Shown here: positions 1 to 64,000 of the stretch, in pieces
How positions within the stretch are numbered: the stretch's first letter is position 1
Layout of the letters: the number at the start of each line of letters is the position of its first letter
Assembly (NCBI RefSeq): GCF_000797445.1
Contig: NZ_JSWF01000028.1
Coordinates: 186,001 to 250,000, forward strand
DNA from: Lacinutrix jangbogonensis
GTDB lineage: Bacteria > Bacteroidota > Bacteroidia > Flavobacteriales > Flavobacteriaceae
Reading direction: 5' to 3'
DNA length: 64,000 nucleotides
Program-made: the position numbers and the translations under genes
The notes under the pieces: generated by a model
Databases searched by the model: none
What the model was told of the DNA's origin: nothing
The model's input: only the letters and a program-made list of their open reading frames with translations

Positions 1-957
1 TTTAACTTTTCTGCTGGGCAATACATTACGCTTAAAACTATTTTAAACGGTGAAGAAGTGCGTAGAGATTACTCTTTGTGCTCATCGCCTAAAAGCGGAA
101 ACATTACTGTGGCAATTAAGGAGGTTGAGAACGGAACATTTTCTAAACATGCAAATAATACTTTAAAAGAAGGAGACCTTCTAGAAGTTGCAGAACCTCA
201 AGGCCGTTTTACTTTTACTCCAGATAATTCTAAACCTAGAACTATAGCTGCATTTGCCGCTGGAAGTGGCATTACTCCTGTTTTAAGTATTGCAAAAGCT
301 GTTTTAGAAGAAGAATTAAACAGTACATTTATATTAGTTTATGGAAATAAAACAACTAAGGACACCATTTTTTTAAACGAAATACTAGAACTACATCACG
401 AATACAAAGACCGTTTCGACATTAAGTTAGTGTTTAGCCAATCTCAAGAACCAGATGCTTTATTTGGTCGCATAGAAAAGAGCACAGTTAATCTTATTGT
501 AAAAAACAAATACAAACACACTTCTATAGACGCCTTTTATCTTTGTGGTCCAGAAGCCATGATACATACAGTAAAAGATGTATTAACAGAGAATAATATC
601 TCTGAAGACAAGGTGTTTTTCGAACTTTTTAAAGTTGCTAAAGCAGAGCAAGCGATAGAAAATGCTGTAAACAAAGGAGAAACAGAAATAAAAGTGATTG
701 TGGACGACGAAGAAAAAACCTTTGTAATGTCTAAATCTCAAACTATTTTAGAAGCCGCTTTAGATAAAGATTTAGATGCGCCTTACTCGTGCCAAGGTGG
801 TATTTGTAGTAGTTGTATTGCTAGGGTTAAAGAAGGCGAAGCGACGATGAGACAAAACAATATACTAACAGATAATGAAGTTGCCGAAGGTTTAGTATTA
901 ACTTGCCAAGCGCAACCTACGAGCGCAAAAATTGTTGTGGATTATGATGATGTATAA
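1..957 (+). CDS. PaaE-like ferredoxin-NAD(P)H oxidoreductase, 5' partial
   Basis: Flavin- and iron-sulfur-dependent electron transfer protein moving electrons between NAD(P)H and a partner oxygenase or ferredoxin, probably cytosolic. The frame is open from base 1 (FNFSAGQYITLK precedes the GTG at 58), so the true start lies upstream of the window. Visible parts: FAD-binding RRDYSLCSSP, an NAD-binding half with AAGSGITPVLSI and YLCGPEAMI, then a plant-type 2Fe-2S domain with CQGGICSSC and a distal cysteine in LTCQ. This order (FAD, NAD, ferredoxin) matches the reductase of phenylacetyl-CoA epoxidase, but no other paa genes are in view, so the partner is unknown. Its end faces the end of the next gene, 28 bases away. 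Confidence 0.85.
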   Translation, partial: FNFSAGQYITLKTILNGEEVRRDYSLCSSPKSGNITVAIKEVENGTFSKHANNTLKEGDLLEVAEPQGRFTFTPDNSKPRTIAAFAAGSGITPVLSIAKAVLEEELNSTFILVYGNKTTKDTIFLNEILELHHEYKDRFDIKLVFSQSQEPDALFGRIEKSTVNLIVKNKYKHTSIDAFYLCGPEAMIHTVKDVLTENNISEDKVFFELFKVAKAEQAIENAVNKGETEIKVIVDDEEKTFVMSKSQTILEAALDKDLDAPYSCQGGICSSCIARVKEGEATMRQNNILTDNEVAEGLVLTCQAQPTSAKIVVDYDDV

Positions 958-985
958 AAAAAGACTCTTTTAGATCTTATTAATT

Positions 986-2004
986 TTATAGTATCGATTC
1001 TATCTTTCTAATTATAGCCTCTGGAGCAATTGTTCTAGAGGCTTCTTTATAGCCTTCTGGATATTTATTACCGTAAATTGATGTTGGAATTAGGGGAAAC
1101 TGACTTCTATTGGCAAGCAAACTATAATCTTCTGGTTGATTAAAAGGTGTAAAACCTGCAAAAGGATGTGTAACATTCCAAATCGTTATTACTTTTTTCC
1201 CTAACATTGCAGCAATATGTGCGTTTCCAGAATCCATAGACAGCATAACATCTAGATTAGAAATAACATTTAACTCTTGATTTAAAGACAATTCCCCTGC
1301 TAGATTAACAACATTATCATAATTGTTTTGAAAGATATTTAGAGTTTTAATTTCCTTTTCTCCGCCTCCAAACAAGACGATTTTATGGGTTTTTGATAAA
1401 ACAGATATTACGTGTTCTAATAAATCTAAAGGATACATTTTAGACTCGTACTGCGCAAAAGGTGCAATTCCAATCCAACTTTTGTTGTCTTTTCCTAACA
1501 ATTTTTGTGTACTATCTTCAAGTTTAGATTGTTCAGGAAAAGTAGGATTAGAAAGGTCTAGAGTATAACCTAATGTTCTAAAAACATCAGCATAGCGCTC
1601 TTGTGTTGTTTTTAGTTGCTCGAATTTGCGACCTTCTACTAAAGCTTTCTTTTCACCTCTACCTTTATCCAATTGCTTGAAAGTTCTTCCGAAGAAAAAA
1701 ACTTTAAAATCTTTGTTCTTAAAACGTTGTGTAAGTCTGCAACCTTATCTATTCCTAGATTCTTTAACGCTCTAGAGAGTCTATAAAGTCCAAAAAAACC
1801 TTTATGTTTTCCTGTTAAATCAGGCGAAAAAACAGTAACATTTTTTAAATCCCTAAAAAAGGGTTTAAAAAACGCTCGTGTTAACACGGTAAGTTTAATA
1901 TTAGGATGTTGTTGTAAAAAAGCACGCAAAACCGGAACAGACATTGCAACGTCTCCCATTGCTGAGAGTCTAATTACTAGAATGTGTTTTTGTTTTACGG
2001 CCAT
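986..2004 (-). pseudogene. GT9 family heptosyltransferase-like glycosyltransferase, frameshifted
   Basis: ADP-heptose:LPS heptosyltransferase family (GT9), cytosolic enzymes that build the lipopolysaccharide core. It is split into two overlapping frames. The N-terminal part carries HILVIRLSAMGDVAMSVPV from the ATG at 2004. The C-terminal part carries SMDSGNAHIAAMLGKKVITIWN and ends at 986. The break is at an A7 run (1695-1701). Adding one A gives a continuous protein of about 339 residues, normal for the family, reading ..ILKFFFFGRTFKQLDKGRGEKKAL across the join. The cause may be a sequencing undercall, a real mutation or slippage. The gene sits directly downstream of DUF4254, its usual Bacteroidota neighbour. 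Confidence 0.8.
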
Positions 2005-2012
2005 AATATTAT

Positions 2013-2073
2013 ATGTCATTGAACGCATTCAAAATATTAAAAAGCGAGATTCCTCACTTCGTTCTGAATGACA
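2013..2073. repeat. imperfect inverted repeat, REP-like
   Basis: TGTCATTGAACG at the left end pairs imperfectly with CGTTCTGAATGACA at the right, flanking GCGAGATTCCTCACTT. It fills the 50-base gap between the DUF4254 and GT9 genes. Short palindromic elements ending in GGAATGACA-like sequence are scattered through many genomes of this group; a degenerate relative lies at 55052-55080. It could act as an RNA hairpin in the message. Copy number elsewhere cannot be judged here. Confidence 0.35.
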
Positions 2074-2079
2074 CAATTA

Positions 2080-2691
2080 TTATTTTTGGTTTCTTAAAAC
2101 AGGATTAAGCTCATCGTCATTATACATTTTCATTTGCTTATACACTTTCATGTATTTATTGCCTTTACTAATGTCTTCTAATAAAGTATCTATAGCAGTA
2201 GATAAGTCTACACGCTGTTCTAATAAAATGTCTAGTTTAGTTTGACAAGCAGCTCTATGCGTATTAGAAGCGTTAGCTCTTGTTGCTTCCTCTTCCATAT
2301 GGTACACTTTAAGTGCCAAAATAGATAATCTGTCTACTCCCCAAGCTGGGCTTTCGGTATTAATTGTAGCATCGCTTTTAGAAGAAACATCATTATATTT
2401 TTCTAAAAAATAACCATCAATATATTCCACCATGTCTGTTCTGTCTTGGTTAGAAGCATCAATTTTTCGCTTTAACTTTAAGGCAGCCACTGGATCTATT
2501 TGTGGATCACGAATGATATCTTCGTAATGCCATTGCACAGTATCTATCCAACATTTTCTATACAGTAAATGTTCTAATAAATCTGATTTATCATATTTAT
2601 TAGTAAATGGTTGATCTACAGTATTAATCTGGTGGTATTTTGCTATTACATCTTGAAAAATAGCATTTGCTTTAGTTGAAAACATAGTCAT
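2080..2691 (-). CDS. DUF4254 family protein
   Basis: 203-residue soluble, mostly helical protein of a Bacteroidota family without an assigned biochemical role. Recognised from LLYRKCWIDTVQWHYEDIIRDP near the N-terminus and a central WGVDRLSILALKVYHM, both characteristic of DUF4254. There is no signal peptide or membrane segment. The start could be the ATG at 2691 or the second ATG two codons on. It lies 75 bases upstream of the GT9 heptosyltransferase start on the same strand, so the two are probably co-transcribed; a role linked to LPS core synthesis is an inference from this pairing only. Confidence 0.8.
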   Translation of the reverse strand: MTMFSTKANAIFQDVIAKYHQINTVDQPFTNKYDKSDLLEHLLYRKCWIDTVQWHYEDIIRDPQIDPVAALKLKRKIDASNQDRTDMVEYIDGYFLEKYNDVSSKSDATINTESPAWGVDRLSILALKVYHMEEEATRANASNTHRAACQTKLDILLEQRVDLSTAIDTLLEDISKGNKYMKVYKQMKMYNDDELNPVLRNQK

Positions 2692-2757
2692 TTATTTTTT
2701 ATCACTGTAAAATTACGTATAAATATTTAACTTTACCGTTCAATACTTACTTACAAC

Positions 2758-3420
2758 ATGATGCAAATTCATAATTTATCCGATGAGAATTCAATTTTAA
2801 ATACTTTTATATCCGAAATACGAGATGTCGACATTCAAAAAGACAGCATGCGTTTTAGAAGAAACATAGAGCGTATTGGTGAAATTTTAGGTTATGAAAT
2901 GAGTAAATCATTAAGTTTTAAAACCCAAAACGTAACAACACCGTTAGCTGAAATTGCAGTAAAAACCATTGACAATGACGTTGTATTATGTTCTATTTTA
3001 AGAGCTGGAGTACCATTACATAATGGCTTGTTAAATTATTTTGACAAAGCTGAAAACGCCTTTATCTCTGCTTACAGGCACCATTTAGAAAACCCTGAAA
3101 CGTTTGAAATTATTGTGGAATATCTTGCTTGCCCAAGTTTAGAGGGTAAAACACTAATTCTTGCAGATCCTATGATAGCAACAGGGCAATCGCTACTCGC
3201 TACTTTTGAAGCTTTAAAACCATTTGGAACACCAAAAGAGATTCACTTAGCGGCAGTAATTGGCGCGCAAGAAGGCGTTGACTTTGTTGCTGAAAATTTT
3301 CCAAAAAATACACATTTATGGATTGCAACCATTGATAAAGAACTTAATAGTAAGGGTTACATTGTGCCTGGCTTAGGTGATGCAGGAGATTTGGCTTTTG
3401 GAGAAAAACTACAACACTAA
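2758..3420 (+). CDS. upp: uracil phosphoribosyltransferase
   Basis: Pyrimidine salvage enzyme converting uracil and PRPP to UMP in the cytosol. The PRPP-binding loop is seen as LILADPMIATGQSLLATF, the segment CSILRAGVPLHNGLL is typical of the family, and the C-terminal GYIVPGLGDAGDLAFG is the uracil-binding signature. Length (220 residues) is normal. Start may be either of two adjacent ATGs (2758 or 2761). A weak -7-like TAACTTTA lies at 2728-2735. The stop overlaps the convergent DUF6427 gene by 12 bases, a compact arrangement with purD nearby that I recall as common in Flavobacteriaceae. Confidence 0.97.
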   Translation: MMQIHNLSDENSILNTFISEIRDVDIQKDSMRFRRNIERIGEILGYEMSKSLSFKTQNVTTPLAEIAVKTIDNDVVLCSILRAGVPLHNGLLNYFDKAENAFISAYRHHLENPETFEIIVEYLACPSLEGKTLILADPMIATGQSLLATFEALKPFGTPKEIHLAAVIGAQEGVDFVAENFPKNTHLWIATIDKELNSKGYIVPGLGDAGDLAFGEKLQH

Positions 3421-4332
3421 TAATACAAACGGAATTACTAAAATAAAAATAACAAAGAGCGTTTTAAACCATTTTTCGTTTATGGTTTCTATATAGTTTG
3501 AAATAATAATAGCTAATGGAGCGAATAAAAACAAAAATTCACTTCCGCTCTTTTTTGGTGCAATAATGACTAAAAAAAGCGCTAAAATAAACATCGCAAA
3601 AATGACCTTGTATGATGGTCTAAAGGTTTTCTTTTTATTACTAATATCCTTTAAATAAAAAATTGAAGCCCATAAACCAAAAGACAACAACATCGTTATG
3701 GCCACAATAAACTGAATAGAATTATAAGCATTAAAATTAAAACTCACGTTTGTATCCATGTTTAATACAGAAAAAAAGTCATCGCTTAGAATAATAGAGA
3801 GACTTATAGAAGTCATGGCCACTGCTGTTAAACCAATACATGGTACAATCCATTTTTTTACTTCGGATTCTGCGTGAAATAAAAGAGCCAGAAATATTAA
3901 GATAAAAAAGAGTAGCGACCAAAAATAAAACAGACTTGCAAGACCAATTAAAAAACCTGCATCAAACAGCTTTTTTATGTGCTCGTTTTGTGTCCTTAAA
4001 CTAATAATTCTCCTTAGTGCCAAAAGCACTAAAAAATTAGATAATACAATTTCCCAGTTTAAAAAAACCTGAGGAATAGTAAGTAAAAATGCTGTAAAAT
4101 ATAAAACTTCGGTATTTCTTTTTTTAGACAATGAATTTTTAGTAACAATAAAGTCTACTAATAAAACCGATAAAAAACAACATAAAAAAATAGGAGCAAA
4201 TTTAGAAATTGAATCTCTATTTAAAGTAATATAGCTATACTTATAAATAGCAACAAACAGTGCTAATAGAGATAACGAAAAAACAATTAAAAAATTAATT
4301 GGTTTAGATTTACTAAAAATGCTTGTAATCAT
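3409..4332 (-). CDS. DUF6427 family integral membrane protein
   Basis: 307-residue polytopic inner-membrane protein with about eight to ten hydrophobic helices covering almost the whole length, starting with INFLIVFSLSLLALFVAIY. No catalytic motif is apparent. It matches what I recall as DUF6427, typically encoded beside upp, DUF6341 and purD in flavobacteria. Function is unknown. It ends inside the convergent upp gene (12-base overlap) and starts 42 bases from the divergent DUF6341 gene. Confidence 0.75.
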   Translation of the reverse strand: MITSIFSKSKPINFLIVFSLSLLALFVAIYKYSYITLNRDSISKFAPIFLCCFLSVLLVDFIVTKNSLSKKRNTEVLYFTAFLLTIPQVFLNWEIVLSNFLVLLALRRIISLRTQNEHIKKLFDAGFLIGLASLFYFWSLLFFILIFLALLFHAESEVKKWIVPCIGLTAVAMTSISLSIILSDDFFSVLNMDTNVSFNFNAYNSIQFIVAITMLLSFGLWASIFYLKDISNKKKTFRPSYKVIFAMFILALFLVIIAPKKSGSEFLFLFAPLAIIISNYIETINEKWFKTLFVIFILVIPFVLLVL

Positions 4333-4352
4333 TATCTGTTTTTGTATTTTTG
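4323..4352 (+). promoter_or_regulatory. candidate promoter for DUF6341 gene
   Basis: TTG at 4323-4325, a 19-base spacer, then TATTTTTG at 4345-4352, matching the Bacteroidota -33/-7 pattern (TTTG / TANNTTTG). The -7 box ends 21 bases before the ATG at 4374. The -33 part overlaps the first codons of the divergent DUF6427 gene. Confidence 0.5.
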
Positions 4353-4373
4353 CTATATAAATTTACTATTATT

Positions 4374-4601
4374 ATGAAAGACTTATTTTACGCTATCCAA
4401 GACTTTTTTGTAAATGTTGCATTTGCACCTTACGATATGTTTAGAGCATTAGAATTAGAAAACTGGTTTGCAGCAAACGGTGTTAACTGGCTATTTGCTG
4501 TTATTGGCTTAGTAGCAATGGTTTTCTGGATGTTACAATTAAAGAAATTTGACAGTAATAACGAAGAAGATAAAAGTATCTCTTCGCACTCGTACCTATA
4601 A
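4374..4601 (+). CDS. DUF6341 family small membrane protein
   Basis: Small protein of about 75 residues starting MKDLFYAIQDFF. I prefer this ATG over an upstream in-frame alternative at 4350 because 4350 falls inside the predicted -7 promoter box. One clear transmembrane helix (WLFAVIGLVAMVFWMLQL) is followed by a short charged tail ending SISSHSYL. The N-terminal motif FAPYDMFRALELENWFAANG is very conserved-looking, as in DUF6341. Function is unknown; the conserved placement between DUF6427 and purD suggests an envelope housekeeping role, which is inference. Its stop overlaps the convergent purD stop by six bases. Confidence 0.8.
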   Translation: MKDLFYAIQDFFVNVAFAPYDMFRALELENWFAANGVNWLFAVIGLVAMVFWMLQLKKFDSNNEEDKSISSHSYL

Positions 4602-5867
4602 ATCGAAACCAATATCTTTTCGATAATTAATCTTATCAAAATGTAGTCTTTCTATATTTTGATAAGATTTTTTTATGGCCTCTTGATATGTATTTCCAAA
4701 GCTCGTAATTGCCATAACTCGACCACCAGAGGTCACTACTTTATCATCTTTAAGTTGAGCTCCTGCGTGAAAAGCTATAGAACCTTTAATACTTTCTATA
4801 CCAGATATTACCTTTCCTTTCTCATAAGCTTCCGGGTATCCACCAGAAACTAACATAACTGTTGCGGCAGAACGCTCATCTATCTCTATGCCTATTTTAT
4901 CCAAAGTCTGGTTGGCAACGGCTTCAAAAACTTCAACTAAGTCATTTTTTAAACGCGGTAAAACAACTTCTGTTTCTGGATCACCCAAACGCACATTATA
5001 TTCGATAACAAAAGGCTCATTTCCAACTTTTATTAAGCCTATGAACACAAAACCTTTATAAGGTAAATTATCTTTTTGTAATCCGTTAATGGTAGGAATA
5101 ACAATACGTTCGTTTATTTTAGACATGAAAATATCATCTGCAAAAGGCACAGGAGAAATAGCTCCCATTCCACCGGTATTTAAGCCGGTATCTCCTTCTC
5201 CAATGCGCTTATAATCTTTGGCTGTTGGAAGGATTTTGTAATTTACACCGTCTGTTAAAACAAAACAGCTTAATTCTATGCCATCTAAAAACTCTTCAAT
5301 AACCACTTTGGTACTCGCTATACCAAATTTAGCATCTACAAGCATGGCTTTTAACTCTGCTTTAGCTTCATCTATATCTTCTAAAATAACCACTCCTTTT
5401 CCGGCGGCTAAACCATCGGCTTTTAACACGTATGGTGGCTTTAATGTCTCTAAAAAGGCATAACCGTCTTCTACACTATTGGCATTAAAACTTTGGTATG
5501 CGGCTGTTGGAATATTATGTCTAAATAAAAATTCTTTAGCAAATTCCTTACTACCTTCTAATTCTGCTGCTGCTTTTTGTGGGCCAATAACCGCAACGTT
5601 TTTAAGCGCTTCGTCTTCTAAAAAGAAATCATGAATACCTAAGACTAACGGGTCTTCTGGTCCAACAACAACCATAGTAATATTATTGTTTAATACGACT
5701 TCTTTTATGGCTTTAAAATTGGTTACACCAATGGGAATATTAGTGGCAACTATTGCAGTGCCCGAATTCCCTGGAGCTACGAATAAGTTTTTACACTTGT
5801 TGCTTTGTGCTATTTTCCAAGCGATAGTATGTTCTCTACCTCCAGAACCCAGTATTAATATATTCAT
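4596..5867 (-). CDS. purD: phosphoribosylamine-glycine ligase
   Basis: Second step of de novo purine synthesis: ATP-dependent joining of phosphoribosylamine and glycine to give GAR, in the cytosol. The N-terminal MNILILGSGGREHTIAWK is the family signature. The ATP-grasp region includes PPYVLKADGLAAGKGVVI and GLNTGGMGAISPVP, followed by EYNVRLGDPETEVVLPRL. Length of 423 residues is normal. The gene is monocistronic, with its promoter probably in the adjacent 310-base gap: TATTTTTG reads on the minus strand at 5892-5885, 17 bases before the ATG. Confidence 0.98.
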   Translation of the reverse strand: MNILILGSGGREHTIAWKIAQSNKCKNLFVAPGNSGTAIVATNIPIGVTNFKAIKEVVLNNNITMVVVGPEDPLVLGIHDFFLEDEALKNVAVIGPQKAAAELEGSKEFAKEFLFRHNIPTAAYQSFNANSVEDGYAFLETLKPPYVLKADGLAAGKGVVILEDIDEAKAELKAMLVDAKFGIASTKVVIEEFLDGIELSCFVLTDGVNYKILPTAKDYKRIGEGDTGLNTGGMGAISPVPFADDIFMSKINERIVIPTINGLQKDNLPYKGFVFIGLIKVGNEPFVIEYNVRLGDPETEVVLPRLKNDLVEVFEAVANQTLDKIGIEIDERSAATVMLVSGGYPEAYEKGKVISGIESIKGSIAFHAGAQLKDDKVVTSGGRVMAITSFGNTYQEAIKKSYQNIERLHFDKINYRKDIGFDL

Positions 5868-6177
5868 AGTTGATGTTGTTTATGCAAAAATACTGATTTG
5901 AATTAAAACACTCTTCCGAAATTAAGTTTTTCAACTGAAACCTATCCTATAATAAAAAGGTTTGAAATTGATTTGGTATTAATGGTTGAGTAGATTAAAA
6001 ACACTAACAAAGGAAGTCCTATTTATATGAAAAGGTTGAATAATAGAGTTATTGAGCTTTAATGGAATCAATCTGTAAATTCAATCTTATGTTTTTTTAC
6101 CAAGATTACAGTCTCATTTATTAAATTACAATGCATTTTTTTATTAAATTAGATTTTAATTTCTTAAATATTTACAA
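5868..6177. other. intergenic region, divergent promoters
   Basis: A 310-base AT-rich gap between the divergent purD and CapK-like genes. On the minus strand TATTTTTG at 5892-5885 fits a Bacteroidota -7 box for purD, without a clear -33 match. I see no ORF with coding character, no RNA gene and no strong hairpin. The CapK-side promoter is not obvious. Confidence 0.4.
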
Positions 6178-7488
6178 TTGAATCTATTTGATCTTTCCTT
6201 AAAACTAAAAGGCTTTCCAATTAAAAAAGCGAAGCTTGTTTTGGAAAAAATAAGTGCATTAAATACCACAGAGAAAGAACAGCATATTATTGACAAAAGA
6301 ATAGCGATTTTAACCTATCATTTAAAGTGTAATTCATTCTATAAATCATTTGCAACAGATGCTCATGTGAAAAATTGGAATAGTATTCCTATTTTGACTA
6401 AACGTGATTTACAGCAACCTATAAATAATAGGCTTTCAGAAGGTTTTTCGAGTAAAAATTGTCAAATTAATAACACATCTGGTTCTTCAGGCTACCCTTT
6501 ATCATTCGCAAAAGATCAGTTTTCTCATGCTTTATCTTGGGCTATTTTTATGGATAGATACAGTTGGTATGATTTAGATTTAAACACCTCCAAACAGGCT
6601 CGATTTTATGGTATTCCTCTAGACAAAATGAGTTATTACAAAGAGAGGCTTAAGGATAAATTAAGTAATAGGTTTCGGTTTTCGGTTTTTGATATGAGTG
6701 ATGCACAACTTTCTAAAAATGTCGAGTTATTTAGTAAATCGTCTTTTGAGTATCTCTATGGCTACCCAAATGCATTGACGCTTTTTGGAAAGTATTTAAA
6801 GCGTGAAAATATTATTCTAAAAGATAAATGTAAAAGTCTAAAAGCCTATATCGCAACCTCTGAAACATTGTTTGAAAACGATAAAAAACTCATGGAAGAA
6901 CAATTTGGTGTTCCAGTAATTAACGAATATGGCTGTGCAGAATTAGGCCTAATAGCATTTCAAAATACTAACGATGAATGGCTTATTAATAGTGACGATT
7001 TATATGTTGAAATTTTAGATGAAAACGATAAAATTCTACCTTATGGTGCTCAAGGTCGAATAGTAATTACATCGCTTTATAATAAAGCGCACCCATTTAT
7101 TCGCTACGATATAGGTGATATTGGCATACTGTCAAAACACAGTACCCTAAGTAAGCCTATTTTAAAATCTTTAATAGGAAGAACTAACGACACTTTAAAC
7201 TTACCTAGCGGTAAAACAGCTGCAGGTTTTACAATGTATTACGTTACAAAAACGGTTATTGAGGACACTTCCAAAATAAAAGAGTTTATGTTAGAACAGT
7301 TTAAGCTCGACACATTTAAAGTGAGTTATGTGGCTGATGATAAACTTACAGAAACGCAAAAAGCTACAATTAAAAAAGCCCTTGACGACTATTTAGAACC
7401 TGGTTTAACGGTTTCCTTCGAGAGGAAAAAAAGTCTAGAACGCGCTAAAAGTGGAAAAGTAAAACAGTTTATTTCATATGTAAAATAA
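6178..7488 (+). CDS. CapK/phenylacetate-CoA ligase-like adenylate-forming enzyme
   Basis: ANL-superfamily protein of the CapK branch often found in capsule clusters; members are thought to activate a carboxylic acid as an acyl-adenylate. Seen are the P-loop-like NTSGSSGYPLSF (about residue 100), IATSETLFENDKKLMEEQFG, the NEYGCAELGLIAF motif that binds the adenylate, and HPFIRYDIGDIG. Length of 436 residues is normal. No ATG exists between the upstream in-frame stop and the coding segment, so the TTG at 6178 is the best start. It converges tail-to-tail with the minus-strand polysaccharide locus, two bases away. Substrate is unknown. Confidence 0.8.
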   Translation: MNLFDLSLKLKGFPIKKAKLVLEKISALNTTEKEQHIIDKRIAILTYHLKCNSFYKSFATDAHVKNWNSIPILTKRDLQQPINNRLSEGFSSKNCQINNTSGSSGYPLSFAKDQFSHALSWAIFMDRYSWYDLDLNTSKQARFYGIPLDKMSYYKERLKDKLSNRFRFSVFDMSDAQLSKNVELFSKSSFEYLYGYPNALTLFGKYLKRENIILKDKCKSLKAYIATSETLFENDKKLMEEQFGVPVINEYGCAELGLIAFQNTNDEWLINSDDLYVEILDENDKILPYGAQGRIVITSLYNKAHPFIRYDIGDIGILSKHSTLSKPILKSLIGRTNDTLNLPSGKTAAGFTMYYVTKTVIEDTSKIKEFMLEQFKLDTFKVSYVADDKLTETQKATIKKALDDYLEPGLTVSFERKKSLERAKSGKVKQFISYVK

Positions 7489-7490
7489 TA

Positions 7491-8279
7491 CTATTCTAAT
7501 TTTAAAGAAGAAATAGTAACCGTTTGCTTACTTTTTATAAAAAAATGTTCTACAAGAAATACTAACATACAATACATTGATTTTAATGTAGAAAAACCTA
7601 AACCTCTTTTATAAACCCAATAGTTGTGTTTTAATAATTCTACTTTGTTAGAAGACATAGAGTTTTCTCGAACACGGTAAAAGGCTAACGATTCTTTGAC
7701 GCTTTTAGCAGGTTTACCTGAAGCTTTTATTGCATTTAACCATAACAACCAATCTTGACGTTTGCGTAAATTAGGCGATGTTATTTTACCCAGTACACGA
7801 GCATTGTATATCCCTGTTAAATTGCCAATATAATTGCTTTTTAAGTATTTGTTATAGGTTAATATTGGTAAGGCTTGTACTAATTTATTTAACGGTTTTC
7901 CTACTTCGTCAATTTGCTCGTAACTACTAAAACATACATGGCAATTTTCCTTTTGCATGAATGCTATTTGCTTATTTAGTTTTTCTGGTTTCCAAAGGTC
8001 ATCTGCATCTAAAAATGCTATATAATCGCCTTTGGCAGCTATTATGCCTTTGTTCCTGGAAATTGCGGCTCCTTGATTGGTTTCGTTTCTAAGGAGCTTT
8101 ATATTGCTATTTTTCGCAATATGGTTTTTAGCAATACTAATAGTCTCATCGGTAGAACAATCGTCTACTAAAAGTAATTCCCAATTAGAATAGGTTTGTT
8201 GTAATACAGATTGAATGGTCTCGTTTATAAACGCTTCCGAATTGTAAAGTGGTGTAATTATAGAAACAAGTGCTTTCAT
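7491..8279 (-). CDS. GT2 family glycosyltransferase
   Basis: GT-A fold, inverting glycosyltransferase acting on the cytosolic side of the inner membrane. The N-terminus VSIITPLYNSEAFINETIQSV, the LLVDDCSTDETISIA segment, GAAISRNKGI, and the metal-binding AFLDADDLWKPEKL are diagnostic. Residues after about 200 are more variable and end in a hydrophobic stretch (MYCMLVFLVEHFF) that may associate with the membrane. 262 residues is typical. It is the last gene of the locus, two bases after the WcaJ-type gene, which suggests it adds the second sugar to that enzyme's product; the sugar is not predictable. Confidence 0.92.
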   Translation of the reverse strand: MKALVSIITPLYNSEAFINETIQSVLQQTYSNWELLLVDDCSTDETISIAKNHIAKNSNIKLLRNETNQGAAISRNKGIIAAKGDYIAFLDADDLWKPEKLNKQIAFMQKENCHVCFSSYEQIDEVGKPLNKLVQALPILTYNKYLKSNYIGNLTGIYNARVLGKITSPNLRKRQDWLLWLNAIKASGKPAKSVKESLAFYRVRENSMSSNKVELLKHNYWVYKRGLGFSTLKSMYCMLVFLVEHFFIKSKQTVTISSLKLE

Positions 8280-8281
8280 AA

Positions 8282-9691
8282 TTAATAAGCTTTTTCTTGA
8301 CCTTTATAAATATTTAAAGTAGTCTGAATAATAATTTTAAGGTCTAATAACAAAGACCAGTTTTCAATGTAAAAGTTATCGAATTTTATACGATTAATGA
8401 TATCTTCATCACTTTTAATTTCACCTCTATAACCTTTTATTTGCGCTAAACCAGTTATACCTGGCTTTACATGATGACGGAAAATAAAATTATACTTATC
8501 GATTTTTTTAGAGTAGTCTTCCGTGTAAGATAACATGTGCGGTCTTGGTCCCACAACAGACATGTCTCCTAAAATTACATTAATAAATTGTGGCAATTCA
8601 TCTATACTCGTTTGGCGTAAAAATTTACCAATTTTAGTCAATCTTGTATCGTTTTGTTTCACATAAGTGCCTTGAACCTCTTTAACTGTTCTTAAAGATC
8701 TAAACTTATAACAGTTAAATTCTTTGTAGTTTATTCCATTACGTTTGTGCTTATAAAATAATGGTCCTTTAGACTCTAGTTTTATTAAAATAAATAGAAT
8801 AACGGAAACCCAAGACAATATAAAAACGATAATAATCAACGAAAAAATAACATCGAAAATACGTTTAACTAACTTATTAAAATCGTTATTTAAAGCTACT
8901 TGTTGTATGGATAGTACAGGAAGATAATTGTAAAAATCTGTTTTTAATCGCTTAGAAAACAACTTTTTAGTTTCTGGTATAAATTTAATATTGCAATGGT
9001 GAATATTAGCATATTTCACAAAGTCCTTAACTTGGTTTTCAGTGAGTTCGTCTAGTGCGCAGTAAATTTCATCGATACCTTCTTTTGATTCTAAAAACAA
9101 AAAACTATCTTTTATATTTCCAGTAATATCTTTAGACTTGCTATTACTAAAACAAGCTAACAATTTGTAACCTAGTTCCTTTTTTTGAAGGAAAATTGAC
9201 TTTAATTCCTTTGCACCTTCGGTATCTCCTATAATAACTATACGCCGAATGTTTCCTTTTAGCCTTAAACGGAAGGCTCTAAGTAAATAGTAACTTATAA
9301 TTTTTACAGAGCCAATAATTAAGAAGGCTGAAACCAAATATTTAAAAGTTACGAAAGCTTGAATATTAACACTCCTAAAAACACCAATAAAAGCATAAAC
9401 TAGTAGGGAAAATATTAGAAATTGTTTAATTAAAAGTGAAAAAATATTTATAGGAGAAGTATATCTGTAAACCTTATAATAGCTAATAAAAGAAGTTGAA
9501 AACATCCAAAGTATAATGGAATATACTATATACAACAGTTGTTTATTGTTGAAAAAAGTTGTGGAGAAAAAATAAAGGTTTTCCTCATTAAAATTGAATA
9601 AATAAAACGCTAAAAGATTAATAATAGACAAGTCGAAAAGCACCAAAAAAGGTCTCATTAACCAAGAATATCTTCCGCGCGTATATTCCAT
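8282..9691 (-). CDS. WcaJ-type polyprenyl glycosylphosphotransferase (copy 1)
   Basis: Initiating enzyme that transfers a sugar-1-phosphate from a UDP-sugar to undecaprenyl phosphate. 469 residues: four or five N-terminal transmembrane helices, a Rossmann-like CoA_binding_3 region (IRRIVIIGDTEGAKELKSI), then the catalytic sugar-transferase domain from about residue 270 with KRIFDVIF, YKFRSLRT, TSIDELPQFINVILGDMSVVGPRPH and VKPGITGLAQIKGYRGE. It is paralogous to the product at 14906-16258 (both end in G-x-EKAY). Spacing to GT2 and to the UDP-xylose synthase gene is 2-3 bases, so they are one transcription unit. Confidence 0.93.
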   Translation of the reverse strand: MEYTRGRYSWLMRPFLVLFDLSIINLLAFYLFNFNEENLYFFSTTFFNNKQLLYIVYSIILWMFSTSFISYYKVYRYTSPINIFSLLIKQFLIFSLLVYAFIGVFRSVNIQAFVTFKYLVSAFLIIGSVKIISYYLLRAFRLRLKGNIRRIVIIGDTEGAKELKSIFLQKKELGYKLLACFSNSKSKDITGNIKDSFLFLESKEGIDEIYCALDELTENQVKDFVKYANIHHCNIKFIPETKKLFSKRLKTDFYNYLPVLSIQQVALNNDFNKLVKRIFDVIFSLIIIVFILSWVSVILFILIKLESKGPLFYKHKRNGINYKEFNCYKFRSLRTVKEVQGTYVKQNDTRLTKIGKFLRQTSIDELPQFINVILGDMSVVGPRPHMLSYTEDYSKKIDKYNFIFRHHVKPGITGLAQIKGYRGEIKSDEDIINRIKFDNFYIENWSLLLDLKIIIQTTLNIYKGQEKAY

Positions 9692-9694
9692 TTA

Positions 9695-10687
9695 CTATTT
9701 AATATTATAACTTGAAAAATCTTTGTGTTCGCTTTTATATAACTCGTCTTTACTTAGGTTTTTAAAGTAATCGAAAGTGATTTTCATACCTTCTGCTCTC
9801 CCTACTTTTGGTTCCCAACCTAATAGTTTTTTTGCTAAAGAAATATCTGGTTGTCTCTGCATAGGATCGTCTACAGGTAAATCTTTATAAATTACTTTTT
9901 GTGTTGTATTGGTAAGTTTAATAATTTCTTCAGCAAAATCTTTTATTGTAATCTCATGTGGGTTTCCAATATTAACTGGATAACTGTAATCACTTAAAAG
10001 TAATTTGAAGATACCTTCTACTTGATCGTCTACATAACAAAAAGAACGCGTTTGAATACCATCTCCAAAAACAGTTAAATCTTCACCACGCAACGCTTGA
10101 CCCATAAAAGCTGGAATAACACGACCATCATTAAGTCGCATTCTTGGACCATAAGTATTAAATATACGAACGATGCGTGTTTCTACTCCATGAAATCTAT
10201 GGTAAGCCATTGTTATGGACTCTTGAAAGCGTTTAGCTTCATCATAAACACCTCTGGGTCCAATAGTATTTACGTTTCCATAATACTCTTCCGTTTGTGG
10301 ATGTACTAAAGGGTCTCCATATACTTCTGATGTAGAAGCAATAAGTAATCTCGCCTCTTTAGCTTTAGCTAAACCTAACAAATTATGTGTCCCTAAAGAT
10401 CCAACTTTGAGTGTTTGGATTGGTATTTTAAGGTAATCTATTGGGCTCGCAGGTGATGCAAAATGTAAAATATAATCTAAATCACCTTCAATTTTAATAA
10501 ACTCTGTTACATCGTGTTTTATAAAACTAAAATTAGCTTGATCTTTAAGGTGAGATATGTTTTTTTTATCTCCCGTTATAAAGTTATCCATACCAATAAC
10601 CCGGTAGCCTTCATTAATAAAGCGGTCACATAAATGGGAACCTAAAAAACCTGCTGCTCCTGTTATTAATACTTTTTTTAAGCTCAT
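9695..10687 (-). CDS. uxs: UDP-glucuronate decarboxylase (UDP-xylose synthase)
   Basis: Extended SDR enzyme converting UDP-glucuronate to UDP-xylose (or the 4-keto intermediate). Nucleotide-binding [15 protein letters not shown], the [13 protein letters not shown] segment, [14 protein letters not shown], and the catalytic Y-x3-K in [11 protein letters not shown] are characteristic of the UXS group, as is [16 protein letters not shown]. 330 residues, full length. The start overlaps the ugd stop by one base (TAATG), so both are translated together; Ugd makes the substrate. Together they imply a xylose-containing glycan, or a regulated drain on UDP-glucuronate. Confidence 0.92.
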
Positions 10688-11985
10688 TATCTTCCTATTG
10701 ATATATATTTAAATCCTTCGTTTACAATATCTTTAACATCATATAAATTTCGTCCATCGAAAATAATGTTACCATTCATTGCGGACTTCATTTTATTAGT
10801 ATTTGGGGTTCTAAAAAGACTCCACTCGGTACAAATTATTAAAGCATCTGCATTTTCTAAAGCATCATACATACTTTGTGCATAGTTTATTTTATCTCCT
10901 AGCTTTCTCTTTACATTTGGCATAGCTTCTGGATCAAAGGCTGTAATATTAGCTCCAGAATCCAACAAACTATCTATCATATAAAGTGCTGGTGCTTCAC
11001 GAATATCGTCTGTTTCTGGTTTAAATGCTAATCCCCAAATAGCTATATTTTTGCCTTTTAAATTATTCTTGAAATGTGCTTTAATTTTAGGAATTAACAC
11101 CAATTTCTGTTTTGCGTTTACACTGATAACCGCGTCAAGAATTTGAAAATTATAGTTATTGTCTTTTCCTGACTTGTGAAGTGCTTTTACATCCTTTGGA
11201 AAGCAAGAACCACCATAGCCGATACCTGGAAATAAGAAACGCTTACCGATTCTAGAATCGGTGCCCATTCCTGTTCTAACTTTATCGACATCTGCACCTA
11301 CTTTTTCGCAAAAGTTAGCAATCTCATTCATAAATGTAATTTTTGCAGCTAAAAAGGCATTTGAGGCATATTTGGTAAGTTCCGCAGATTTCTCGTCCAT
11401 TACGATTATTGGGTTTCCTGAACGCACATAGGGATTGTAAAGTTTCTCCATAAGCTTAATAGCTTTGTCACTACTTGCGCCTATAACAATTCGTTCTGGC
11501 TTTAAAAAGTCGTCTACAGCAAAGCCTTCTCTCAAAAATTCTGGATTAGAAACCACATCAAAATCTACAGTAGCGTTTTTAGCAATTGCTGCTTCCACTT
11601 TTTCTGAGGTACCCACTGGAACGGTACTTTTATCTACTATAACTTTATAATCTTTAATAAGTTTACCTATATCGTCTGCAACCCCCAAAATGTATTTTAA
11701 ATCGGCAGAACCATCTTCATCTTCAGGTGTTGGTAAAGCAAGAAAAATAATATCCCCATGCTCTAAACCTTCAGCTAAATTAGTTGAGAATTTTAGACGG
11801 TTTGCTTTAATATTTCTTTCAAATAAAACCTCTAAATACGGCTCGTAAATAGGTACCTGACCATTCTGCATTTGTTTAACTTTATTTGCATCTATATCTA
11901 TACAAAGCACATCGTTTCCTGTTTCTGCAAGGCAAGTTCCTGTTACTAAACCTACATACCCTGTACCTATTACTGCTATTTTCAT
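10687..11985 (-). CDS. ugd: UDP-glucose 6-dehydrogenase
   Basis: NAD-dependent four-electron oxidation of UDP-glucose to UDP-glucuronate, cytosolic. N-terminal [21 protein letters not shown] binds [32 protein letters not shown] and the catalytic cysteine in [14 protein letters not shown] are all present. C-terminal UDP-binding half has [19 protein letters not shown]. 432 residues, normal. It is first of the four-gene unit ugd-uxs-wcaJ-GT2. A TATATTTG -7-like box lies upstream on the minus strand at 12094-12087. Its product is also the likely source of glucuronate for any C5-epimerised polymer made by the locus. Confidence 0.96.
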
Positions 11986-12135
11986 TGACTATTTTTCTTA
12001 TGTTCTAAAATCTTAATATGCTATTGAAATAGCTATTTTTTTATTGCACAAATTACAATAAAAGAAAGGGAATATTTCTATTCTAGCAAATATAAAAGAA
12101 ACCCTTTATAGTTGTATTATTTTCTACAAAGATGT

Positions 12136-13167
12136 TTAATCTAAATCTTCAAATTCTGAGTTTCGACTTTTAAACGTTTTTAATATCCTTTTAAGTTGCG
12201 TTACAACAGCGATGGTATCTTGTTCGTTCGCTAATTTTTGAAGTATATTTATATCTACTGTAATTTCTTTTAAAGATAATATTTTCTTTTCCTTTACTAA
12301 GTAAATTTCTGGATGCTGTGTTTTTTCTTTATTTACATCACTTGCAACTAGATCTTCGTGTAGTTTTTCTCCTGGTCTTAAGCCAATTGTCTCTATTTGC
12401 ACTTTTTCTTCTTTAAAATTCAATTCATTTATTGTCTCTTTTGCTATTTCTAAAATAGACTTAGACTCTCCCATCTCAAATAAGAAAACATCTCCTGTTT
12501 TTGCAAATTTTAAACTTTCAAACAATAATATAATTACTTTTGAAAGACTAATAAAATACCTTGTTGCTTCTCTATCTGTAATTGTAAGTGTTCCATTATT
12601 TAATAATTGTTCTTTAAATAATGGAATTACAGATCCGTTAGAGTTTATAACGTTACCAAATCTTAGAGTTATAAATCGTGTAGATTCTGGATGTTTTTCA
12701 CTTAATGCATTTATATATTTTTCCGCGAGAAGTTTAGTAGCTCCCATTACATTTGCTGGTTCGACAGCTTTATCTGTAGAAATAAAAATGAAGTTTTTAA
12801 CCTTGTGTTTTATAGATGCATCTGAAAGTATTTTAGTTCCTATACAATTTACTTCTACACCAGGAATTGGATTTCTTTCTATAATTGGCACATGTTTATA
12901 TGCTGCTGTATGAAAAATAAAATCTATAGCATGTGTACTAAATAATTTTTCTATGAGTGCTATATTCGTAATGCTACCAAGTACAAATTTAATGTGATCT
13001 ATTTTTAATCCTTTTAAACGTAAAGTTTCTTCTAGGTTAAAAAGAGGTGTTTCAGCATTATCTAATAGAATAATTGTTGCAGGCTGATTTTGTAGTATAA
13101 AATGCGTTAAAGCGGATCCTATTGTTCCCGCTGAACCTGTAATTAGGACACATTTATTTTTAAACAT
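12136..13167 (-). CDS. CapD/FlaA1-type nucleoside-diphosphate-sugar 4,6-dehydratase
   Basis: Short, soluble SDR of the polysaccharide-biosynthesis CapD family; relatives (PglF C-terminal half, PseB) dehydrate UDP-GlcNAc to a 4-keto-6-deoxy sugar. Cofactor motif TGSAGTIGSALTHF at the N-terminus, HTAAYKHVPIIERNP, FISTDKAVEPANVMGATK with the M-x3-K in place of Y-x3-K that marks this family, and RFGNVINSNGSVIP. 343 residues, no membrane domain. The DegT aminotransferase gene is four bases upstream and the PglC-like gene precedes that, matching a bacillosamine-type pathway. The exact stereochemistry is not inferable. Confidence 0.88.
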   Translation of the reverse strand: MFKNKCVLITGSAGTIGSALTHFILQNQPATIILLDNAETPLFNLEETLRLKGLKIDHIKFVLGSITNIALIEKLFSTHAIDFIFHTAAYKHVPIIERNPIPGVEVNCIGTKILSDASIKHKVKNFIFISTDKAVEPANVMGATKLLAEKYINALSEKHPESTRFITLRFGNVINSNGSVIPLFKEQLLNNGTLTITDREATRYFISLSKVIILLFESLKFAKTGDVFLFEMGESKSILEIAKETINELNFKEEKVQIETIGLRPGEKLHEDLVASDVNKEKTQHPEIYLVKEKKILSLKEITVDINILQKLANEQDTIAVVTQLKRILKTFKSRNSEFEDLD

Positions 13168-13171
13168 AACA

Positions 13172-14308
13172 TTATTTTCTTTTTATAAATTCAACTAAAA
13201 CTTCAGCTATAAAAAGCCTATCGTTTAAAGACATATTAGATCCCGAAGGTAAGCAAACACCTTGATTAAATAAATTGCTACTAATTGTTGTTCCGTAAAA
13301 AGGGTTATTTGTAAAAACGGGTTGTAAATGTAATGGCTTCCATAAAGGTCTCGCCTCTATATTATGCGCTGCTAAGTAATTTATAAATTCCGTTTTATTA
13401 AAATGCGCTTGGGTATTTATTAATATGCACGTTAACCAATAATTAGATTTAAAATTCGTGTCTTCCGATTTAAACACTGTAATATCTTTACTTCCCTTAA
13501 ATAGGTCTTGATAAAATGAATGGTTTAATTGTCGTCTAGCAATGCGTTTAGAAAGCACTTCCATTTGTCCTTTTCCAATTGCCGCACAAACGTTACTCAA
13601 CCTGTAATTAAAACCTATTTCTTTATGCTCGTAATGTAACGCCTTCTCCTTAGCTTGTGTTGCATAAAAGAGTGTTTTCTCTTTATCTTCCTTATTACGA
13701 CTTACTAAGACGCCACCACCAGAAGTGGTTATAATTTTATTACCATTAAACGAAAAGATTGAAAAATCACCAAATGTGCCACACTTTTTATTTTTATATT
13801 CAGAGCCTAAAGCTTCAGCCGCGTCTTCAATAACAGGAATATTGTATTGTGAAGCAATTTCTAAAATCTCATCTATTTTGGCTGGCATACCGTAGAGATC
13901 CACAAAAATGATCGCTTTAGGTTTCTTTTTTAACTTTATACGGTCTATTATAGCTTCCTCTAAGTAATTAGGGCACATATTCCACGTTTCTATTTCGCTA
14001 TCTACAAAAACAGGTGTGGCTCCTAAATAGGTTATTGGATTTGCAGTAGCTACAAAGGTGAAACTTTGACACAACACTTCATCTCCAGCTTTAACATTTA
14101 ATAATTTTAATGCTAAATGAATGGCCGCTGTACCCGAAACTAAAGCAGTTGAAAAACTAGACCTTTTTAAATACTTATCAATAGCAGTTTCAAAACCTAT
14201 AATATGAGGTCCAACTGGTGCTATCCAGTTTTCTGAAAAAGATTCTTTAACGTAGTATTGTTCCATTTCGCCTATATGTGGAGACGATAACCAAATCTTA
14301 GATTTCAT
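13172..14308 (-). CDS. DegT/DnrJ/EryC1/StrS sugar aminotransferase
   Basis: PLP-dependent aminotransferase converting a nucleotide 4-keto sugar to a 4-amino sugar, cytosolic. Seen are ALVSGTAAIHLALKLL, the PLP-contacting EDAAEALGSEYKNKKCGTFGD, and the Schiff-base lysine in SFNGNKIITTSGGGVLV, followed by GFNYRLSNVCAAIGKGQ. 378 residues, complete. Relatives beside CapD and PglC-like genes (PglE/PglC arrangement) make UDP-4-amino-trideoxy sugars; that role here is inferred from neighbours. Three bases separate it from the frameshifted PglC-like gene. Confidence 0.9.
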   Translation of the reverse strand: MKSKIWLSSPHIGEMEQYYVKESFSENWIAPVGPHIIGFETAIDKYLKRSSFSTALVSGTAAIHLALKLLNVKAGDEVLCQSFTFVATANPITYLGATPVFVDSEIETWNMCPNYLEEAIIDRIKLKKKPKAIIFVDLYGMPAKIDEILEIASQYNIPVIEDAAEALGSEYKNKKCGTFGDFSIFSFNGNKIITTSGGGVLVSRNKEDKEKTLFYATQAKEKALHYEHKEIGFNYRLSNVCAAIGKGQMEVLSKRIARRQLNHSFYQDLFKGSKDITVFKSEDTNFKSNYWLTCILINTQAHFNKTEFINYLAAHNIEARPLWKPLHLQPVFTNNPFYGTTISSNLFNQGVCLPSGSNMSLNDRLFIAEVLVEFIKRK

Positions 14309-14311
14309 ACA

Positions 14312-14877
14312 TTATAAAAAGGTTTTAACAAGGTAATACATATCTTTTTTAAAACTTAATTCCTGTACATACTTAACATTAAATTCGACTTTTTTAGGCC
14401 AAATAACATCTCTATTATATGCTTCAGGGTTACTTTGACTTGCAAGTAATTGCTCTTCTCTTTTAAAATATAACGTTGCAGGTCCTGTAACACCAGGTTT
14501 TACAGATAAAATAATAGCATCGTCTCCCATTAAAACATCTGCAAATCCTAAAATGTCTGGTCTGGGTCCTACAAAACTCATATCACCTAAAAACACATTA
14601 AAAATCTGTGGAAGTTCGTCTAACTTAGAACGACGTAAAAAAGAACCTATTTTAGAAATGGTTTGATTCTTTTGATATGTTTTAATCTTATAAATTATAA
14701 ACTCTTTTTTAAGATAGCCAATTCGGGTTTGAGTGAATAACCCAAGTGATTTTGTATCAATACTTGCTATGACAATTAAAAGTAAAATCAGCCACGAAAA
14801 GAAAAAAGAAATAATAATGAAAAAAAGATGTCGCTTAACCTTTTATAGTATTTATAATGTGTAATTGTTTTTAACAT
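14312..14877 (-). pseudogene. PglC-like initiating sugar transferase, frameshifted
   Basis: Monotopic phosphoglycosyltransferase placing a (diamino)sugar phosphate on undecaprenyl phosphate. The C-terminal frame reads [20 protein letters not shown], then [11 protein letters not shown] and [11 protein letters not shown]. The N-terminus, [19 protein letters not shown] from the ATG at 14877, is in another frame. The two join if the A7 run at 14820-14826 is read with one extra base, giving about 188 residues, normal for PglC. An annotation starting at the internal GTG (14596) would miss the membrane anchor and half the active site. The join has the same TTT TTT TC context as the GT9 break. Confidence 0.8.
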
Positions 14878-14905
14878 TTATAATATTTGTAACTACACAA
14901 AGGAT

Positions 14906-16258
14906 TTAATAAGCTTTTTCTTCTCCTCTGAGAGCGTTTAAAAAGGTTTGTATTACAATTTTAATATCCATTAATAACGACCAATTTTCAACATAAAAAA
15001 TATCGAACCGAACACGATTTATAATGTCCTTTTTAGTTTCTATTTCCCCCCTGAAACCACTAACTTGAGCTAAACCAGTTATACCGGGTTTTACAAGCTG
15101 TCTTACCATAAATTTATCTACACTTTTAGCGTACATATTTGAGTGACTAATCATGTGTGGTCTTGGTCCAGCAACAGACATATCTCCTAAAAATACATTA
15201 AAAAACTGAGGTAATTCATCTATACTAGTTTTTCTAATGAATCTACCTACTTTAGTAACACGCATATCATTTTTTGTTGCCTGTTTTAGGTTTGCATTTT
15301 CATTAATTGTCATCGATCTAAATTTAAAACATTCAAATTCTGTATGACTATGACCACTTCTATATTGTTTAAAGAATACAGGCCCTTTAGATTCTAACTT
15401 AATTAAAATTGCAATGATTGGTGCAAACCAAGATAAAATGAAAACAATTATTAAGGAAGAAAAGATAATATCGAAAATACGTTTAGCAATTTTATTTATA
15501 GGCTTATCTAGAGGAACCTCGCGGAGTGATAAAACTGGAATATAGTCGTAATATTCATATTTTAATTTTTTGCTAAAAACTTCTTTATTATCAGGAATAA
15601 ATTTAAGCTCTTTTAAATTATTGTCTGCAAAATTAATTAGTTTATTTATTTGGCTATTAGAAAGTTCTGAAACTGAAAAATAGATTTTATCGATTTTATT
15701 TTCTAAAACATATTTAAAACACTTTTCTAATGAAAAATCTTCTGACCTAGTATTGAATTGTTTGCTTAATTCGTATCCAAAATCTAGTCGATCTTTAAAA
15801 ATTTTAATAAGCTGATTCATTATACTATTATCACCTATAGCAACAATATATCTAATATTCCCTTTAAATACAGCCCTATATTTTAAAAGCAATATATAGA
15901 TTAAAATTTTAAACGTGAAAACCAATGCAGAACAAGTTGCAAAATAGTATGCCAAATATAATCGACTTACTTCTGATTGTTTAAAAAAACCAATAAAGGC
16001 ATATAAGATTAAGGCATAAAAACACATTTGTAAAAAAACAAGACGCACAAGTGGAATCATTTTTGTACTACGCTGGACATTATAAAAACCTGTTTTAAAA
16101 GCTATTAAGAGCCAAAAGAACAAGCTATACCCTATGAGTAGATACAAGTTTGTGATCTTTAACGGAAATATAAATAATAAAGAGATTATAATACCAATAT
16201 CTATACCACAAGCTATTGGTTTTATAAATCCCGAAAAACGATGCTGTCTATAATTCAC
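14906..16258 (-). CDS. WcaJ-type polyprenyl glycosylphosphotransferase (copy 2)
   Basis: Second full-length initiating enzyme of the WcaJ type (450 residues), linking a sugar-1-phosphate to undecaprenyl phosphate. N-terminal transmembrane helices, central IRYIVAIGDNSIMNQLIKIF domain, then a catalytic domain with [49 protein letters not shown] and VKPGITGLAQVSGFRGE. It aligns along its length with the product at 8282-9691, so one arose by duplication, or both were kept for two repeat units. Note GDMSVAGPRPH here against GDMSVVGPRPH in copy 1. A 362-base gap precedes it, so it probably has its own promoter. Confidence 0.92.
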   Translation of the reverse strand: MNYRQHRFSGFIKPIACGIDIGIIISLLFIFPLKITNLYLLIGYSLFFWLLIAFKTGFYNVQRSTKMIPLVRLVFLQMCFYALILYAFIGFFKQSEVSRLYLAYYFATCSALVFTFKILIYILLLKYRAVFKGNIRYIVAIGDNSIMNQLIKIFKDRLDFGYELSKQFNTRSEDFSLEKCFKYVLENKIDKIYFSVSELSNSQINKLINFADNNLKELKFIPDNKEVFSKKLKYEYYDYIPVLSLREVPLDKPINKIAKRIFDIIFSSLIIVFILSWFAPIIAILIKLESKGPVFFKQYRSGHSHTEFECFKFRSMTINENANLKQATKNDMRVTKVGRFIRKTSIDELPQFFNVFLGDMSVAGPRPHMISHSNMYAKSVDKFMVRQLVKPGITGLAQVSGFRGEIETKKDIINRVRFDIFYVENWSLLMDIKIVIQTFLNALRGEEKAY

Positions 16259-16620
16259 TTCTATACATTATATTCCAAAACAACCTTAAGGTTAAGAGGC
16301 TTAGATTATTAAATATTGTTTTAAACTGAAATTGTTTTTTAAGGATATTTAATTTTTATAACTAATTATAAAAACCTTCATATTGCAAAGCTTTATTTAA
16401 GCTTAGACTGTTCCTTTTTGAGAAAAACTAAAAATATAAATGCTTAGAAAACTGGTGAAGTCCTGATTGTATAACTATTTTCATATTGATTTGGTGTCTA
16501 TTAATTAATATAACTATACAAATATAATAAACTAATGCTAAATTTTAGGATTAACTTAACAAATGGTAATTTTTTCTTAAAGAAATGAACAACATTGATC
16601 TTAGACCAATTTAAAGAACA
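16259..16620. other. intergenic region, no gene seen
   Basis: 362 bases of AT-rich sequence between WcaJ copy 2 and the WecG-like gene. On the minus strand TATATTTG (16526-16519) resembles a -7 box but no -33 element sits at the right distance, and the implied leader would be about 260 bases. No open frame with coding character, RNA gene or strong terminator hairpin was seen. It probably divides the large locus into separate transcription units. Confidence 0.35.
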
Positions 16621-17364
16621 TTACTTATTTCCTTTAAATCTTTCCTTAAGAACTAAAGCTATAAATTTACTATTACCTACTAAATAGCGCTTCCACATTC
16701 GTTTTGGTTCTTGAGCAAATCTATAAAACCATTCTAAACCTGAATTTTGCATCCATAATGGCGCACGCCGTACTTTACCAGAAACAACATCGAAACTACC
16801 TCCTACACCCATTACAAAATTCACTTTTTTTAATAACTCTTTGTTTTCATATAGAAAGTTTTCTTTTGTTGGAGAGCTAATCGCTACGAATAAAATATTA
16901 GCACCACTATTAGCTATTTCTCTTGCAATATCCTGTTCTTCATCTTTTTTAAAGTATCCGTTTCTATAACCTGCCACAATATTTAAAGAATATTGGTCTA
17001 CGTATTTGTCCACAACCGCCTTTACAACGTTTTCTTTAGCTCCGAAGAAAAAAACCTTATAATTCTTTTTATGTGCTAACTCTACAAGGTTAACCATTAA
17101 ATCAATACCTGCCACACGTTGTTTTAAAGGCTTTTTTAACACTTTTGACGCCCAAACAACGGCTTGTCCGTCTGCATTTATTAAGTCGCTTTCATTGACG
17201 CTCTCTCTTAACTGTAAATCTGATTGCATCGCCACAATTTTTCCTGCATTAACAACGACGTGATGTAATTGATCTCCTTTACTTATTGTATGGTCTACAA
17301 TATTTAAAGTTTCTCGCATTGTTAAATTGTGAATATGCGTATTGAGTATGTTGATTTTGTTCAT
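16621..17364 (-). CDS. WecG/TagA/CpsF family glycosyltransferase
   Basis: GT26 family: transfers an N-acetylhexosamine or ManNAc(A)-type residue to a polyprenyl-diphosphate sugar at the cytosolic membrane face. Recognised from VVVNAGKIVAMQSD, the conserved NADGQAVVWASK, QRVAGIDLM, VFFFGAKENVV and a C-terminal GLEWFYRFAQEPKRMWKRYL. 247 residues, normal. It probably uses the UDP-ManNAcA made by WecB/WecC in the same locus, as the enterobacterial family member does; this is inference. Its first 86 bases overlap the end of the upstream polymerase gene. Confidence 0.92.
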   Translation of the reverse strand: MNKINILNTHIHNLTMRETLNIVDHTISKGDQLHHVVVNAGKIVAMQSDLQLRESVNESDLINADGQAVVWASKVLKKPLKQRVAGIDLMVNLVELAHKKNYKVFFFGAKENVVKAVVDKYVDQYSLNIVAGYRNGYFKKDEEQDIAREIANSGANILFVAISSPTKENFLYENKELLKKVNFVMGVGGSFDVVSGKVRRAPLWMQNSGLEWFYRFAQEPKRMWKRYLVGNSKFIALVLKERFKGNK

Positions 17365-18484
17365 TTAATTTGAGGTATTCTCTTAAAACAACTATATAAA
17401 TAGCAACCGAAGGGTAGCTGAAGAAATTCCCTGCCAAAAGTACAATAATGAATAATACAGATAACAAAATGGTAATATAAATATTTGGTTTAAAAATTAA
17501 AAATGCTTTAAAAAAAACAGAATAGTAGAAAAAACCACCAATTATTCCAAAAAAATAAAAAATATCGACAAACTCCATTTGAGATTTGGTTTTTAAATCG
17601 GAAACACCTCCAAAAAGGTAATTCACAATACTCCAATTTCCCTTAATAAAAGGTAATGTTCGTTCTAAAAACAATACATCTCTGTATGACATTAACGATG
17701 ACATTAAACCGTGCTTCTGTCTAATTTCATTAAATATTCCAAATTTAAAAAAAACGAAATACACACACATACAACTAAAAAGTAATAATAAACACCCAAC
17801 GATCTTTTTGTTGAAACGCATATATTTCCATAAATAGATTACAAAAAAGCTAAACAAAAAGAGGTAACACACTTTTGTTCCTATAAAAAACATAGAGAAA
17901 ATAATAATAAGATTTGGAATCTTTTTAAAAACAGCTTTCTTATATTTCGCAAATAGACATATAAGCGCTATACAATACGCATAAGAACCTGTTGCCGTGG
18001 AAACAAACAAACCATTAAAACCAAAACGATCTCCTAAATAAGAATGGAATGCTTCTACATTAAACAGAACCCCAACAATTATCATAAATGCATTAAAAAG
18101 CATTATATACTCGAAAAACATAAATAGTAATTCTCTTTGAGAATCTGATAATTTGTAATTTAAAAAAAACAGAAGAAGAAGAATAGGGAAAATCAGTTTT
18201 ATAAAAGCAATTAAAATACTAATAGAAAAACCATTAGCTATCGCTATTTGCCCAATTAAAAATGTAATAAAAAGTCCACCTATAACCAAAAGTTGTTTTG
18301 GTTTCTTTATTAAAAGATAAAGTGTTAGGCACACAAAAGTAATTCCTTTTGTAACCTGAGGTAATAAAGAAATTTCTCCTGTTGAAAATAAAACGACTTT
18401 AAAATAAGCTTCAGTTATAAAAAAAAGAAGCAATAGTATTGAAACCCCGTGAACATTAATTCTTTTCTTTTCTTCCTTTAACAT
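17279..18484 (-). CDS. Wzy/O-antigen ligase-like polytopic membrane protein
   Basis: 401-residue protein with about ten transmembrane helices and a periplasmic loop (FKFGIFNEIRQKHGLMSSL, then VNYLFGGVSDLKTKSQMEF) typical of oligosaccharide repeat-unit polymerases. Assignment is from topology and context rather than strict motifs. The last 28 codons lie inside the WecG-like gene; the hydrophobic protein seems to end naturally near VVLREYLKL, so the hydrophilic extension may be read-on after a lost stop. It is one of three polymerase/ligase-like proteins in the locus, so it may serve a different glycan. Confidence 0.65.
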   Translation of the reverse strand: MLKEEKKRINVHGVSILLLLFFITEAYFKVVLFSTGEISLLPQVTKGITFVCLTLYLLIKKPKQLLVIGGLFITFLIGQIAIANGFSISILIAFIKLIFPILLLLFFLNYKLSDSQRELLFMFFEYIMLFNAFMIIVGVLFNVEAFHSYLGDRFGFNGLFVSTATGSYAYCIALICLFAKYKKAVFKKIPNLIIIFSMFFIGTKVCYLFLFSFFVIYLWKYMRFNKKIVGCLLLLFSCMCVYFVFFKFGIFNEIRQKHGLMSSLMSYRDVLFLERTLPFIKGNWSIVNYLFGGVSDLKTKSQMEFVDIFYFFGIIGGFFYYSVFFKAFLIFKPNIYITILLSVLFIIVLLAGNFFSYPSVAIYIVVLREYLKLNEQNQHTQYAYSQFNNARNFKYCRPYNK

Positions 18485-18499
18485 TAATAAAAATATAAT

Positions 18500-19483
18500 T
18501 TACACCTCACTAAATATTTTAACAGAGTCACATTTCATTAATTTATCCCCTATAAATTTATCAAATTTATTTAATGAAAATTCTGTAAAAGCTTTTGGGT
18601 GTCCTATAATAACAAAATTTTTCTTATTTTCTTTTGTGTATTTTTTATGAGCGCTATTTAATAAAATCGCCTTATAGCCATCCATTGAAACCACAGAATA
18701 AGAGGGTTTAGTTAACAGTCTTTTTATTTGTTGATTTGAGGTAGGTGATGCATTACCATCTCCATAAGGTTTATGTTTTTTTGATCCAATTTTTTTTATA
18801 AACACAAATTTCCAAAAGAATGATGGGGAAACTTTTGTACTGGCTATAGGGATCTCTATAAAAGAACCATCTTCGTCTTCTATACAAGGATCATTTGAAA
18901 ATTTCCAATGATCTAAATTCTTAGCTGTTGAAAAATTAAACCATTGGGTTTTTGTTGAGTTTTTTCCTTTATAAAATACTGTACTATCAATTTTTAAACC
19001 ATATTTCAAAAAAGCAGTTTTAAGTTTTTCAAAAGGTTGAATGCACCAGCCACCTGCTCGATAAGTATTAATTTTTTTATCAATAATTTCCTCTAACACA
19101 CTTTTATATTTATAAAAAATATTTTCTATTTCATCTTCTGAAAACGCGTCTAACCTATACCTTTTAAGATCAAAAACCCAACCGTTTTCACTATATTCAG
19201 TATCTTCCCAATGAGGATGAATGTGTAACTGTATATCGTGACCATTATCTGAAAGTTCTTTTATTTGATTACGAACTAAGTTATAATCTTGTTCTAGTTG
19301 AGGGTATTGATGCTTGTACTCCTTCAGTTTTATTAAGTATCCAGAATCCACAAAAAAAACACATTTAAAATTATGCTTATTTGCTATTTTGATTAATTCA
19401 TTGGTAGGTTCTATAATACATTTTTCTGGTGTTCCTGAATCGCCAAAAAATAGTTCGTAATCTAAAGTTATAAAAATATTCAT
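18500..19483 (-). CDS. polysaccharide deacetylase-like (NodB-fold) protein
   Basis: 327 residues with a CE4/NodB-like fold. A metal-site acidic pair lies at the N-terminus (ITLDYELFFGD, Asp8), FKCVFFVDSGYL follows, and QLHIHPHWED (His87, His89, His91) supplies the histidines. The later YRAGGWCIQP motif resembles the catalytic arginine loop. No signal peptide or membrane anchor is present, so it should act in the cytosol, perhaps on a nucleotide- or lipid-linked sugar. Canonical TFDDG is replaced by TLDYE, typical of a divergent subgroup in exopolysaccharide loci. N-deacetylation is the best guess, but an inactive or non-amide esterase role is possible. Confidence 0.7.
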   Translation of the reverse strand: MNIFITLDYELFFGDSGTPEKCIIEPTNELIKIANKHNFKCVFFVDSGYLIKLKEYKHQYPQLEQDYNLVRNQIKELSDNGHDIQLHIHPHWEDTEYSENGWVFDLKRYRLDAFSEDEIENIFYKYKSVLEEIIDKKINTYRAGGWCIQPFEKLKTAFLKYGLKIDSTVFYKGKNSTKTQWFNFSTAKNLDHWKFSNDPCIEDEDGSFIEIPIASTKVSPSFFWKFVFIKKIGSKKHKPYGDGNASPTSNQQIKRLLTKPSYSVVSMDGYKAILLNSAHKKYTKENKKNFVIIGHPKAFTEFSLNKFDKFIGDKLMKCDSVKIFSEV

Positions 19484-19534
19484 CAGAAAAAAATTATTTA
19501 AAAAAGTTATGTTCTATTAAAAACTAATTTTAGT

Positions 19535-20791
19535 TTAAATGCTCTTCACATTACTGGTGGACGGTTTTTTATTAAAAAAATACAATAAGGAGTTTATAAT
19601 TGAGAAAAACACAATTCCAAAATGACGCTCAAAAATATTTTCAGTAACACATGTTATCGTTATTATAATTAAAAAACCTATATAAATGTAGTCATAATTT
19701 AAAATACTTATATAGAATAGTTTAATAAACATAAACATAAATAGCAGGAGTAGGGGTAAGCCTCCTATTAATATCAATCCTATATATTGATTGTGTGTAT
19801 TAAATTTCTGAGAAAAGGCGTTTTTAAGTCCCTTTTCTTGATAACAATGTAATAGTTTTGATTTATTTACATAATTACTTCCATAACCAAACAACCAATT
19901 ATCTTTAATGGATTCTAATCCACAAAAACTAATACTTAATCTCCTACTAACAGAAGCACTTTCTCCTGGTTTATCACCATAAACAGCGTATTCAAACTTA
20001 GAGTGAGGACTAAAAACAGTATCGATTACACGTTCCTTTACTATGGGAACATTGCTTAGAACAATAAAAGAAAAGGAGATAAACAAAGAAAATATAACTG
20101 CTCTTTTTATTGTAAGTCGAGATATTAAAAACAATATTAATATTAATATTGTTATTAAAAATTGTATACGACTTCCTGATAACATTGTAATTAATACGCT
20201 ACTCAACATAATAAAAATTGAAAATAGTTTTTCTTTTTTTGAAAATTCACCAAATGTAAATAAGATAAATAAAAGAACCACATTATTAATAAGTCCTAAA
20301 TATGTAGCGTGAACATAAAAATATTTTAGCAAGCCTCTGTAGCTAAAAAAGTACCAGTTTATTTTTGAGAAATCAGGAAATTTACTTATTTGCCTATAAA
20401 AAGCAACAATTATAAGTAATAAATTATATATAAAAATAGAAATGGATAAGTACTTAAAAATATTTTCTCTAGAAACTTTACTCAAAGTCTTAAGTAAAAA
20501 AAAGAGTATTGGAAATAATATTAAAGGAATACATCGAATTAAAAACTCTGATTCTTTATTGAAATTAAAAAAAAACGCACTAATTGTGAGATAAATAAAA
20601 GGTGAAATTAAAAAAAAGCATTTTTTAATTTCATTAAAATTAAATTTAACTTTTGATTTAATAAACAAAATAATTATTGTCAAAGTAAATAGTATTATAA
20701 GTATACTATTATACGATGGTTTTAGCAATAAAGAGAAAATCATTAACGCTATTAATAAATCTATCTTTTTTAATCTTAAAACTTTACTCAA
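19535..20791 (-). CDS. O-antigen ligase/polymerase family (Wzy_C) protein
   Basis: 418 residues with roughly eleven transmembrane helices, starting KIDLLIALMIFSLLLKPS. The large periplasmic loop contains RRLSISFCGLESIKDNWLFG and the diagnostic FNTHNQYIGLILIGGL, the histidine motif of the Wzy_C/WaaL family. It either polymerises undecaprenyl-linked repeats or ligates finished chains to lipid A core in the periplasm; sequence alone does not separate the two. Its start overlaps the GT4 stop by four bases (ATGA), so translation is coupled. Confidence 0.82.
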   Translation of the reverse strand: MSKVLRLKKIDLLIALMIFSLLLKPSYNSILIILFTLTIIILFIKSKVKFNFNEIKKCFFLISPFIYLTISAFFFNFNKESEFLIRCIPLILFPILFFLLKTLSKVSRENIFKYLSISIFIYNLLLIIVAFYRQISKFPDFSKINWYFFSYRGLLKYFYVHATYLGLINNVVLLFILFTFGEFSKKEKLFSIFIMLSSVLITMLSGSRIQFLITILILILFLISRLTIKRAVIFSLFISFSFIVLSNVPIVKERVIDTVFSPHSKFEYAVYGDKPGESASVSRRLSISFCGLESIKDNWLFGYGSNYVNKSKLLHCYQEKGLKNAFSQKFNTHNQYIGLILIGGLPLLLLFMFMFIKLFYISILNYDYIYIGFLIIITITCVTENIFERHFGIVFFSIINSLLYFFNKKPSTSNVKSI

Positions 20792-21858
20792 TTCTTTAAT
20801 GTTTTAATTTGATTAAATAAATCCAAAGCTGTTTTTTCTGAGCAAAATTGTTTAGCCGTTTTTATAGCTTCGTAAGACATCTTTTGTTTTTTTACTTCAG
20901 AAAGATCAATATATAACAAAATTTTATTTACTAAGTCTAAACTGTTGTTTGTTTCAAACAAATAACCATTAACACCATGGCTAATATACGTTTTTAACCC
21001 ACCAATATTACTACCTATTACTGGACATCCACAAGCCATAGCTTCAAGTCCTACTAGGCCTAAACTCTCATGTAGTAGTGTTGGAAATACATTAATATGC
21101 AATTGATTTAAATAAAAAGGTAATTTAGTATGTGAAATAGCACCAACAACTTCTACAGAATCTTCAATATCTAAAAACTTTAGCTTCTCTTTTAATAAAT
21201 TATGATCTGTACCCCCTCCTATCATAATTGCTCTAAACCTAATCTTTCTTTCTTTTAAACCATTTAAGGCATCTAAAAAAACCTGCCACCCTTTTCCTTG
21301 TGTAACTCTAGAAAAAAAACCTAATGTAAGTAACTCTTCTTTTTCTTCGACTTCAAAGGGTTTGAAATTATTAACATCTATTCCTCCGGATGCTGATACA
21401 AATATTTTACTAGCATTAACTTTAAAATTTTCTGTCAGAATGTTTTTAAAAAACTCCGAAGGGACTATGATTAAATCTGATAATAATAATATTTTATTTG
21501 GTGTTTTTCTTAATTGGCCTTTTACATCAATAACGTCTCCACCGTGAAAATTTATTATTATTTTCTTATTTTTATTAAACCTTAAAAAAATTATTAAAAC
21601 TTTAACTGCAATAGCATTATAATGTAAATAAATAATTTCAAAACCAGAAGACCTAATTAGATTAAAACATATAGATACTAAATATTTTAGATATTTAATT
21701 GCTTTCTTAATGGTATTTCTTTCTAATCCTTTTATTAAAGATTTAGCGGTAAACTCTACACCTAACTTAGTCAGTTTTTTTTCCGAATTTTCTACAAAAA
21801 CGCCATAATATGGTGTTTCTATACTAGGATACATGTTAGAAATAAGAAAGACTTTCAT
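20788..21858 (-). CDS. GT4 family glycosyltransferase
   Basis: GT-B fold retaining glycosyltransferase, cytosolic, peripheral to the membrane. The N-terminus MKVFLISNMYPSIETPYYGVF is typical, with the acceptor-side NFHGGDVIDVKG and the donor-side LGFFSRVTQGKGWQVFLDAL. The E-x7-E motif PTLLHESLGLVGLEAMACG ends the active site before PVIGSNIGGLKTYI. 356 residues, complete. It lies between the sulfotransferase gene and a polymerase gene and presumably adds one residue of the repeat unit. Confidence 0.93.
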   Translation of the reverse strand: MKVFLISNMYPSIETPYYGVFVENSEKKLTKLGVEFTAKSLIKGLERNTIKKAIKYLKYLVSICFNLIRSSGFEIIYLHYNAIAVKVLIIFLRFNKNKKIIINFHGGDVIDVKGQLRKTPNKILLLSDLIIVPSEFFKNILTENFKVNASKIFVSASGGIDVNNFKPFEVEEKEELLTLGFFSRVTQGKGWQVFLDALNGLKERKIRFRAIMIGGGTDHNLLKEKLKFLDIEDSVEVVGAISHTKLPFYLNQLHINVFPTLLHESLGLVGLEAMACGCPVIGSNIGGLKTYISHGVNGYLFETNNSLDLVNKILLYIDLSEVKKQKMSYEAIKTAKQFCSEKTALDLFNQIKTLKN

Positions 21859-21900
21859 AGCTTTAAACGTAAGTTTTAAAAATTATTATCATATTCAATT

Positions 21901-22749
21901 CTATATTTTATGTATTTCCCACAATCTAGTGTTAAAGCCAAATTCTTCTTCAAGTTTAATTGCATCTAAAAGCAGTTCCTCTTTTAGGACTAGTTTCTGC
22001 TCAATAGTTAATTTATAATCTTCTTCACTAATTTTTTTACCTCCATACTTTCCTAATCCCAATCGCACCTTATCTTTAGCTATTTGAGGTATTAAGGGTG
22101 TTATGTTTAGCTTTCTTAAAAACTCTCTCAATAACCTATAAGATTTAAAGCTTTGCCCGATGGCCGATTTTTTATCATTGTGCAAATAAGAAGTATCATA
22201 TTGAAAGTCAGTTAATTCTAGAAATGAATTAATCTCTTTCATTACCAATTTAGAGTCTGTTCTTAGTCTTTCGAAATCTACAAATAAAAAATCTTTTTTA
22301 TCGAAAAATTTAAGATATTTAGCTACTTGTTTGTAATATTTTGCTGACTCTATAATCCTAGTGTCTAAACATTCTGTGATTGGTCTAATCGAATCTCTAT
22401 CTGTTAAAAACTGATGCGTTTGAGACTCTATTTTTTTAAAAGGATCTCTAACAACATAAATAAATTTAACATTAATATTAGATTCCTTTATCCTCTTTGG
22501 TATGTTAATAAATCCATCTTGTGTATAATCTGTAGTAGCGTCAATTCCATAGTCATGTTGTTCTGCTACATACTCAACAAATTGTTTTTGATACCATTGA
22601 AGACCTTTTTTCCAATTCTTAATATTACCAAAAAAGTTTGGCTCTTTTTTGAACCCTCCAGCGACTTTAGGATGTTGTCTAATGTATTCATACAAACTAG
22701 ATGTTGCTCCCTTTTTAGTACCTATGATTAGGCAAAACTTATTTAACAT
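21901..22749 (-). CDS. PAPS-dependent carbohydrate sulfotransferase (1)
   Basis: 282-residue cytosolic sulfotransferase. The PAPS 5'-phosphosulfate loop is IIGTKKGATSSLYEYIRQHP (Lys12/Lys13, Thr16, Ser17) and the 3'-phosphate site is YVVRDPFKKIESQTHQF (Arg101, Ser109). These are the two hallmarks of Golgi-type glycan sulfotransferases such as the heparan sulfate O- and N-sulfotransferases. No signal peptide, consistent with PAPS being cytosolic. The start overlaps the upstream FemAB-like gene by 11 bases. The cysC/D/N/Q genes of the same locus would supply PAPS and remove PAP. Acceptor position is unknown. Confidence 0.88.
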   Translation of the reverse strand: MLNKFCLIIGTKKGATSSLYEYIRQHPKVAGGFKKEPNFFGNIKNWKKGLQWYQKQFVEYVAEQHDYGIDATTDYTQDGFINIPKRIKESNINVKFIYVVRDPFKKIESQTHQFLTDRDSIRPITECLDTRIIESAKYYKQVAKYLKFFDKKDFLFVDFERLRTDSKLVMKEINSFLELTDFQYDTSYLHNDKKSAIGQSFKSYRLLREFLRKLNITPLIPQIAKDKVRLGLGKYGGKKISEEDYKLTIEQKLVLKEELLLDAIKLEEEFGFNTRLWEIHKI

Positions 22750-23722
22750 TGCTTTGTTCTTTTAATATTTGATCTATTGGATCTCCGAGATATTTTTTTC
22801 CTTTCAATAACAGTAATATATTAATTGATAGGTTCATTAATTTGTATTTAAAAGGGTTTACTATTACTTTAAAAGCAAAACCTTCCTTTAGAATAGGATT
22901 AAAAGAGGTTTTAAACTTTTGTATATTATAGTACTTTGATTTTTTAGCAGGATTAATTCTTGCTCCTACAAAATCATAATTTTGTACACCTTTATCTCTT
23001 AATAATTTCATTGTTTCAAAGTGTAATAAATTTAAAGCTCCTGGAGAGGGTTTGGGTACACTCCCCCCAAAAAGGTAATATGCTGTTTCATTATTAAATG
23101 GAACCCCTATTACGCCTTGCGTCTCACAATTTTTAACGGCCTTTAATACTAACATATTAGCCCCTAATTCTTGAGTTATTTTTTTTACGTATTCTAATGA
23201 AGGTGCTATTAACTCTTCTCCTTGACGTTTAAAAGTCTCATTCATTAGATGCCATAAATCATAACTACTCGCTTCTACAACTTCCACATTGTCTTTAGTT
23301 GCTTTTCTTACCATATTTCTAGTTTTACTCACAATAGAGAGCATTAACTCATCATCAGGTAAATTAATAGGTTTAACATAAGATCCCCATGGAACTGAAA
23401 TAGAATTTTCTGGAACAGCATTAAACACAGCGTTTGATTGTGCCTTTGAAATACAATCAACATTCAAATTCGATTTGATAAACTCAATCAAATCATTGAG
23501 GTATTTAATCTCTGTTTTATTTGTTAGTGTTTTATCTAAACTAATTATCTCATTTGTAAAGATAAGTCTTCGGAATATTAATTTTTTATCTATTATAAAA
23601 GGTAAGATATTATTATTTTCATCACGAAACCAACCATATTCATTTGATCTACTTTTTAAAAAAGATTTTTTAGCAAATACGGGGAATTTAGAATCATCTA
23701 TATCTCTTAAAATTTCTATCAT
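22739..23722 (-). CDS. FemAB/GNAT-fold acyltransferase-like protein
   Basis: 327 residues resembling the FemAB-type peptidoglycan bridge/GNAT superfamily. Seen are RNMVRKATKDNVEVVEAS, the middle segment ETFKRQGEELIAPSLEYV, GVIGVPFNNETAYYLFGGSV, and ALNLLHFETMKLLRDKGVQ followed by YDFVGARINP, which correspond to the second GNAT-like domain. No signal peptide. FemAB proteins transfer amino acids from aminoacyl-tRNA, and relatives in exopolysaccharide loci are annotated only loosely. Its place between the C5-epimerase and a sulfotransferase (11-base overlap) points to a decoration step on the glycan, perhaps N-acylation of an amino sugar; this is inference. Confidence 0.7.
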   Translation of the reverse strand: MIEILRDIDDSKFPVFAKKSFLKSRSNEYGWFRDENNNILPFIIDKKLIFRRLIFTNEIISLDKTLTNKTEIKYLNDLIEFIKSNLNVDCISKAQSNAVFNAVPENSISVPWGSYVKPINLPDDELMLSIVSKTRNMVRKATKDNVEVVEASSYDLWHLMNETFKRQGEELIAPSLEYVKKITQELGANMLVLKAVKNCETQGVIGVPFNNETAYYLFGGSVPKPSPGALNLLHFETMKLLRDKGVQNYDFVGARINPAKKSKYYNIQKFKTSFNPILKEGFAFKVIVNPFKYKLMNLSINILLLLKGKKYLGDPIDQILKEQSNVK

Positions 23723-23727
23723 TTTTT

Positions 23728-24753
23728 TTAATTAAACATATTATATATATACACTAAGTCTGAATATAGAATATAAGAAGAATATAGGATATAAGGTACA
23801 AAGCCTGATAAGTCTTCTTCAAAAACTTTTGCATATTCATTTAAACTTTCCAATTGACTTTTTTCAAATAAAACCTGTAATTGTATGATATGCAATTTAT
23901 GATACCAGGGATTACAATAGGTAAAATGATTTTTCATTGAAGGTTTGTCTAAAGAATAAGCACTCCAGCCCCCTAAATCAAATTCCTTTATTTTTTCACT
24001 TAAGATCTTTACGTACTTATCAAAAAGTAATCCCGCTTTTTGATTTTTTGTAATTATATACGCGTCATGCAAACCAATTAAGGTATAATTAAACCCGTTT
24101 AAAACATGGGTGGGTTGTTCTGTTGGATATTCTTCTAAAAACTCTCCAAAGATTTTAGAATTATTATATATCCCTCCTTCTTCTATGGTTTTCTCGAACT
24201 GCAATAAACTCTTATGTATTGATTTAATATAAATTGAATCTTTTGTTACCTGATATGCTCGTGAAAAAACAGATAATGCGAAACCTTGAGACAATGCAGA
24301 TTGCCAAGGTGCTTTTATTATTTTATCCAATGTATGTAATGGCACATCAAAAGTAATTCGACCAGAACTGTCTTGTTTATTAACTAACCACTTTGCATTA
24401 ACTAAAAAGGACTTTAAAGCAATGCTATCCTTGCTTCTGTAAGCATTAGCATTTTGAAGGTCCCTTAATGCTGCTAGCCCAATAGCTATAGGGCTATAAA
24501 AGACCTCTTTACCTTTTGTAAGATTTGTCTTTTTAGATCTATCTATCATATAGACACCATCAGAATCTTTTATAAGCGCATTCTTATCTTTATAAAACAA
24601 GAATTTAATAGGATAATTAGTAGAGTATAACCCTAAAGTATTCGATTGTTTTTCTACCTGCCAGGTATTATGAATATTTACTGATCTTATAACAATTGTT
24701 AACATATAAACAGAGATAACAATGAATAATATGCTTTTAATTTTAATTTTCAT
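23728..24753 (-). CDS. D-glucuronyl C5-epimerase homologue (GLCE C-terminal family)
   Basis: Family enzymes invert C5 of D-glucuronate within a polymer to give L-iduronate. The 341-residue protein has an N-terminal signal-anchor (ILFIVISVYMLTIVIRSV) and then an alpha/alpha-barrel with QSALSQGFALSVFSRAY (about 151-167), FLEEYPTEQPTHVLNGFNYT (205-224), GGWSAYSL (261-268) and WYHKLHIIQLQVL (283-295). From memory, human GLCE has nearly the same LEEYPT..VLNGF..SLIGL and DYH..HI.QLQLL blocks. It overlaps the Wzy-like gene by 11 bases. Predicted location is the periplasmic face. Substrate is inferred: a GlcA-containing repeat from Ugd. Activity on heparosan itself is unproven. Confidence 0.85.
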   Translation of the reverse strand: MKIKIKSILFIVISVYMLTIVIRSVNIHNTWQVEKQSNTLGLYSTNYPIKFLFYKDKNALIKDSDGVYMIDRSKKTNLTKGKEVFYSPIAIGLAALRDLQNANAYRSKDSIALKSFLVNAKWLVNKQDSSGRITFDVPLHTLDKIIKAPWQSALSQGFALSVFSRAYQVTKDSIYIKSIHKSLLQFEKTIEEGGIYNNSKIFGEFLEEYPTEQPTHVLNGFNYTLIGLHDAYIITKNQKAGLLFDKYVKILSEKIKEFDLGGWSAYSLDKPSMKNHFTYCNPWYHKLHIIQLQVLFEKSQLESLNEYAKVFEEDLSGFVPYILYSSYILYSDLVYIYNMFN

Positions 24754-25989
24754 AGGTCACTTTATTTTTCATTAATCCCAAAATAAAAATTGAAGCTAAT
24801 ATGCCAGCCACCGTTGGACTATAAAACACATGCCCTGCCATAAATCCATGAAGATAAGCTAAACAACATATAATTAAAACAGACAAGCTGAAAAACGATT
24901 TCTCATTTAGAAATTTAAAAGTTAATTTGAATAATAATAGTCCATAAAAAAAAAGCATTATTGATAATAATACCGTTCCATAAGCCCCTTTAATATCATG
25001 ATAATCTCTTTCTACGTAAGCTCCTTTTTCTTTTGATAGTTTTTTCTTGTCTCCTTTAGAACTTCTTGCAAAATTATTGCTAAATGAACTCATTCCTTCT
25101 CCAAAAATCATTTTAGTATTCCCTCTACTATCAAAATAATCATTTGCCCAGTTTGTTACATCGGATCTAACTCCTTTTTCTAAAATCTTCTCATATTTAG
25201 TTGAAAAATAATTAGAACTTTGAATCATACTATACATGTATATTGTCGTCGAAATTAAAGCAATAAAAGAAAGAAAAAATATTATCACTTTTTTCAATAC
25301 ACTCATTTTTCCATATAAAAATTGAAGAAATATATACAATAAAAAGATTGCAGTTGAAATTAACATTCCTGTTGTCGTTGCCATAAACAACAAGGATAAA
25401 TATCCGGTTAAAAGCCAAAGCCAATGGATTCGAAAATCTCTTTTGTTAAATAAAAAAAAAGCGAATAGAATTAAAATAGTAATTCCAATATCATTTTGAG
25501 CTGAAAAAAAAGATTTAGTTCCAAACCCCCATTTTCCATAAGTTGACAGTCCTAAACCTGTAATAAAAGAAAAACAAATTAAGCCTGTAGCTGCCTTATA
25601 ATACAACTTTAAATATTTAATTATATACTTCTCTTTATTAACAACAGTTATTCTTCTTAAAGCTTCATAAATAATGAAGAAAAAAGTACTTTTTAATAAG
25701 AATGAAAACTCATAAGGCAAACTAAACTGATCATCTAAAAAAAACCATAGAGGAAGATGAAAAGCCCATACAATAACAAAAAAATTAACGATATTTATAT
25801 CTTTTTTTTTAATATATACGAAAAGCATGTGATCCACAGAATGCCTCTATACAATTTACCAATTGAAAAATTAATATCATTAAATTCAAAAACACCATTA
25901 ATTATATCAACAAAAACTGGGATAAATATGATTAAATAGAGTCCTAATTGTGGCTTTTTTTTTACACTTAAAATTAGTTGATTAACCAT
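24743..25989 (-). pseudogene. Wzy-like O-antigen polymerase, frameshifted at a T9 run
   Basis: Polytopic membrane protein with about ten helices, presumably the polymerase of the sulfated-repeat pathway. The frame from 25837 lacks the usual N-terminal helix. The missing part is in another frame, starting MVNQLILSVKKKPQLGL at 25989 and including PVFVDIINGVFEF and IGKLYRGILW, a typical start for this family. The two frames join if the T9 run at 25802-25810 has one more base (ILKKK then DINIVNFF), giving about 415 residues. The ATG at 25989 overlaps the deacetylase stop by eight bases, which supports it as the real start. A 64-residue fragment and an internal start are the alternative reading. 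Confidence 0.75.
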
Positions 25990-26713
25990 TTCTTATTTTT
26001 TTAAACATCCCCCATAATCCAGATACTTTTACAGCAGCTTCGTAAAGGTTAGGAGTGTCGGTTAAACAAATTCTTTTGAGCTTAAAAATGTCTGTATTTG
26101 AGTCATTAAATCCAAAATCGACAGTAACAGCATTGGTATATTCTAACTGTTCTACAATTTTGACATCTCTTTCTCCATATTTACCATATGGGTAAGCAAA
26201 GGAAGTTAATTTTTTATTTAATTTTTTTTCTAAAACAGTTTTTGATTTACCTATCTCTATTATAGCCTTGTCCTCATCGATTTCTAGTAAATTAGGGTGA
26301 GATATCGTATGGCCTTGTAAATCGTATACCCTATTTGCTGTCTCAAAATCAAAATCATTAAAAAGGTAGTATCCATCTAATTCACTCTTATCTGAGCAAA
26401 CATATATTGTGGGTTTATTTTCATATTTATTAAATAAATTTATGAGTTCCATATTACTTTTCCTACCATCATCAAAAGTAATTACTAAAGGGTAATTAGG
26501 TAATGTGTTTAATTTATTATTAATTTTTGCTTGAATAAATGTTTCTAAAGTAATAACACTATATTTTTTATTTAAAAATGCTATAATTCTTTCTGCATTA
26601 TTTAAAGGTAATTCATGCAGAAGTAAAATAGTTGTTTTTTTCTTTTGAAATAAGACTCTAATTAGCCAAGAGAATCCTAAAAAATACATTACTATAAAAA
26701 TAATATTTTTCAT
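25982..26713 (-). CDS. NodB-type polysaccharide deacetylase (CE4)
   Basis: 243-residue carbohydrate esterase 4 protein with a full motif set: TFDDG (Asp81/Asp82), GHTISHPNL (His135 and His139), and AYPYGKYG. These give metal-dependent N- or O-deacetylation. An N-terminal hydrophobic segment (IIFIVMYFLGFSWLIRVLF) acts as a signal anchor and should place the domain at the periplasmic face or hold it at the membrane. It overlaps the sulfotransferase stop by one base (TAATG) and is followed by the Wzy-like gene. Deacetylation of an N-acetylhexosamine in the sulfated polymer would expose an amine, as in heparan sulfate; that is inference. Confidence 0.85.
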   Translation of the reverse strand: MKNIIFIVMYFLGFSWLIRVLFQKKKTTILLLHELPLNNAERIIAFLNKKYSVITLETFIQAKINNKLNTLPNYPLVITFDDGRKSNMELINLFNKYENKPTIYVCSDKSELDGYYLFNDFDFETANRVYDLQGHTISHPNLLEIDEDKAIIEIGKSKTVLEKKLNKKLTSFAYPYGKYGERDVKIVEQLEYTNAVTVDFGFNDSNTDIFKLKRICLTDTPNLYEAAVKVSGLWGMFKKIRNG

Positions 26714-27582
26714 TAATTCCAGATCTTAATTTTATTATTCATAAAAATTTCTAGCTTTTCTATATCTTCTTTATATAATGTGCTTAATAAATATGTTTTT
26801 AATTCTTGACTAATAGTTTCAAAATTGTCGTTTTTTTTATTCAGAGTTTTAAAAAAAACTCTGATTCCTTCTCTAATTTTAAAAGATGGCACTATTATTC
26901 TTAAAACGTTACGTAATACATTCCTTTTTTCTGAATAAAATAGTTTGTGAAATTTTTTATTTTTCACTATAATTTTTGAATTGGAGACTAGGTTTACATT
27001 TAAACTCTCATTAGGATTAACTTGTAGAAACTCTAATATATCTTTAGCAACTGATTCTGGGTTTTCTTTAAGGTTCTCTAAAAATGAAATTTTAATATTA
27101 GACTTACCAAAAGCATCAATAAATTTACGCATGTGATGAAAATACAAGCCTCTGCCTATTAAAACATCGTAAAAAGGCATGTTTTTATCTATTTGTTTAT
27201 TCTTCTTAAAATACTCATTAATATTAAAGCCCTCTATTTTACCATGTCTTTTTTGGTGTAAATATTCCGAAAAACACCTTAATGCTGGATTCCTTAATAT
27301 TAAAAGTATTTTAATGTCTGTACCAAAGTTTTCTACAATCCTTTTTAATGCTTGTTCTGAATACAAATATGTAGCAGAAATTTCACCAGAAATTACTTTG
27401 TCATGATTTGGATTAAAAAAAGACTCATAACTCTTTAGACCTTTAGCGTAATTAATATCGTTATCAAAAAAGTGGAAATCTTTTTCTAAAGGAATACATA
27501 TTTGCGGGTGTTGTATTAAAATATTATGAATAGTCGTTGTTCCACATTTAGCTGCTCCTACATTTAAAAAATGTAATTTCAT
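26713..27582 (-). CDS. PAPS-dependent carbohydrate sulfotransferase (2)
   Basis: 289-residue cytosolic sulfotransferase. 5'-phosphosulfate loop LNVGAAKCGTTTIHNILIQH (Lys12, Gly14, Thr15, Thr16) and 3'-phosphate motif LILRNPALRCFSEYLHQKRH (Arg97, Ser105) are both intact. The R-N-P-x-x-R-x-x-S-x-Y form closely resembles heparan/chondroitin sulfotransferases. It differs widely from the 21901-22749 protein, so the two probably act at different positions. It sits five bases after the Wzx gene and one base into the deacetylase gene, a close pairing of deacetylase and sulfotransferase that recalls animal N-deacetylase/N-sulfotransferase as two proteins. Specificity unknown. Confidence 0.9.
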   Translation of the reverse strand: MKLHFLNVGAAKCGTTTIHNILIQHPQICIPLEKDFHFFDNDINYAKGLKSYESFFNPNHDKVISGEISATYLYSEQALKRIVENFGTDIKILLILRNPALRCFSEYLHQKRHGKIEGFNINEYFKKNKQIDKNMPFYDVLIGRGLYFHHMRKFIDAFGKSNIKISFLENLKENPESVAKDILEFLQVNPNESLNVNLVSNSKIIVKNKKFHKLFYSEKRNVLRNVLRIIVPSFKIREGIRVFFKTLNKKNDNFETISQELKTYLLSTLYKEDIEKLEIFMNNKIKIWN

Positions 27583-27587
27583 TGATA

Positions 27588-28895
27588 TTATAATTTAAAA
27601 GGAATGTAAAAAGATTTAATTTTCAACTTGTTATAGATATAAACTGCACTAGATATATTCCAAAACGCTAAAGCAAAAATTGTACCTAATGCTCCTCCTA
27701 ACATTCCCATTTTTGGGATTAACAACAAATTTAATATAATATTAATAATTAAAGCTATAAATAAAAAATTCTTAAAAACTTTTTGATTTCCTGTCATTTG
27801 CAAAACTACCCCAACTGGACCACAAAAAGCATTTACAAATTGACCTACGCATAATACTATTAAAATAAATTGGCCTTCAATAAACTCATCTCCAAAAAAA
27901 GATAATATGTAATCATTGAATACTATTAAAAACAAAATAGTAACCAATGAACAAAAGAAATTTATTTTAGAGACTAATTTTATAAGTTTTGAATACTTAA
28001 TAGTGTTTCCTTGAGCATACAAATTGGCTAATTGCGGTGCTAAAATAGAATTTAATGAGTTTAGCCCAAAACTTATCAAAGTTGAAATTTTAACGACAAC
28101 ACTATAAACACCAACCACACTCTCTTTTTCATAAAGCCCCAATATTATGCTATCAGCCCAGCCCATGATTACAACTATGGAAGCTGAAAACATCATTGGT
28201 AATGAATCAATAGTGAAATTTTTTATTTTTATTTTCCTAGAATCTTTAAACTTACTATTTAAAATAGGTCTAACTTGAAAAGCAATTAAAATTGCAGTAA
28301 TTAATAATGCGAAAAAATATGCTTTAATAGGGAAGGAATCCTCCTTAACATTAAAAACAAACGTAAGGATTGATAAAATAATTATTGCAAATAAAAATCG
28401 AGAGGTATTTGTGTAAAAAGAAAATTTAGAATTTTGTTTCTCTACTCTAAAAACACTTGTTCCTAGACTTATATATACAACAATAGGAATTGAGTAACAT
28501 GCGTAATTAATATACTCTAGATGAACAACTTTGTCGAAAAAAATTAATGCTAGACGCTCTCTTAGCATTAATAAAATTATCATTATTATAAACGATAAAA
28601 ATAATGAAATTAAAGTTGCTTGATTAAACAAGCGTTTATTAGCATTTCCTATTGATAAATATCGCACAAGGTTTAAGTCATAACCTAGTTTTGGAGCTAT
28701 TGCTCCTATCATCATTATTGAAAAAGAAATTGCTATTAAACCATTTACATTTGCTCCATACCACTTTGCAACTACCCAAGTAAATAAAAAACTAAATAAT
28801 ACTCCTGCAATTTTTATAAAAAAAAACGCACCTCCTTTAAAGATAAGGTCTTTAATGTCTGTATCCTCAAGCTTTGTTTTAATTTTATTTATCAT
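27588..28895 (-). CDS. Wzx-type oligosaccharide flippase
   Basis: Integral membrane transporter of the MOP/polysaccharide-synthase family, flipping undecaprenyl-diphosphate oligosaccharides to the periplasm. 435 residues with about twelve to fourteen helices. Seen are FKGGAFFFIKIAGVLFSFLF at the N-terminus, SLGTSVFRVEKQNSKF, MMFSASIVVIMGWADSIILG, and a central LNSILAPQLANLYAQGN, as in Wzx/RfbX proteins. It lies between cysQ and a sulfotransferase gene with gaps of 1 and 5 bases. Its cargo should be the sulfated or soon-sulfated repeat unit. Confidence 0.9.
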   Translation of the reverse strand: MINKIKTKLEDTDIKDLIFKGGAFFFIKIAGVLFSFLFTWVVAKWYGANVNGLIAISFSIMMIGAIAPKLGYDLNLVRYLSIGNANKRLFNQATLISLFLSFIIMIILLMLRERLALIFFDKVVHLEYINYACYSIPIVVYISLGTSVFRVEKQNSKFSFYTNTSRFLFAIIILSILTFVFNVKEDSFPIKAYFFALLITAILIAFQVRPILNSKFKDSRKIKIKNFTIDSLPMMFSASIVVIMGWADSIILGLYEKESVVGVYSVVVKISTLISFGLNSLNSILAPQLANLYAQGNTIKYSKLIKLVSKINFFCSLVTILFLIVFNDYILSFFGDEFIEGQFILIVLCVGQFVNAFCGPVGVVLQMTGNQKVFKNFLFIALIINIILNLLLIPKMGMLGGALGTIFALAFWNISSAVYIYNKLKIKSFYIPFKL

Positions 28896-28896
28896 T

Positions 28897-29646
28897 TTAA
28901 CCTACAATAAAATAAGGATTCAATAAATTCTTTTTGTTGTAATTTAAAACTTTCTTTGTTTTAGGTTCAATAACTTCAATATTTAAACCCAATAAAACAG
29001 CGTGTGCAGCAGCTGTATCCCACTCCATAGTTGGAGCAAATCTAGGGTAAACGTCTGCATTACCTTCTGCAATCAGCATAAATTTTAACGAACTACCCAT
29101 CGATACTATGCTGGTTTTTTTAAATTGGTCAATAAAATCTTGAGTTTCTTGGTTTAGATGAGAACGAGAAGCAACAATACGAACCGTATCACTATTCTTT
29201 TTAGATTTACTTAGAGTTGTAATTTCTTTACCATGAATCATGAAAGCTCCTTTACCAACTCCACCAAAATACAATTTATCAAGTACCGGAGCGTACACAA
29301 CACCAAACACCGGCTTTTTGTTTTCAATAAGCGCAATATTTACAGTAAACTCTCCATTGCGCTTAATAAACTCTTTTGTACCATCAACCGGATCAACCAT
29401 CCAAAAAGCTTCCCAATTCTTACGTGTTTCGTATGGTATGGACTTACCTTCCTCGGAAAGTACAGGGAGTTTGGTTTCTTTTAAGCCTTCTACAATTATT
29501 TTATGTGCTTCTTTGTCTGCTTTTGTTAGTGGGCTTTCATCTTGCTTTAATTCAATCCCAAAATCTTTGTCATTATAAATACTTAAAATTGCTTTTCCTG
29601 CATCTCTTGCTACTTCAATAATATGTTCTATATCTTCTGCTTTCAT
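28897..29646 (-). CDS. cysQ: 3'(2'),5'-bisphosphate nucleotidase
   Basis: Li-sensitive phosphatase family member hydrolysing PAP (the sulfotransferase by-product) or PAPS to AMP or APS. Metal-site motifs LPVLSEEGKSIPYE, WMVDPVDGTKEFIKRNGEFT and the C-terminal TMEWDTAAAHAVLLG are intact. 249 residues. It is 11 bases after cysN and one base before the flippase gene. Because PAP inhibits sulfotransferases, its presence in the unit makes sense for glycan sulfation as well as for sulfate assimilation. Confidence 0.95.
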   Translation of the reverse strand: MKAEDIEHIIEVARDAGKAILSIYNDKDFGIELKQDESPLTKADKEAHKIIVEGLKETKLPVLSEEGKSIPYETRKNWEAFWMVDPVDGTKEFIKRNGEFTVNIALIENKKPVFGVVYAPVLDKLYFGGVGKGAFMIHGKEITTLSKSKKNSDTVRIVASRSHLNQETQDFIDQFKKTSIVSMGSSLKFMLIAEGNADVYPRFAPTMEWDTAAAHAVLLGLNIEVIEPKTKKVLNYNKKNLLNPYFIVG

Positions 29647-29657
29647 TTTATTTGCTA

Positions 29658-30911
29658 TTATACTATCATTCCTGCAGCAACTGTTTCGTTTGTTGCATCA
29701 TCTACAAGAATAATACTTCCTGTGGTTCTGTTTTCTCTGTAAGCATCAACCATTAATGGTTTTGTTGTACGTATTTTAACTTTACAAATATCATTCATGT
29801 TTAGCTCTTTGTCGTCGTTAACACGTTCTAGAGTATTGATATTGTATTTATAAACCACTTCTTTAATCATCGCTTTTTGGTCGTTAGAAGTGTGCTTTAT
29901 TGTATATTTTGCTCTTGGTTTTGCTGAATCATTATTTAACCAACATAACATTACTTCAATATCTTGTGATGCTTCTGGTTTATTGTTAGAACGCACAATC
30001 ATGTCTCCACGACTAATATCAATATCATCTTCTAGTGTTATAGAAACTGACATTGGTGCATGTGCTTCTTCTAATGCTGCGTCTAAAGTATCTATACTTT
30101 TAATTTTAGAAGTAAATCCAGATGGCATTACTGTTATATCATCTCCTTTTCTAAAGATACCACTTGCAACACGTCCTGCATAACCTCTATAGTCTATAAA
30201 ACCTTCACTTTGTGGTCTTAAAACGGTTTGAACAGGAAAACGAGCGTCTACTTTATTAATATCACTACTAATATGCATAGTCTCTAAAGTGTGTAACATT
30301 GGTGCTCCTTGGTACCAAGGCATGTTTGTAGACTTGTTTACTACATTATCTCCATCTAAAGCACTCATTGGAATAAAGCGTACATCTGTTACTAGCATTT
30401 TTGAAGAAATATCCTCAAATTGTCTAACAATATCATTGTACACTTTTTCAGAATAGTCTACCAGATCCATTTTGTTTACACAAACAATAATGTGTGGTAT
30501 TTGTAATAAAGACGCTATAAATGCATGTCTTTTAGTTTGTTCTATTACACCATGTCTTGCATCTATTAAAATAGTTGCAACGTTAGCTGTCGATGCTCCT
30601 GTTACCATATTACGAGTGTACTGTATATGCCCTGGAGTATCTGCAATAATAAATTTACGCTTAGGTGTTGTAAAGTACCTGTATGCAACATCTATGGTAA
30701 TACCTTGTTCACGTTCATCCTTTAAACCATCTGTGAATAAGGCTAAATCTACACCTTTATGACCTTTCTTTTTACTTGTGTTTGTAATAGCTTCAAGTTG
30801 ATCTTCGAATATAGATTTAGAATCGTATAATAAACGACCTATTAACGTACTCTTTCCATCGTCTACACTTCCTGCTGTTGTAAATCGTAATAATTGATTG
30901 TTATCTAACAT
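29658..30911 (-). CDS. cysN: sulfate adenylyltransferase GTPase subunit
   Basis: Large GTPase subunit of ATP sulfurylase, coupling GTP hydrolysis to APS formation. EF-Tu-like GTPase motifs: G1 AGSVDDGKSTLIGRLLYD, the DTPGHIQYTRNMVTGAS switch II, and NKMDLVDYSEK. Two beta-barrel domains follow. 417 residues, and the end (VDDATNETVAAGMIV) shows no CysC fusion; APS kinase is encoded separately here. Partner cysD lies 54 bases upstream. Confidence 0.97.
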   Translation of the reverse strand: MLDNNQLLRFTTAGSVDDGKSTLIGRLLYDSKSIFEDQLEAITNTSKKKGHKGVDLALFTDGLKDEREQGITIDVAYRYFTTPKRKFIIADTPGHIQYTRNMVTGASTANVATILIDARHGVIEQTKRHAFIASLLQIPHIIVCVNKMDLVDYSEKVYNDIVRQFEDISSKMLVTDVRFIPMSALDGDNVVNKSTNMPWYQGAPMLHTLETMHISSDINKVDARFPVQTVLRPQSEGFIDYRGYAGRVASGIFRKGDDITVMPSGFTSKIKSIDTLDAALEEAHAPMSVSITLEDDIDISRGDMIVRSNNKPEASQDIEVMLCWLNNDSAKPRAKYTIKHTSNDQKAMIKEVVYKYNINTLERVNDDKELNMNDICKVKIRTTKPLMVDAYRENRTTGSIILVDDATNETVAAGMIV

Positions 30912-30965
30912 TTTTGTTTTTTTATTGAATAGATTCCTGCTTTCATAGGAATTACAAATTAATCT

Positions 30966-31871
30966 CTAGAAATACCCTTGACGCTTTCTATCTTCCATTG
31001 CAGATTCAGAACGTTTATCGTCGCTTCTATTTCCACGTTCTGTGTTACGCATTCCTGCAACTTCTGTAGCAATTTTTTCTAATGTATCTGCTTCAGATTC
31101 GTCTCCTCCAGTAATTGTAATATCTCCTAAAGTTCTAAAACGTATTTTTTTAGTTACTACTTCTTCGTGGTCTTCAAGTATTAAGAACTCTGAATTTGGA
31201 ATCCATGTATCTTGTCTCCAAACCACTTCACGTTCGTGTGCAAAATATAAAGATGGTATTGCAATATTTTCTCTTTTTATGTAGTTCCAAACATCCATTT
31301 CTGTCCAGTTACTAATAGGAAATGCTCTAAAATGTTCTCCTTCAAAATGCTTACCGTTAAATATGTTCCATAATTCTGGTCTTTGGTTTTTAGGATCCCA
31401 TTGTCCAAAATCATCTCTATGTGAAAAGAAACGTTCTTTTGCTCTTGCTTTTTCTTCGTCACGTCTTCCGCCACCAATAGCACAATCTATTTTATTAGAT
31501 TCTATAGCGTCTAAAAGCGTTGTTATTTGAAGTGCGTTACGTGTTGCATTTTTACCTTTTTCTTCTGCTACACGACCATCGTCTATAGATTCTTGTACAG
31601 AACCAATAATTAGTTTTACGCCTAAATCTTCTATAACATCATCTCTAAATTGAATAGTTTCAGGAAAGTTATGCCCTGTATCAACGTGCATTAATGGAAA
31701 TGGTATTTTTGCAGGATAAAAAGCTTTCTTAGCTAAATGTGTTACTAAAATAGAATCTTTTCCTCCTGAAAACATTATTACTGGGTTTTCAAATTGTGCC
31801 CAAACTTCACGTAAAATAAAGATTGCTTCACTTTCTAATTCATCTAAATAATTTAAGTAATATTTACTCAT
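30966..31871 (-). CDS. cysD: sulfate adenylyltransferase subunit 2
   Basis: Catalytic subunit of ATP sulfurylase: ATP + sulfate to APS + PPi, acting with CysN. PP-loop ATPase motif PVIMFSGGKDSILVTHLAKK, LMHVDTGHNFPETIQFRD, the GGGRRDEEKARAKERFFSHR block and the end SAMEDRKRQGYF are all canonical. 301 residues, complete. The ATG overlaps the cysC stop by four bases (ATGA), so cysC-cysD are translationally linked. Confidence 0.97.
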   Translation of the reverse strand: MSKYYLNYLDELESEAIFILREVWAQFENPVIMFSGGKDSILVTHLAKKAFYPAKIPFPLMHVDTGHNFPETIQFRDDVIEDLGVKLIIGSVQESIDDGRVAEEKGKNATRNALQITTLLDAIESNKIDCAIGGGRRDEEKARAKERFFSHRDDFGQWDPKNQRPELWNIFNGKHFEGEHFRAFPISNWTEMDVWNYIKRENIAIPSLYFAHEREVVWRQDTWIPNSEFLILEDHEEVVTKKIRFRTLGDITITGGDESEADTLEKIATEVAGMRNTERGNRSDDKRSESAMEDRKRQGYF

Positions 31872-32467
31872 TGCTCCAGTTTTAATTTAGGTTTTATATA
31901 ATTCATGATATCATGAACAGCTTCTTCTACCGTTTTTTCTTCGGTTTTAATTTCAATCTCTGGGTTTTCTGGTGCCTCATAAGGTGCAGAAATTCCTGTC
32001 ATATTTTTAATTTCACCAGCTCTAGCTTTTTTATAAAGACCTTTTACGTCTCTTCGCTCGCATTCTTCTACACTAGTGTTTACATAAACTTCGACAAAGT
32101 TAACATCTTTAACGATATTTTTAATGTTCTCTCTGTCTTTTTTATAAGGAGAAACAAACGCGGCTAATACGACCAAACCAGAATCTACTATTAAATTAGA
32201 TATTTCCGCTATTCTTCTAATATTTTCTGTTCTATCTTCTGGATCAAAGGTTAGATCTTTATTTATGCCTTTTCTAATATTGTCTCCATCAAGCGTGTAG
32301 GTTTTTATACCCAATTTATATAGTTGTTGTTCTACAACATTTGCTATTGTTGATTTTCCAGATCCAGAAAGACCTGTAAACCAGATTAAAAATGAATTGT
32401 GTTTATTATTATTTTGCCTATCTTTTTTTGATATTTGATAGTTATGAGGGATGATGTTTTCTTTCAT
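31868..32467 (-). CDS. cysC: adenylylsulfate (APS) kinase
   Basis: Phosphorylates APS to PAPS, the sulfate donor for sulfotransferases. P-loop WFTGLSGSGKSTIANVVEQQ, LDGDNIRKGINKDLTFDPED, RRIAEISNLIVDSGLVVLAA, and KKARAGEIKNMTGISAPYEA are diagnostic. 199 residues, standalone. It leads the PAPS supply genes, 10 bases after the DUF2061 gene. No sulfite-reductase or PAPS-reductase gene lies in the locus, so its likely purpose here is PAPS for the two sulfotransferases. Confidence 0.97.
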   Translation of the reverse strand: MKENIIPHNYQISKKDRQNNNKHNSFLIWFTGLSGSGKSTIANVVEQQLYKLGIKTYTLDGDNIRKGINKDLTFDPEDRTENIRRIAEISNLIVDSGLVVLAAFVSPYKKDRENIKNIVKDVNFVEVYVNTSVEECERRDVKGLYKKARAGEIKNMTGISAPYEAPENPEIEIKTEEKTVEEAVHDIMNYIKPKLKLEQ

Positions 32468-32477
32468 TTATTACTTC

Positions 32478-32930
32478 TTATTTAAACCTAAAAAGATAGT
32501 TTCTAATTCTTCCTAATGGTAATTTTAGCCATATTTTTTCATGTACATAATAGAGTACGAATTTGGTAAATAATTCTGTAAGCGCAATATATAGAGCAAT
32601 TTCGTTAAAACTTTTTAATACGATACCTGAAATAACAAAAGTCATTGTAGTGGCAACAATTCGCCATGAAATGGATTTATAAAGAATTTCTCTATTGGTT
32701 GTTGCTTGTTTACCAAGATAACGTAGCCATATTCTTTCATGAAAATAAAATATTGCTAATTTTATTAAAAACTCTGAGGCGCCAATTTTTATTGCATCTT
32801 CTATACTACAATTCTCTAATAAGCAAGTAATAAGTAGTACTACTAGAATTGTATCTGTCGTTGCTACAAAACGCCATGAAATTCCTTTAAGGATACTTCT
32901 TATATGTGAAGATTTTTTTAAGGTTGCCAT
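32478..32930 (-). CDS. tandem DUF2061 membrane protein
   Basis: 150 residues made of two copies of a roughly 65-residue DUF2061 unit: SILKGISWRFVATTDTILVV...FYFHERIWLR, then LYKSISWRIVATTMTFVISG...YYVHEKIWLK. Each unit has a helix pair and ends in H-E-[RK]-I-W-L. The protein is predicted to be inner membrane. DUF2061 proteins occur near sulfate-activation genes in several bacteria; a role in sulfate or sulfonucleotide handling is only a guess. It sits just ahead of cysC. Confidence 0.85.
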   Translation of the reverse strand: MATLKKSSHIRSILKGISWRFVATTDTILVVLLITCLLENCSIEDAIKIGASEFLIKLAIFYFHERIWLRYLGKQATTNREILYKSISWRIVATTMTFVISGIVLKSFNEIALYIALTELFTKFVLYYVHEKIWLKLPLGRIRNYLFRFK

Positions 32931-32953
32931 ATTTAATTATTATGCTTTATAGA

Positions 32954-33424
32954 TTAAAGACCAATATTTCTAATCCATAATGTTTTGCCATACTCCTTAG
33001 CTCTATATTTATCTCGATCATACAAAAATAACCGAATACTATCAATAAATTTTATTGGAGCCTTTACATTTTTTATAATATACTTATTATCTCCAAAAGC
33101 TTCTATACTAGGTTTACAGTCCCATATATAACTTGGCTTTACATTTCCATTTTTATTCGTAATTGTATCACTAAAAACACGTATTCCTAAAGAGTATCTC
33201 TCTACATCAATTGGTTTTGTCTTTGAATCTAACTTAAGAATTAAAGAAAACTCTCCTATTTCTTTCCGTTGAATCAAAAACTTTTCTATTCTAAAACTCT
33301 TAATAAAAGTGTGGTTGATATTTCGAGTATTAGAAATATTTTTTAACCCATTCACTAAATACCCGTCTCTTTTACAAGAGGCTAATAAAACAAAAAAAAT
33401 GAGTATTCCTACAAATCTCTTCAT
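32954..33424 (-). CDS. hypothetical lipoprotein
   Basis: 156 residues, not recognised. The N-terminus FVGILIFFVLLASCKRDGY is a lipoprotein signal with a lipobox (LLASC; lipidation at about Cys17). The rest is soluble, rich in beta-strand-like stretches with RYSLGIRVFSDTI and SIRLFLYDRDKYR. There is no conserved catalytic motif. It is wedged between wecC and the DUF2061/cys genes on the same strand (11 and 23 bases), so it may be an accessory of the polysaccharide or sulfate part of the locus. Confidence 0.6.
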   Translation of the reverse strand: MKRFVGILIFFVLLASCKRDGYLVNGLKNISNTRNINHTFIKSFRIEKFLIQRKEIGEFSLILKLDSKTKPIDVERYSLGIRVFSDTITNKNGNVKPSYIWDCKPSIEAFGDNKYIIKNVKAPIKFIDSIRLFLYDRDKYRAKEYGKTLWIRNIGL

Positions 33425-33435
33425 AACTTAGTCTA

Positions 33436-34650
33436 CTATTTAAACACGCCACAAAAATCTAACACAACTTTATCTGAAGGCAGTTCTAATGTTTTAAATT
33501 CGTCGTGTGCTACTAAAAATGCAACAATATCTGCTTTTTCAACAGCTTCTTTATATTCTGTTATTTTAAATACGTTATGCTCTGTAATATTAGGTTCAAC
33601 AATGTAGTATTCTCCATTATTAGCGTTTTGCAATACTTTTTGAGCAATATATTTAGCTGGAGACTCCCTTAAATCATCAATATTTGGTTTAAAGGCTAAT
33701 CCCATTAAAGCAATACTTGGCTTATGGCCATGTTTTAATTCAAATTCTAATTTTGCGGTTTGTATTTTTTCAGCACACCAAAACGATTTGTAATTATTTA
33801 TCTCTCTAGCTTTTCCAATAATTTTAGATTCCATTGGATATTCTGCTACAATAAAATAAGGGTCAACTGCGATACAGTGTCCACCTACTCCACAACCAGG
33901 TTGTAATATGTTTACTCTTGGGTGTTTATTTGCTAATTCAATAAGATCCCAAACATTAATATCTGCTTTATCACAAATAAGTGATAACTCATTTGCAAAA
34001 GCTATTTGTACGTCTCTAGATGAGTTTTCTACTAATTTACACATTTCTGCTGTACGTGCATTGGTTCTATGTAAATCTCCTTTTATAAATTCTCTGTAAA
34101 AAGCTAAAGCTTTTTCTGTTGATTTTTCATCTACACCACCAATAACTCTGTCGTTATGCACTAACTCGTACATTACATTTCCTGGTAAAACACGTTCTGG
34201 ACAATACGCTATATTAATTTTACCTGCTAACTCTGGTCTTTCAGTAAAAATTAATTGCATCATTTTCTCCGTAGTTCCCACAGGAGACGTAGACTCTATA
34301 ATATATAAATCGTCTTCTTTTAATAATGGTAATACAGCACGTGTTGCGGATTCTACAAAAGAAATGTCTGGTTCGTTTTTAGCTTTAAATGGCGTTGGAA
34401 CAACTATTAAATAAGCACTAGCTTCAACTGGAGTTGTAGCAGCCTTTAAATAGCCTTCTTTTACAGCCTTTGCAACAGCGATATCTAGTTCTGGTTCTAC
34501 AATATGAATTTTCCCTTGGTTAATAGTTTCTACTACAGATGGGTTAATATCTACACCGTGAACATATGTTTTGTTTTGGGCTATTAAAGCTGCTGTTGGT
34601 AAACCAATATAGCCTAAGCCAACCATTACAACACTTGGTTTATTACTCAT
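33436..34650 (-). CDS. wecC: UDP-N-acetyl-D-mannosamine dehydrogenase
   Basis: NAD-dependent oxidation of UDP-ManNAc to UDP-ManNAcA, cytosolic. NAD-binding VVMVGLGYIGLPTAALIAQN, STSPVGTTEKMM, the PERVLPGNVMYEL motif, and the catalytic cysteine in CGVGGHCIAVDPYF are seen. C-terminal SIALMGLAFKPNIDDLRESP. 404 residues. Two bases after wecB, which makes its substrate. Distinct from the Ugd and TviB-like dehydrogenases also in the window. Confidence 0.93.
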   Translation of the reverse strand: MSNKPSVVMVGLGYIGLPTAALIAQNKTYVHGVDINPSVVETINQGKIHIVEPELDIAVAKAVKEGYLKAATTPVEASAYLIVVPTPFKAKNEPDISFVESATRAVLPLLKEDDLYIIESTSPVGTTEKMMQLIFTERPELAGKINIAYCPERVLPGNVMYELVHNDRVIGGVDEKSTEKALAFYREFIKGDLHRTNARTAEMCKLVENSSRDVQIAFANELSLICDKADINVWDLIELANKHPRVNILQPGCGVGGHCIAVDPYFIVAEYPMESKIIGKAREINNYKSFWCAEKIQTAKLEFELKHGHKPSIALMGLAFKPNIDDLRESPAKYIAQKVLQNANNGEYYIVEPNITEHNVFKITEYKEAVEKADIVAFLVAHDEFKTLELPSDKVVLDFCGVFK

Positions 34651-34652
34651 GT

Positions 34653-35777
34653 TTATAAATTAGATATGAAATTTACTATTTTACTACAAGCAGTGCCATC
34701 TCCATAAGGATTATGTAATTTGCTCATTTTTAAATAGGCCTCTTTGTTATTTAATAAGTTATTTGTCTCGTTTACTATTTTATCTTTATCAGTTCCAACT
34801 AAAAAAACTGTTCCGGCCTCAACAGCTTCAGGTCTTTCAGTTGTATCTCTCATTACTAGAACTGGTTTCCCTAAACTTGGTGCTTCTTCTTGAACACCTC
34901 CACTATCTGTAATAATTAAATAGGATTTATTCATTAACCAAACAAATGCTGGATATGATAATGGGTCTATTAATTTCACATTCTCAATGTCGGCTAACAA
35001 TTCATACACCGGTTTTTGAACATTTGGATTTAAATGTACTGGGTAAATGATTTGAACATCGCTATTAGACTCAGCTATTTCCTTTAATGCACTACAAATA
35101 TTTATAAATCCTTGCCCATGATTTTCACGCCTGTGACCAGTTACAAGTATTAGTTTTTTAGAATTATCTACTACAGGTTTTAAATTTTCTACTTCGTTAT
35201 CAGAATAATTAGATGAAGTCACCTTTCCAGAACTAAAATCTAATGCGTCTATTACGGTATTCCCAGTAACAAGAATATTGCTTTCTGAAATATTTTCGTT
35301 TAATAAGTTTTGCTTAGACGTTGTAGTAGGCGCAAAGTGATAATCTGAAATACTACCTGCAATACTTCTATTTACCTCTTCTGGAAATGGAGAACGTTTA
35401 TTAAAAGTTCTTAAACCAGCTTCTACATGACAAACTTTTGCTCCAGAGTAAAAAGAAGCTATACTGGCAGCCATTGTTGTAGTGGTATCACCATGAACAT
35501 ATACATAATCAGGCTGAAACTCTTCTAAAATTGGTTTAAGATTAGTAATAATATCTGCTGTTAGTGAGTATAGATTTTGATTTGGTTTCATTAAATCTAA
35601 ATCATAATCAGGTTTTATCTCAAAAAAAGATAAAACCTGGTCTAACATTTCTCGATGTTGAGCTGTTATACATACTTTAGTTTCGAACTCATTTTTGTTT
35701 TTTAGAAACTCCTTAACCAAAGGTGCCATCTTAATAGCTTCTGGTCTGGTCCCGAAAATGATAAGGTTTTTTTTCAT
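34653..35777 (-). CDS. wecB: UDP-N-acetylglucosamine 2-epimerase
   Basis: Non-hydrolysing epimerase converting UDP-GlcNAc to UDP-ManNAc. Motifs IIFGTRPEAIKMAPLV, QHREMLDQVLSFF, VHGDTTTTMAASIASFYSGA, HVEAGLRTFNKRSPFPEE, and ITDSGGVQEEAPSLGKPVLV are all family hallmarks. 374 residues. It starts the wecB-wecC unit after a 139-base gap with a likely -7 promoter box. Confidence 0.95.
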   Translation of the reverse strand: MKKNLIIFGTRPEAIKMAPLVKEFLKNKNEFETKVCITAQHREMLDQVLSFFEIKPDYDLDLMKPNQNLYSLTADIITNLKPILEEFQPDYVYVHGDTTTTMAASIASFYSGAKVCHVEAGLRTFNKRSPFPEEVNRSIAGSISDYHFAPTTTSKQNLLNENISESNILVTGNTVIDALDFSSGKVTSSNYSDNEVENLKPVVDNSKKLILVTGHRRENHGQGFINICSALKEIAESNSDVQIIYPVHLNPNVQKPVYELLADIENVKLIDPLSYPAFVWLMNKSYLIITDSGGVQEEAPSLGKPVLVMRDTTERPEAVEAGTVFLVGTDKDKIVNETNNLLNNKEAYLKMSKLHNPYGDGTACSKIVNFISNL

Positions 35778-35802
35778 TAATTATTGATGCTTTTTGCGAG
35801 TA

Positions 35803-35810
35803 CAAAAATA
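35803..35810 (-). promoter_or_regulatory. candidate -7 promoter box for wecB
   Basis: TATTTTTG on the minus strand, matching TANNTTTG, 25 bases upstream of the wecB ATG in a 139-base gap. No good -33 TTTG was found at 17-23 bases spacing, so the call is weak. Confidence 0.35.
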
Positions 35811-35916
35811 GTATTTTTAAAAAGATTTTTTTGTTATTTTAAAAAGAAACTTGCTTTCGTCGATTAAAGTGTTTTTTTAACGTTGCTTTACAGTAATTAT
35901 AAAGAAGTGACCGTTA

Positions 35917-36792
35917 TTACTTTAATTTTTGAGACGATATAGATTCAATAATTTGTTCTAAGCTACTTTTCCAATCTAAAATATCCAAATTAAAAACGCT
36001 GTTAATTTTTGTTTTATCTAAAACACTATATTTTGGTCGTTTCGCTTTTGTTACAAATGTCTTTGAAGTTACTGGATTAATTTTAATTGACGTATTCGTT
36101 AACTCAAAAATTGCTTTTGCAAAACCAAACCAAGTTGTTTCGCCTAAATTGCTAAAATGGTATATACCATATGCTTGGTTGTTACTCTCTATTATTTTTA
36201 TTATTACTTCAGCTAGATCATTAGCATTTGTTGGTGTCCCCTTTTGGTCGTTAACTACTGATATTTCATCTCTTTCTGATGCTAACTTGAGCATTGTCTT
36301 AACGAAGTTGTTACTATATTCTGAATATAACCAAGATGTTCTAATAATATAATATTTTTCTAAAACCAAGCTAATTGCTTCCTCACCTTTAAGTTTTGTT
36401 AAACCATAAACTCCTAATGGGTTTGTTACATCGTTTTCCTTGTATGGTTTTTCACTATTGCCATCGAATACAAAATCTGTTGAAATATGAATTAAAGTTA
36501 TATCATACTTTTCACAAGCTTTAGCTAAGTTTTTTACGCCTTGAACATTTATATTGTTTGCTGCCTTTTCTTCATCTTCAGCTGTATCCACAGCTGTATA
36601 TGCTGCGCAATTAATACAATAATTAAAATTTATTTTTTCTAAAAAAGATTCAATTACATTCTGTCTAGTAATATCAAATTCTTCTTTACTTGCAAAAGTA
36701 AATTCAATAGTATTACTTTTTTCCGAACACCTGTTTTTTATAGCCTGCGCTAATTGTCCATTTGCACCCGTTACTAAAACTTTAGTTTTCAT
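35917..36792 (-). CDS. rfbD: dTDP-4-dehydrorhamnose reductase
   Basis: RmlD: last step to dTDP-L-rhamnose, reducing the 4-keto group. SDR cofactor motif VLVTGANGQLAQAIKNR, NCAAYTAVDTAEDEE, HISTDFVFDGNSEKPY, and catalytic YGLTKLKGEEA. 291 residues. Its gene follows rfbC after 84 bases, with the order rfbB-A-C-D in transcription direction. This is the last rml gene of the set. Confidence 0.95.
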   Translation of the reverse strand: MKTKVLVTGANGQLAQAIKNRCSEKSNTIEFTFASKEEFDITRQNVIESFLEKINFNYCINCAAYTAVDTAEDEEKAANNINVQGVKNLAKACEKYDITLIHISTDFVFDGNSEKPYKENDVTNPLGVYGLTKLKGEEAISLVLEKYYIIRTSWLYSEYSNNFVKTMLKLASERDEISVVNDQKGTPTNANDLAEVIIKIIESNNQAYGIYHFSNLGETTWFGFAKAIFELTNTSIKINPVTSKTFVTKAKRPKYSVLDKTKINSVFNLDILDWKSSLEQIIESISSQKLK

Positions 36793-36876
36793 GTGTTATT
36801 TTCTATTTTTTTTATGGTCACATGCTATTCGTTATTAACCATTTCTTTAGGTTTTGAGTTCTTCAGGACACTCGTT

Positions 36877-37425
36877 TCATGGTAAAATAGCGTTTTTGAA
36901 TGTATTAAGAATAATGTCTTTTTCTGAAACAATAAACTCTTTTTTTGATAATTTCCAGTCTATATTTAAATCTGTATCGTTAAAAATTATGCCTTGCTCA
37001 GAATCTTTATTATAGTAATTATCGCACTTATATGAAAAAATAGCAATATCACTCAATACTATAAATCCATGAGCAAAACCTCTAGGAACAAAAAGTTGCT
37101 TTTTATTTTCTTCGGAAAGTTCTACTGAAATATAGCCTCCAAACGTTTTAGAGTTTTTTCTTAAATCTACAGCGACATCTAAAACCTTACCTTTTACCAC
37201 ACGGACCAATTTTGCTTGAGCATGCTCTCCTGTTTGGTAATGCAAACCTCTTAAAACACCTTTTGTAGAATACGACTCGTTATCCTGAACAAATATAGTT
37301 TCAGAATTTGTTAAATCTTTAAATTTTATTACGTTAAAACTTTCAAGAAAATAACCTCTTTTGTCTTCAAAAACATTAGGCTCAATAATGTAGCAGCCCT
37401 TTAATTTAGTTTCAAAACTTTTCAT
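36877..37425 (-). CDS. rfbC: dTDP-4-dehydrorhamnose 3,5-epimerase
   Basis: RmlC cupin enzyme. DKRGYFLESFN, GVLRGLHYQTGEHAQAKLVR with the catalytic His, VDLRKNSKTFGGYISVELSE, and FVPRGFAHGFIVLSD are canonical. 182 residues, complete. It lies 18 bases after rfbA. Confidence 0.96.
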   Translation of the reverse strand: MKSFETKLKGCYIIEPNVFEDKRGYFLESFNVIKFKDLTNSETIFVQDNESYSTKGVLRGLHYQTGEHAQAKLVRVVKGKVLDVAVDLRKNSKTFGGYISVELSEENKKQLFVPRGFAHGFIVLSDIAIFSYKCDNYYNKDSEQGIIFNDTDLNIDWKLSKKEFIVSEKDIILNTFKNAILP

Positions 37426-37443
37426 TTAATTTAGTTTCTTTTA

Positions 37444-38304
37444 TTACTCAATAATATTAAGAAGGTGTTTTCCGTAGCCACTTTTTACTAGTGGTTTAAT
37501 AAGTTCTTGAAGTTGAAATTTATTAATATATCCCATTCTATAAGCGACTTCCTCAATAGCTCCTATTTTTAACCCTTGTCTCTCTTCTATTACTTGAACA
37601 AACTGTGATGCTTGCATTAGTGAATTAAATGTTCCAGTGTCTAACCAAGCTGTGCCCTTATCTAAAACACTAACTTTTAACTTTCCTTGTTTTAAATATT
37701 CTTTATTAATGTCTGTAATTTCTAATTCGCCTCTGTGACTTGGTTTTATGTTTTTAGCAATATCGACAACTTCGTTATCGTAAAAATATATACCTGGTAC
37801 GGCATAATTAGATTTAGGTTTTTCAGGCTTTTCTTCAATTGAAATAACATTTCCATTATCATCAAACTCGGCAACACCATAACGTTCGGGATCATGCACA
37901 TGGTACGCATAAATAATTCCACCTTCTGGATCATTATTCTCTTGTAGCAGTCTCTCTAAACCTGTTCCATAGAATATATTATCTCCTAATATTAATGCCA
38001 CTTTATCGTTACCAATAAATTCCTCACCAATTATAAAGGCTTCTGCTAAGCCATTAGGAGCTTCTTGAACTGCATATTGAAAATTACATCCAAATTTTTT
38101 ACCATCTCCTAAAAGTGCTCTAAATAGAGGCAAATCATGAGGAGTAGATATAATAAGGATCTCTTTTATCCCTGACCACATTAATGTAGATAATGGATAA
38201 TATATCATAGGCTTATCATAAATAGGCATTAGTTGCTTACTTACTGCTAAAGTTAATGGGTGAAGTCTTGTGCCGGATCCTCCAGCTAGAATAATACCTT
38301 TCAT
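37444..38304 (-). CDS. rfbA: glucose-1-phosphate thymidylyltransferase
   Basis: RmlA: dTTP + glucose-1-phosphate to dTDP-glucose. The N-terminal [70 protein letters not shown] and [14 protein letters not shown] are diagnostic. 286 residues. Adjacent to rfbB with no gap between coding regions (38304/38305). Confidence 0.97.
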
Positions 38305-39321
38305 TTAATCGTTATATTTTGTTAAATACCAACCTATGGTTTTTTTTATTCCAGTTTCAAAATTTTCTTCCGCTTTCCATCCTAGTTCATTTTCAATTCT
38401 TGCGGCGTCTATTGCATATCTAAAATCGTGACCAGGTCTGTCTGTAACAAAAGTTATTTGTTCTTTATATGATTTTAAACCTGGTCTAACTTCATCTAAA
38501 ATTTCACATATAGTATCTACAATGTAGAGATTATCTCTTTCGTTCTTTCCCCCTATATTATAGGTTTCTCCTGTTTTTCCTGTTTTAAAAACAAGTTCGA
38601 TTCCTTTACAATGATCTAAAACATACAACCAATCTCTTATGTTTTTGCCATCTCCATATATTGGAATTGGTTCTCCTGATATTGCTTTTCTAATAATTGT
38701 AGGTATTAATTTTTCATCATGCTGTTTTGGTCCATAATTATTAGAACAATTAGTGGTAACTACATTCATACCATAAGTATGGAAATAGCTTCTTACAATA
38801 AAATCTGAAGCTGCTTTAGAAGCGCTATACGGACTATTTGGAGCATATGGTGTTTGCTCTGTAAATAACCCAACTTCTCCTAATGTTCCATAAACCTCAT
38901 CTGTTGAAATATGATGAAATCTTGCGTTTTCGAACTCATTTTTTACTTGATTAGGCCCATCCATCCAGAAGTTTTTTGCGACATCTATTAAGTTAAACGT
39001 ACCCGTAATATTGGTATCTATAAATGCGCCTGGGTTTTTTATTGAATTGTCTACATGAGACTCTGCTGCGAAGTGAATAACACCATTGAACTTATACTTC
39101 GTAAATAATTTTTCGATTAACTCCCTATTACATATATCGCCTTGAATAAAAGTATAGTTTTTAGAATTTTCTACCTCTTTAATATTAGATAGATCTCCTG
39201 CATATGTAAGTTTATCTAAATTTACTAAATGAACTTTGGGATTGTTTTCTAAAAAATAGGGCACAAAATTAGAACCTATAAAACCGGCTCCACCAGTAAC
39301 TAAAAAAGTTAAATTCAACAT
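38305..39321 (-). CDS. rfbB: dTDP-glucose 4,6-dehydratase
   Basis: RmlB extended SDR. Cofactor motif FLVTGGAGFIGSNFVPYFL, HFAAESHVDNSIKNP, STDEVYGTLGEVG, catalytic YSASKAASDFIVRSYF, and NCSNNYGPKQHDEKLIP. 338 residues. The first base of an rfbB-A-C-D unit, with 226 gene-free bases upstream. Presence of the whole set implies L-rhamnose (or a dTDP-deoxyhexose) in one of the glycans. Confidence 0.97.
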   Translation of the reverse strand: MLNLTFLVTGGAGFIGSNFVPYFLENNPKVHLVNLDKLTYAGDLSNIKEVENSKNYTFIQGDICNRELIEKLFTKYKFNGVIHFAAESHVDNSIKNPGAFIDTNITGTFNLIDVAKNFWMDGPNQVKNEFENARFHHISTDEVYGTLGEVGLFTEQTPYAPNSPYSASKAASDFIVRSYFHTYGMNVVTTNCSNNYGPKQHDEKLIPTIIRKAISGEPIPIYGDGKNIRDWLYVLDHCKGIELVFKTGKTGETYNIGGKNERDNLYIVDTICEILDEVRPGLKSYKEQITFVTDRPGHDFRYAIDAARIENELGWKAEENFETGIKKTIGWYLTKYND

Positions 39322-39547
39322 CTTATATATGATTTTTAATTTCCCTATAAGAGTTGTTCGTCTTATAGACTGTTTTGTTTACTTATTACAAAATCTTTAT
39401 GTGTGTGTATTACATAAATCAATATAGTGTCTATGTAAACTTTATAATGTTAATATTCCGTTGTAAAAATAGTCTTTTTAGAAAGATTTAAAAAATTTCA
39501 TTAATGTGTTATGGCTCTAAAATAATTCTAATAGCCTTTTATTTTTT

Positions 39548-40804
39548 TTAAAGCCTTACTGTTGCCAAGTTTTCTGGCAAAAACCCTTTTAAATCAAATA
39601 CAACTGTGTTTTCAGATGCTATGTTTTCCCAATCTAGATCCTTAAATTCATTATGTTTAACAGCTAAAATAATTGCTTTGTATTCACTATGTATTTCTTT
39701 AATTAAATCAATATCATATTCTTTTTTAACCTCTATCTCATCCGCAAAAGAATCATAAACATCGACCTCCATACCAAAGTCTTTTAACTCGTTAATAACA
39801 TTAATTACTCCTGTATTTCTAATATCTGGACAGTTTTCTTTAAACGTAATTCCTAAAATCAAAACTTTTGAAGCCTTAATTTCACTTCCTTTATTTGCCA
39901 ATAATTTCACTAATTTATTTGCCACAAATATCCCCATATTTGAGTTTATTCTTCTTCCTGCCAAAATCACTTCTGGATTATAACCAACAGACTCTGCCTT
40001 ATGTGTAAGATAATAAGGGTCTACACCAATACAATGCCCTCCGACCAAACCAGGCGTAAATGGTAAAAAATTCCATTTTGTTCCTGCTGCTGCTAAAACC
40101 TGTGTTGTATCAATATCTAATTTATCGAAAATAATAGCTAACTCGTTGATAAAAGCTATGTTTAAGTCACGTTGGGTATTCTCTATAACTTTTGCTGCTT
40201 CTGCTACTTTTATTGAACTTGTTTTATGAGTTCCAGCAGTAATTATCCTTTTGTATAGATTATCTACCACTGTGGCTATCTCGGGAGTACTTCCAGAAGT
40301 TACTTTAATAATTTTACTAATTGTGTGCTTTTTATCTCCTGGATTAATGCGTTCTGGAGAATAACCACAATAGAAATCTTTATTAAATACAAGACCACTT
40401 TTTGACTCTAATATTGGAGCACAAATTTCTTCAGTACAACCTGGATAAACCGTAGACTCATAAATTACAATATCGCCTTTTTTTAAAACCTTTGCAATCG
40501 TTTCGCTTGCACTAATTATTGGAGTTAAATCCGGAGTATTATTTTTAGTAATTGGGGTTGGTACTGTTATTATATAGATATTTGCTTCTTTTATATCTTC
40601 AATTTTATTTGTAAAAAGTAGTGTCTTTGTAGCCTTTAATACTTCATAAGACACTTCTAGAGTACTGTCTATATTGTTTTTAAGAGCAGTGATTCTTGAA
40701 TTATTAATATCAAAACCTATTACTTGAATTTGTTTTTTTGAAAACTCAACTGCTAATGGTAATCCCACGTAGCCTAATCCAATAATGGCAATTTTTTTCA
40801 TCAT
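39548..40804 (-). CDS. nucleotide-sugar dehydrogenase, TviB/WbpA type
   Basis: UDP-N-acetylhexosamine 6-dehydrogenase family, producing a HexNAc uronate donor (UDP-GlcNAcA or UDP-GalNAcA). NAD motif IAIIGLGYVGLPLAVEFSKK, ESTVYPGCTEEICAPILE (the YPGCTEE form marks this subgroup), PERINPGDKKH, and catalytic cysteine in LVGGHCIGVDPYYLTHKAE. 418 residues. It is the third such dehydrogenase in the window. Neighbours are the Wzz-like gene (99 bases upstream) and rfbB. No adjacent C4-epimerase is seen, so the configuration of the product is open. Confidence 0.9.
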   Translation of the reverse strand: MMKKIAIIGLGYVGLPLAVEFSKKQIQVIGFDINNSRITALKNNIDSTLEVSYEVLKATKTLLFTNKIEDIKEANIYIITVPTPITKNNTPDLTPIISASETIAKVLKKGDIVIYESTVYPGCTEEICAPILESKSGLVFNKDFYCGYSPERINPGDKKHTISKIIKVTSGSTPEIATVVDNLYKRIITAGTHKTSSIKVAEAAKVIENTQRDLNIAFINELAIIFDKLDIDTTQVLAAAGTKWNFLPFTPGLVGGHCIGVDPYYLTHKAESVGYNPEVILAGRRINSNMGIFVANKLVKLLANKGSEIKASKVLILGITFKENCPDIRNTGVINVINELKDFGMEVDVYDSFADEIEVKKEYDIDLIKEIHSEYKAIILAVKHNEFKDLDWENIASENTVVFDLKGFLPENLATVRL

Positions 40805-40903
40805 AATTAATGCAGGTTGTAATAAAGAATAACTGAATTATTTTATTAATTTAGGAACTCTTTAAAGCAAGTTTGAATCATCTTTATATTGCTAGTAACA
40901 GAA

Positions 40904-41971
40904 TCAATCTTCGTAGTTTTTAACGTAAATTACTGTTCTTTTACCTAAATAAAACAAGCATAATAAAAGAAAACTTAAGGCAGGAAAAACAAAAGTAAAT
41001 CTTTTCAACAATCTTACTTCATGATATCCAACTGGCTGAAAACTAGATATAATATCTACAAAAACATCTTCGGTAACTCGTTTTTCATCAAGTTTTCGCA
41101 ATTGGTCTCTTAATGCTAATTCTTTATCAAGCAATGCATATTCCTTGGTATCAACTTCTTGGTCCTTAGTAAGGAATAGGTCTCCCATTTTAACCGGTTG
41201 ACCAGGATTATTTGCTTGATCTTGTAAAACTTTTAAATAGATAGCTTGTAACTTCTCTACCTGTTTTAAACTGTTTTCAATATTTTCTCTTTGGATTTCA
41301 TATAATAATGTGTCCTTCATCTTTTTTGATGAAGAATAGGCGTTAGTAAATGCAGTATTAATTCCAAAAGTAAGGTCACTGAATATATTATTTTTATTAG
41401 ATACAGCTGTAATTAAAAATATATTTCCAGAGTATATACTTCTATCTTCTAGATATTTATCATAATCTACTTGTTCTCTACCAAAACTATCCAAACCTCT
41501 AGCAAATGCCTGATATTCCTTAATTCGATCATTTTCTGTTTCTGGCCCTGGCTCGATAACAAATTCATTAATATCAGTTACATCAATCTTAGGTGTGTAT
41601 TCTGAATTAAAAATCTTATCTAGTTCTTCATGTTCATTATTAGAAATTAGAGAGTTGAAAAAACCAATATTATTTACTAATTGGTATTTGGAATCAAAAT
41701 AAGGCTTAACCAACATTTGAGATTTGTAAAGTGGAATTTGTGTAATTTCTACTGCATAACCAATTATTGCGGATAACAAAATGACACCTATAATAACTTT
41801 CCAGCCATCAATAAATATTTTAAGGGCATGAATAATTAGTGAAAAAATAGATTTAAAAAAAGAACCTATAAATTTAAAAAAATTATTTATTGCATTCCCA
41901 ATAAGGTTAAAAAGCACAATTAAATCGATTTCCTCATTTGTGTTTTTATTAGATGGTAATTCTTGACTCAT
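40904..41971 (-). CDS. Wzz-like polysaccharide co-polymerase
   Basis: 355-residue inner-membrane protein with two transmembrane helices (about 58-80, WKVIIGVILLSAIIGYAVEI; about 327-346, FTFVFPALSFLLLCLFYLG) bracketing a large periplasmic domain with a coiled-coil-like part (QRENIENSLKQVEKLQAIYL). This layout is typical of polysaccharide co-polymerases that set chain length. No tyrosine-kinase domain is attached. It lies upstream of the nucleotide-sugar genes and just below DUF6909. No outer-membrane Wza gene lies in this window. Confidence 0.75.
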   Translation of the reverse strand: MSQELPSNKNTNEEIDLIVLFNLIGNAINNFFKFIGSFFKSIFSLIIHALKIFIDGWKVIIGVILLSAIIGYAVEITQIPLYKSQMLVKPYFDSKYQLVNNIGFFNSLISNNEHEELDKIFNSEYTPKIDVTDINEFVIEPGPETENDRIKEYQAFARGLDSFGREQVDYDKYLEDRSIYSGNIFLITAVSNKNNIFSDLTFGINTAFTNAYSSSKKMKDTLLYEIQRENIENSLKQVEKLQAIYLKVLQDQANNPGQPVKMGDLFLTKDQEVDTKEYALLDKELALRDQLRKLDEKRVTEDVFVDIISSFQPVGYHEVRLLKRFTFVFPALSFLLLCLFYLGKRTVIYVKNYED

Positions 41972-41988
41972 AATATATATTCTAATAA

Positions 41989-43677
41989 TTAATTAAAAAT
42001 TTGTTGTAATATTTTTCTTGTTATTAAATATGTTGGTTTCACACCAGATGTTCCTAAACCTCCAGAGGCTAGTGTGCTTCCCGTTTCTAATGGATTATCA
42101 CTAGCATAATAAGCATATCTTACTTTTACATCAGGGTTTATACTACCTCGTACTTTTGATGCAGCTTGAATTGCTTTTTGGTAATGTGCGCCTTCCATTT
42201 CAAGTCCAATAACGTTCCAAGTCGAGTTAAAAAAGAATTTTAAAATGTCTTTATTTTGAAGCGATGTACCCAAAACAGTAATCATGCTACCTTCGTAAAT
42301 AGCAACACCTTGATTATCTAAATCTTCTTTACTTAATTCGTTTTTAAATGGATAATTATCTGCTGTGCCTTCGAATATGTGTGCAGAAGGAATCATAATA
42401 TCTCCTTTAGCACCTTCTAAAATTCCAGCTTTTCCCATAATTGAGATAGACTCAATGTTTAAATGTGTTTTTTCTTCTCCTTCTTCAAAAGGCTTTAAAA
42501 ATTCATCTATAGTCTCATAAGCTTGCTCCCCAAAAGCATAATCCATTACAAAAAGCACAGGTTTTTCAGTATCATTTTCAGGCTTATTAAGTCCTAAATC
42601 TGTAAGGCTTAAATCTAGTTTGGCTGTATCAAAAATCTGAACATTTATGTTAGTTCCAGAAGTGTCTTTGATATAAATCATTCCTTGCTGTAACGCTTTC
42701 TGTGTCACTTTATTGCGTAAACTTTCGTTTTCTGAACTACTTAATGCTTCGTAAACTTCAAAAATATCTTTTTTAGCAGTTAAATTCTTTAGTGCTTGTG
42801 GTGCGTACAAAGTGTTCATAACACTATGTAGGTTGGCACTAATTATATGTATTGGTCTTGAAAGTAAACCATTAACTTTAAGTGTTTCTTTTATGGTGTT
42901 TGCCCAACTTTCTCCATGAATATGATGGCCTAAACGCTCACGTAAAACAGGACTAAAGGTAACTGTACGTTTGTTATTATTTATAACCTCATCTATTGCC
43001 AGTTTTCCCAGCCAATAGACAATTTCTAATAAACGTTCTGGGTGTTTTGTTGTTGCAAAATCATTATATACATCGCTTAACTCTTTAAAAGTGCGACCTA
43101 AAATATTTGCGGTATGTGTTATTGCTATTTCACGTTCTTGTTTCGTGAATTTCTTTTTACTTAAAACAGCAGTCTCCAATTTAACCCAATCCCTTGTTGT
43201 AGTGCCTTTATCGTCTATAACTACCCGTTTAAAAATTTTATGAGATTCAACAAAAAGAAATGTTAAGTGCGTTAAAATATCGTAAATTTCACTACGTCCA
43301 CGCGTAATTTCAATATTCATTTGCTCGGCATCAATTCTGTAGCAATTACGTCTTCTTTTTGGTGGAATTATAGGTTCGAAATGAGAATCTGCATAACCTT
43401 CATCACTGGTTAGGTTAATAAAACGACACTCTTGAATACCTATTGGAAGTCTATCTATAACATATAAAAGCCCTTCTAATTCTGCTTTTTCATCTGCAAT
43501 AGAACCATAAATCTCTGGTCTTAATACTAAAAGTGCTTCGCGTAAGGTTTCTCCAGAAATTCCCATTGGCTTATAAAAACCACGATTGAATAAATGTCGC
43601 ATCGTAATGTACATTCTTTCAATAGCATTTGAGCTTTCTTGGGCTCTAGTTCTTTCGTGTTTTTTAAATTTACTCAT
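41989..43677 (-). CDS. DUF6909 family protein
   Basis: 562-residue soluble protein, no signal peptide. Contains AIERMYITMRHLFNRGFYKP and SGETLREALLVLRPEIYGS at the N-terminus, HHIHGESWANTIKETLKVNG in the middle, and a C-terminal domain with VMDYAFGEQAYETIDEFLKP, NVIGLEMEGAHYQKAIQAA and YAYYASDNPLETGSTL. The last stretch recalls nucleoside-phosphorylase-like folds (LEMEGA). It matches what I recall as DUF6909. Function unknown. It is adjacent to the Wzz-like gene (17 bases), so the two may be co-transcribed. Confidence 0.65.
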   Translation of the reverse strand: MSKFKKHERTRAQESSNAIERMYITMRHLFNRGFYKPMGISGETLREALLVLRPEIYGSIADEKAELEGLLYVIDRLPIGIQECRFINLTSDEGYADSHFEPIIPPKRRRNCYRIDAEQMNIEITRGRSEIYDILTHLTFLFVESHKIFKRVVIDDKGTTTRDWVKLETAVLSKKKFTKQEREIAITHTANILGRTFKELSDVYNDFATTKHPERLLEIVYWLGKLAIDEVINNNKRTVTFSPVLRERLGHHIHGESWANTIKETLKVNGLLSRPIHIISANLHSVMNTLYAPQALKNLTAKKDIFEVYEALSSSENESLRNKVTQKALQQGMIYIKDTSGTNINVQIFDTAKLDLSLTDLGLNKPENDTEKPVLFVMDYAFGEQAYETIDEFLKPFEEGEEKTHLNIESISIMGKAGILEGAKGDIMIPSAHIFEGTADNYPFKNELSKEDLDNQGVAIYEGSMITVLGTSLQNKDILKFFFNSTWNVIGLEMEGAHYQKAIQAASKVRGSINPDVKVRYAYYASDNPLETGSTLASGGLGTSGVKPTYLITRKILQQIFN

Positions 43678-43720
43678 GTAACGTCTTTAGCTGGCGAATA
43701 TACTATTTTTTCAATAAAAT

Positions 43721-45205
43721 TTATGGTTTTAATACATTTGCTATTTTTCGATCGTTTGCTAAACGCGGAATTTTATTTTGACCTCCTAATTTACCAATAG
43801 ATTTCATGTAGTTTTGAAATCCATTTTTCTTAACAACCGATATTTTTAAGGGTTGCAACACCTTACCTACAATTAAATCTAAATAATAACTATTTTGTTG
43901 CTGTAAAGCCTCGTCTATTTTTTTCGCTAAAACGGAAAGACTTTCTGGTTCATTTTCAAATTCTATAAACCATTCATGATATGGCAAACCAGATTCTGGG
44001 CTTATTTGTGGCGCAACAGTAAACTCATTAATTCTTACCGAAGTGTTTTCTGTAGCCTCTTTTAAAGCATATTCTACTTCTTTACTAATAACATGTTCGC
44101 CGAAGGCAGAAATAAAGTGTTTTATACGTCCAGATACAATTACGCGATACGGTTTAGTGCTTGTAAAAATAACGGTATCACCAACATTATAAGCCCATAA
44201 CCCGGCGTTTGTTGAAATAATTAAAACGTAGTTTTTACCAACTTCAATATCCTTTATGGTAATACGTGTTGGATGGGCTTCAAAAAACTCTTCCACCAAG
44301 ATAAACTCATAAAACATTCCAGAGTTTAACTGAAGTAGCATTCCTTTTTCGTTTTGCTTGTCTTGAAATGCAAAAAAACCTTCACTTGCTGGATACAGTT
44401 CTATACTATCTACTTTTCTTCCAATTAAGTTTTCGAACTTTGCTCTATAAGGTTCGTAATTAACACCTCCAAAAATGAATAAGTTGAAGTTCTTAAAAAT
44501 ATCACCTACTTTCTGTCCTGTTCTATTCTGAAGTTTTTCAAAATACATTTGAACCCAAGATGGAATACCAGAAATAATAGTCATGTCTTCTGGCAATGTT
44601 TCTTCTACAACAGCATCTACTTTAGTTTCCCAATCTTCTATACAATTGGTTTCCCAAGAAGGTAGTCTGTTTTTTTGAAGGTACTTTGGAACATAATGTG
44701 CTACAATTCCAGATAATCTTCCTAATTGCACTCCATTTTGTTCTGTTAAAATTGGACTGCCTTGTAAGAAAATCATTTTTCCATCTACAAACTTAGAGTT
44801 TCCTGTTTCGTGAATATAAAGCAATATTGCATTTCGAGCTGCATTAACGTGATTAGGCATGCTTTGAGCAGTAATAGGAATATATTTTGCACCAGATGTT
44901 GTTCCGGAAGTTTTAGCAAAATAGAGTGGTTTCCCTTTCCAAAGAATGTCTTTCTCTCCCGCGACTACTCTTTCAACGTAAGGTTTTAGTGCTTCGTAAT
45001 CTCTAATAGGTACACGTTTTATAAAATCATCGTGGTTATTTATATTTATAAAATCATGGTCTTCTCCAAACGCGGTTTTCGACGCTTCAGAAATTAAATT
45101 GTGAAATACTTTCTCTTGGGTTTCAATAGGGTTATTGGCCCATTTCTGAACTTTCTTATGTATATATATTGCAAATGGTTTTGCGAATAGTGATTTTAAC
45201 GACAT
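43721..45205 (-). CDS. GH3 auxin-responsive promoter family protein
   Basis: Adenylate-forming enzyme of the GH3 group. In plants these join amino acids to jasmonate or auxin; the bacterial substrates are unknown. Seen are LYFAKTSGTTSGAKYIPITA (phosphate-binding loop), YPASEGFFAFQDK and NVGDTVIFTSTKPYRVIVSG, typical of the ANL fold. 494 residues, cytosolic. It is two bases upstream of DUF6909 spacing-wise apart (43 bases) and follows the M23 peptidase gene at two bases, a conserved-looking flavobacterial group. Confidence 0.85.
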   Translation of the reverse strand: MSLKSLFAKPFAIYIHKKVQKWANNPIETQEKVFHNLISEASKTAFGEDHDFININNHDDFIKRVPIRDYEALKPYVERVVAGEKDILWKGKPLYFAKTSGTTSGAKYIPITAQSMPNHVNAARNAILLYIHETGNSKFVDGKMIFLQGSPILTEQNGVQLGRLSGIVAHYVPKYLQKNRLPSWETNCIEDWETKVDAVVEETLPEDMTIISGIPSWVQMYFEKLQNRTGQKVGDIFKNFNLFIFGGVNYEPYRAKFENLIGRKVDSIELYPASEGFFAFQDKQNEKGMLLQLNSGMFYEFILVEEFFEAHPTRITIKDIEVGKNYVLIISTNAGLWAYNVGDTVIFTSTKPYRVIVSGRIKHFISAFGEHVISKEVEYALKEATENTSVRINEFTVAPQISPESGLPYHEWFIEFENEPESLSVLAKKIDEALQQQNSYYLDLIVGKVLQPLKISVVKKNGFQNYMKSIGKLGGQNKIPRLANDRKIANVLKP

Positions 45206-45207
45206 AT

Positions 45208-46080
45208 TTATTTCTTAAAATCTATAAAATTTGTTGGGTTTACGGAATAGCCATCACTCCATAATTCAAAATGTAAATGTGGTCCTGTAGTTAAATCTCC
45301 TGTATTTCCTGAAGTTGCAATTACTTCACCTGCTTTTACCAAATCGCCTTGCGTTTTAGTAAGAGTTGTATTGTGTTTGTATACAGAAAGTAAGCCATGA
45401 CTATGCTCTATTAATATTACAAAACCTGTTTCGGCTGTCCATTCTGCAAAAACAACTGTTCCATCTGCAGTGGCTTTAATGGGTGTGTTTTTAGCAACTA
45501 CAATATCTACTGCGTAATGTTTATTTTCTATACTATATTCCTCACTAATTTCGCCATTTACAGGTGGAAATAACACGAAATTAGTTTTAGATTTTGCAGT
45601 TTCAAAAAGGTTGTATTTATCTTCTTTATCTACTTTTGATCTTAAAAGAGAATCTGCTTCATTGGCTGATAAATCTATTTCAGTTGGGTCTATTTTTGCA
45701 GATTCGATAATAGAGTCTCTGTTAAACTCTACAGTGCTCACCTCTCCTTTTAGTACTTTTTTTATTGAAGCATAATATTGATCGTTATATGTAATAACCT
45801 GCTGTAAAGAATCTGTTTTAAAATTAAGTTCTACAGCTTGCTTTTTTAATGCTGTTGAAGAATAGCCAGGAATGTATTCTCGTAATGGTGTAAAAGCGAT
45901 TAGTAAAATAGTAAAACCTATAAGTGCTATTGATGAAATACCAAGCAATACAAACACATTTAATAGCGTAAGCTTAAATGTCAATCGCTCCTCGAAAGTA
46001 TCTTCGTTTAAAATGACTAAACGAAACTTATGAAGTAGTTTTTTTGATATTTTTTTGGTCTTTTTAGTCTTCTTATCCAT
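45208..46080 (-). CDS. M23 family metallopeptidase
   Basis: Membrane-anchored LytM-type peptidoglycan endopeptidase. One transmembrane helix (VFVLLGISSIALIGFTILLI, about 48-67), a periplasmic linker, then the M23 domain with NKHYAVDIV (His/Asp zinc ligands), FVILIEHSHGLLSVYKHNT, VKAGEVIATSGNTGD and GPHLHFELWSDG. All ligands are present, so it should be active. 290 residues. A -7-like TACTTTTG lies on the minus strand at 46105-46098, 18 bases upstream. It is divergent from tatA. Confidence 0.92.
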   Translation of the reverse strand: MDKKTKKTKKISKKLLHKFRLVILNEDTFEERLTFKLTLLNVFVLLGISSIALIGFTILLIAFTPLREYIPGYSSTALKKQAVELNFKTDSLQQVITYNDQYYASIKKVLKGEVSTVEFNRDSIIESAKIDPTEIDLSANEADSLLRSKVDKEDKYNLFETAKSKTNFVLFPPVNGEISEEYSIENKHYAVDIVVAKNTPIKATADGTVVFAEWTAETGFVILIEHSHGLLSVYKHNTTLTKTQGDLVKAGEVIATSGNTGDLTTGPHLHFELWSDGYSVNPTNFIDFKK

Positions 46081-46180
46081 GAGTAATCATCTTAAAACAA
46101 AAGTAAATAAAAATATAGCTTTTCCTATTTAACAATATGCTAAAGTTAGCTTTAAAACGCTATTATTAAACTTTAATTAC

Positions 46181-46188
46181 TAACTTTG
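46181..46188 (+). promoter_or_regulatory. candidate -7 promoter box for tatA
   Basis: TAACTTTG, an exact match to TANNTTTG, ends 19 bases before the tatA ATG. No convincing -33 TTTG at usual distance. Confidence 0.45.
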
Positions 46189-46207
46189 TGCTATAAATAC
46201 ATTTATT

Positions 46208-46393
46208 ATGATATCACTAGGTATATTTTTAGGAGCATTTGGACCATGGCAAATTGGATTAATAGTTATAGCTATTTTATTACTCTTTGGAGGTAAAAAA
46301 ATCCCAGAACTTATGAAAGGACTTGGAAGCGGCATTAAAGAATTTAAAGATGCCAGTAAAGAAGATGAGGAAAAAGCTGAAGAAAAAAAGTAG
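46208..46393 (+). CDS. tatA: twin-arginine translocase subunit TatA
   Basis: 61-residue pore-forming component exporting folded proteins. N-terminal helix [19 protein letters not shown], the hinge [20 protein letters not shown] amphipathic helix, and a charged tail ([10 protein letters not shown]) are classical. tatC is not in view. The start [11 protein letters not shown] is chosen by the promoter box 19 bases upstream. Confidence 0.95.
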
Positions 46394-46406
46394 AATTCTA
46401 TACTAT

Positions 46407-46488
46407 AGAACATAAAAAAAAACAGCATGTTCGAATGGATTTTAGTTTTGAATTGTCTTGTTATTTTTGTAAAATTTTTTTATGTTCT
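46407..46488. terminator. long inverted repeat, likely bidirectional terminator
   Basis: AGAACATAAAAAAA at 46407-46420 is the exact reverse complement of TTTTTTTATGTTCT at 46475-46488, with 54 bases between them. It lies between the converging tatA and DUF4837 genes. The wide loop makes it a weaker terminator than a tight hairpin; another role is possible. Confidence 0.45.
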
Positions 46489-46502
46489 GTATTTTGAAAA
46501 CA

Positions 46503-47492
46503 CTAGTTAACTCTAATAGATTTTATAATAGATTCTAACTCAAAAACGTAGTTACGCTTAGAGACAGATGGCGCAAATGCAAAACCTTCGGCAACTACAT
46601 ATCTATCGTTAACCTTATCTTCTATAATATACATAATAAATGGTCCAGACATAAACTGGTTTTTTACATCCCAAAGTCCTTTTACCTCTATTGTTGGTTT
46701 GTTATCAATAATAGTTTCGTAAACATGCGGCGCATAAGCCATTTCTGTAGCCATATAACTACCATCTGCAGGTCCTGGAATATATTTTTTACCAATAGAA
46801 TCTCTAGTTCTAATAATTTGACTAACCAAACTATCGTTCTTTTTTATAGCACTTAATGGTAATTCGTAAAACACGATATTAGTATATCCTGTTGGTATAT
46901 CTCGTTTTATCCAATTAAATTTATCTTCGGGTTTTGCAATTGTATTTGTAACTCTGTAATACGATGGAAACTTTACTTTTATATCTAACGCTTCTTGAAC
47001 GGCCTTATTTCTTGATAAAGATTTGCTCATTTGTTTTTGCTTATATCTTATTTCTTCAGCTTTTAAAGCCTCAATAATATTATCCGCATTTTTATTTATT
47101 TGAGCTTTAATTTCTGTAATATCTTTTCCAGAAACAGTCACAATTTTTTGAGGCCTTGCATGTACATCTCTTTCAATTTTAAAACCGGATTCACCTTGTT
47201 CTACCTTTAAAATACTTCTGCTTTGTTTAGCAAAACCAGTAAAAACAGGAGTTGGAATCTGTGATAAAGAAAACATTGGCTCTGGTTGAGGCAAACCGTC
47301 TATTGATTGCGTCATAACGCTTCTTATAGTTTCTCCAACAGTGTTTTTCCATAGCTCGTTGTCCACAACAATGGCAATTTTATTAAAAGGGCCTGCAGAA
47401 TCTGGAAGTATTCTTATAACCTTTTTACTACCATCATTATTACAAGAAAATGTAGTTGCTATGACAACTACTAATAGAATAAGTTTACGCAT
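46503..47492 (-). CDS. DUF4837 family lipoprotein
   Basis: 329 residues with a lipoprotein signal (LLVVVIATTFSCNNDG; lipobox ending at Cys17). The body contains LPDSAGPFNKIAIVVDNELW, PQPEPMFSLSQIPTPVFTGF and WIKRDIPTGYTNIVFYELPL, as in DUF4837. Exported, probably to the inner leaflet of the outer membrane or the periplasmic face of the inner membrane. Function unknown. It lies 24 bases after the LysM lytic transglycosylase gene, suggesting a cell-wall association. Confidence 0.85.
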   Translation of the reverse strand: MRKLILLVVVIATTFSCNNDGSKKVIRILPDSAGPFNKIAIVVDNELWKNTVGETIRSVMTQSIDGLPQPEPMFSLSQIPTPVFTGFAKQSRSILKVEQGESGFKIERDVHARPQKIVTVSGKDITEIKAQINKNADNIIEALKAEEIRYKQKQMSKSLSRNKAVQEALDIKVKFPSYYRVTNTIAKPEDKFNWIKRDIPTGYTNIVFYELPLSAIKKNDSLVSQIIRTRDSIGKKYIPGPADGSYMATEMAYAPHVYETIIDNKPTIEVKGLWDVKNQFMSGPFIMYIIEDKVNDRYVVAEGFAFAPSVSKRNYVFELESIIKSIRVN

Positions 47493-47516
47493 AATTTGTT
47501 TATTAAATTGGTGTTA

Positions 47517-49106
47517 CTAACTTTTAGAAACTCTTAAAGTCATACCTGGTTTTAAATTAGTACTACTAATATCGTTCCAATCTTTAATATCTTGTAAAGA
47601 AACTCCTGATAATTTTTGAGAAATGCTCCATAATGAGTCTCCAGTTTTTACTATATAAGTCTTCCCTTTAAAATTTGGAGTACTTTTGGGTTTCCTAGCA
47701 GCTTTTGTTACAGATGAAGGATTTCGTGGATAAACGGTTAGCCGCTGTCCAATTTTTAAACTGTTACTGCGTAAACCATTCCACCGTTTTAGTTCACTCA
47801 CACGAACACCAAACTTTCTAGCAATTTTACCTAAATAATCGCCTTGCCTAACTTTGTATCTTGTTTTTGTATCTGCGTTTAATAATTGTGGTAAAGGTTT
47901 TTCACGTTTATCAAATTCAGCTTTTGCAAAAGCATACATTTCACTTTCATTATTTACAAAAGCACCAATAACATTTCTTGGCAATCTTAAAGTATAATTT
48001 TTTCCTTTTATATACGGAATAACATCTAATTTATATGACGGGTTTAAAAACTGAAGCGTCTCCATTTTTACACCTGTAAACTCCGAAACCTGATCTAAAG
48101 TAATCATCTGTTTTACGCGAATAGTATCGGTTTCAACATAATTAAATAGAGGTTTATGTTGCACAAAACCATGCTCTTCAGCATATTCAAAAATATACAT
48201 TGTTGCCAAAAAAGCCGGTACATAACCTGCAGTTTCACGTGGTAAATTAGGCCTAATATTCCAGTAGTTTTTATAACCACCAGAACGTCTAATTGCTTTA
48301 CTTACATTTCCTGGCCCAGAATTATAAGCTGCCAATGCTAAATCCCAATCACCAAAAATTTGATATAGTTTAGCTAAGTATTTTGATGCCGATTCGGTAG
48401 ATTTAATAGGGTCACTACGTTCGTCTACATAGCTACTTACGTCCAAGCCGTATTGCTTTCCTGTGGCAAACATAAACTGCCATAAACCTGTTGCTCCAAC
48501 TCGCGATTTTGCTCTGGGTTTTAGTGCAGATTCTACAATCGCAAGGTACTTAATCTCTAACGGGATATTATAGTTATCTAATTCGCGTTCGAACATTGGG
48601 AAATAATATTTACTCAATCCCATTAAACGCTCCATAGATTGGTGCCTTTTTTTTAGCCAACGTTTAATTAAGTTTTCAAGTTGCGGATTATACTCTACAT
48701 TAAAAGGTGTTCTGGCATTCAAGCGCTCTAACCTTGCTTTTAATGTATCTGTAGGTAATTCTGGGTAGTAAACAGCTTCATATTTAAGATCTGTAACATC
48801 GCGATAAATAGTATCGAAAAGCGAAGTGCTATAAAGCTCTTCCATCCATTTTTTATCGATATCTGAAGAAAATGCATTGTCTTGTAGTTCCTTAGCTAAA
48901 TCTATAGTTTTTAAGGGTTGAAGAGACTTTTTAAAAAAGGCTTTATTATCCACAATTGTATCTATTACATCCCTTTCTCCTGCTATTAATTCAGATTCTA
49001 AAAGGTGCGTTTTTTTAACCTCTAAAGAGTCTTGTTCTTGTGCATGAAGTACAATTGCAAAGAAAAGTAAACAAAATAGAACTATATGTTTGATAAATAA
49101 ATTCAT
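47517..49106 (-). CDS. MltD-like lytic transglycosylase with two LysM domains
   Basis: Secreted murein hydrolase. Signal peptide (FIKHIVLFCLLFFAIVLHA), then an SLT domain with YLAIVESALKPRAKSRVGAT (catalytic Glu), GLWQFMFATGKQYGL, LALAAYNSGPGNVSKAIRRS and AGYVPAFLATMYIF. Two C-terminal LysM repeats follow: RYKVRQGDYLGKIARKFGV and YIVKTGDSLWSISQKLSGV. 529 residues, close to MltD. It cleaves glycan strands with release of anhydromuropeptides. Confidence 0.93.
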   Translation of the reverse strand: MNLFIKHIVLFCLLFFAIVLHAQEQDSLEVKKTHLLESELIAGERDVIDTIVDNKAFFKKSLQPLKTIDLAKELQDNAFSSDIDKKWMEELYSTSLFDTIYRDVTDLKYEAVYYPELPTDTLKARLERLNARTPFNVEYNPQLENLIKRWLKKRHQSMERLMGLSKYYFPMFERELDNYNIPLEIKYLAIVESALKPRAKSRVGATGLWQFMFATGKQYGLDVSSYVDERSDPIKSTESASKYLAKLYQIFGDWDLALAAYNSGPGNVSKAIRRSGGYKNYWNIRPNLPRETAGYVPAFLATMYIFEYAEEHGFVQHKPLFNYVETDTIRVKQMITLDQVSEFTGVKMETLQFLNPSYKLDVIPYIKGKNYTLRLPRNVIGAFVNNESEMYAFAKAEFDKREKPLPQLLNADTKTRYKVRQGDYLGKIARKFGVRVSELKRWNGLRSNSLKIGQRLTVYPRNPSSVTKAARKPKSTPNFKGKTYIVKTGDSLWSISQKLSGVSLQDIKDWNDISSTNLKPGMTLRVSKS

Positions 49107-49167
49107 TTAAAAAGATTGCGTTTAAAACTAACGTAATAGTAGCTAAAAAGGTATTAAAGCATAAGTC

Positions 49168-50355
49168 TTATTCTAAAATAGCTGCAATCCCGGGTAATGT
49201 TTTACCCTCTAAACTTTCTAACATTGCACCTCCTCCAGTGCTTACGTAGCTTACTTTTTTATCGAAACCAAACTGTTTCACTGCGGCGACAGAATCTCCT
49301 CCTCCGACTAAAGAGAACGCTCCGTTTTTAGTAGCTTCTGCAATTGAATTACCTAATGCTATTGTTCCATTTGCAAAGTTTTCCATCTCGAAAACGCCTA
49401 AAGGACCATTCCATAAAATGGTTTTGCTTTGCATTACAACGTTGTGAAATTGCTTTCTAGATTCTGGTCCTGCGTCCAATCCCATCCAATGTTCTGGAAT
49501 AGCCGTAATGTCACAAACTTTAGTATTTGCATCGTTACTAAAGGCGTCTGCAATTATAGAATCTATAGGAATATGAATAGTAACGTTTTTCGCTTTCGCT
49601 TGCTTTAAAATATCTAAAGCCATTTCCATTTTGTCATCTTCTACTAAAGAGTCTCCAATAGTTCCTCCTTGTGCTTTTACAAAAGTAAATGCCATGCCTC
49701 CTCCAATAATGATATCATCTACTTTGTCCAAAATGTTTTCTATAACTGTAATTTTAGATGATACTTTTGCTCCTCCTAAAATAGCTAAAACAGGTTTGTC
49801 GTCCGACTCTAAAACTTTATCAATACTTTTTATTTCTTGTTCTAATAAATTGCCAAAACACTTTTTTTCTGGGAAAAATTGAGCTACAACTGTTGTAGAT
49901 GCATGTGCTCTATGCGCTGTACCAAAAGCATCGTTTACATAGATATCTCCAAGTTTTGAAAGTTTTTTAGCAAAATCAACATCTCCTTTTGTCTCCTCCG
50001 CATGGAAACGTAAATTTTCTAAAATTAAAAGTTCTCCCGATTTTAAATTAGCGGCAGCCTCTTCTGCTTCAGCTCCAATGCAGTTAGAAACAAATTTAGT
50101 TTCAACTCCTATTATATTTTCAACTTTACTAAGAATATGTTTTAAAGAAAACTCCTTTTGAACTCCTTTTGGTCGTCCTAAATGAGACATTAAAATACAG
50201 CTTCCACCATCTTCTAATATTTTTATTATTGTTGGTTTTGCTGAAGAAATTCTAGTGGCATCAGTAACATTAAAATTAGCGTCTAATGGCACATTAAAAT
50301 CTACTCTAACTAATGCTTTTTTATCTTTAAAATTAAAATCGTTAAGGGTCTTCAT
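49168..50355 (-). CDS. pgk: phosphoglycerate kinase
   Basis: Glycolytic enzyme transferring phosphate between 1,3-bisphosphoglycerate and ADP. Seen are [66 protein letters not shown] and [16 protein letters not shown]. 395 residues. Monocistronic; a TATTTTTG -7 box lies 26 bases upstream. Confidence 0.98.
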
Positions 50356-50381
50356 TTTAGTGGTGTATTATTTTATATGAA

Positions 50382-50389
50382 CAAAAATA
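50382..50389 (-). promoter_or_regulatory. candidate -7 promoter box for pgk
   Basis: TATTTTTG on the minus strand, matching TANNTTTG, 26 bases from the pgk ATG. No clear -33 element. Confidence 0.35.
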
Positions 50390-50414
50390 ATCTTTATTTT
50401 TTTATAAATAATAT

Positions 50415-52112
50415 TTATATAGTAGGTGAATCTATATTAACTTTAAAAACCCAAATACCCTCTAAATAATCTAATGCATCTAGCCTACTGCGCTCCTTAA
50501 GTGCTACATATATGTCTTCCGTATTAAAAACAGAAATATAATACCAATTGTTTTTAGGATTAATAAATACTTCTGTTTGATAGCCTTTTTTAAGTAATAA
50601 CGCATTCCAACGATCTGCTAAATACTTTTTTGAAAACACATTAGTAATAACATAATATCCTCTTCGTAACTCTGACGACTCCATGCCTTCACTGTTATTT
50701 ATGTCTATAATTAAACTTTCAAAATCCTCTGGAATTAATGGGTTTACTTCGTCTATTATTTCTTCATTTGAAACAACAACATTATCGTCTTCGTATTTAT
50801 CCTGTTCTAATATAGTTTCATTTTCTAATTTTGAAGCGTCAATGCTTGGAGTTGTTTTTGGTTCTGGATTGTTTATTACCAATTCCTTATCATCTGAACT
50901 CGCTAAAACTTTAGAGGAAGACATTTCATTGTCTGTATTTACAATACTTTCATTGTTTAGTTTTGTATTTAAATCTATAGGAATAAGGTCTTCTTTGTTT
51001 TGTTGTAAATCATAAAAATCTTGACTAATCTCGGTTTCAAACGCGGTAAAAAATAAATAAAAGCGATCTGATTTAGTGTTAAATCTTAAGGTTGCTTCAG
51101 TTGTATTCTTACCTATTATTTTATTGTTTTCATTTGGGACTTTTATTTGTGCTAAATCGAAACCTAAAGTGTTTCTACTGTTTGGATTACGATTTATAAA
51201 CAGTTCATTATCTTTAGTTGTTATGGTACTATTAAAAAAGTTTTTTTCATGTCTTATTTTGTTAGATAATGGTATATAAGTACTGTCTTGAGGGTTAAAT
51301 ACTAATGATTGGTCCTGCTTTAGTCTGCTATCTCCTTCTAATGCGGCCATAGTTATAGATGCATCTATAAAGCCTTCTCTAGCAGTTATAAATTGATTTA
51401 AAGCAATATCTAAGGGTTTGTTTTTTTCTAAAACAGCCAAACCATGGTAAGTTGTAATGTATTTTGGGTTGTCTTTGGGTTTTTCGTAAACCACATACAA
51501 AACCCAACCAGCAGAGCTTCCTCCTGAAGTAAAACCTTGGGTTGCTTTAATATTTGCAACAGTATAGGCTCCATTTATGTTGTTGTTATCAATTAAATTT
51601 GTAACATCTGCATAACAGACATAAGGTGAGCTCTCTTTAAACTTCTCATTTTCAAAACCATCAAAAAGAACGTCTCCTAAAACTGATTTATAGTCACCGT
51701 TTGGCGTTTTAAACTTTATAATATTAAAGATACTATCTCTTTTCCCTTTTCCTATGTAAAATATCTTATTTCCTCTTTTTCTTTTAACACCTTTTTTATA
51801 ACCGTATATGGCGCTCCAGTACAATCCAGCGTAAACAATTTTGTTATTATTTTTTAAAAGTTCTAAATTTGCGGAGCTTGAACTAAAAGTAGAATTATCA
51901 TTATCTACGTCAACATATTTCATGTTAATTTGATCATTAACTATGTTTATCGTATTAAACGCCTTTTTTTTATGTTTGCTTAAAATATTGTTACCAATAC
52001 TTATAGCATCACCGTGAACATAAAACTGTTCATTAAGATGGAATGTTTTAGTTTCTTGTGCATAAACAAGTATATTGAACAGTAGCGCAATCAAAAAATA
52101 CTTTTTATTCAT
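50415..52112 (-). CDS. exported protein with adhesin-like N-terminus and SPOR-like C-terminus
   Basis: 565 residues. Signal peptide (KKYFLIALLFNILVYAQE). The N-terminal 350 residues include KIVYAGLYWSAIYGYKKGV, CYADVTNLIDNNNINGAYTV and SSAGWVLYVVYEKPKDNPK, which recall repeat-associated regions of large Bacteroidota gliding/adhesion proteins. I do not name the family. A linker rich in Asp/Glu/Asn follows. The last 75 residues (RGYYVITNVFSKKYLADRW ... WYYISVFNTEDIYVAL) look like a SPOR-type fold known from outer-membrane-associated Bacteroidota proteins. Envelope location is likely; function is unknown. Monocistronic. Confidence 0.6.
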   Translation of the reverse strand: MNKKYFLIALLFNILVYAQETKTFHLNEQFYVHGDAISIGNNILSKHKKKAFNTINIVNDQINMKYVDVDNDNSTFSSSSANLELLKNNNKIVYAGLYWSAIYGYKKGVKRKRGNKIFYIGKGKRDSIFNIIKFKTPNGDYKSVLGDVLFDGFENEKFKESSPYVCYADVTNLIDNNNINGAYTVANIKATQGFTSGGSSAGWVLYVVYEKPKDNPKYITTYHGLAVLEKNKPLDIALNQFITAREGFIDASITMAALEGDSRLKQDQSLVFNPQDSTYIPLSNKIRHEKNFFNSTITTKDNELFINRNPNSRNTLGFDLAQIKVPNENNKIIGKNTTEATLRFNTKSDRFYLFFTAFETEISQDFYDLQQNKEDLIPIDLNTKLNNESIVNTDNEMSSSKVLASSDDKELVINNPEPKTTPSIDASKLENETILEQDKYEDDNVVVSNEEIIDEVNPLIPEDFESLIIDINNSEGMESSELRRGYYVITNVFSKKYLADRWNALLLKKGYQTEVFINPKNNWYYISVFNTEDIYVALKERSRLDALDYLEGIWVFKVNIDSPTI

Positions 52113-52206
52113 AGGTTTAATTCTTGAGTATAATACTATATATTTATAGTTTGGATAAAACTAAATTTTTTTATGTACCACAAAACTCTGCAACTATAAT
52201 TATTAT

Positions 52207-53361
52207 ATGAATTTTATTAACATTATTGGACAAGCCCATGTTAAAAACCATTTAAAGCTAAGCGCAGATAATGGTAGAATACCTCATGCGCAACTTTTTA
52301 TTGGTCCAGAAGGATCTGGTACTCTACCAATGGCTATTGCCTATGCACAGTACGTTTTATGTGGTAATACTGATGCCGAAAATAGTAACGGAAATACTGC
52401 TTGCAATCTAAAATTTAATAACTTTTCGCATCCAGATTTGCATTTTGCCTTTCCTGTAACAACTAATGATAAAATAAAAAGGCATCCGGTTTCTAAGCAT
52501 TTTTTAGTAGAATGGAGAGATATGTTGACCAAACAACCTTATGGAAACTTATTCGATTGGTACAAACAATTAGGTGTTGACAATAAACAAGGCCAAATCG
52601 GAGTAGATGAAGCACAAGATATTATTAAATCTCTTGCTCTAAAATCTTACGAAGGCGGTTATAAAGTCATGTTAATTTGGATGGCAGATAAAATGAATAC
52701 TGCCGCTTCAAACAAACTTTTAAAGTTAATTGAAGAGCCACCAAATAAAACTATTTTTATTCTTATTGCTGAAGAAGAAGAACAAATAATCAACACTATT
52801 AAATCGCGTTGTCAATTACTACACTTCCCGCCATTGGCTGAAATTGATATAAAAAACGCTCTTATTAAAAACTATGGCCTTACTGAAGCTGTAGCAACTA
52901 AAATAGCACATCAGGCCAACGGAAACTATAATAAAGCTTGCGATTTAGTCTATAATGATAGTGAAGATACACAGTTTGAAACTTGGTTTATTTTCTGGAT
53001 TCGAGCTGCATTTAAAGCTAAAGGTAATAAGGCCGCAATCCATGATTTAATACAATGGAGTGAGGATATTGCTAAAACTGGTCGCGAAACACAAAAGCAT
53101 TTTTTAAATTTCTGTTTAGGTTTTTTCCGTCAAGCACTATTATTAAATTATAATGCAGACGCTTTGGTCTATATGGAAATTAAAAGCGAAAAGTTTAAAC
53201 TTGAAAAGTTTGCTCCTTTTGTTCACAACAATAATATCTTAGATATCTCTAACGAATTGCAAGATGCAATTTACCACATTGAGCGCAACGGAAACTCTAA
53301 AATAATACTTACAGATTTATCCATAAAATTAACAAGGCTACTTCATAAAAAATCAGAATAA
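52207..53361 (+). CDS. holB: DNA polymerase III subunit delta'
   Basis: Clamp-loader AAA+ subunit. FIGPEGSGTLPMAIAYAQYV stands where active ATPases have G-x-G-K-T, so the Lys is replaced and the subunit is ATPase-dead, as usual for delta'. HPVSKHFLVEWRDM, QIGVDEAQDIIKSLALKSYE, NKLLKLIEEPPNKTIFILI and IKSRCQLLHFPPL (SRC motif) are conserved. 384 residues. Ends 20 bases before a strong hairpin terminator. Confidence 0.93.
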   Translation: MNFINIIGQAHVKNHLKLSADNGRIPHAQLFIGPEGSGTLPMAIAYAQYVLCGNTDAENSNGNTACNLKFNNFSHPDLHFAFPVTTNDKIKRHPVSKHFLVEWRDMLTKQPYGNLFDWYKQLGVDNKQGQIGVDEAQDIIKSLALKSYEGGYKVMLIWMADKMNTAASNKLLKLIEEPPNKTIFILIAEEEEQIINTIKSRCQLLHFPPLAEIDIKNALIKNYGLTEAVATKIAHQANGNYNKACDLVYNDSEDTQFETWFIFWIRAAFKAKGNKAAIHDLIQWSEDIAKTGRETQKHFLNFCLGFFRQALLLNYNADALVYMEIKSEKFKLEKFAPFVHNNNILDISNELQDAIYHIERNGNSKIILTDLSIKLTRLLHKKSE

Positions 53362-53380
53362 AAGCATTTATAAGCATAAA

Positions 53381-53410
53381 AAAAACGCTAAATAATAATT
53401 TAGCGTTTTT
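53381..53410. terminator. rho-independent terminator, bidirectional
   Basis: AAAAACGCTAAAT (53381-53393) pairs perfectly with ATTTAGCGTTTTT (53398-53410) around the loop AATA. It follows holB and also precedes the end of the convergent OmpH-like gene, with A and T runs on both sides. Confidence 0.88.
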
Positions 53411-53428
53411 AAAAACTGTATTTGGTTG

Positions 53429-53944
53429 TTATTGTTTTTTAAACTTACTATCTATTTCTTTAATAATTAGATCAGACAAGTCTAATGCTTCATCGCCATA
53501 TAAAATAGTACCAATAGACTCGTTAGTACCTATAATAAATTTATAGCCATTTGCTTTTCCGTAGTCTTTTACTGTCGCTTTCATTTTAGAAATAACAGAA
53601 TCAACGTCTGCCTGATAAGCCGTTTGCATTTTCTGCTGTTCTGCCTGCATCATCTGTTGATATTGTTGCGCCTTTGCTTGAAACGGTTGCATAGCTTCTT
53701 GTTGTTTGTTTTGGGGCATTTTAGCTACTTGAACTTGTAATATTTGATATTCTGATTGGTACGCTTTACCAATACTATCTGCACGCAATTTAAAAGATTC
53801 GTTTAAAACATCGTATTTAGATTCAATGTCTTTTTTCTCTTGAATATCGTTAATTACTTTTCCGTTATCTACAAATCCCATTTTTTGTTCTTGGCAAGAT
53901 GCAAATGTTACCAAAACGATAAGTGCTAATATTAATTTTTTCAT
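53429..53944 (-). CDS. OmpH/Skp-like periplasmic chaperone, lipoprotein
   Basis: 171 residues, Skp family: trimeric chaperone for outer-membrane proteins. Lipoprotein signal (LILALIVLVTFASCQEQ), then GFVDNGKVINDIQEKKDIES, a long coiled-coil arm rich in Gln/Ala/Lys (QNKQQEAMQPFQAKAQQYQQ), and a C-terminal YILGTN-like strand IGTNESIGTILYGDE. Unlike E. coli Skp it is lipid-anchored, as in many Bacteroidota. A good promoter lies 24 bases upstream. Confidence 0.88.
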   Translation of the reverse strand: MKKLILALIVLVTFASCQEQKMGFVDNGKVINDIQEKKDIESKYDVLNESFKLRADSIGKAYQSEYQILQVQVAKMPQNKQQEAMQPFQAKAQQYQQMMQAEQQKMQTAYQADVDSVISKMKATVKDYGKANGYKFIIGTNESIGTILYGDEALDLSDLIIKEIDSKFKKQ

Positions 53945-53967
53945 TTTAAAATAATTTTGTGTTTTGG

Positions 53968-54000
53968 CAAAAATAGAAAAGAGAAATAATTTAACTGCAA
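53968..54000 (-). promoter_or_regulatory. promoter for the OmpH-like gene
   Basis: On the minus strand TTG (54000-53998), 22 bases, then TATTTTTG (53975-53968), matching the Bacteroidota -33/-7 pattern. The -7 box is 23 bases upstream of the ATG. Confidence 0.5.
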
Positions 54001-54168
54001 TAATTCTTAATAAAAACTTATTATAGAGATTTATTATTAATATAATTGGTCGAAATAGTTTTTAACTATTGTAAACGGATTAAAATAAAGCGTTTTAATG
54101 GCTTTTATAGAAACCCACTAGCAAACTTAAAGATCGGTTCAATACAAAAGCACCACGGTGTCTATTAT

Positions 54169-55032
54169 TTAGTTTTTATAGTTTTTTAGCACATAAATTA
54201 AAGAAGAATACTCTCCAGAACGTTTAGCTTTTACATTTGAACGTAATCCAACAAAAAAAGCACGAAGCGGAGTCATAGATTTTCTTTTATACTTTTCTGA
54301 AAGTAAACTCACATAAAAAGCATCAAAAACCATAGGAAGTATTTTTTCAACAGTCATGTTTTTTGTTTCAAACAAATTTGAGATTGACTCCTTAGAGAAA
54401 TGCCAAAGATGTCTAGGCACATCGAAAGCTGCCCAAAACTTTTTGTAATGCAGTGCATCGTGACTATTAAAATTTGGAACTGCAATAACCAAAGTGCCAT
54501 TAGGCTTTAATAATCTTTTTAAAGTTGAAGTTTGTTCTTCTAAATTTGGTAAGTGTTCTAGAACATGCCAAAGCGTTATAACATCGAAGCTTTCTGCCTT
54601 AAAACTTTTTAATTTTTCTATAGTATAAACAGAATCATCACAGGCGTCATTAGCTATTTCTCTTGCTTTTTCATTGGGCTCAATTCCAGAAACATACCAT
54701 CCATTATCCTTTGCTGTTTTTAGAAACGCTCCCGTTCCACAACCAATATCTAGCAGTTTCTTGTCTTGCACTTGAAACGAATTAATAAGTTTTAATTTTC
54801 GTTTCAAGGAAATATTACGAATTGTATGGTATGCTTTTTCAAAAAGATTTCGCTTAGCATTTGTATGAGAAATGTAATCTTCGCTTTCGTAATAACTAGA
54901 AAGGTTTTCTGCGGTTGGCTGAGGAGTGGTTTCTAAATAACCAAATTCTAGATTTGGAATTAATTGAAATTCTTCACCTGAAACAGAATGATCCTTAACT
55001 TTAATGTATGGTGTCTTTTTTCGATTTTGCAC
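54169..55032 (-). CDS. class I SAM-dependent methyltransferase
   Basis: 287 residues, Methyltransf_11/23 type. SAM-binding motif I KLLDIGCGTGAFLKTAKDNG (about 95-114), the acidic loop SGIEPNEKAREIA, and FDVITLWHVLEHLPNLEEQ are clear. HKYPRHLW-like FDVPRHLWHFSKESISNLF near residue 205 is typical of the glycan or quinone-type subgroup. Substrate unknown. It has a candidate promoter overlapping a parS-like site. Confidence 0.85.
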   Translation of the reverse strand: MQNRKKTPYIKVKDHSVSGEEFQLIPNLEFGYLETTPQPTAENLSSYYESEDYISHTNAKRNLFEKAYHTIRNISLKRKLKLINSFQVQDKKLLDIGCGTGAFLKTAKDNGWYVSGIEPNEKAREIANDACDDSVYTIEKLKSFKAESFDVITLWHVLEHLPNLEEQTSTLKRLLKPNGTLVIAVPNFNSHDALHYKKFWAAFDVPRHLWHFSKESISNLFETKNMTVEKILPMVFDAFYVSLLSEKYKRKSMTPLRAFFVGLRSNVKAKRSGEYSSLIYVLKNYKN

Positions 55033-55051
55033 TTATAAATAATATATAACT

Positions 55052-55080
55052 TGATGGATTCCTCCTTCTCAGGAATAACA
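55052..55080. repeat. short REP-like palindrome
   Basis: GGATTCCTCCTTCTCAGGAA followed by TAACA: ATTCCT and AGGAAT form a 6-bp stem around CCTTCTC. Resembles the element at 2013-2073 and dispersed palindromes common in this lineage. It lies between the methyltransferase ATG and its predicted promoter. Confidence 0.3.
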
Positions 55081-55095
55081 AAACTAAATTTCTTT

Positions 55096-55127
55096 CAAAA
55101 ATAACTTACATGTTCCACGTGGAACAA
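55096..55127 (-). promoter_or_regulatory. promoter for the methyltransferase, overlapping parS
   Basis: On the minus strand TTG (55127-55125), 21 bases, then TATTTTTG (55103-55096), the Bacteroidota pattern. The spacer and part of the -33 box are the parS-like palindrome at 55111-55126, so ParB binding there would block polymerase. The leader would be about 60 bases. Confidence 0.45.
55111..55126. other. parS-like site 1
   Basis: TGTTCCACGTGGAACA, a perfect 16-bp palindrome. The conserved chromosomal parS core is TGTTTCACGTGAAACA with TGTTCCACGTGAAACA as the common variant; this site differs at one half. It is one of three such sites within 2 kb around mnmG. Confidence 0.75.
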
Positions 55128-55146
55128 TATATAGAAAACGTTTCCA

Positions 55147-57018
55147 TTATCGCCCCATAAACACAAGAAGCACTGAAATATCCGCAGGAGAGACTCCGCT
55201 TATTCTTGAAGCTTGAGAAATAGTTATCGGTTGAATTTTGTTTAATTTCTCTCGCGCTTCTAGGCTCATTGATTGCAAATTTGAATAGTCAAAATTCAAA
55301 GGAATTTTGATGTTTTCCAGTCTATTTAATTTATCTGCATTATTCTTTTCCTTATCGATATATCCCGCGTACTTAACCTGAATCTCAGTTTGCTCTATAA
55401 CTTCTTTATCCAAATTATGTTGCTGAATATAATTATCTACAGAATCAATTTTGCGCATGTCGTCAATAGTAATATTTGGTCTAGCAAATATTTTATGCAT
55501 TTTTCCTTGCTGTTTTACAGCAGCAGAACCTTTAGCCTCCAAAACAGGATTTGCCTCGTGAGTTGTAACACTTGTATCTTTGAAAAATTTAACAAAGCGC
55601 TCCGACTCCTCACGCTTTTTCTCCATTCTTCTTAATCGTTTTTCACTAGCCAAACCAAGATCATAGCCCTTTGGCGTGAGCCTAAAATCTGCATTATCCT
55701 GACGTAACAATGTTCTGTACTCTGCTCGAGACGTAAACATTCTATACGGCTCTTCGGTACCTTTGGTAATTAAATCATCTACCAAAACGCCAATATAAGC
55801 TTCGTTCCGTTTCAATATAAAAGGATCCTTTTCTTGTACTTTAAGCGCAGCGTTTATTCCTGCCATTAAACCTTGCGAAGCAGCTTCCTCGTAACCTGTA
55901 GTGCCATTAATTTGTCCTGCAAAATATAAACCCTCAACAAGCTTTGTTTCTAATGTGTGTTTTAATTGTGTTGGTGGAAAATAATCATATTCGATTGCAT
56001 AACCAGGTCTAAAAAACTTGACGTTTTCAAAACCAACAATAGAGCGCATAGCTTTGAATTGAACATCTTCTGGTAGCGAAGTTGAGAACCCGTTAACATA
56101 CATTTCAACAGTATTCCATCCTTCAGGCTCTACAAATAATTGATGACTATTTTTATCAGCAAATCTATTTATCTTATCCTCAATGCTTGGGCAATATCTT
56201 GGTCCGAGACTTTGAATTCTGCCATTAAACATTGGTGAACGATCAAAACCTTCACGCAGTAAATCGTGAACCTTCTCACTTGTATGCCCCAAATAACAAG
56301 AACGTTGATGCTCTAATGGCTTAGTAATATCTAAGTACGAGAATTTTTCAGGATTAGCATCTCCCGGCTGTTCTGCCATTTTAGAAAAATCTAAAGAACG
56401 ACCATCTACTCTTGGTGGTGTTCCTGTTTTCATTCTACCCGATTCGAATCCTAAACTAACCAATTGTTCAGTTATTCCAGTAGCCGCTCTTTCTCCTGCT
56501 CTTCCTCCACCAAAATTCTTATTTCCTATATGTATTAATCCATTTAAAAAAGTACCATTGGTTAATACTACAGATTTTGCTTTCACTTCTATTCCTAAAG
56601 ATGTTTTCACACCTGCCACTTTTCCATTTTCAACAACTAAGCTAGAAACCATATCTTGATAAAAATCAAGATTTTCTGTTCTTTCAAGCATTAACCTCCA
56701 ATCTTCAGCAAATTTCATTCTATCACTTTGCACTCTTGGACTCCACATTGCTGGTCCTTTAGATTTGTTCAACATTTTAAACTGAATAGCAGAAGTATCA
56801 CTTACAATTCCACTATAACCGCCAAGTGCGTCAATCTCTCTTACAATTTGTCCCTTAGCAATTCCTCCCATTGCAGGATTACAAGACATTTGAGCAATAT
56901 TTTGTAAATTCATGGTAATAAGCAGTGTCTTGCTTCCCATATTTGCTGCCGACGCCGCAGCTTCGCTTCCCGCATGACCACCGCCAACAACTATAACATC
57001 GTAAATTTCGTTAAACAT
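55147..57018 (-). CDS. mnmG: tRNA uridine-5-carboxymethylaminomethyl modification enzyme MnmG
   Basis: FAD-dependent subunit (with MnmE) that makes cmnm5U at the wobble position of tRNAs. N-terminal DVIVVGGGHAGSEAAASAAN, MSCNPAMGGIAKGQIVREID, GTFLNGLIHIGNKNFGGGRA, RMKTGTPPRVDGRSLDF, ATGITEQL and GQINGTTGYEEAASQGLMAG are canonical. 623 residues, complete. Both flanks carry parS-like sites, which is common when the gene (gidA) lies near the chromosomal origin. Confidence 0.97.
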   Translation of the reverse strand: MFNEIYDVIVVGGGHAGSEAAASAANMGSKTLLITMNLQNIAQMSCNPAMGGIAKGQIVREIDALGGYSGIVSDTSAIQFKMLNKSKGPAMWSPRVQSDRMKFAEDWRLMLERTENLDFYQDMVSSLVVENGKVAGVKTSLGIEVKAKSVVLTNGTFLNGLIHIGNKNFGGGRAGERAATGITEQLVSLGFESGRMKTGTPPRVDGRSLDFSKMAEQPGDANPEKFSYLDITKPLEHQRSCYLGHTSEKVHDLLREGFDRSPMFNGRIQSLGPRYCPSIEDKINRFADKNSHQLFVEPEGWNTVEMYVNGFSTSLPEDVQFKAMRSIVGFENVKFFRPGYAIEYDYFPPTQLKHTLETKLVEGLYFAGQINGTTGYEEAASQGLMAGINAALKVQEKDPFILKRNEAYIGVLVDDLITKGTEEPYRMFTSRAEYRTLLRQDNADFRLTPKGYDLGLASEKRLRRMEKKREESERFVKFFKDTSVTTHEANPVLEAKGSAAVKQQGKMHKIFARPNITIDDMRKIDSVDNYIQQHNLDKEVIEQTEIQVKYAGYIDKEKNNADKLNRLENIKIPLNFDYSNLQSMSLEAREKLNKIQPITISQASRISGVSPADISVLLVFMGR

Positions 57019-57029
57019 AATAATATAAT

Positions 57030-57045
57030 TGTTCCACGTGAAACA
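57030..57045. other. parS-like site 2
   Basis: TGTTCCACGTGAAACA, an exact match to the widely conserved chromosomal parS sequence, 11 bases upstream of the mnmG ATG, overlapping its probable promoter region. Confidence 0.85.
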
Positions 57046-57102
57046 TTTAAAAAATTTAAGTGTTTCAAAATGGAATTAAAAATCCTTTGATTACATATAT
57101 AA

Positions 57103-57118
57103 TGTTCCACGTGAAACA
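57103..57118. other. parS-like site 3
   Basis: TGTTCCACGTGAAACA again, identical to site 2 and 57 bases from it. Together the two fill the mnmG/ybeY gap. Confidence 0.85.
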
Positions 57119-57168
57119 TTACTAATTACTATTTAAAAGTCTGCAAATATAGTGCGAAATAATGAATT

Positions 57169-57579
57169 CTAATTAAGCGTATTAAGGTAGAAGTTTTCTT
57201 TCTCTCGCATGAGTTTAGCATCTTCGTCTGTCTTATCTTTATAACCACAATAATGTAAAACACCATGTACAAGTACACGATATAATTCATTTTCGAAAGT
57301 AACCTTGAAATCTTTAGCATTATCCTCAACCCTCTCCGTAGAAATAAAAATATCACCTTGTAGTGTTTTTCCTACCGAATAATCAAAACTAATAATATCT
57401 GTAAGTGTGTCGTGGTTAAGGAAATCCACATTAAGCTTGTGAAGATATTCGTCATCACAAAAAACATAGTTTATCTCGTCCTCTTTAAAGTTTTCAGAGG
57501 AAATAACTGAAGCTATCCATGCTGAAACTACAGCCTCATTTGGAAGCTTAAAATCGTTTTCGTAATTAAAACTAATCAT
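57169..57579 (-). CDS. ybeY: rRNA maturation endonuclease YbeY
   Basis: Zn-dependent RNase in 16S rRNA 3'-end processing and quality control. The motif RVLVHGVLHYCGYKDKTDED carries H-x3-H and then an Asp where E. coli has the third His, as in many Bacteroidota. NYVFCDDEYLHKLNVDFLNH and DTLTDIISFDY are typical. 136 residues. Start overlaps the DUF4175 stop by eight bases. Confidence 0.93.
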   Translation of the reverse strand: MISFNYENDFKLPNEAVVSAWIASVISSENFKEDEINYVFCDDEYLHKLNVDFLNHDTLTDIISFDYSVGKTLQGDIFISTERVEDNAKDFKVTFENELYRVLVHGVLHYCGYKDKTDEDAKLMREKENFYLNTLN

Positions 57580-60500
57580 TCTTTTGTTTAAAGTATTCTT
57601 GTACTTTTTGTTTATAAACCTGCTGCAAAGGTAAGGCTTGCTTATTCAATATTTCTGTGGTATTAAAATATTCTTTAGCCTTAGGTATTTGATTATTTGT
57701 AGTATTTGAAAACTCCTTTTTATTAGTTTCAGATTTACGTTTATTGTCCTGTCCTTGTTGAAACGTTGCTTTTTCCAATTTTAAAAGTTGATGTTGTAAA
57801 TTCAACATTTTAGAAAGTGTTTCATTTGTAAAGCCACTATTAATTAAATCCAACTCCACATCTTCCATTTGCTTTAGCAATTGCTTTGCATTTGCTGGTG
57901 TTCCTTTACCCATCTTTTCGTCTAATGCAAGCTTGTCTTCCAGTGCCTGACGTATCATTTGTTGCTGTTGGTAGATCTTATATAACTCTCCGTTTACATC
58001 TTCATTAAAACCATCTTGGCCTCCTTGAGCTCCACCTTTACCCTCTCCATCTTTTCCATTGCCTTCGCCTTCACCTTTTCCCTTTCCGTCTTTACCTTTC
58101 TTACCGTCTTTACCTTTTTTACCATTCTCACCCTTGTCGCCATCTTCACCTTCCTTACCTGGTTTTTTTCCTTTTCCCGGTTTCTCTCCTGGTTTGTCTC
58201 CTGGTTTTTCTCCTTCTCCATCTTGAGGTTTACCGCTCTCTGCTTTTTTTGTGCCTTCCTCCATTTTCTTATTAAGCTCTTCTTGGCTCATAATAATATC
58301 TGGAAGTGGCTCACCTCCTTCCCCGGATCCAGGTGATGGCATTCCCATTGAATTTTGTAACTGATCTAAAGTATCACTTAAAAAATTGGCTAAATTATTT
58401 GCAGAAGTAACTGCGTATTGTTGCGAAGACACACCTTTATACAAATTATTCTCTGCTAACTCCGCTAAGGCTTTATCGATATTAAAATACACTTCGGAAA
58501 TCTCAGTATTTACCTCTTCAGATATTTTTGGTTGACGCAGGGATAGACCAAATAAACTATCATCCACATGCTCAAAATGTGTACGCAAATCCTTCTGTTT
58601 TTTTAAATAGGTAGCGTATTCATTATGGTTTATTTCTATACTTTTAAAGCGTTTCATTACCTTTTCTTCATCGAAAGAAAACAGTAAAAGATTATCCAAT
58701 ATTTGACGCAACATGTCAATATCTTCCTGTAATGCTTCGCCTGAACCTTGCCCCATTTGAGCCTGCATTTTCATGCTCATCTCTTTCATTTTCTGAGCTG
58801 CTGCTTTTTGCTTTTTCTTTGCTTTAGTATTCTGACTTTGCTTTTCTTCGTTGCTTGGCGATTGTTCTTTCTTATCTAATTCTTCGGAAGCCTTTTCTTG
58901 GTCTTCTTTTACATTTTCTTCTTTATTCTCATCTCTAGGCAAATCAATAGGTTTCTTTAATTCCTTATTATCCTTTTCGAGATCGTCTAATTGCTTTTGG
59001 ATGTCTTCAAATTTCTTGTTCAGCTCCTCTTGCTTTTCTTTAGTATTCTCCTTTAGTTTTTCGTTAGCAAGTTTATCTTGTTCTTTAGCAAGCTTGTCTA
59101 GCTCATTGCCAATTTTTTCCATTTTCTTATTAACGTAATACCGCTTCGTTAATTCCAATATTTGCTCCAGGCTTCTTTTCTGACTTTTAGCCTTCTTAGC
59201 GAGTTTATCAATTTTCTCTGAGAACTCTTCTTTATTCATCTTCTCGCGCAACTTTTCGAGCTCTTCAAGTAGTTTTTCGTCTTTTTTAAGTTGTTCTTCG
59301 TTTTCTTTTAAACGTTCTTTTAAATCGGCTTTAAATTGATCTTCTTTCTTATTTTCTTTTTGGAAGTCTTCTAAATTCTTTTGAAGCTTTTTATTAAACT
59401 TCTGCATCATTTTTTCTTGTTGCTTTTGACGCTTCATGAAATTTTCGAACTTCTTTTTATCATTAAAATTGAGTTCAGATTTTTCCTTTTGCGTTTTCGA
59501 AAGCTCTTCTAATTCTTTTTGCTGCTTATCGAACTTTTCCAAAGATTGATTTAAATCTTGAATCGTTTCGTTTTGCTCTTGTAATTGCTTTTTCTCCTCT
59601 TCGTCTGCTGTTCGTTTTCTGTAACTAAACACACTGCTCTTTGTGCTCTTATTTTTAGTAACTGCGTCATTATCGAAAACCTCGAAGTATAAATCGTAAC
59701 TAGTACCTTCAGTGATATCTAAATTGTTTGGAAACGCGCTTACAAACTCGCTAAAATTTGATCCTGATATTGGAATAACTTCTGTTTTCTTCACCTTATC
59801 ATTTCCGCTAGGATAATAGACTAATTGCAATCTATTAAGACCGTAATCATCGCTAACTTTTCCGAAGAAATACAACGATTGCTTATCTAAAGAATCTACT
59901 TTAGATTGTAGTTTTAACTCTGGATATTCATCGCGAACCACTTGAATATTAAACGCTAGATTCTCATAATCTTTTAGTTGATTATTACTTGTTGCAATGC
60001 TATAATCGAAATTACTATACACGCTTTTACCAATAGAAAATTGTCCGTTTTCGCTGCTATTAAACTGCGTTGTGTCTTTCGCGTAAAGCGTGGCGTAATC
60101 AGTTGCTTTTGTTCTTAATTCCCATGTAATACGTGTTCCTGTTGGTACAACTGCATTTCCTGTACTTTTCAATACCTCATCGCGCTTATTTGTATAATTT
60201 GGGTAATTTAAAAGCATATCGAAACCCAATAAAGTTGGTACTGGAGCCACGGTTATTGTATAAGGTTTAGAGGTGACTTTATTTGCTGTTAAATTAAAAG
60301 TAATATCGTTTTTAGGTTGCTCGAACACATATTCGAAAGCACCTACTCCACGTTGTTGCAAATAATAGGTCTCGTTACTAAAAGTGATTTTCGCGTTCTC
60401 GGGAATAACGTCTCCAGCGGTTTTAACAATCAATCGAAACTCCTTATTCTCGACAGCCTGCATATCTTCATTTAAAACAAAAAACTGAAAAGGTGCTGGT

Positions 60501-61072
60501 TGCTCAAAAGCGGTTTGGTAATTTACTACACGCTCATAACTCTCGCTAAACCAATTCAATTTCCCAGAAATAGCTGTTACCAAAATAATAAGCAATGGAA
60601 TGGCTGCATATTTCAAATATTTAGCATTTTTTTTGAAATTTATAGCCAATTTAAATGGCACTGGATTTAATTCAGCTGACTTCTGGTCGATGCTTGCTAA
60701 CAATAGCTCTGAATCTGAATGTGTGTTTTTTAACTGAAGTACATTAAGCAATTTATCATTAACCTCCGGAAAATGATTACCAATTAATAGTGAAGCTTTC
60801 TCAAAATCTATTCCTTTTTGGAGTTTGAACAATTTTGCTAATGGCATTGCAATAAACTTAACAAACAAGGCCAGTTCTACCGCTACAAACAACCAAAAGA
60901 GAACCGTTCTAGCCGCAGAGTTTAACCATAAAAAATGCTCTACTAACAATGTAATTAATAGATATAATAAACCAATACTAAAAAACAAAATCACGCCTTT
61001 AATTAACGCGTTCGTGTAATATTTTCTAATAAATTGCTCTAGCTTAGAGTGTATGTTTTGGAAATTGTTCAA
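57572..61072 (-). CDS. DUF4175 family giant membrane protein
   Basis: 1166 residues. Two N-terminal transmembrane helices (about 25-45 and 55-75), a third near 150-170, then beta-rich repeats to about 480. A very long coiled-coil of Lys/Glu/Gln spans about 495-770 (QEQNETIQDLNQSLEKFDKQ). A Gly/Lys/Asp/Glu low-complexity tract lies at about 940-1015 (GKKGKDGKKGKDGKGKGEG), before a C-terminal helical part. Matches DUF4175. Function unknown; an envelope-spanning structural role is a guess. The coiled coil may be what produces long open shadow frames on the opposite strand. Confidence 0.85.
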   Translation of the reverse strand: MNNFQNIHSKLEQFIRKYYTNALIKGVILFFSIGLLYLLITLLVEHFLWLNSAARTVLFWLFVAVELALFVKFIAMPLAKLFKLQKGIDFEKASLLIGNHFPEVNDKLLNVLQLKNTHSDSELLLASIDQKSAELNPVPFKLAINFKKNAKYLKYAAIPLLIILVTAISGKLNWFSESYERVVNYQTAFEQPAPFQFFVLNEDMQAVENKEFRLIVKTAGDVIPENAKITFSNETYYLQQRGVGAFEYVFEQPKNDITFNLTANKVTSKPYTITVAPVPTLLGFDMLLNYPNYTNKRDEVLKSTGNAVVPTGTRITWELRTKATDYATLYAKDTTQFNSSENGQFSIGKSVYSNFDYSIATSNNQLKDYENLAFNIQVVRDEYPELKLQSKVDSLDKQSLYFFGKVSDDYGLNRLQLVYYPSGNDKVKKTEVIPISGSNFSEFVSAFPNNLDITEGTSYDLYFEVFDNDAVTKNKSTKSSVFSYRKRTADEEEKKQLQEQNETIQDLNQSLEKFDKQQKELEELSKTQKEKSELNFNDKKKFENFMKRQKQQEKMMQKFNKKLQKNLEDFQKENKKEDQFKADLKERLKENEEQLKKDEKLLEELEKLREKMNKEEFSEKIDKLAKKAKSQKRSLEQILELTKRYYVNKKMEKIGNELDKLAKEQDKLANEKLKENTKEKQEELNKKFEDIQKQLDDLEKDNKELKKPIDLPRDENKEENVKEDQEKASEELDKKEQSPSNEEKQSQNTKAKKKQKAAAQKMKEMSMKMQAQMGQGSGEALQEDIDMLRQILDNLLLFSFDEEKVMKRFKSIEINHNEYATYLKKQKDLRTHFEHVDDSLFGLSLRQPKISEEVNTEISEVYFNIDKALAELAENNLYKGVSSQQYAVTSANNLANFLSDTLDQLQNSMGMPSPGSGEGGEPLPDIIMSQEELNKKMEEGTKKAESGKPQDGEGEKPGDKPGEKPGKGKKPGKEGEDGDKGENGKKGKDGKKGKDGKGKGEGEGNGKDGEGKGGAQGGQDGFNEDVNGELYKIYQQQQMIRQALEDKLALDEKMGKGTPANAKQLLKQMEDVELDLINSGFTNETLSKMLNLQHQLLKLEKATFQQGQDNKRKSETNKKEFSNTTNNQIPKAKEYFNTTEILNKQALPLQQVYKQKVQEYFKQKND

Positions 61073-61177
61073 TGCTCGATTACTTTTTTTGCTTTATAAC
61101 TGACTAAAATACTGCTTTATTTTATAAAAAATATTAGTATTTTGTTAAAAGGATGTTTCAAAGAATCTACTGATTTC

Positions 61178-61208
61178 TTTGTTCTATACCCATATCAATA
61201 TATCTTTG
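61178..61208 (+). promoter_or_regulatory. promoter for gltX
   Basis: TTTG (61178-61181), 19 bases, TATCTTTG (61201-61208): both match the Bacteroidota consensus. The -7 box is 19 bases before the ATG at 61228. The best promoter in the window. Confidence 0.65.
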
Positions 61209-61227
61209 CGACAATAAAATTTATACA

Positions 61228-62736
61228 ATGTCTAAAAATGTTCGTGTGCGTTTCGCACCAAGTCCAACAGGACCTTTACATATTGGAGGTGTGAGAACAG
61301 CTCTTTTTAACTATTTATTTGCAAAAAAACACAACGGTACTTTTGTGTTACGTGTTGAAGATACAGACCAAAACCGTTATGTAGAAGGCGCAGAGCAATA
61401 TATAATCGATGCTTTAAATTGGTGTAATATTCCTTTTGATGAAGGACCTAATAAGAATGAAAAATTTGGCCCTTACAGACAGAGTGAGCGCAAGCATTTG
61501 TACAAACAATATGCTGAGCAATTAATTGCTAGTGATAATGCATATTACGCTTTTGATACTTCTGAAACTTTAGATGCTAAAAGAAAAGAATACGAAGCGA
61601 ACAAGCAAACCTTTATATACAATTGGCATAACCGTTTAGAGCTCAGTAATTCTTTATCGCTTTCTAAGGAAGATACTCAAGCAAAATTAGACAATGGAGA
61701 CGATTATGTAATTCGTTTTAAATCTCCTCAAGATGAAACACTTCGTCTTAAAGATATTATTCGTGGAGATATTAAAATTGATACTAATGTTTTAGATGAT
61801 AAAGTACTGTTTAAAAGTGATGGTATGCCCACCTACCATTTAGCGAACATTGTAGACGACCATTTAATGGAAATCTCTCATGTTATTCGTGGAGAAGAAT
61901 GGTTGCCTTCTTTAGCTTTACACATGCAATTATACACTGCTTTTGGATGGGAATCTCCTGAATTTGCACATTTACCTCTAATTTTAAAACCTACTGGAAA
62001 AGGAAAGTTAAGCAAGCGTGATGGTGATAAATTAGGCTTCCCAGTGTTTCCATTAGAATATACTTCGCCAGATGGAGGTGTTTCTAAAGGTTATAAAGAA
62101 GAAGGCTATTTTGCAGATGCAGTAATTAATTTCTTAGCCTTTTTAGGATGGAATCCTGGGACAGAACAAGAGCTTTTTAACTTAGACGAATTAATTGAAG
62201 CTTTCGATTTAAATCGTGTAAATAAAGCAGGAGCACGTTTTGATCCAGATAAAATCAAGTGGTTTAATCATCATTATATGCAAGAGCAAAGCAATGATGA
62301 ATTGGCTGAAGCTTTTAAAAATAATCGCACAGAATTAACAAACATAGATTCTAGCTACATCGCAATGGTTGTAGGTTTAGTTAAAGAACGTGCAACGTTT
62401 GTAAACGACTTTTGGGCATTAAGTAGCTTCTTCTTTGTTGCTCCAGAAAGTTATGACGAAAAAGCCTCTAAAAAAGCTTTTAAAGATAAAACCAAAGACT
62501 TAATGACGCATTTAGTCTCAATAGTTGCTAATATTGACGATTTTGAAGTAGAACCGCTTCAAAAAGAAATTAAAGGTTGGATTACAGGAAACGAAATAGG
62601 TTTTGGAAAAGTAATGATGCCTTTACGTTTAGCACTTGTTGGAGCACTACAAGGTCCAGAAGTTTTTGATATTATGTATCTAATTGGTAAGGCTGAAACT
62701 GTAATGCGTATAGAAAAAATGATTACTGTTTTGTAA
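61228..62736 (+). CDS. gltX: glutamate-tRNA ligase
   Basis: Class I aminoacyl-tRNA synthetase charging tRNA-Glu. N-terminal VRFAPSPTGPLHIGGVRTAL (HIGH box), FVLRVEDTDQNRYVEGAEQY, LPSLALHMQLYTAFGWESP, the KMSKS-type KGKLSKRDGDKLGFPVFP, and the anticodon-binding helical C-terminus. 502 residues, complete. Divergent from DUF4175 with its own promoter and terminator. Confidence 0.97.
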   Translation: MSKNVRVRFAPSPTGPLHIGGVRTALFNYLFAKKHNGTFVLRVEDTDQNRYVEGAEQYIIDALNWCNIPFDEGPNKNEKFGPYRQSERKHLYKQYAEQLIASDNAYYAFDTSETLDAKRKEYEANKQTFIYNWHNRLELSNSLSLSKEDTQAKLDNGDDYVIRFKSPQDETLRLKDIIRGDIKIDTNVLDDKVLFKSDGMPTYHLANIVDDHLMEISHVIRGEEWLPSLALHMQLYTAFGWESPEFAHLPLILKPTGKGKLSKRDGDKLGFPVFPLEYTSPDGGVSKGYKEEGYFADAVINFLAFLGWNPGTEQELFNLDELIEAFDLNRVNKAGARFDPDKIKWFNHHYMQEQSNDELAEAFKNNRTELTNIDSSYIAMVVGLVKERATFVNDFWALSSFFFVAPESYDEKASKKAFKDKTKDLMTHLVSIVANIDDFEVEPLQKEIKGWITGNEIGFGKVMMPLRLALVGALQGPEVFDIMYLIGKAETVMRIEKMITVL

Positions 62737-62759
62737 AAACCGCAAACATATTAAATAAA

Positions 62760-62784
62760 AAAAGCGAGCCAATGGCTCGCTTTT
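62760..62784. terminator. rho-independent terminator
   Basis: AAAAGCGAGCC (62760-62770) pairs perfectly with GGCTCGCTTTT (62774-62784), loop AAT. It ends gltX and probably also the convergent peptidase gene. Confidence 0.9.
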
Positions 62785-62806
62785 CATTTATATAAAAATC
62801 TAATGT

Positions 62807-64000
62807 TTACTCTTTAATAAACTTTAATACAGTATCTACTCCATTAAATTTAATAAAGTAAGCTCCTGTTGCCAAATTAGAAACATCCATTGTATTCGCT
62901 CTTGCATTAACGTTTAGGTCTTTTACTCTTTGACCCAACATATTAAATACGGCAACATTATAATCTTGATTAATGTTTTTTAAAGTAATTACTCCTTGAG
63001 TTGGATTAGGGTAAATAGAAATACTATTTGCTGTAAACTCATCTACACTTAAATTACAAGTATAAGCAGGCAATGTATAGCCTCTTGCAGTAAATCTATC
63101 TGTAAAAGCTTGTATATCTGCACAAGTATAACCTCCAGCAGTTCCCATGTCTATAGCTGCTTGTCTTACAGCAATTGCTGCGTCTTGCTGGTTTGTACCA
63201 TTATTTGTCATAGCGATACCCTCTATAAAAGCTTTGTCAGTTTTCTCTCTACCAACAATGTCCCAAACTTCCATTAACGTTGATGCCCACATTTGTCCGT
63301 CGTTATGTGCTGCTCCACCTTGTAAGCCAACTAGACCGCCAGGATAGACTCTAGTATCTGCAGTTGTACGTCCTCCCCAACATGGGTTATGTCCATCCCA
63401 ACCAAACATAAAACTGTATGATGCGTCTGAAGCGCTCCATTGTCCAAAACTTCTTTTATAGGATCCTGCTAAATAGTCTCCATTACCTTCTCCTAAGAAA
63501 GGAGATGTTGCACCATTTGTAATCCAATCATGCACGCCATGCCCAACTTCATGTACAATAACATCAGCATCTTCACCATCATCTACACAACCTTCTCCAA
63601 ACTGAACACTTTGTGATCCTGGATTATAAAAAGATTGATCTTCTCCATTTGCACCATGCGCATCAAATCGAACTACTCCTCCATTTCCGCTAGGAGCGAC
63701 ACTTAAACCTAAATCAACATTTAGATATCTTAAAAAATTATCTAAATGATAATACACATTAACTGCTTCAAAACCGTCTTGTTGTCTATTAAAAGAGAAA
63801 TCGCTACTCGTTTGAATAAACAAACCTTTGTTTGGCGCACCTAATTCTGCAATATCTGCATAAGGTCCAGTTAATCTATAATTACCTCCAGATAATTCAA
63901 TATCTAGTAATGTAACAGAACTTCTTGCTGCATCCAAAGCTGCGTTAGTATTGTCATTATTATCTACATATTGTCCTCCATAAAGACTAGTTGTTGCGGT
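62807..64000 (-). CDS. M36-family (fungalysin-like) metallopeptidase with T9SS sorting domain, 5' partial
   Basis: Secreted zinc protease. The frame stays open to base 64000 upstream of the TTG at 63937 (SLYGGQYVDNNDNTNAALDA), so the true start lies beyond the window. Zinc motif HEVGHGVHDW (63553-63524) within DADVIVHEVGHGV, and DGQMWASTLMEVWDIVGREK further on, fit M36. The C-terminal 75 residues, starting near SISIYPNPTQGVITLKN and ending TVLKFIKE, are a type A sorting signal for the type IX secretion system. The protein is probably released or attached at the cell surface and degrades external protein. Confidence 0.9.
   Translation of the reverse strand, partial: TATTSLYGGQYVDNNDNTNAALDAARSSVTLLDIELSGGNYRLTGPYADIAELGAPNKGLFIQTSSDFSFNRQQDGFEAVNVYYHLDNFLRYLNVDLGLSVAPSGNGGVVRFDAHGANGEDQSFYNPGSQSVQFGEGCVDDGEDADVIVHEVGHGVHDWITNGATSPFLGEGNGDYLAGSYKRSFGQWSASDASYSFMFGWDGHNPCWGGRTTADTRVYPGGLVGLQGGAAHNDGQMWASTLMEVWDIVGREKTDKAFIEGIAMTNNGTNQQDAAIAVRQAAIDMGTAGGYTCADIQAFTDRFTARGYTLPAYTCNLSVDEFTANSISIYPNPTQGVITLKNINQDYNVAVFNMLGQRVKDLNVNARANTMDVSNLATGAYFIKFNGVDTVLKFIKE

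Follow-up and report, generated by a model that had tools for sequence, protein, structure and literature searches.

A bacterial GlcE-like protein, RED65_08024 of Bermanella marisrubri, is reported to convert glucuronate (GlcA) to iduronate (IdoA) at the polymer level in vitro, using O-desulfated heparin or desulfated heparan sulfate (PMC13308652, PMC4432689). The organism's own polysaccharide is described as uncharacterised (PMC4432689), and this single tested bacterial GlcE-type epimerase has, according to reviews, no known natural polymer (PMC13308652, PMC4432689). In the archaeon Halobacterium salinarum, an N-glycan with sulfated iduronate is attributed to the epimerase Agl32 and the sulfotransferases Agl30 and Agl31; Agl32 is described as missing the GlcE catalytic residues, having limited structural similarity to GlcE and acting before delivery across the membrane (PMC13308652, PMC11980604). 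The xss cluster of Synechocystis directs Wzx/Wzy-dependent synthesis of synechan, reported to be composed of Rha, Man, Gal, Glc and sulfate, with two sulfotransferases; the available text mentions no epimerase or deacetylase (PMC8205485). PAPS genes and sulfotransferases also lie in the capsule clusters of the marine bacteria Vibrio KMM 8419 and Cobetia marina KMM 1449, whose sulfated capsule structures are established; the PAPS genes are second copies of cysC, cysN and cysD in Vibrio and are accompanied by cysQ in Cobetia (PMC11641403, PMC11766843), where the repeat is reported as Rha2S and Man6PGro (PMC11766843). The presence of PAPS genes with sulfotransferases in a polysaccharide cluster is regarded as a hallmark of sulfated polysaccharide synthesis (PMC11641403); in the available text of that paper the string 'iduron' is absent and 'epimerase' appears a single time, naming a heptose enzyme.

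We analyzed a locus of Lacinutrix jangbogonensis that resembles each of these systems in part, within a 64-kb stretch of DNA (hereafter the window). Like B. marisrubri, it encodes a bacterial GlcE-like protein, and here the gene is part of a block of sulfation genes. Like H. salinarum, this is a prokaryote with a glucuronyl C5-epimerase homologue and two sulfotransferases that may act on one glycan, although the archaeal product is a short N-glycan. The locus shares Wzx/Wzy-type assembly and two sulfotransferases with the xss cluster, and PAPS genes beside sulfotransferases with the Vibrio and Cobetia clusters, whose capsules, by contrast, are of the ABC-transporter type. By family, it covers the deacetylation, PAPS sulfation and C5-epimerization steps of animal heparan sulfate (GlcE, NDST, HS3ST), and the epimerase domain is homologous; in contrast to the animal pathway, it has Wzx/Wzy assembly, a predicted mixed repeat and no fused NDST. 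The locus is one version of a variable polysaccharide locus of Flavobacteriaceae, often found beside purD. Judged from its sequence, this surface-sugar cluster with sulfate-adding enzymes and a relative of the heparin epimerase may make a polymer modified in a heparin-like way, by a route of its own.

Every gene named in the earlier note is an open frame on the minus strand, at the position claimed for it. The Pfam scan of the block agreed with the earlier note, which had described a single minus-strand block and had recognized every family from motifs:

8282-9691, minus strand: second initiating hexose-1-phosphate transferase, WcaJ-like (PF02397; TIGR03025 over cut-off)
9695-10687, minus strand: SDR nucleotide-sugar epimerase/dehydratase (profile match, family level)
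10687-11985, minus strand: UDP-glucose 6-dehydrogenase Ugd, predicted UDP-GlcA supply (TIGR03026 over cut-off)
14906-16258, minus strand: initiating hexose-1-phosphate transferase, WcaJ-like (PF02397)
16621-17364, minus strand: WecG/TagA-type transferase, ManNAc or ManNAcA by family (PF03808, 204.8 bits; TIGR00696 over cut-off)
17279-18484, minus strand: third polymerase-like membrane protein (nine hydrophobic stretches)
18500-19483, minus strand: deacetylase 1, CE4-like, without leader (PF01522 Polysacc_deac_1, 23.8 bits, marginal against a cut-off of 23.1)
19535-20791, minus strand: Wzy1, O-antigen polymerase/ligase-like (PF04932 Wzy_C, 59.2 bits)
20788-21858, minus strand: GT4 glycosyltransferase (PF00534, 113 bits)
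21901-22749, minus strand: sulfotransferase ST1 (PF00685 Sulfotransfer_1, 55.7 bits)
22739-23722, minus strand: FemAB/GNAT-like acyl- or aminoacyltransferase (PF02388 FemAB, 35.2 bits)
23728-24753, minus strand: D-glucuronyl C5-epimerase homologue, GlcE family (PF06662 C5-epim_C)
24743-25837, minus strand: Wzy2, O-antigen polymerase/ligase-like (PF13425 O-antigen_lig, 33.4 bits, cut-off 31)
25982-26713, minus strand: polysaccharide deacetylase 2 (PF01522 Polysacc_deac_1, 57.7 bits)
26713-27582, minus strand: sulfotransferase ST2 (PF00685 Sulfotransfer_1, 64 bits)
27588-28895, minus strand: Wzx-like flippase (PF01943/PF01554, Polysacc_synt/MatE)
28897-29646, minus strand: CysQ-like 3'-phosphoadenosine phosphatase (PF00459 Inositol_P, 168 bits)
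29658-30911, minus strand: CysN, sulfate adenylyltransferase GTPase subunit (PF00009 and PF22594)
30966-31871, minus strand: CysD, sulfate adenylyltransferase small subunit (PF01507, 144.8 bits)
31868-32467, minus strand: CysC, APS kinase (PF01583, 228 bits)
32478-32930, minus strand: DUF2061 membrane protein of the PAPS set (PF09834, 101 bits)
33436-34650, minus strand: UDP-ManNAc dehydrogenase (NF008286, 533.6 bits, over cut-off)
34653-35777, minus strand: WecB (TIGR00236, 502 bits, over cut-off)
35917-39321, minus strand: RmlD, RmlC, RmlA and RmlB, predicted dTDP-rhamnose supply

Measured from the first possible starts, Wzy2 and the epimerase overlap by 11 bases, as do the FemAB-like gene and ST1; ST2 and deacetylase 2 overlap by 1 base, CysC and CysD by 4. 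A single base separates CysQ from Wzx, and five separate the epimerase from the FemAB-like gene.

The epimerase homologue matched PF06662 with 157.9 bits (cut-off 23.3) over profile positions 3-186 of 188, and its sequence matched human GlcE with an E-value of 3.8e-19. The predicted model (pLDDT 85.2) aligned with solved GlcE structures (4pxq, Z 30.0, rmsd 3.4 over 295 residues; 6hzz, Z 29.9) at ~24% identity over the structural alignment; among the matches listed, the next family reached Z 16.4. The catalytic residues of human GlcE are given as E499, Y500, N510, Y560, and Y578 (PMC13308652). In our alignment all five are kept, as E208, Y209, N219, Y266, and Y284, and 27 of the 77 aligned rows miss at least one of them or are cut there. 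The GlcE-family assignment is sound, and conversion of GlcA to IdoA is the predicted activity. A non-epimerase placement, which the earlier note had named as a refutation, was looked for and not found: the protein keeps the catalytic residues and the predicted GlcE fold. It groups in the tree with homologues from two Flavobacteriales MAGs, L079 and L080 (100/99), and not with animal GlcE, which groups with Bacillaceae rows (100/99). Because its clade lies apart from animal GlcE and has no tested member, the substrate could be another uronate. In animal GlcE, a beta-hairpin and a beta-sandwich precede the helical domain on its N-terminal side, giving three domains. This architecture was not found in the present protein: it has 341 residues compared to ~510 resolved in GlcE, and the model is mostly helical, with a helix at residues 2-36. 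A hydropathy scan identified a hydrophobic stretch at residues 7-25, after MKIKIK; together with the charge rule this predicts an N-terminal membrane helix and a periplasmic catalytic domain. By eye, lipoprotein-like leaders are present in four homologues (L038, L068, L071, and L076), and many bacterial homologues have no visible leader.

ST1, which had no hydrophobic leader in the hydropathy scan, had HS3ST5 as its best PDB match (E 1.7e-14), while ST2 matched 3rnl (E 3.9e-25), HS3ST5 (E 3.9e-14) and NDST (E 1.8e-10). However, a third sulfotransferase of the genome, which adjoins an ABC-transporter gene far from the only epimerase and served as a control, matched HS3ST5 and NDST1 about equally well. 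The likeness of ST1 and ST2 to heparan sulfotransferases is therefore generic rather than specific. No NDST-type fusion of N-deacetylase and N-sulfotransferase was found in the block, where the two are separate genes. Genome-wide, profile counts gave one C5-epim_C gene, inside the block, and five Sulfotransfer_1 genes, two of them in the block. Beside ST1 and ST2 stands the complete PAPS supply that the earlier note had reported (CysC, CysD, CysN, and CysQ, 28897-32467), even though the genome also carries a second CysC/CysD set outside the locus. DUF2061 homologues also occur in that second set and in the PAPS set of another genome, G122.

Deacetylase 1 resembled CE4 folds with Z up to 12.4 from a low-confidence model, and its D8, H87, and H91 are invariant in 12 homologues. 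Strong copies number 12 among 395 genomes, its own included, and the neighboring gene varies between Flavobacteriaceae genomes: in six other genomes it is a sulfotransferase, of a class different from ST1/ST2, that lies directly next to deacetylase 1 or with one gene between them, whereas three genomes have a formyltransferase as neighbor and one has an Antibiotic_NAT acyltransferase. Hexapeptide-type transferases, which are often acyltransferases, also occur at three loci of the sulfotransferase type (G313, G349, and G098). This changing partner suggests deacetylation followed by re-decoration, possibly N-sulfation. Deacetylase 2 matched PDB 6dq3 (E 2.8e-12) and is PgaB/IcaB-like, yet far under the NCBIfam cut-offs; it has a predicted N-terminal membrane helix, and by the charge rule its catalytic side is probably cytosolic.

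The glycosyltransferases found by profile are of the GT2, GT4 and WecG types. The transferase at 14906-16258 scored 408 bits against TIGR03023, just below the cut-off of 410.75, and the FemAB-like protein scored 32.3 bits against the pepcterm_femAB-like profile, also below cut-off. Ugd, where the earlier note had placed it, scored 542 bits against a TuaD-like profile, below that cut-off of 700. UDP-ManNAc dehydrogenase and WecB (33436-35777) would supply UDP-ManNAcA. Collectively, the predicted donors and the transferases suggest a mixed O-antigen or capsule repeat, in keeping with the earlier note's view that plain heparosan is an unlikely backbone.

Among 76 epimerase loci, seven have a sulfotransferase nearby and 69 have none in view, L079 and L080 included (of the 75 other loci, 13 comprise <12 kb of sequence each); the epimerase is therefore not usually tied to sulfation. 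In the stretches covered, L079 and L080, the closest relatives, contain no sulfotransferase. Homologues of Wzy2, the epimerase and GT4 stand together there, with the Wzy2 homologues (110 and 114 bits) and the GT4 homologue adjoining the epimerase. The earlier note had considered the combination undescribed, but it is not unique: in G305, another member of the Flavobacteriaceae, a sulfotransferase, the epimerase and deacetylase 1 are immediate neighbors, and in two genomes of another family epimerase and sulfotransferase are 3 kb apart. The search for the same neighborhood also recovered a similar set in G122 (locus L158), with PAPS genes, sulfotransferase, Wzx, WecB, ManNAc dehydrogenase, WecG, and deacetylase 1.

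On balance, we consider it probable that the locus directs a Wzx/Wzy-dependent surface polysaccharide, O-antigen or capsule, that is sulfated in the cytosol and epimerized in the periplasm. A lipid-linked repeat would be built from a starting hexose, ManNAc(A), rhamnose, and probably GlcA, and one or two of its amino sugars deacetylated. ST1 and ST2 would attach sulfate from PAPS made by the locus-borne CysC, CysD, and CysN, with CysQ clearing PAP. Wzx would flip the sulfated unit, a Wzy would polymerize it, and the membrane-anchored GlcE-type enzyme would convert some GlcA to iduronate in the periplasm. PAPS is cytosolic, and we infer that sulfation must be as well. Since the epimerase is predicted to be periplasmic, the steps are probably split between compartments and sulfation of the uronate would be unable to follow epimerization, unlike in animals. 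The predicted product is a heteropolysaccharide whose iduronate carries no sulfate and whose sulfate sits on hexosamine or at other non-uronate positions. The analysis establishes gene content, families, catalytic residues, predicted fold, packing and recurrence, whereas the activities, the topology, the sequence of events and the sugars of this route are predictions. The analogy with heparan sulfate drawn in the earlier note is supported in part, by the step families and the epimerase; the generic likeness of the sulfotransferases adds nothing specific to it, and the order used in animals is hardly to be expected here.

Two polymers are conceivable, since the locus has three polymerase-like genes and a pair of initiating transferases. 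Modular exchange could have brought together a sulfated polysaccharide (Wzx, ST2, and the PAPS set) and a second one with iduronate but no sulfate (Wzy2, epimerase, and GT4), the latter trio matching the sulfotransferase-free stretches of L079 and L080. We regard this as unlikely: the block genes scanned include a single Wzx-like gene, the epimerase, FemAB-like and ST1 genes are tightly packed, and G305 unites sulfotransferase, epimerase and deacetylase 1. An equally unlikely alternative is that the C5-epim_C protein acts on ManNAcA, GalA or another in-chain uronate and makes no iduronate. Retention of every GlcE catalytic residue, the distance of GlcE above other folds among the matches listed and the presence of Ugd argue against it, whereas the low identity to GlcE, the clade without a tested member, the predicted UDP-ManNAcA supply and an SDR epimerase without clear specificity speak for it.

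It is quite possible, if somewhat short of probable, that this is an ordinary sulfated O-antigen or capsule whose deacetylases only provide free amines or prepare N-formyl or N-acyl groups, unrelated to sulfation. The formyltransferase and acyltransferase neighbors of deacetylase 1, the hexapeptide-type transferases, the FemAB-like transferase in the window and the differing class of the sulfotransferases beside deacetylase 1 elsewhere are consistent with this; its recurrent proximity to sulfotransferases in six other genomes and the one-base overlap of ST2 and deacetylase 2 argue for a connection to sulfation. Such a glycan is compatible with the pathway of cytosolic sulfation and periplasmic epimerization. 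At the other extreme, Flavobacteriaceae might possess a split, cytosolic counterpart of NDST, and the bacterium of the window might carry out N-deacetylation, N-sulfation and C5-epimerization in the heparan order, on another backbone and independently of animals, which we find very doubtful. Deacetylase 1, and in the window also the ST2-deacetylase 2 pair, would expose an amino group of the lipid-linked repeat, to which an exchangeable partner would add a formyl, acyl or sulfo group; for the window, this means that N-sulfation would prepare the unit for the periplasmic GlcE-type epimerase.

In the window and in G305, a GlcE-type gene is accompanied by sulfotransferase and deacetylase genes, joined in the window by PAPS genes, which should make its substrate open to isolation and testing. 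If the polymer contains iduronate and N-sulfate, heparan-type chemistry would have arisen outside animals, and sulfated iduronate polymers, together with soluble deacetylase and sulfotransferase partners, would become available from a bacterium.

Two genes were absent from the earlier note's list: the FemAB-like gene between the epimerase and ST1, and the polymerase-like membrane protein at 17279-18484. The latter had no Pfam match at E 0.01, and its homologues adjoin Wzy, WecG or deacetylase 1 in three other loci (L076, L112, and L154).

By its gene content, the minus-strand block at 18500-32467 is a well-founded candidate locus for a sulfated, iduronate-containing heteropolysaccharide. The earlier note had proposed a glycosaminoglycan-like pathway here; this likeness held for the modifying enzymes but probably does not extend to the backbone or the order of steps. 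The gene content claimed for the block was confirmed, the sole marginal call being deacetylase 1 (23.8 bits, just above the cut-off of 23.1). All listed genes from 7491 to 39321 lie on the minus strand with mostly short gaps, the largest of which (597 and 362 bases) flank the gene at 14906 on its two sides.

Genes of the block, in order of transcription, and their surroundings
Upstream of the block: UDP-ManNAcA supply and dTDP-rhamnose supply
28897-32467, minus: CysC, CysD, CysN and a CysQ-like phosphatase (the PAPS set)
27588-28895, minus: Wzx
26713-27582, minus: sulfotransferase ST2
25982-26713, minus: deacetylase 2
24743-25837, minus: polymerase-like protein Wzy2
23728-24753, minus: C5-epimerase
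Next, minus: FemAB-like transferase
21901-22749, minus: sulfotransferase ST1
Next, minus: GT4 glycosyltransferase
19535-20791, minus: polymerase-like protein Wzy1
18500-19483, minus: deacetylase 1
Downstream of the block: another polymerase-like protein, WecG, two WcaJ-like initiating transferases, a LegC/PseC-like aminotransferase, a PseB/FnlA-like dehydratase, Ugd, an SDR protein and GT2
Beyond GT2: one plus-strand gene, then purD

Between the PAPS genes and a UDP-ManNAc dehydrogenase, 32954-33424 encodes a small lipoprotein-like protein with no Pfam match, and similar proteins (56 and 15 bits) occur in the PAPS set of another genome (G122, locus L158). Farther along, at 41989-45205, a protein with a GH3 domain and a likeness to lyso-ornithine lipid synthetase OlsH (382 bits, below the cut-off of 620) adjoins a DUF6909 protein; the two have homologues next to the polysaccharide loci L039, L076 and L112.

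The 341-residue epimerase matches almost all of the Pfam profile PF06662 and human D-glucuronyl C5-epimerase (GlcE) at E 3.8e-19. Its residues E208, Y209, N219, Y266 and Y284 align with E499, Y500, N510, Y560 and Y578, named as the catalytic residues of human GlcE in PMC13308652. In an alignment of the human sequence with 76 bacterial loci, 50 of the 77 rows carry all five; 27 rows do not have the full set, three of them because the row ends short there. An AlphaFold2 model (mean pLDDT 85.2, 36 sequences) aligned with GlcE structures at Z 29.4-30.0, and the best row of another family, among the matches listed, reached Z 16.4. The call of an epimerase homologue was thus borne out by the Pfam family, the five residues and a predicted GlcE fold at Z ~30, and an AGE-type cellobiose 2-epimerase identity was ruled out (Z 16.4 versus 30). 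A tree was built from 71 bacterial rows and two fragments of GlcE, five short rows being excluded. In it the window epimerase clustered with the proteins of two MAGs from Flavobacteriales (100/99), and animal GlcE joined proteins from Bacillaceae (100/99); deeper forks had no resolution. The tree was read by fork positions and its automatic group counts were not used, since the labels had been compared only with GlcE rows. The window epimerase is a GlcE-family protein outside the animal subgroup, and no protein in its clade is known to us to have been tested. On a distant branch lie two proteins of 728 and 568 residues with a divergent C5-epim_C domain (77 and 65 bits), encoded at loci next to purD in genomes of the window's family (L040:16412-18598 and L041:9094-10800).

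Because PAPS is cytosolic, sulfation by ST1 and ST2 would take place in the cytosol, ahead of the flip by Wzx. The epimerase has three lysines ahead of a single hydrophobic stretch, and lipoprotein-like leaders are readable in its homologues at L038, L068, L071 and L076, which argues that it probably works in the periplasm; it would act there after the flip. Many other bacterial members of the family have no such leader and may be cytosolic. Sulfation of newly formed iduronate, a normal step in animals, would be impossible in this scheme, and the predicted product would carry unsulfated iduronate, with sulfate on other residues. N-sulfation before the flip would fit the recognition by GlcE of GlcA beside N-sulfoglucosamine (PMC13308652).

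Among described systems, synechan is a sulfated polysaccharide of the Wzx/Wzy type (PMC8205485), and the Halobacterium N-glycan (Agl30-32) is a case of sulfated iduronate in a prokaryote, whose epimerase, unlike that of the window, does not have the GlcE catalytic residues (PMC13308652, PMC11980604). Bermanella has a bacterial GlcE whose native polymer is not known according to PMC4432689. In the open-access literature we found no report in which a GlcE-type epimerase and sulfotransferases share a bacterial gene cluster, and no paper uniting Wzx/Wzy sulfation, iduronate and a bacterial GlcE in one bacterial cluster. A remark on such clusters might stand in Raedts 2011, whose title announces a survey of putative C5-epimerases in prokaryotes.

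With the threshold set at E 1e-15, PF06662 matched in 5 of the 397 genomes sampled from the Flavobacteriaceae family (that of the window included), 6 of 395 of the order and 14 of 395 of the phylum; each sample contains the genome of the window, and those of family and order share G236. At E 0.001 the family count was 61 of 397, the other 56 being weak, mostly partial and doubtful matches (E 1.8e-5 or weaker) that were excluded from all counts. Searching genome contigs with a 5-row alignment gave 54 loci, all through one pattern, so the set is not exhaustive; a single-protein scan of genome contigs with the epimerase found no relatives, and an 18-row alignment was too divergent for contig search. 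Three distant matches came from a plasmid search, and two were used. Once duplicates were dropped (L096 = L038, L127 = L039), there were 76 distinct loci. A sulfotransferase is present in the examined stretch of seven of them (by an HMM built here, with Pfam confirming all seven), the stretches being unequal and 13 of the 75 outside the window shorter than 12 kb, so that seven may be too low a count.

Sulfotransferases near the epimerase
The window
G305 (L038): 13 bases away
G948 and G924 (L077, L078; one genus): 3.0 kb
G505 (L065): two genes, 4.6-5.7 kb
G587 (L070): 6.7 kb
G446 (L072): 7.8 kb

A pairing of sulfotransferase and epimerase recurs in other genomes, but in three of the seven (G505, G587 and G446) the association is loose, with other genes in between. 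At L071 the epimerase is almost identical to that of L072, yet there is no sulfotransferase in its stretch. The seven linked epimerases occupy six places in the tree. All but one of them lie within or next to starred groups in which sulfotransferase-free rows occur as well, which suggests that epimerase and sulfotransferase probably came together on more than one occasion; a single origin followed by many losses would be the less probable course.

ST1 and ST2 are Sulfotransfer_1 proteins in which no hydrophobic leader was found. In the PDB, ST1 matched HS3ST5 (E 1.7e-14), and ST2 matched 3rnl (E 3.9e-25), then HS3ST5 (3.9e-14) and NDST (1.8e-10); in the printed alignments, ST1 has Glu and ST2 has Asp at the HS3ST5 Glu position that we take to be the catalytic base. 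The likeness of these enzymes to heparan sulfotransferases did not prove specific. A control sulfotransferase of the same genome, which adjoins an ABC-transporter ATPase on contig C14, gave 3rnl at 1.3e-18, HS3ST5 at 8.4e-13 and NDST at 3.6e-10, and no epimerase accompanies it, the window gene being the only one in the genome. Since the control also matches HS3ST5 and NDST, the likeness is generic, and heparan-specific sulfotransferases were discarded as evidence. PAPS genes together with sulfotransferases in a polysaccharide cluster are a hallmark of sulfated polysaccharide synthesis (PMC11641403), and the window PAPS set looks dedicated to its polysaccharide locus because a second CysC-CysD-CysN-CysQ-DUF2061 set is present on contig C46. 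A second glycan locus of this genome, on C14, has two sulfotransferases besides ST1 and ST2 (G000:C14:232195-232866 and 242367-242957; L005, L006; L042, L043), a Wzt-like ABC transporter ATPase, a methyltransferase and a WbsX-type glycosyltransferase, and perhaps makes another sulfated polysaccharide.

Homologues of deacetylase 1 occur in 13 of 395 sampled family genomes, 12 of them strong (44-100% identity, own included); the weak one in G231 (29%) was excluded. Ten of the eleven strong foreign copies were examined within 10-20 kb of sequence; the eleventh, in G386, lies on a 5.4 kb contig, and no sulfo-, formyl- or acyltransferase partner was found beside it there. Both the epimerase and deacetylase 1 are absent from two sampled genomes that share the genus of the window. 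A purD homologue is present in the examined stretch of six of the eleven foreign loci (G305, G077, G157, G392, G098 and G360), and also at the epimerase loci of G182, G225 and G236. A sulfotransferase directly adjoins deacetylase 1 in G313, G349, G098 and G122; in G360 and G305 a single gene separates the two, and in G305 this gene is the epimerase (calls by an HMM built here, 75-94 bits, with a Pfam check for G305 only); in G122, CysQ, DUF2061, CysC, CysD, CysN and Wzx stand beside the pair. The neighbour in G077, G157 and G392 is a formyltransferase (PF00551), and in G177 it is an Antibiotic_NAT acyltransferase next to a KAS III protein (L151:10407-12332), a pair that suggests an unusual N-acyl group. 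In the window, Wzy1 is next upstream and ST1 is two genes off.

Such a changing partner is what would be predicted if deacetylase 1 exposed an amino group of the lipid-linked unit, which a cassette enzyme then re-decorated, as we infer. Amines are the acceptors for formyl- and acyltransferases of these families and, by analogy, the sulfotransferase beside deacetylase 1 could be an N-sulfotransferase. O-sulfation alongside a free amine is an equally open reading, and the freed amine could instead be re-acylated by a hexapeptide-type transferase, an enzyme also present in the sulfotransferase-type loci of G313, G349 and G098. A further point against N-sulfation is that the partner sulfotransferases elsewhere differ in class from ST1 and ST2; the one in G098 falls in a different class again, its sole PDB match being a weak one to CurM (E 0.0085). 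As for a possible relation of deacetylase 1 to the deacetylase domain of NDST, none of the six PDB sequences that a 12-sequence profile gave with E up to 10 was an NDST chain, and NDST was absent from the 50 rows (CE4 and other enzymes) listed for its low-confidence model (pLDDT 54, two sequences). ST2 and deacetylase 2 of the window overlap by one base. Positive charge in deacetylase 2 is greater after the helix than before it, which by the positive-inside rule would place its catalytic part in the cytosol. Besides deacetylase 1 and a sulfotransferase, the G313 locus encodes a B12-binding radical SAM protein and a protein that combines GDSL-esterase and polysaccharide-lyase domains (L154:6823-8262, 12557-14407).
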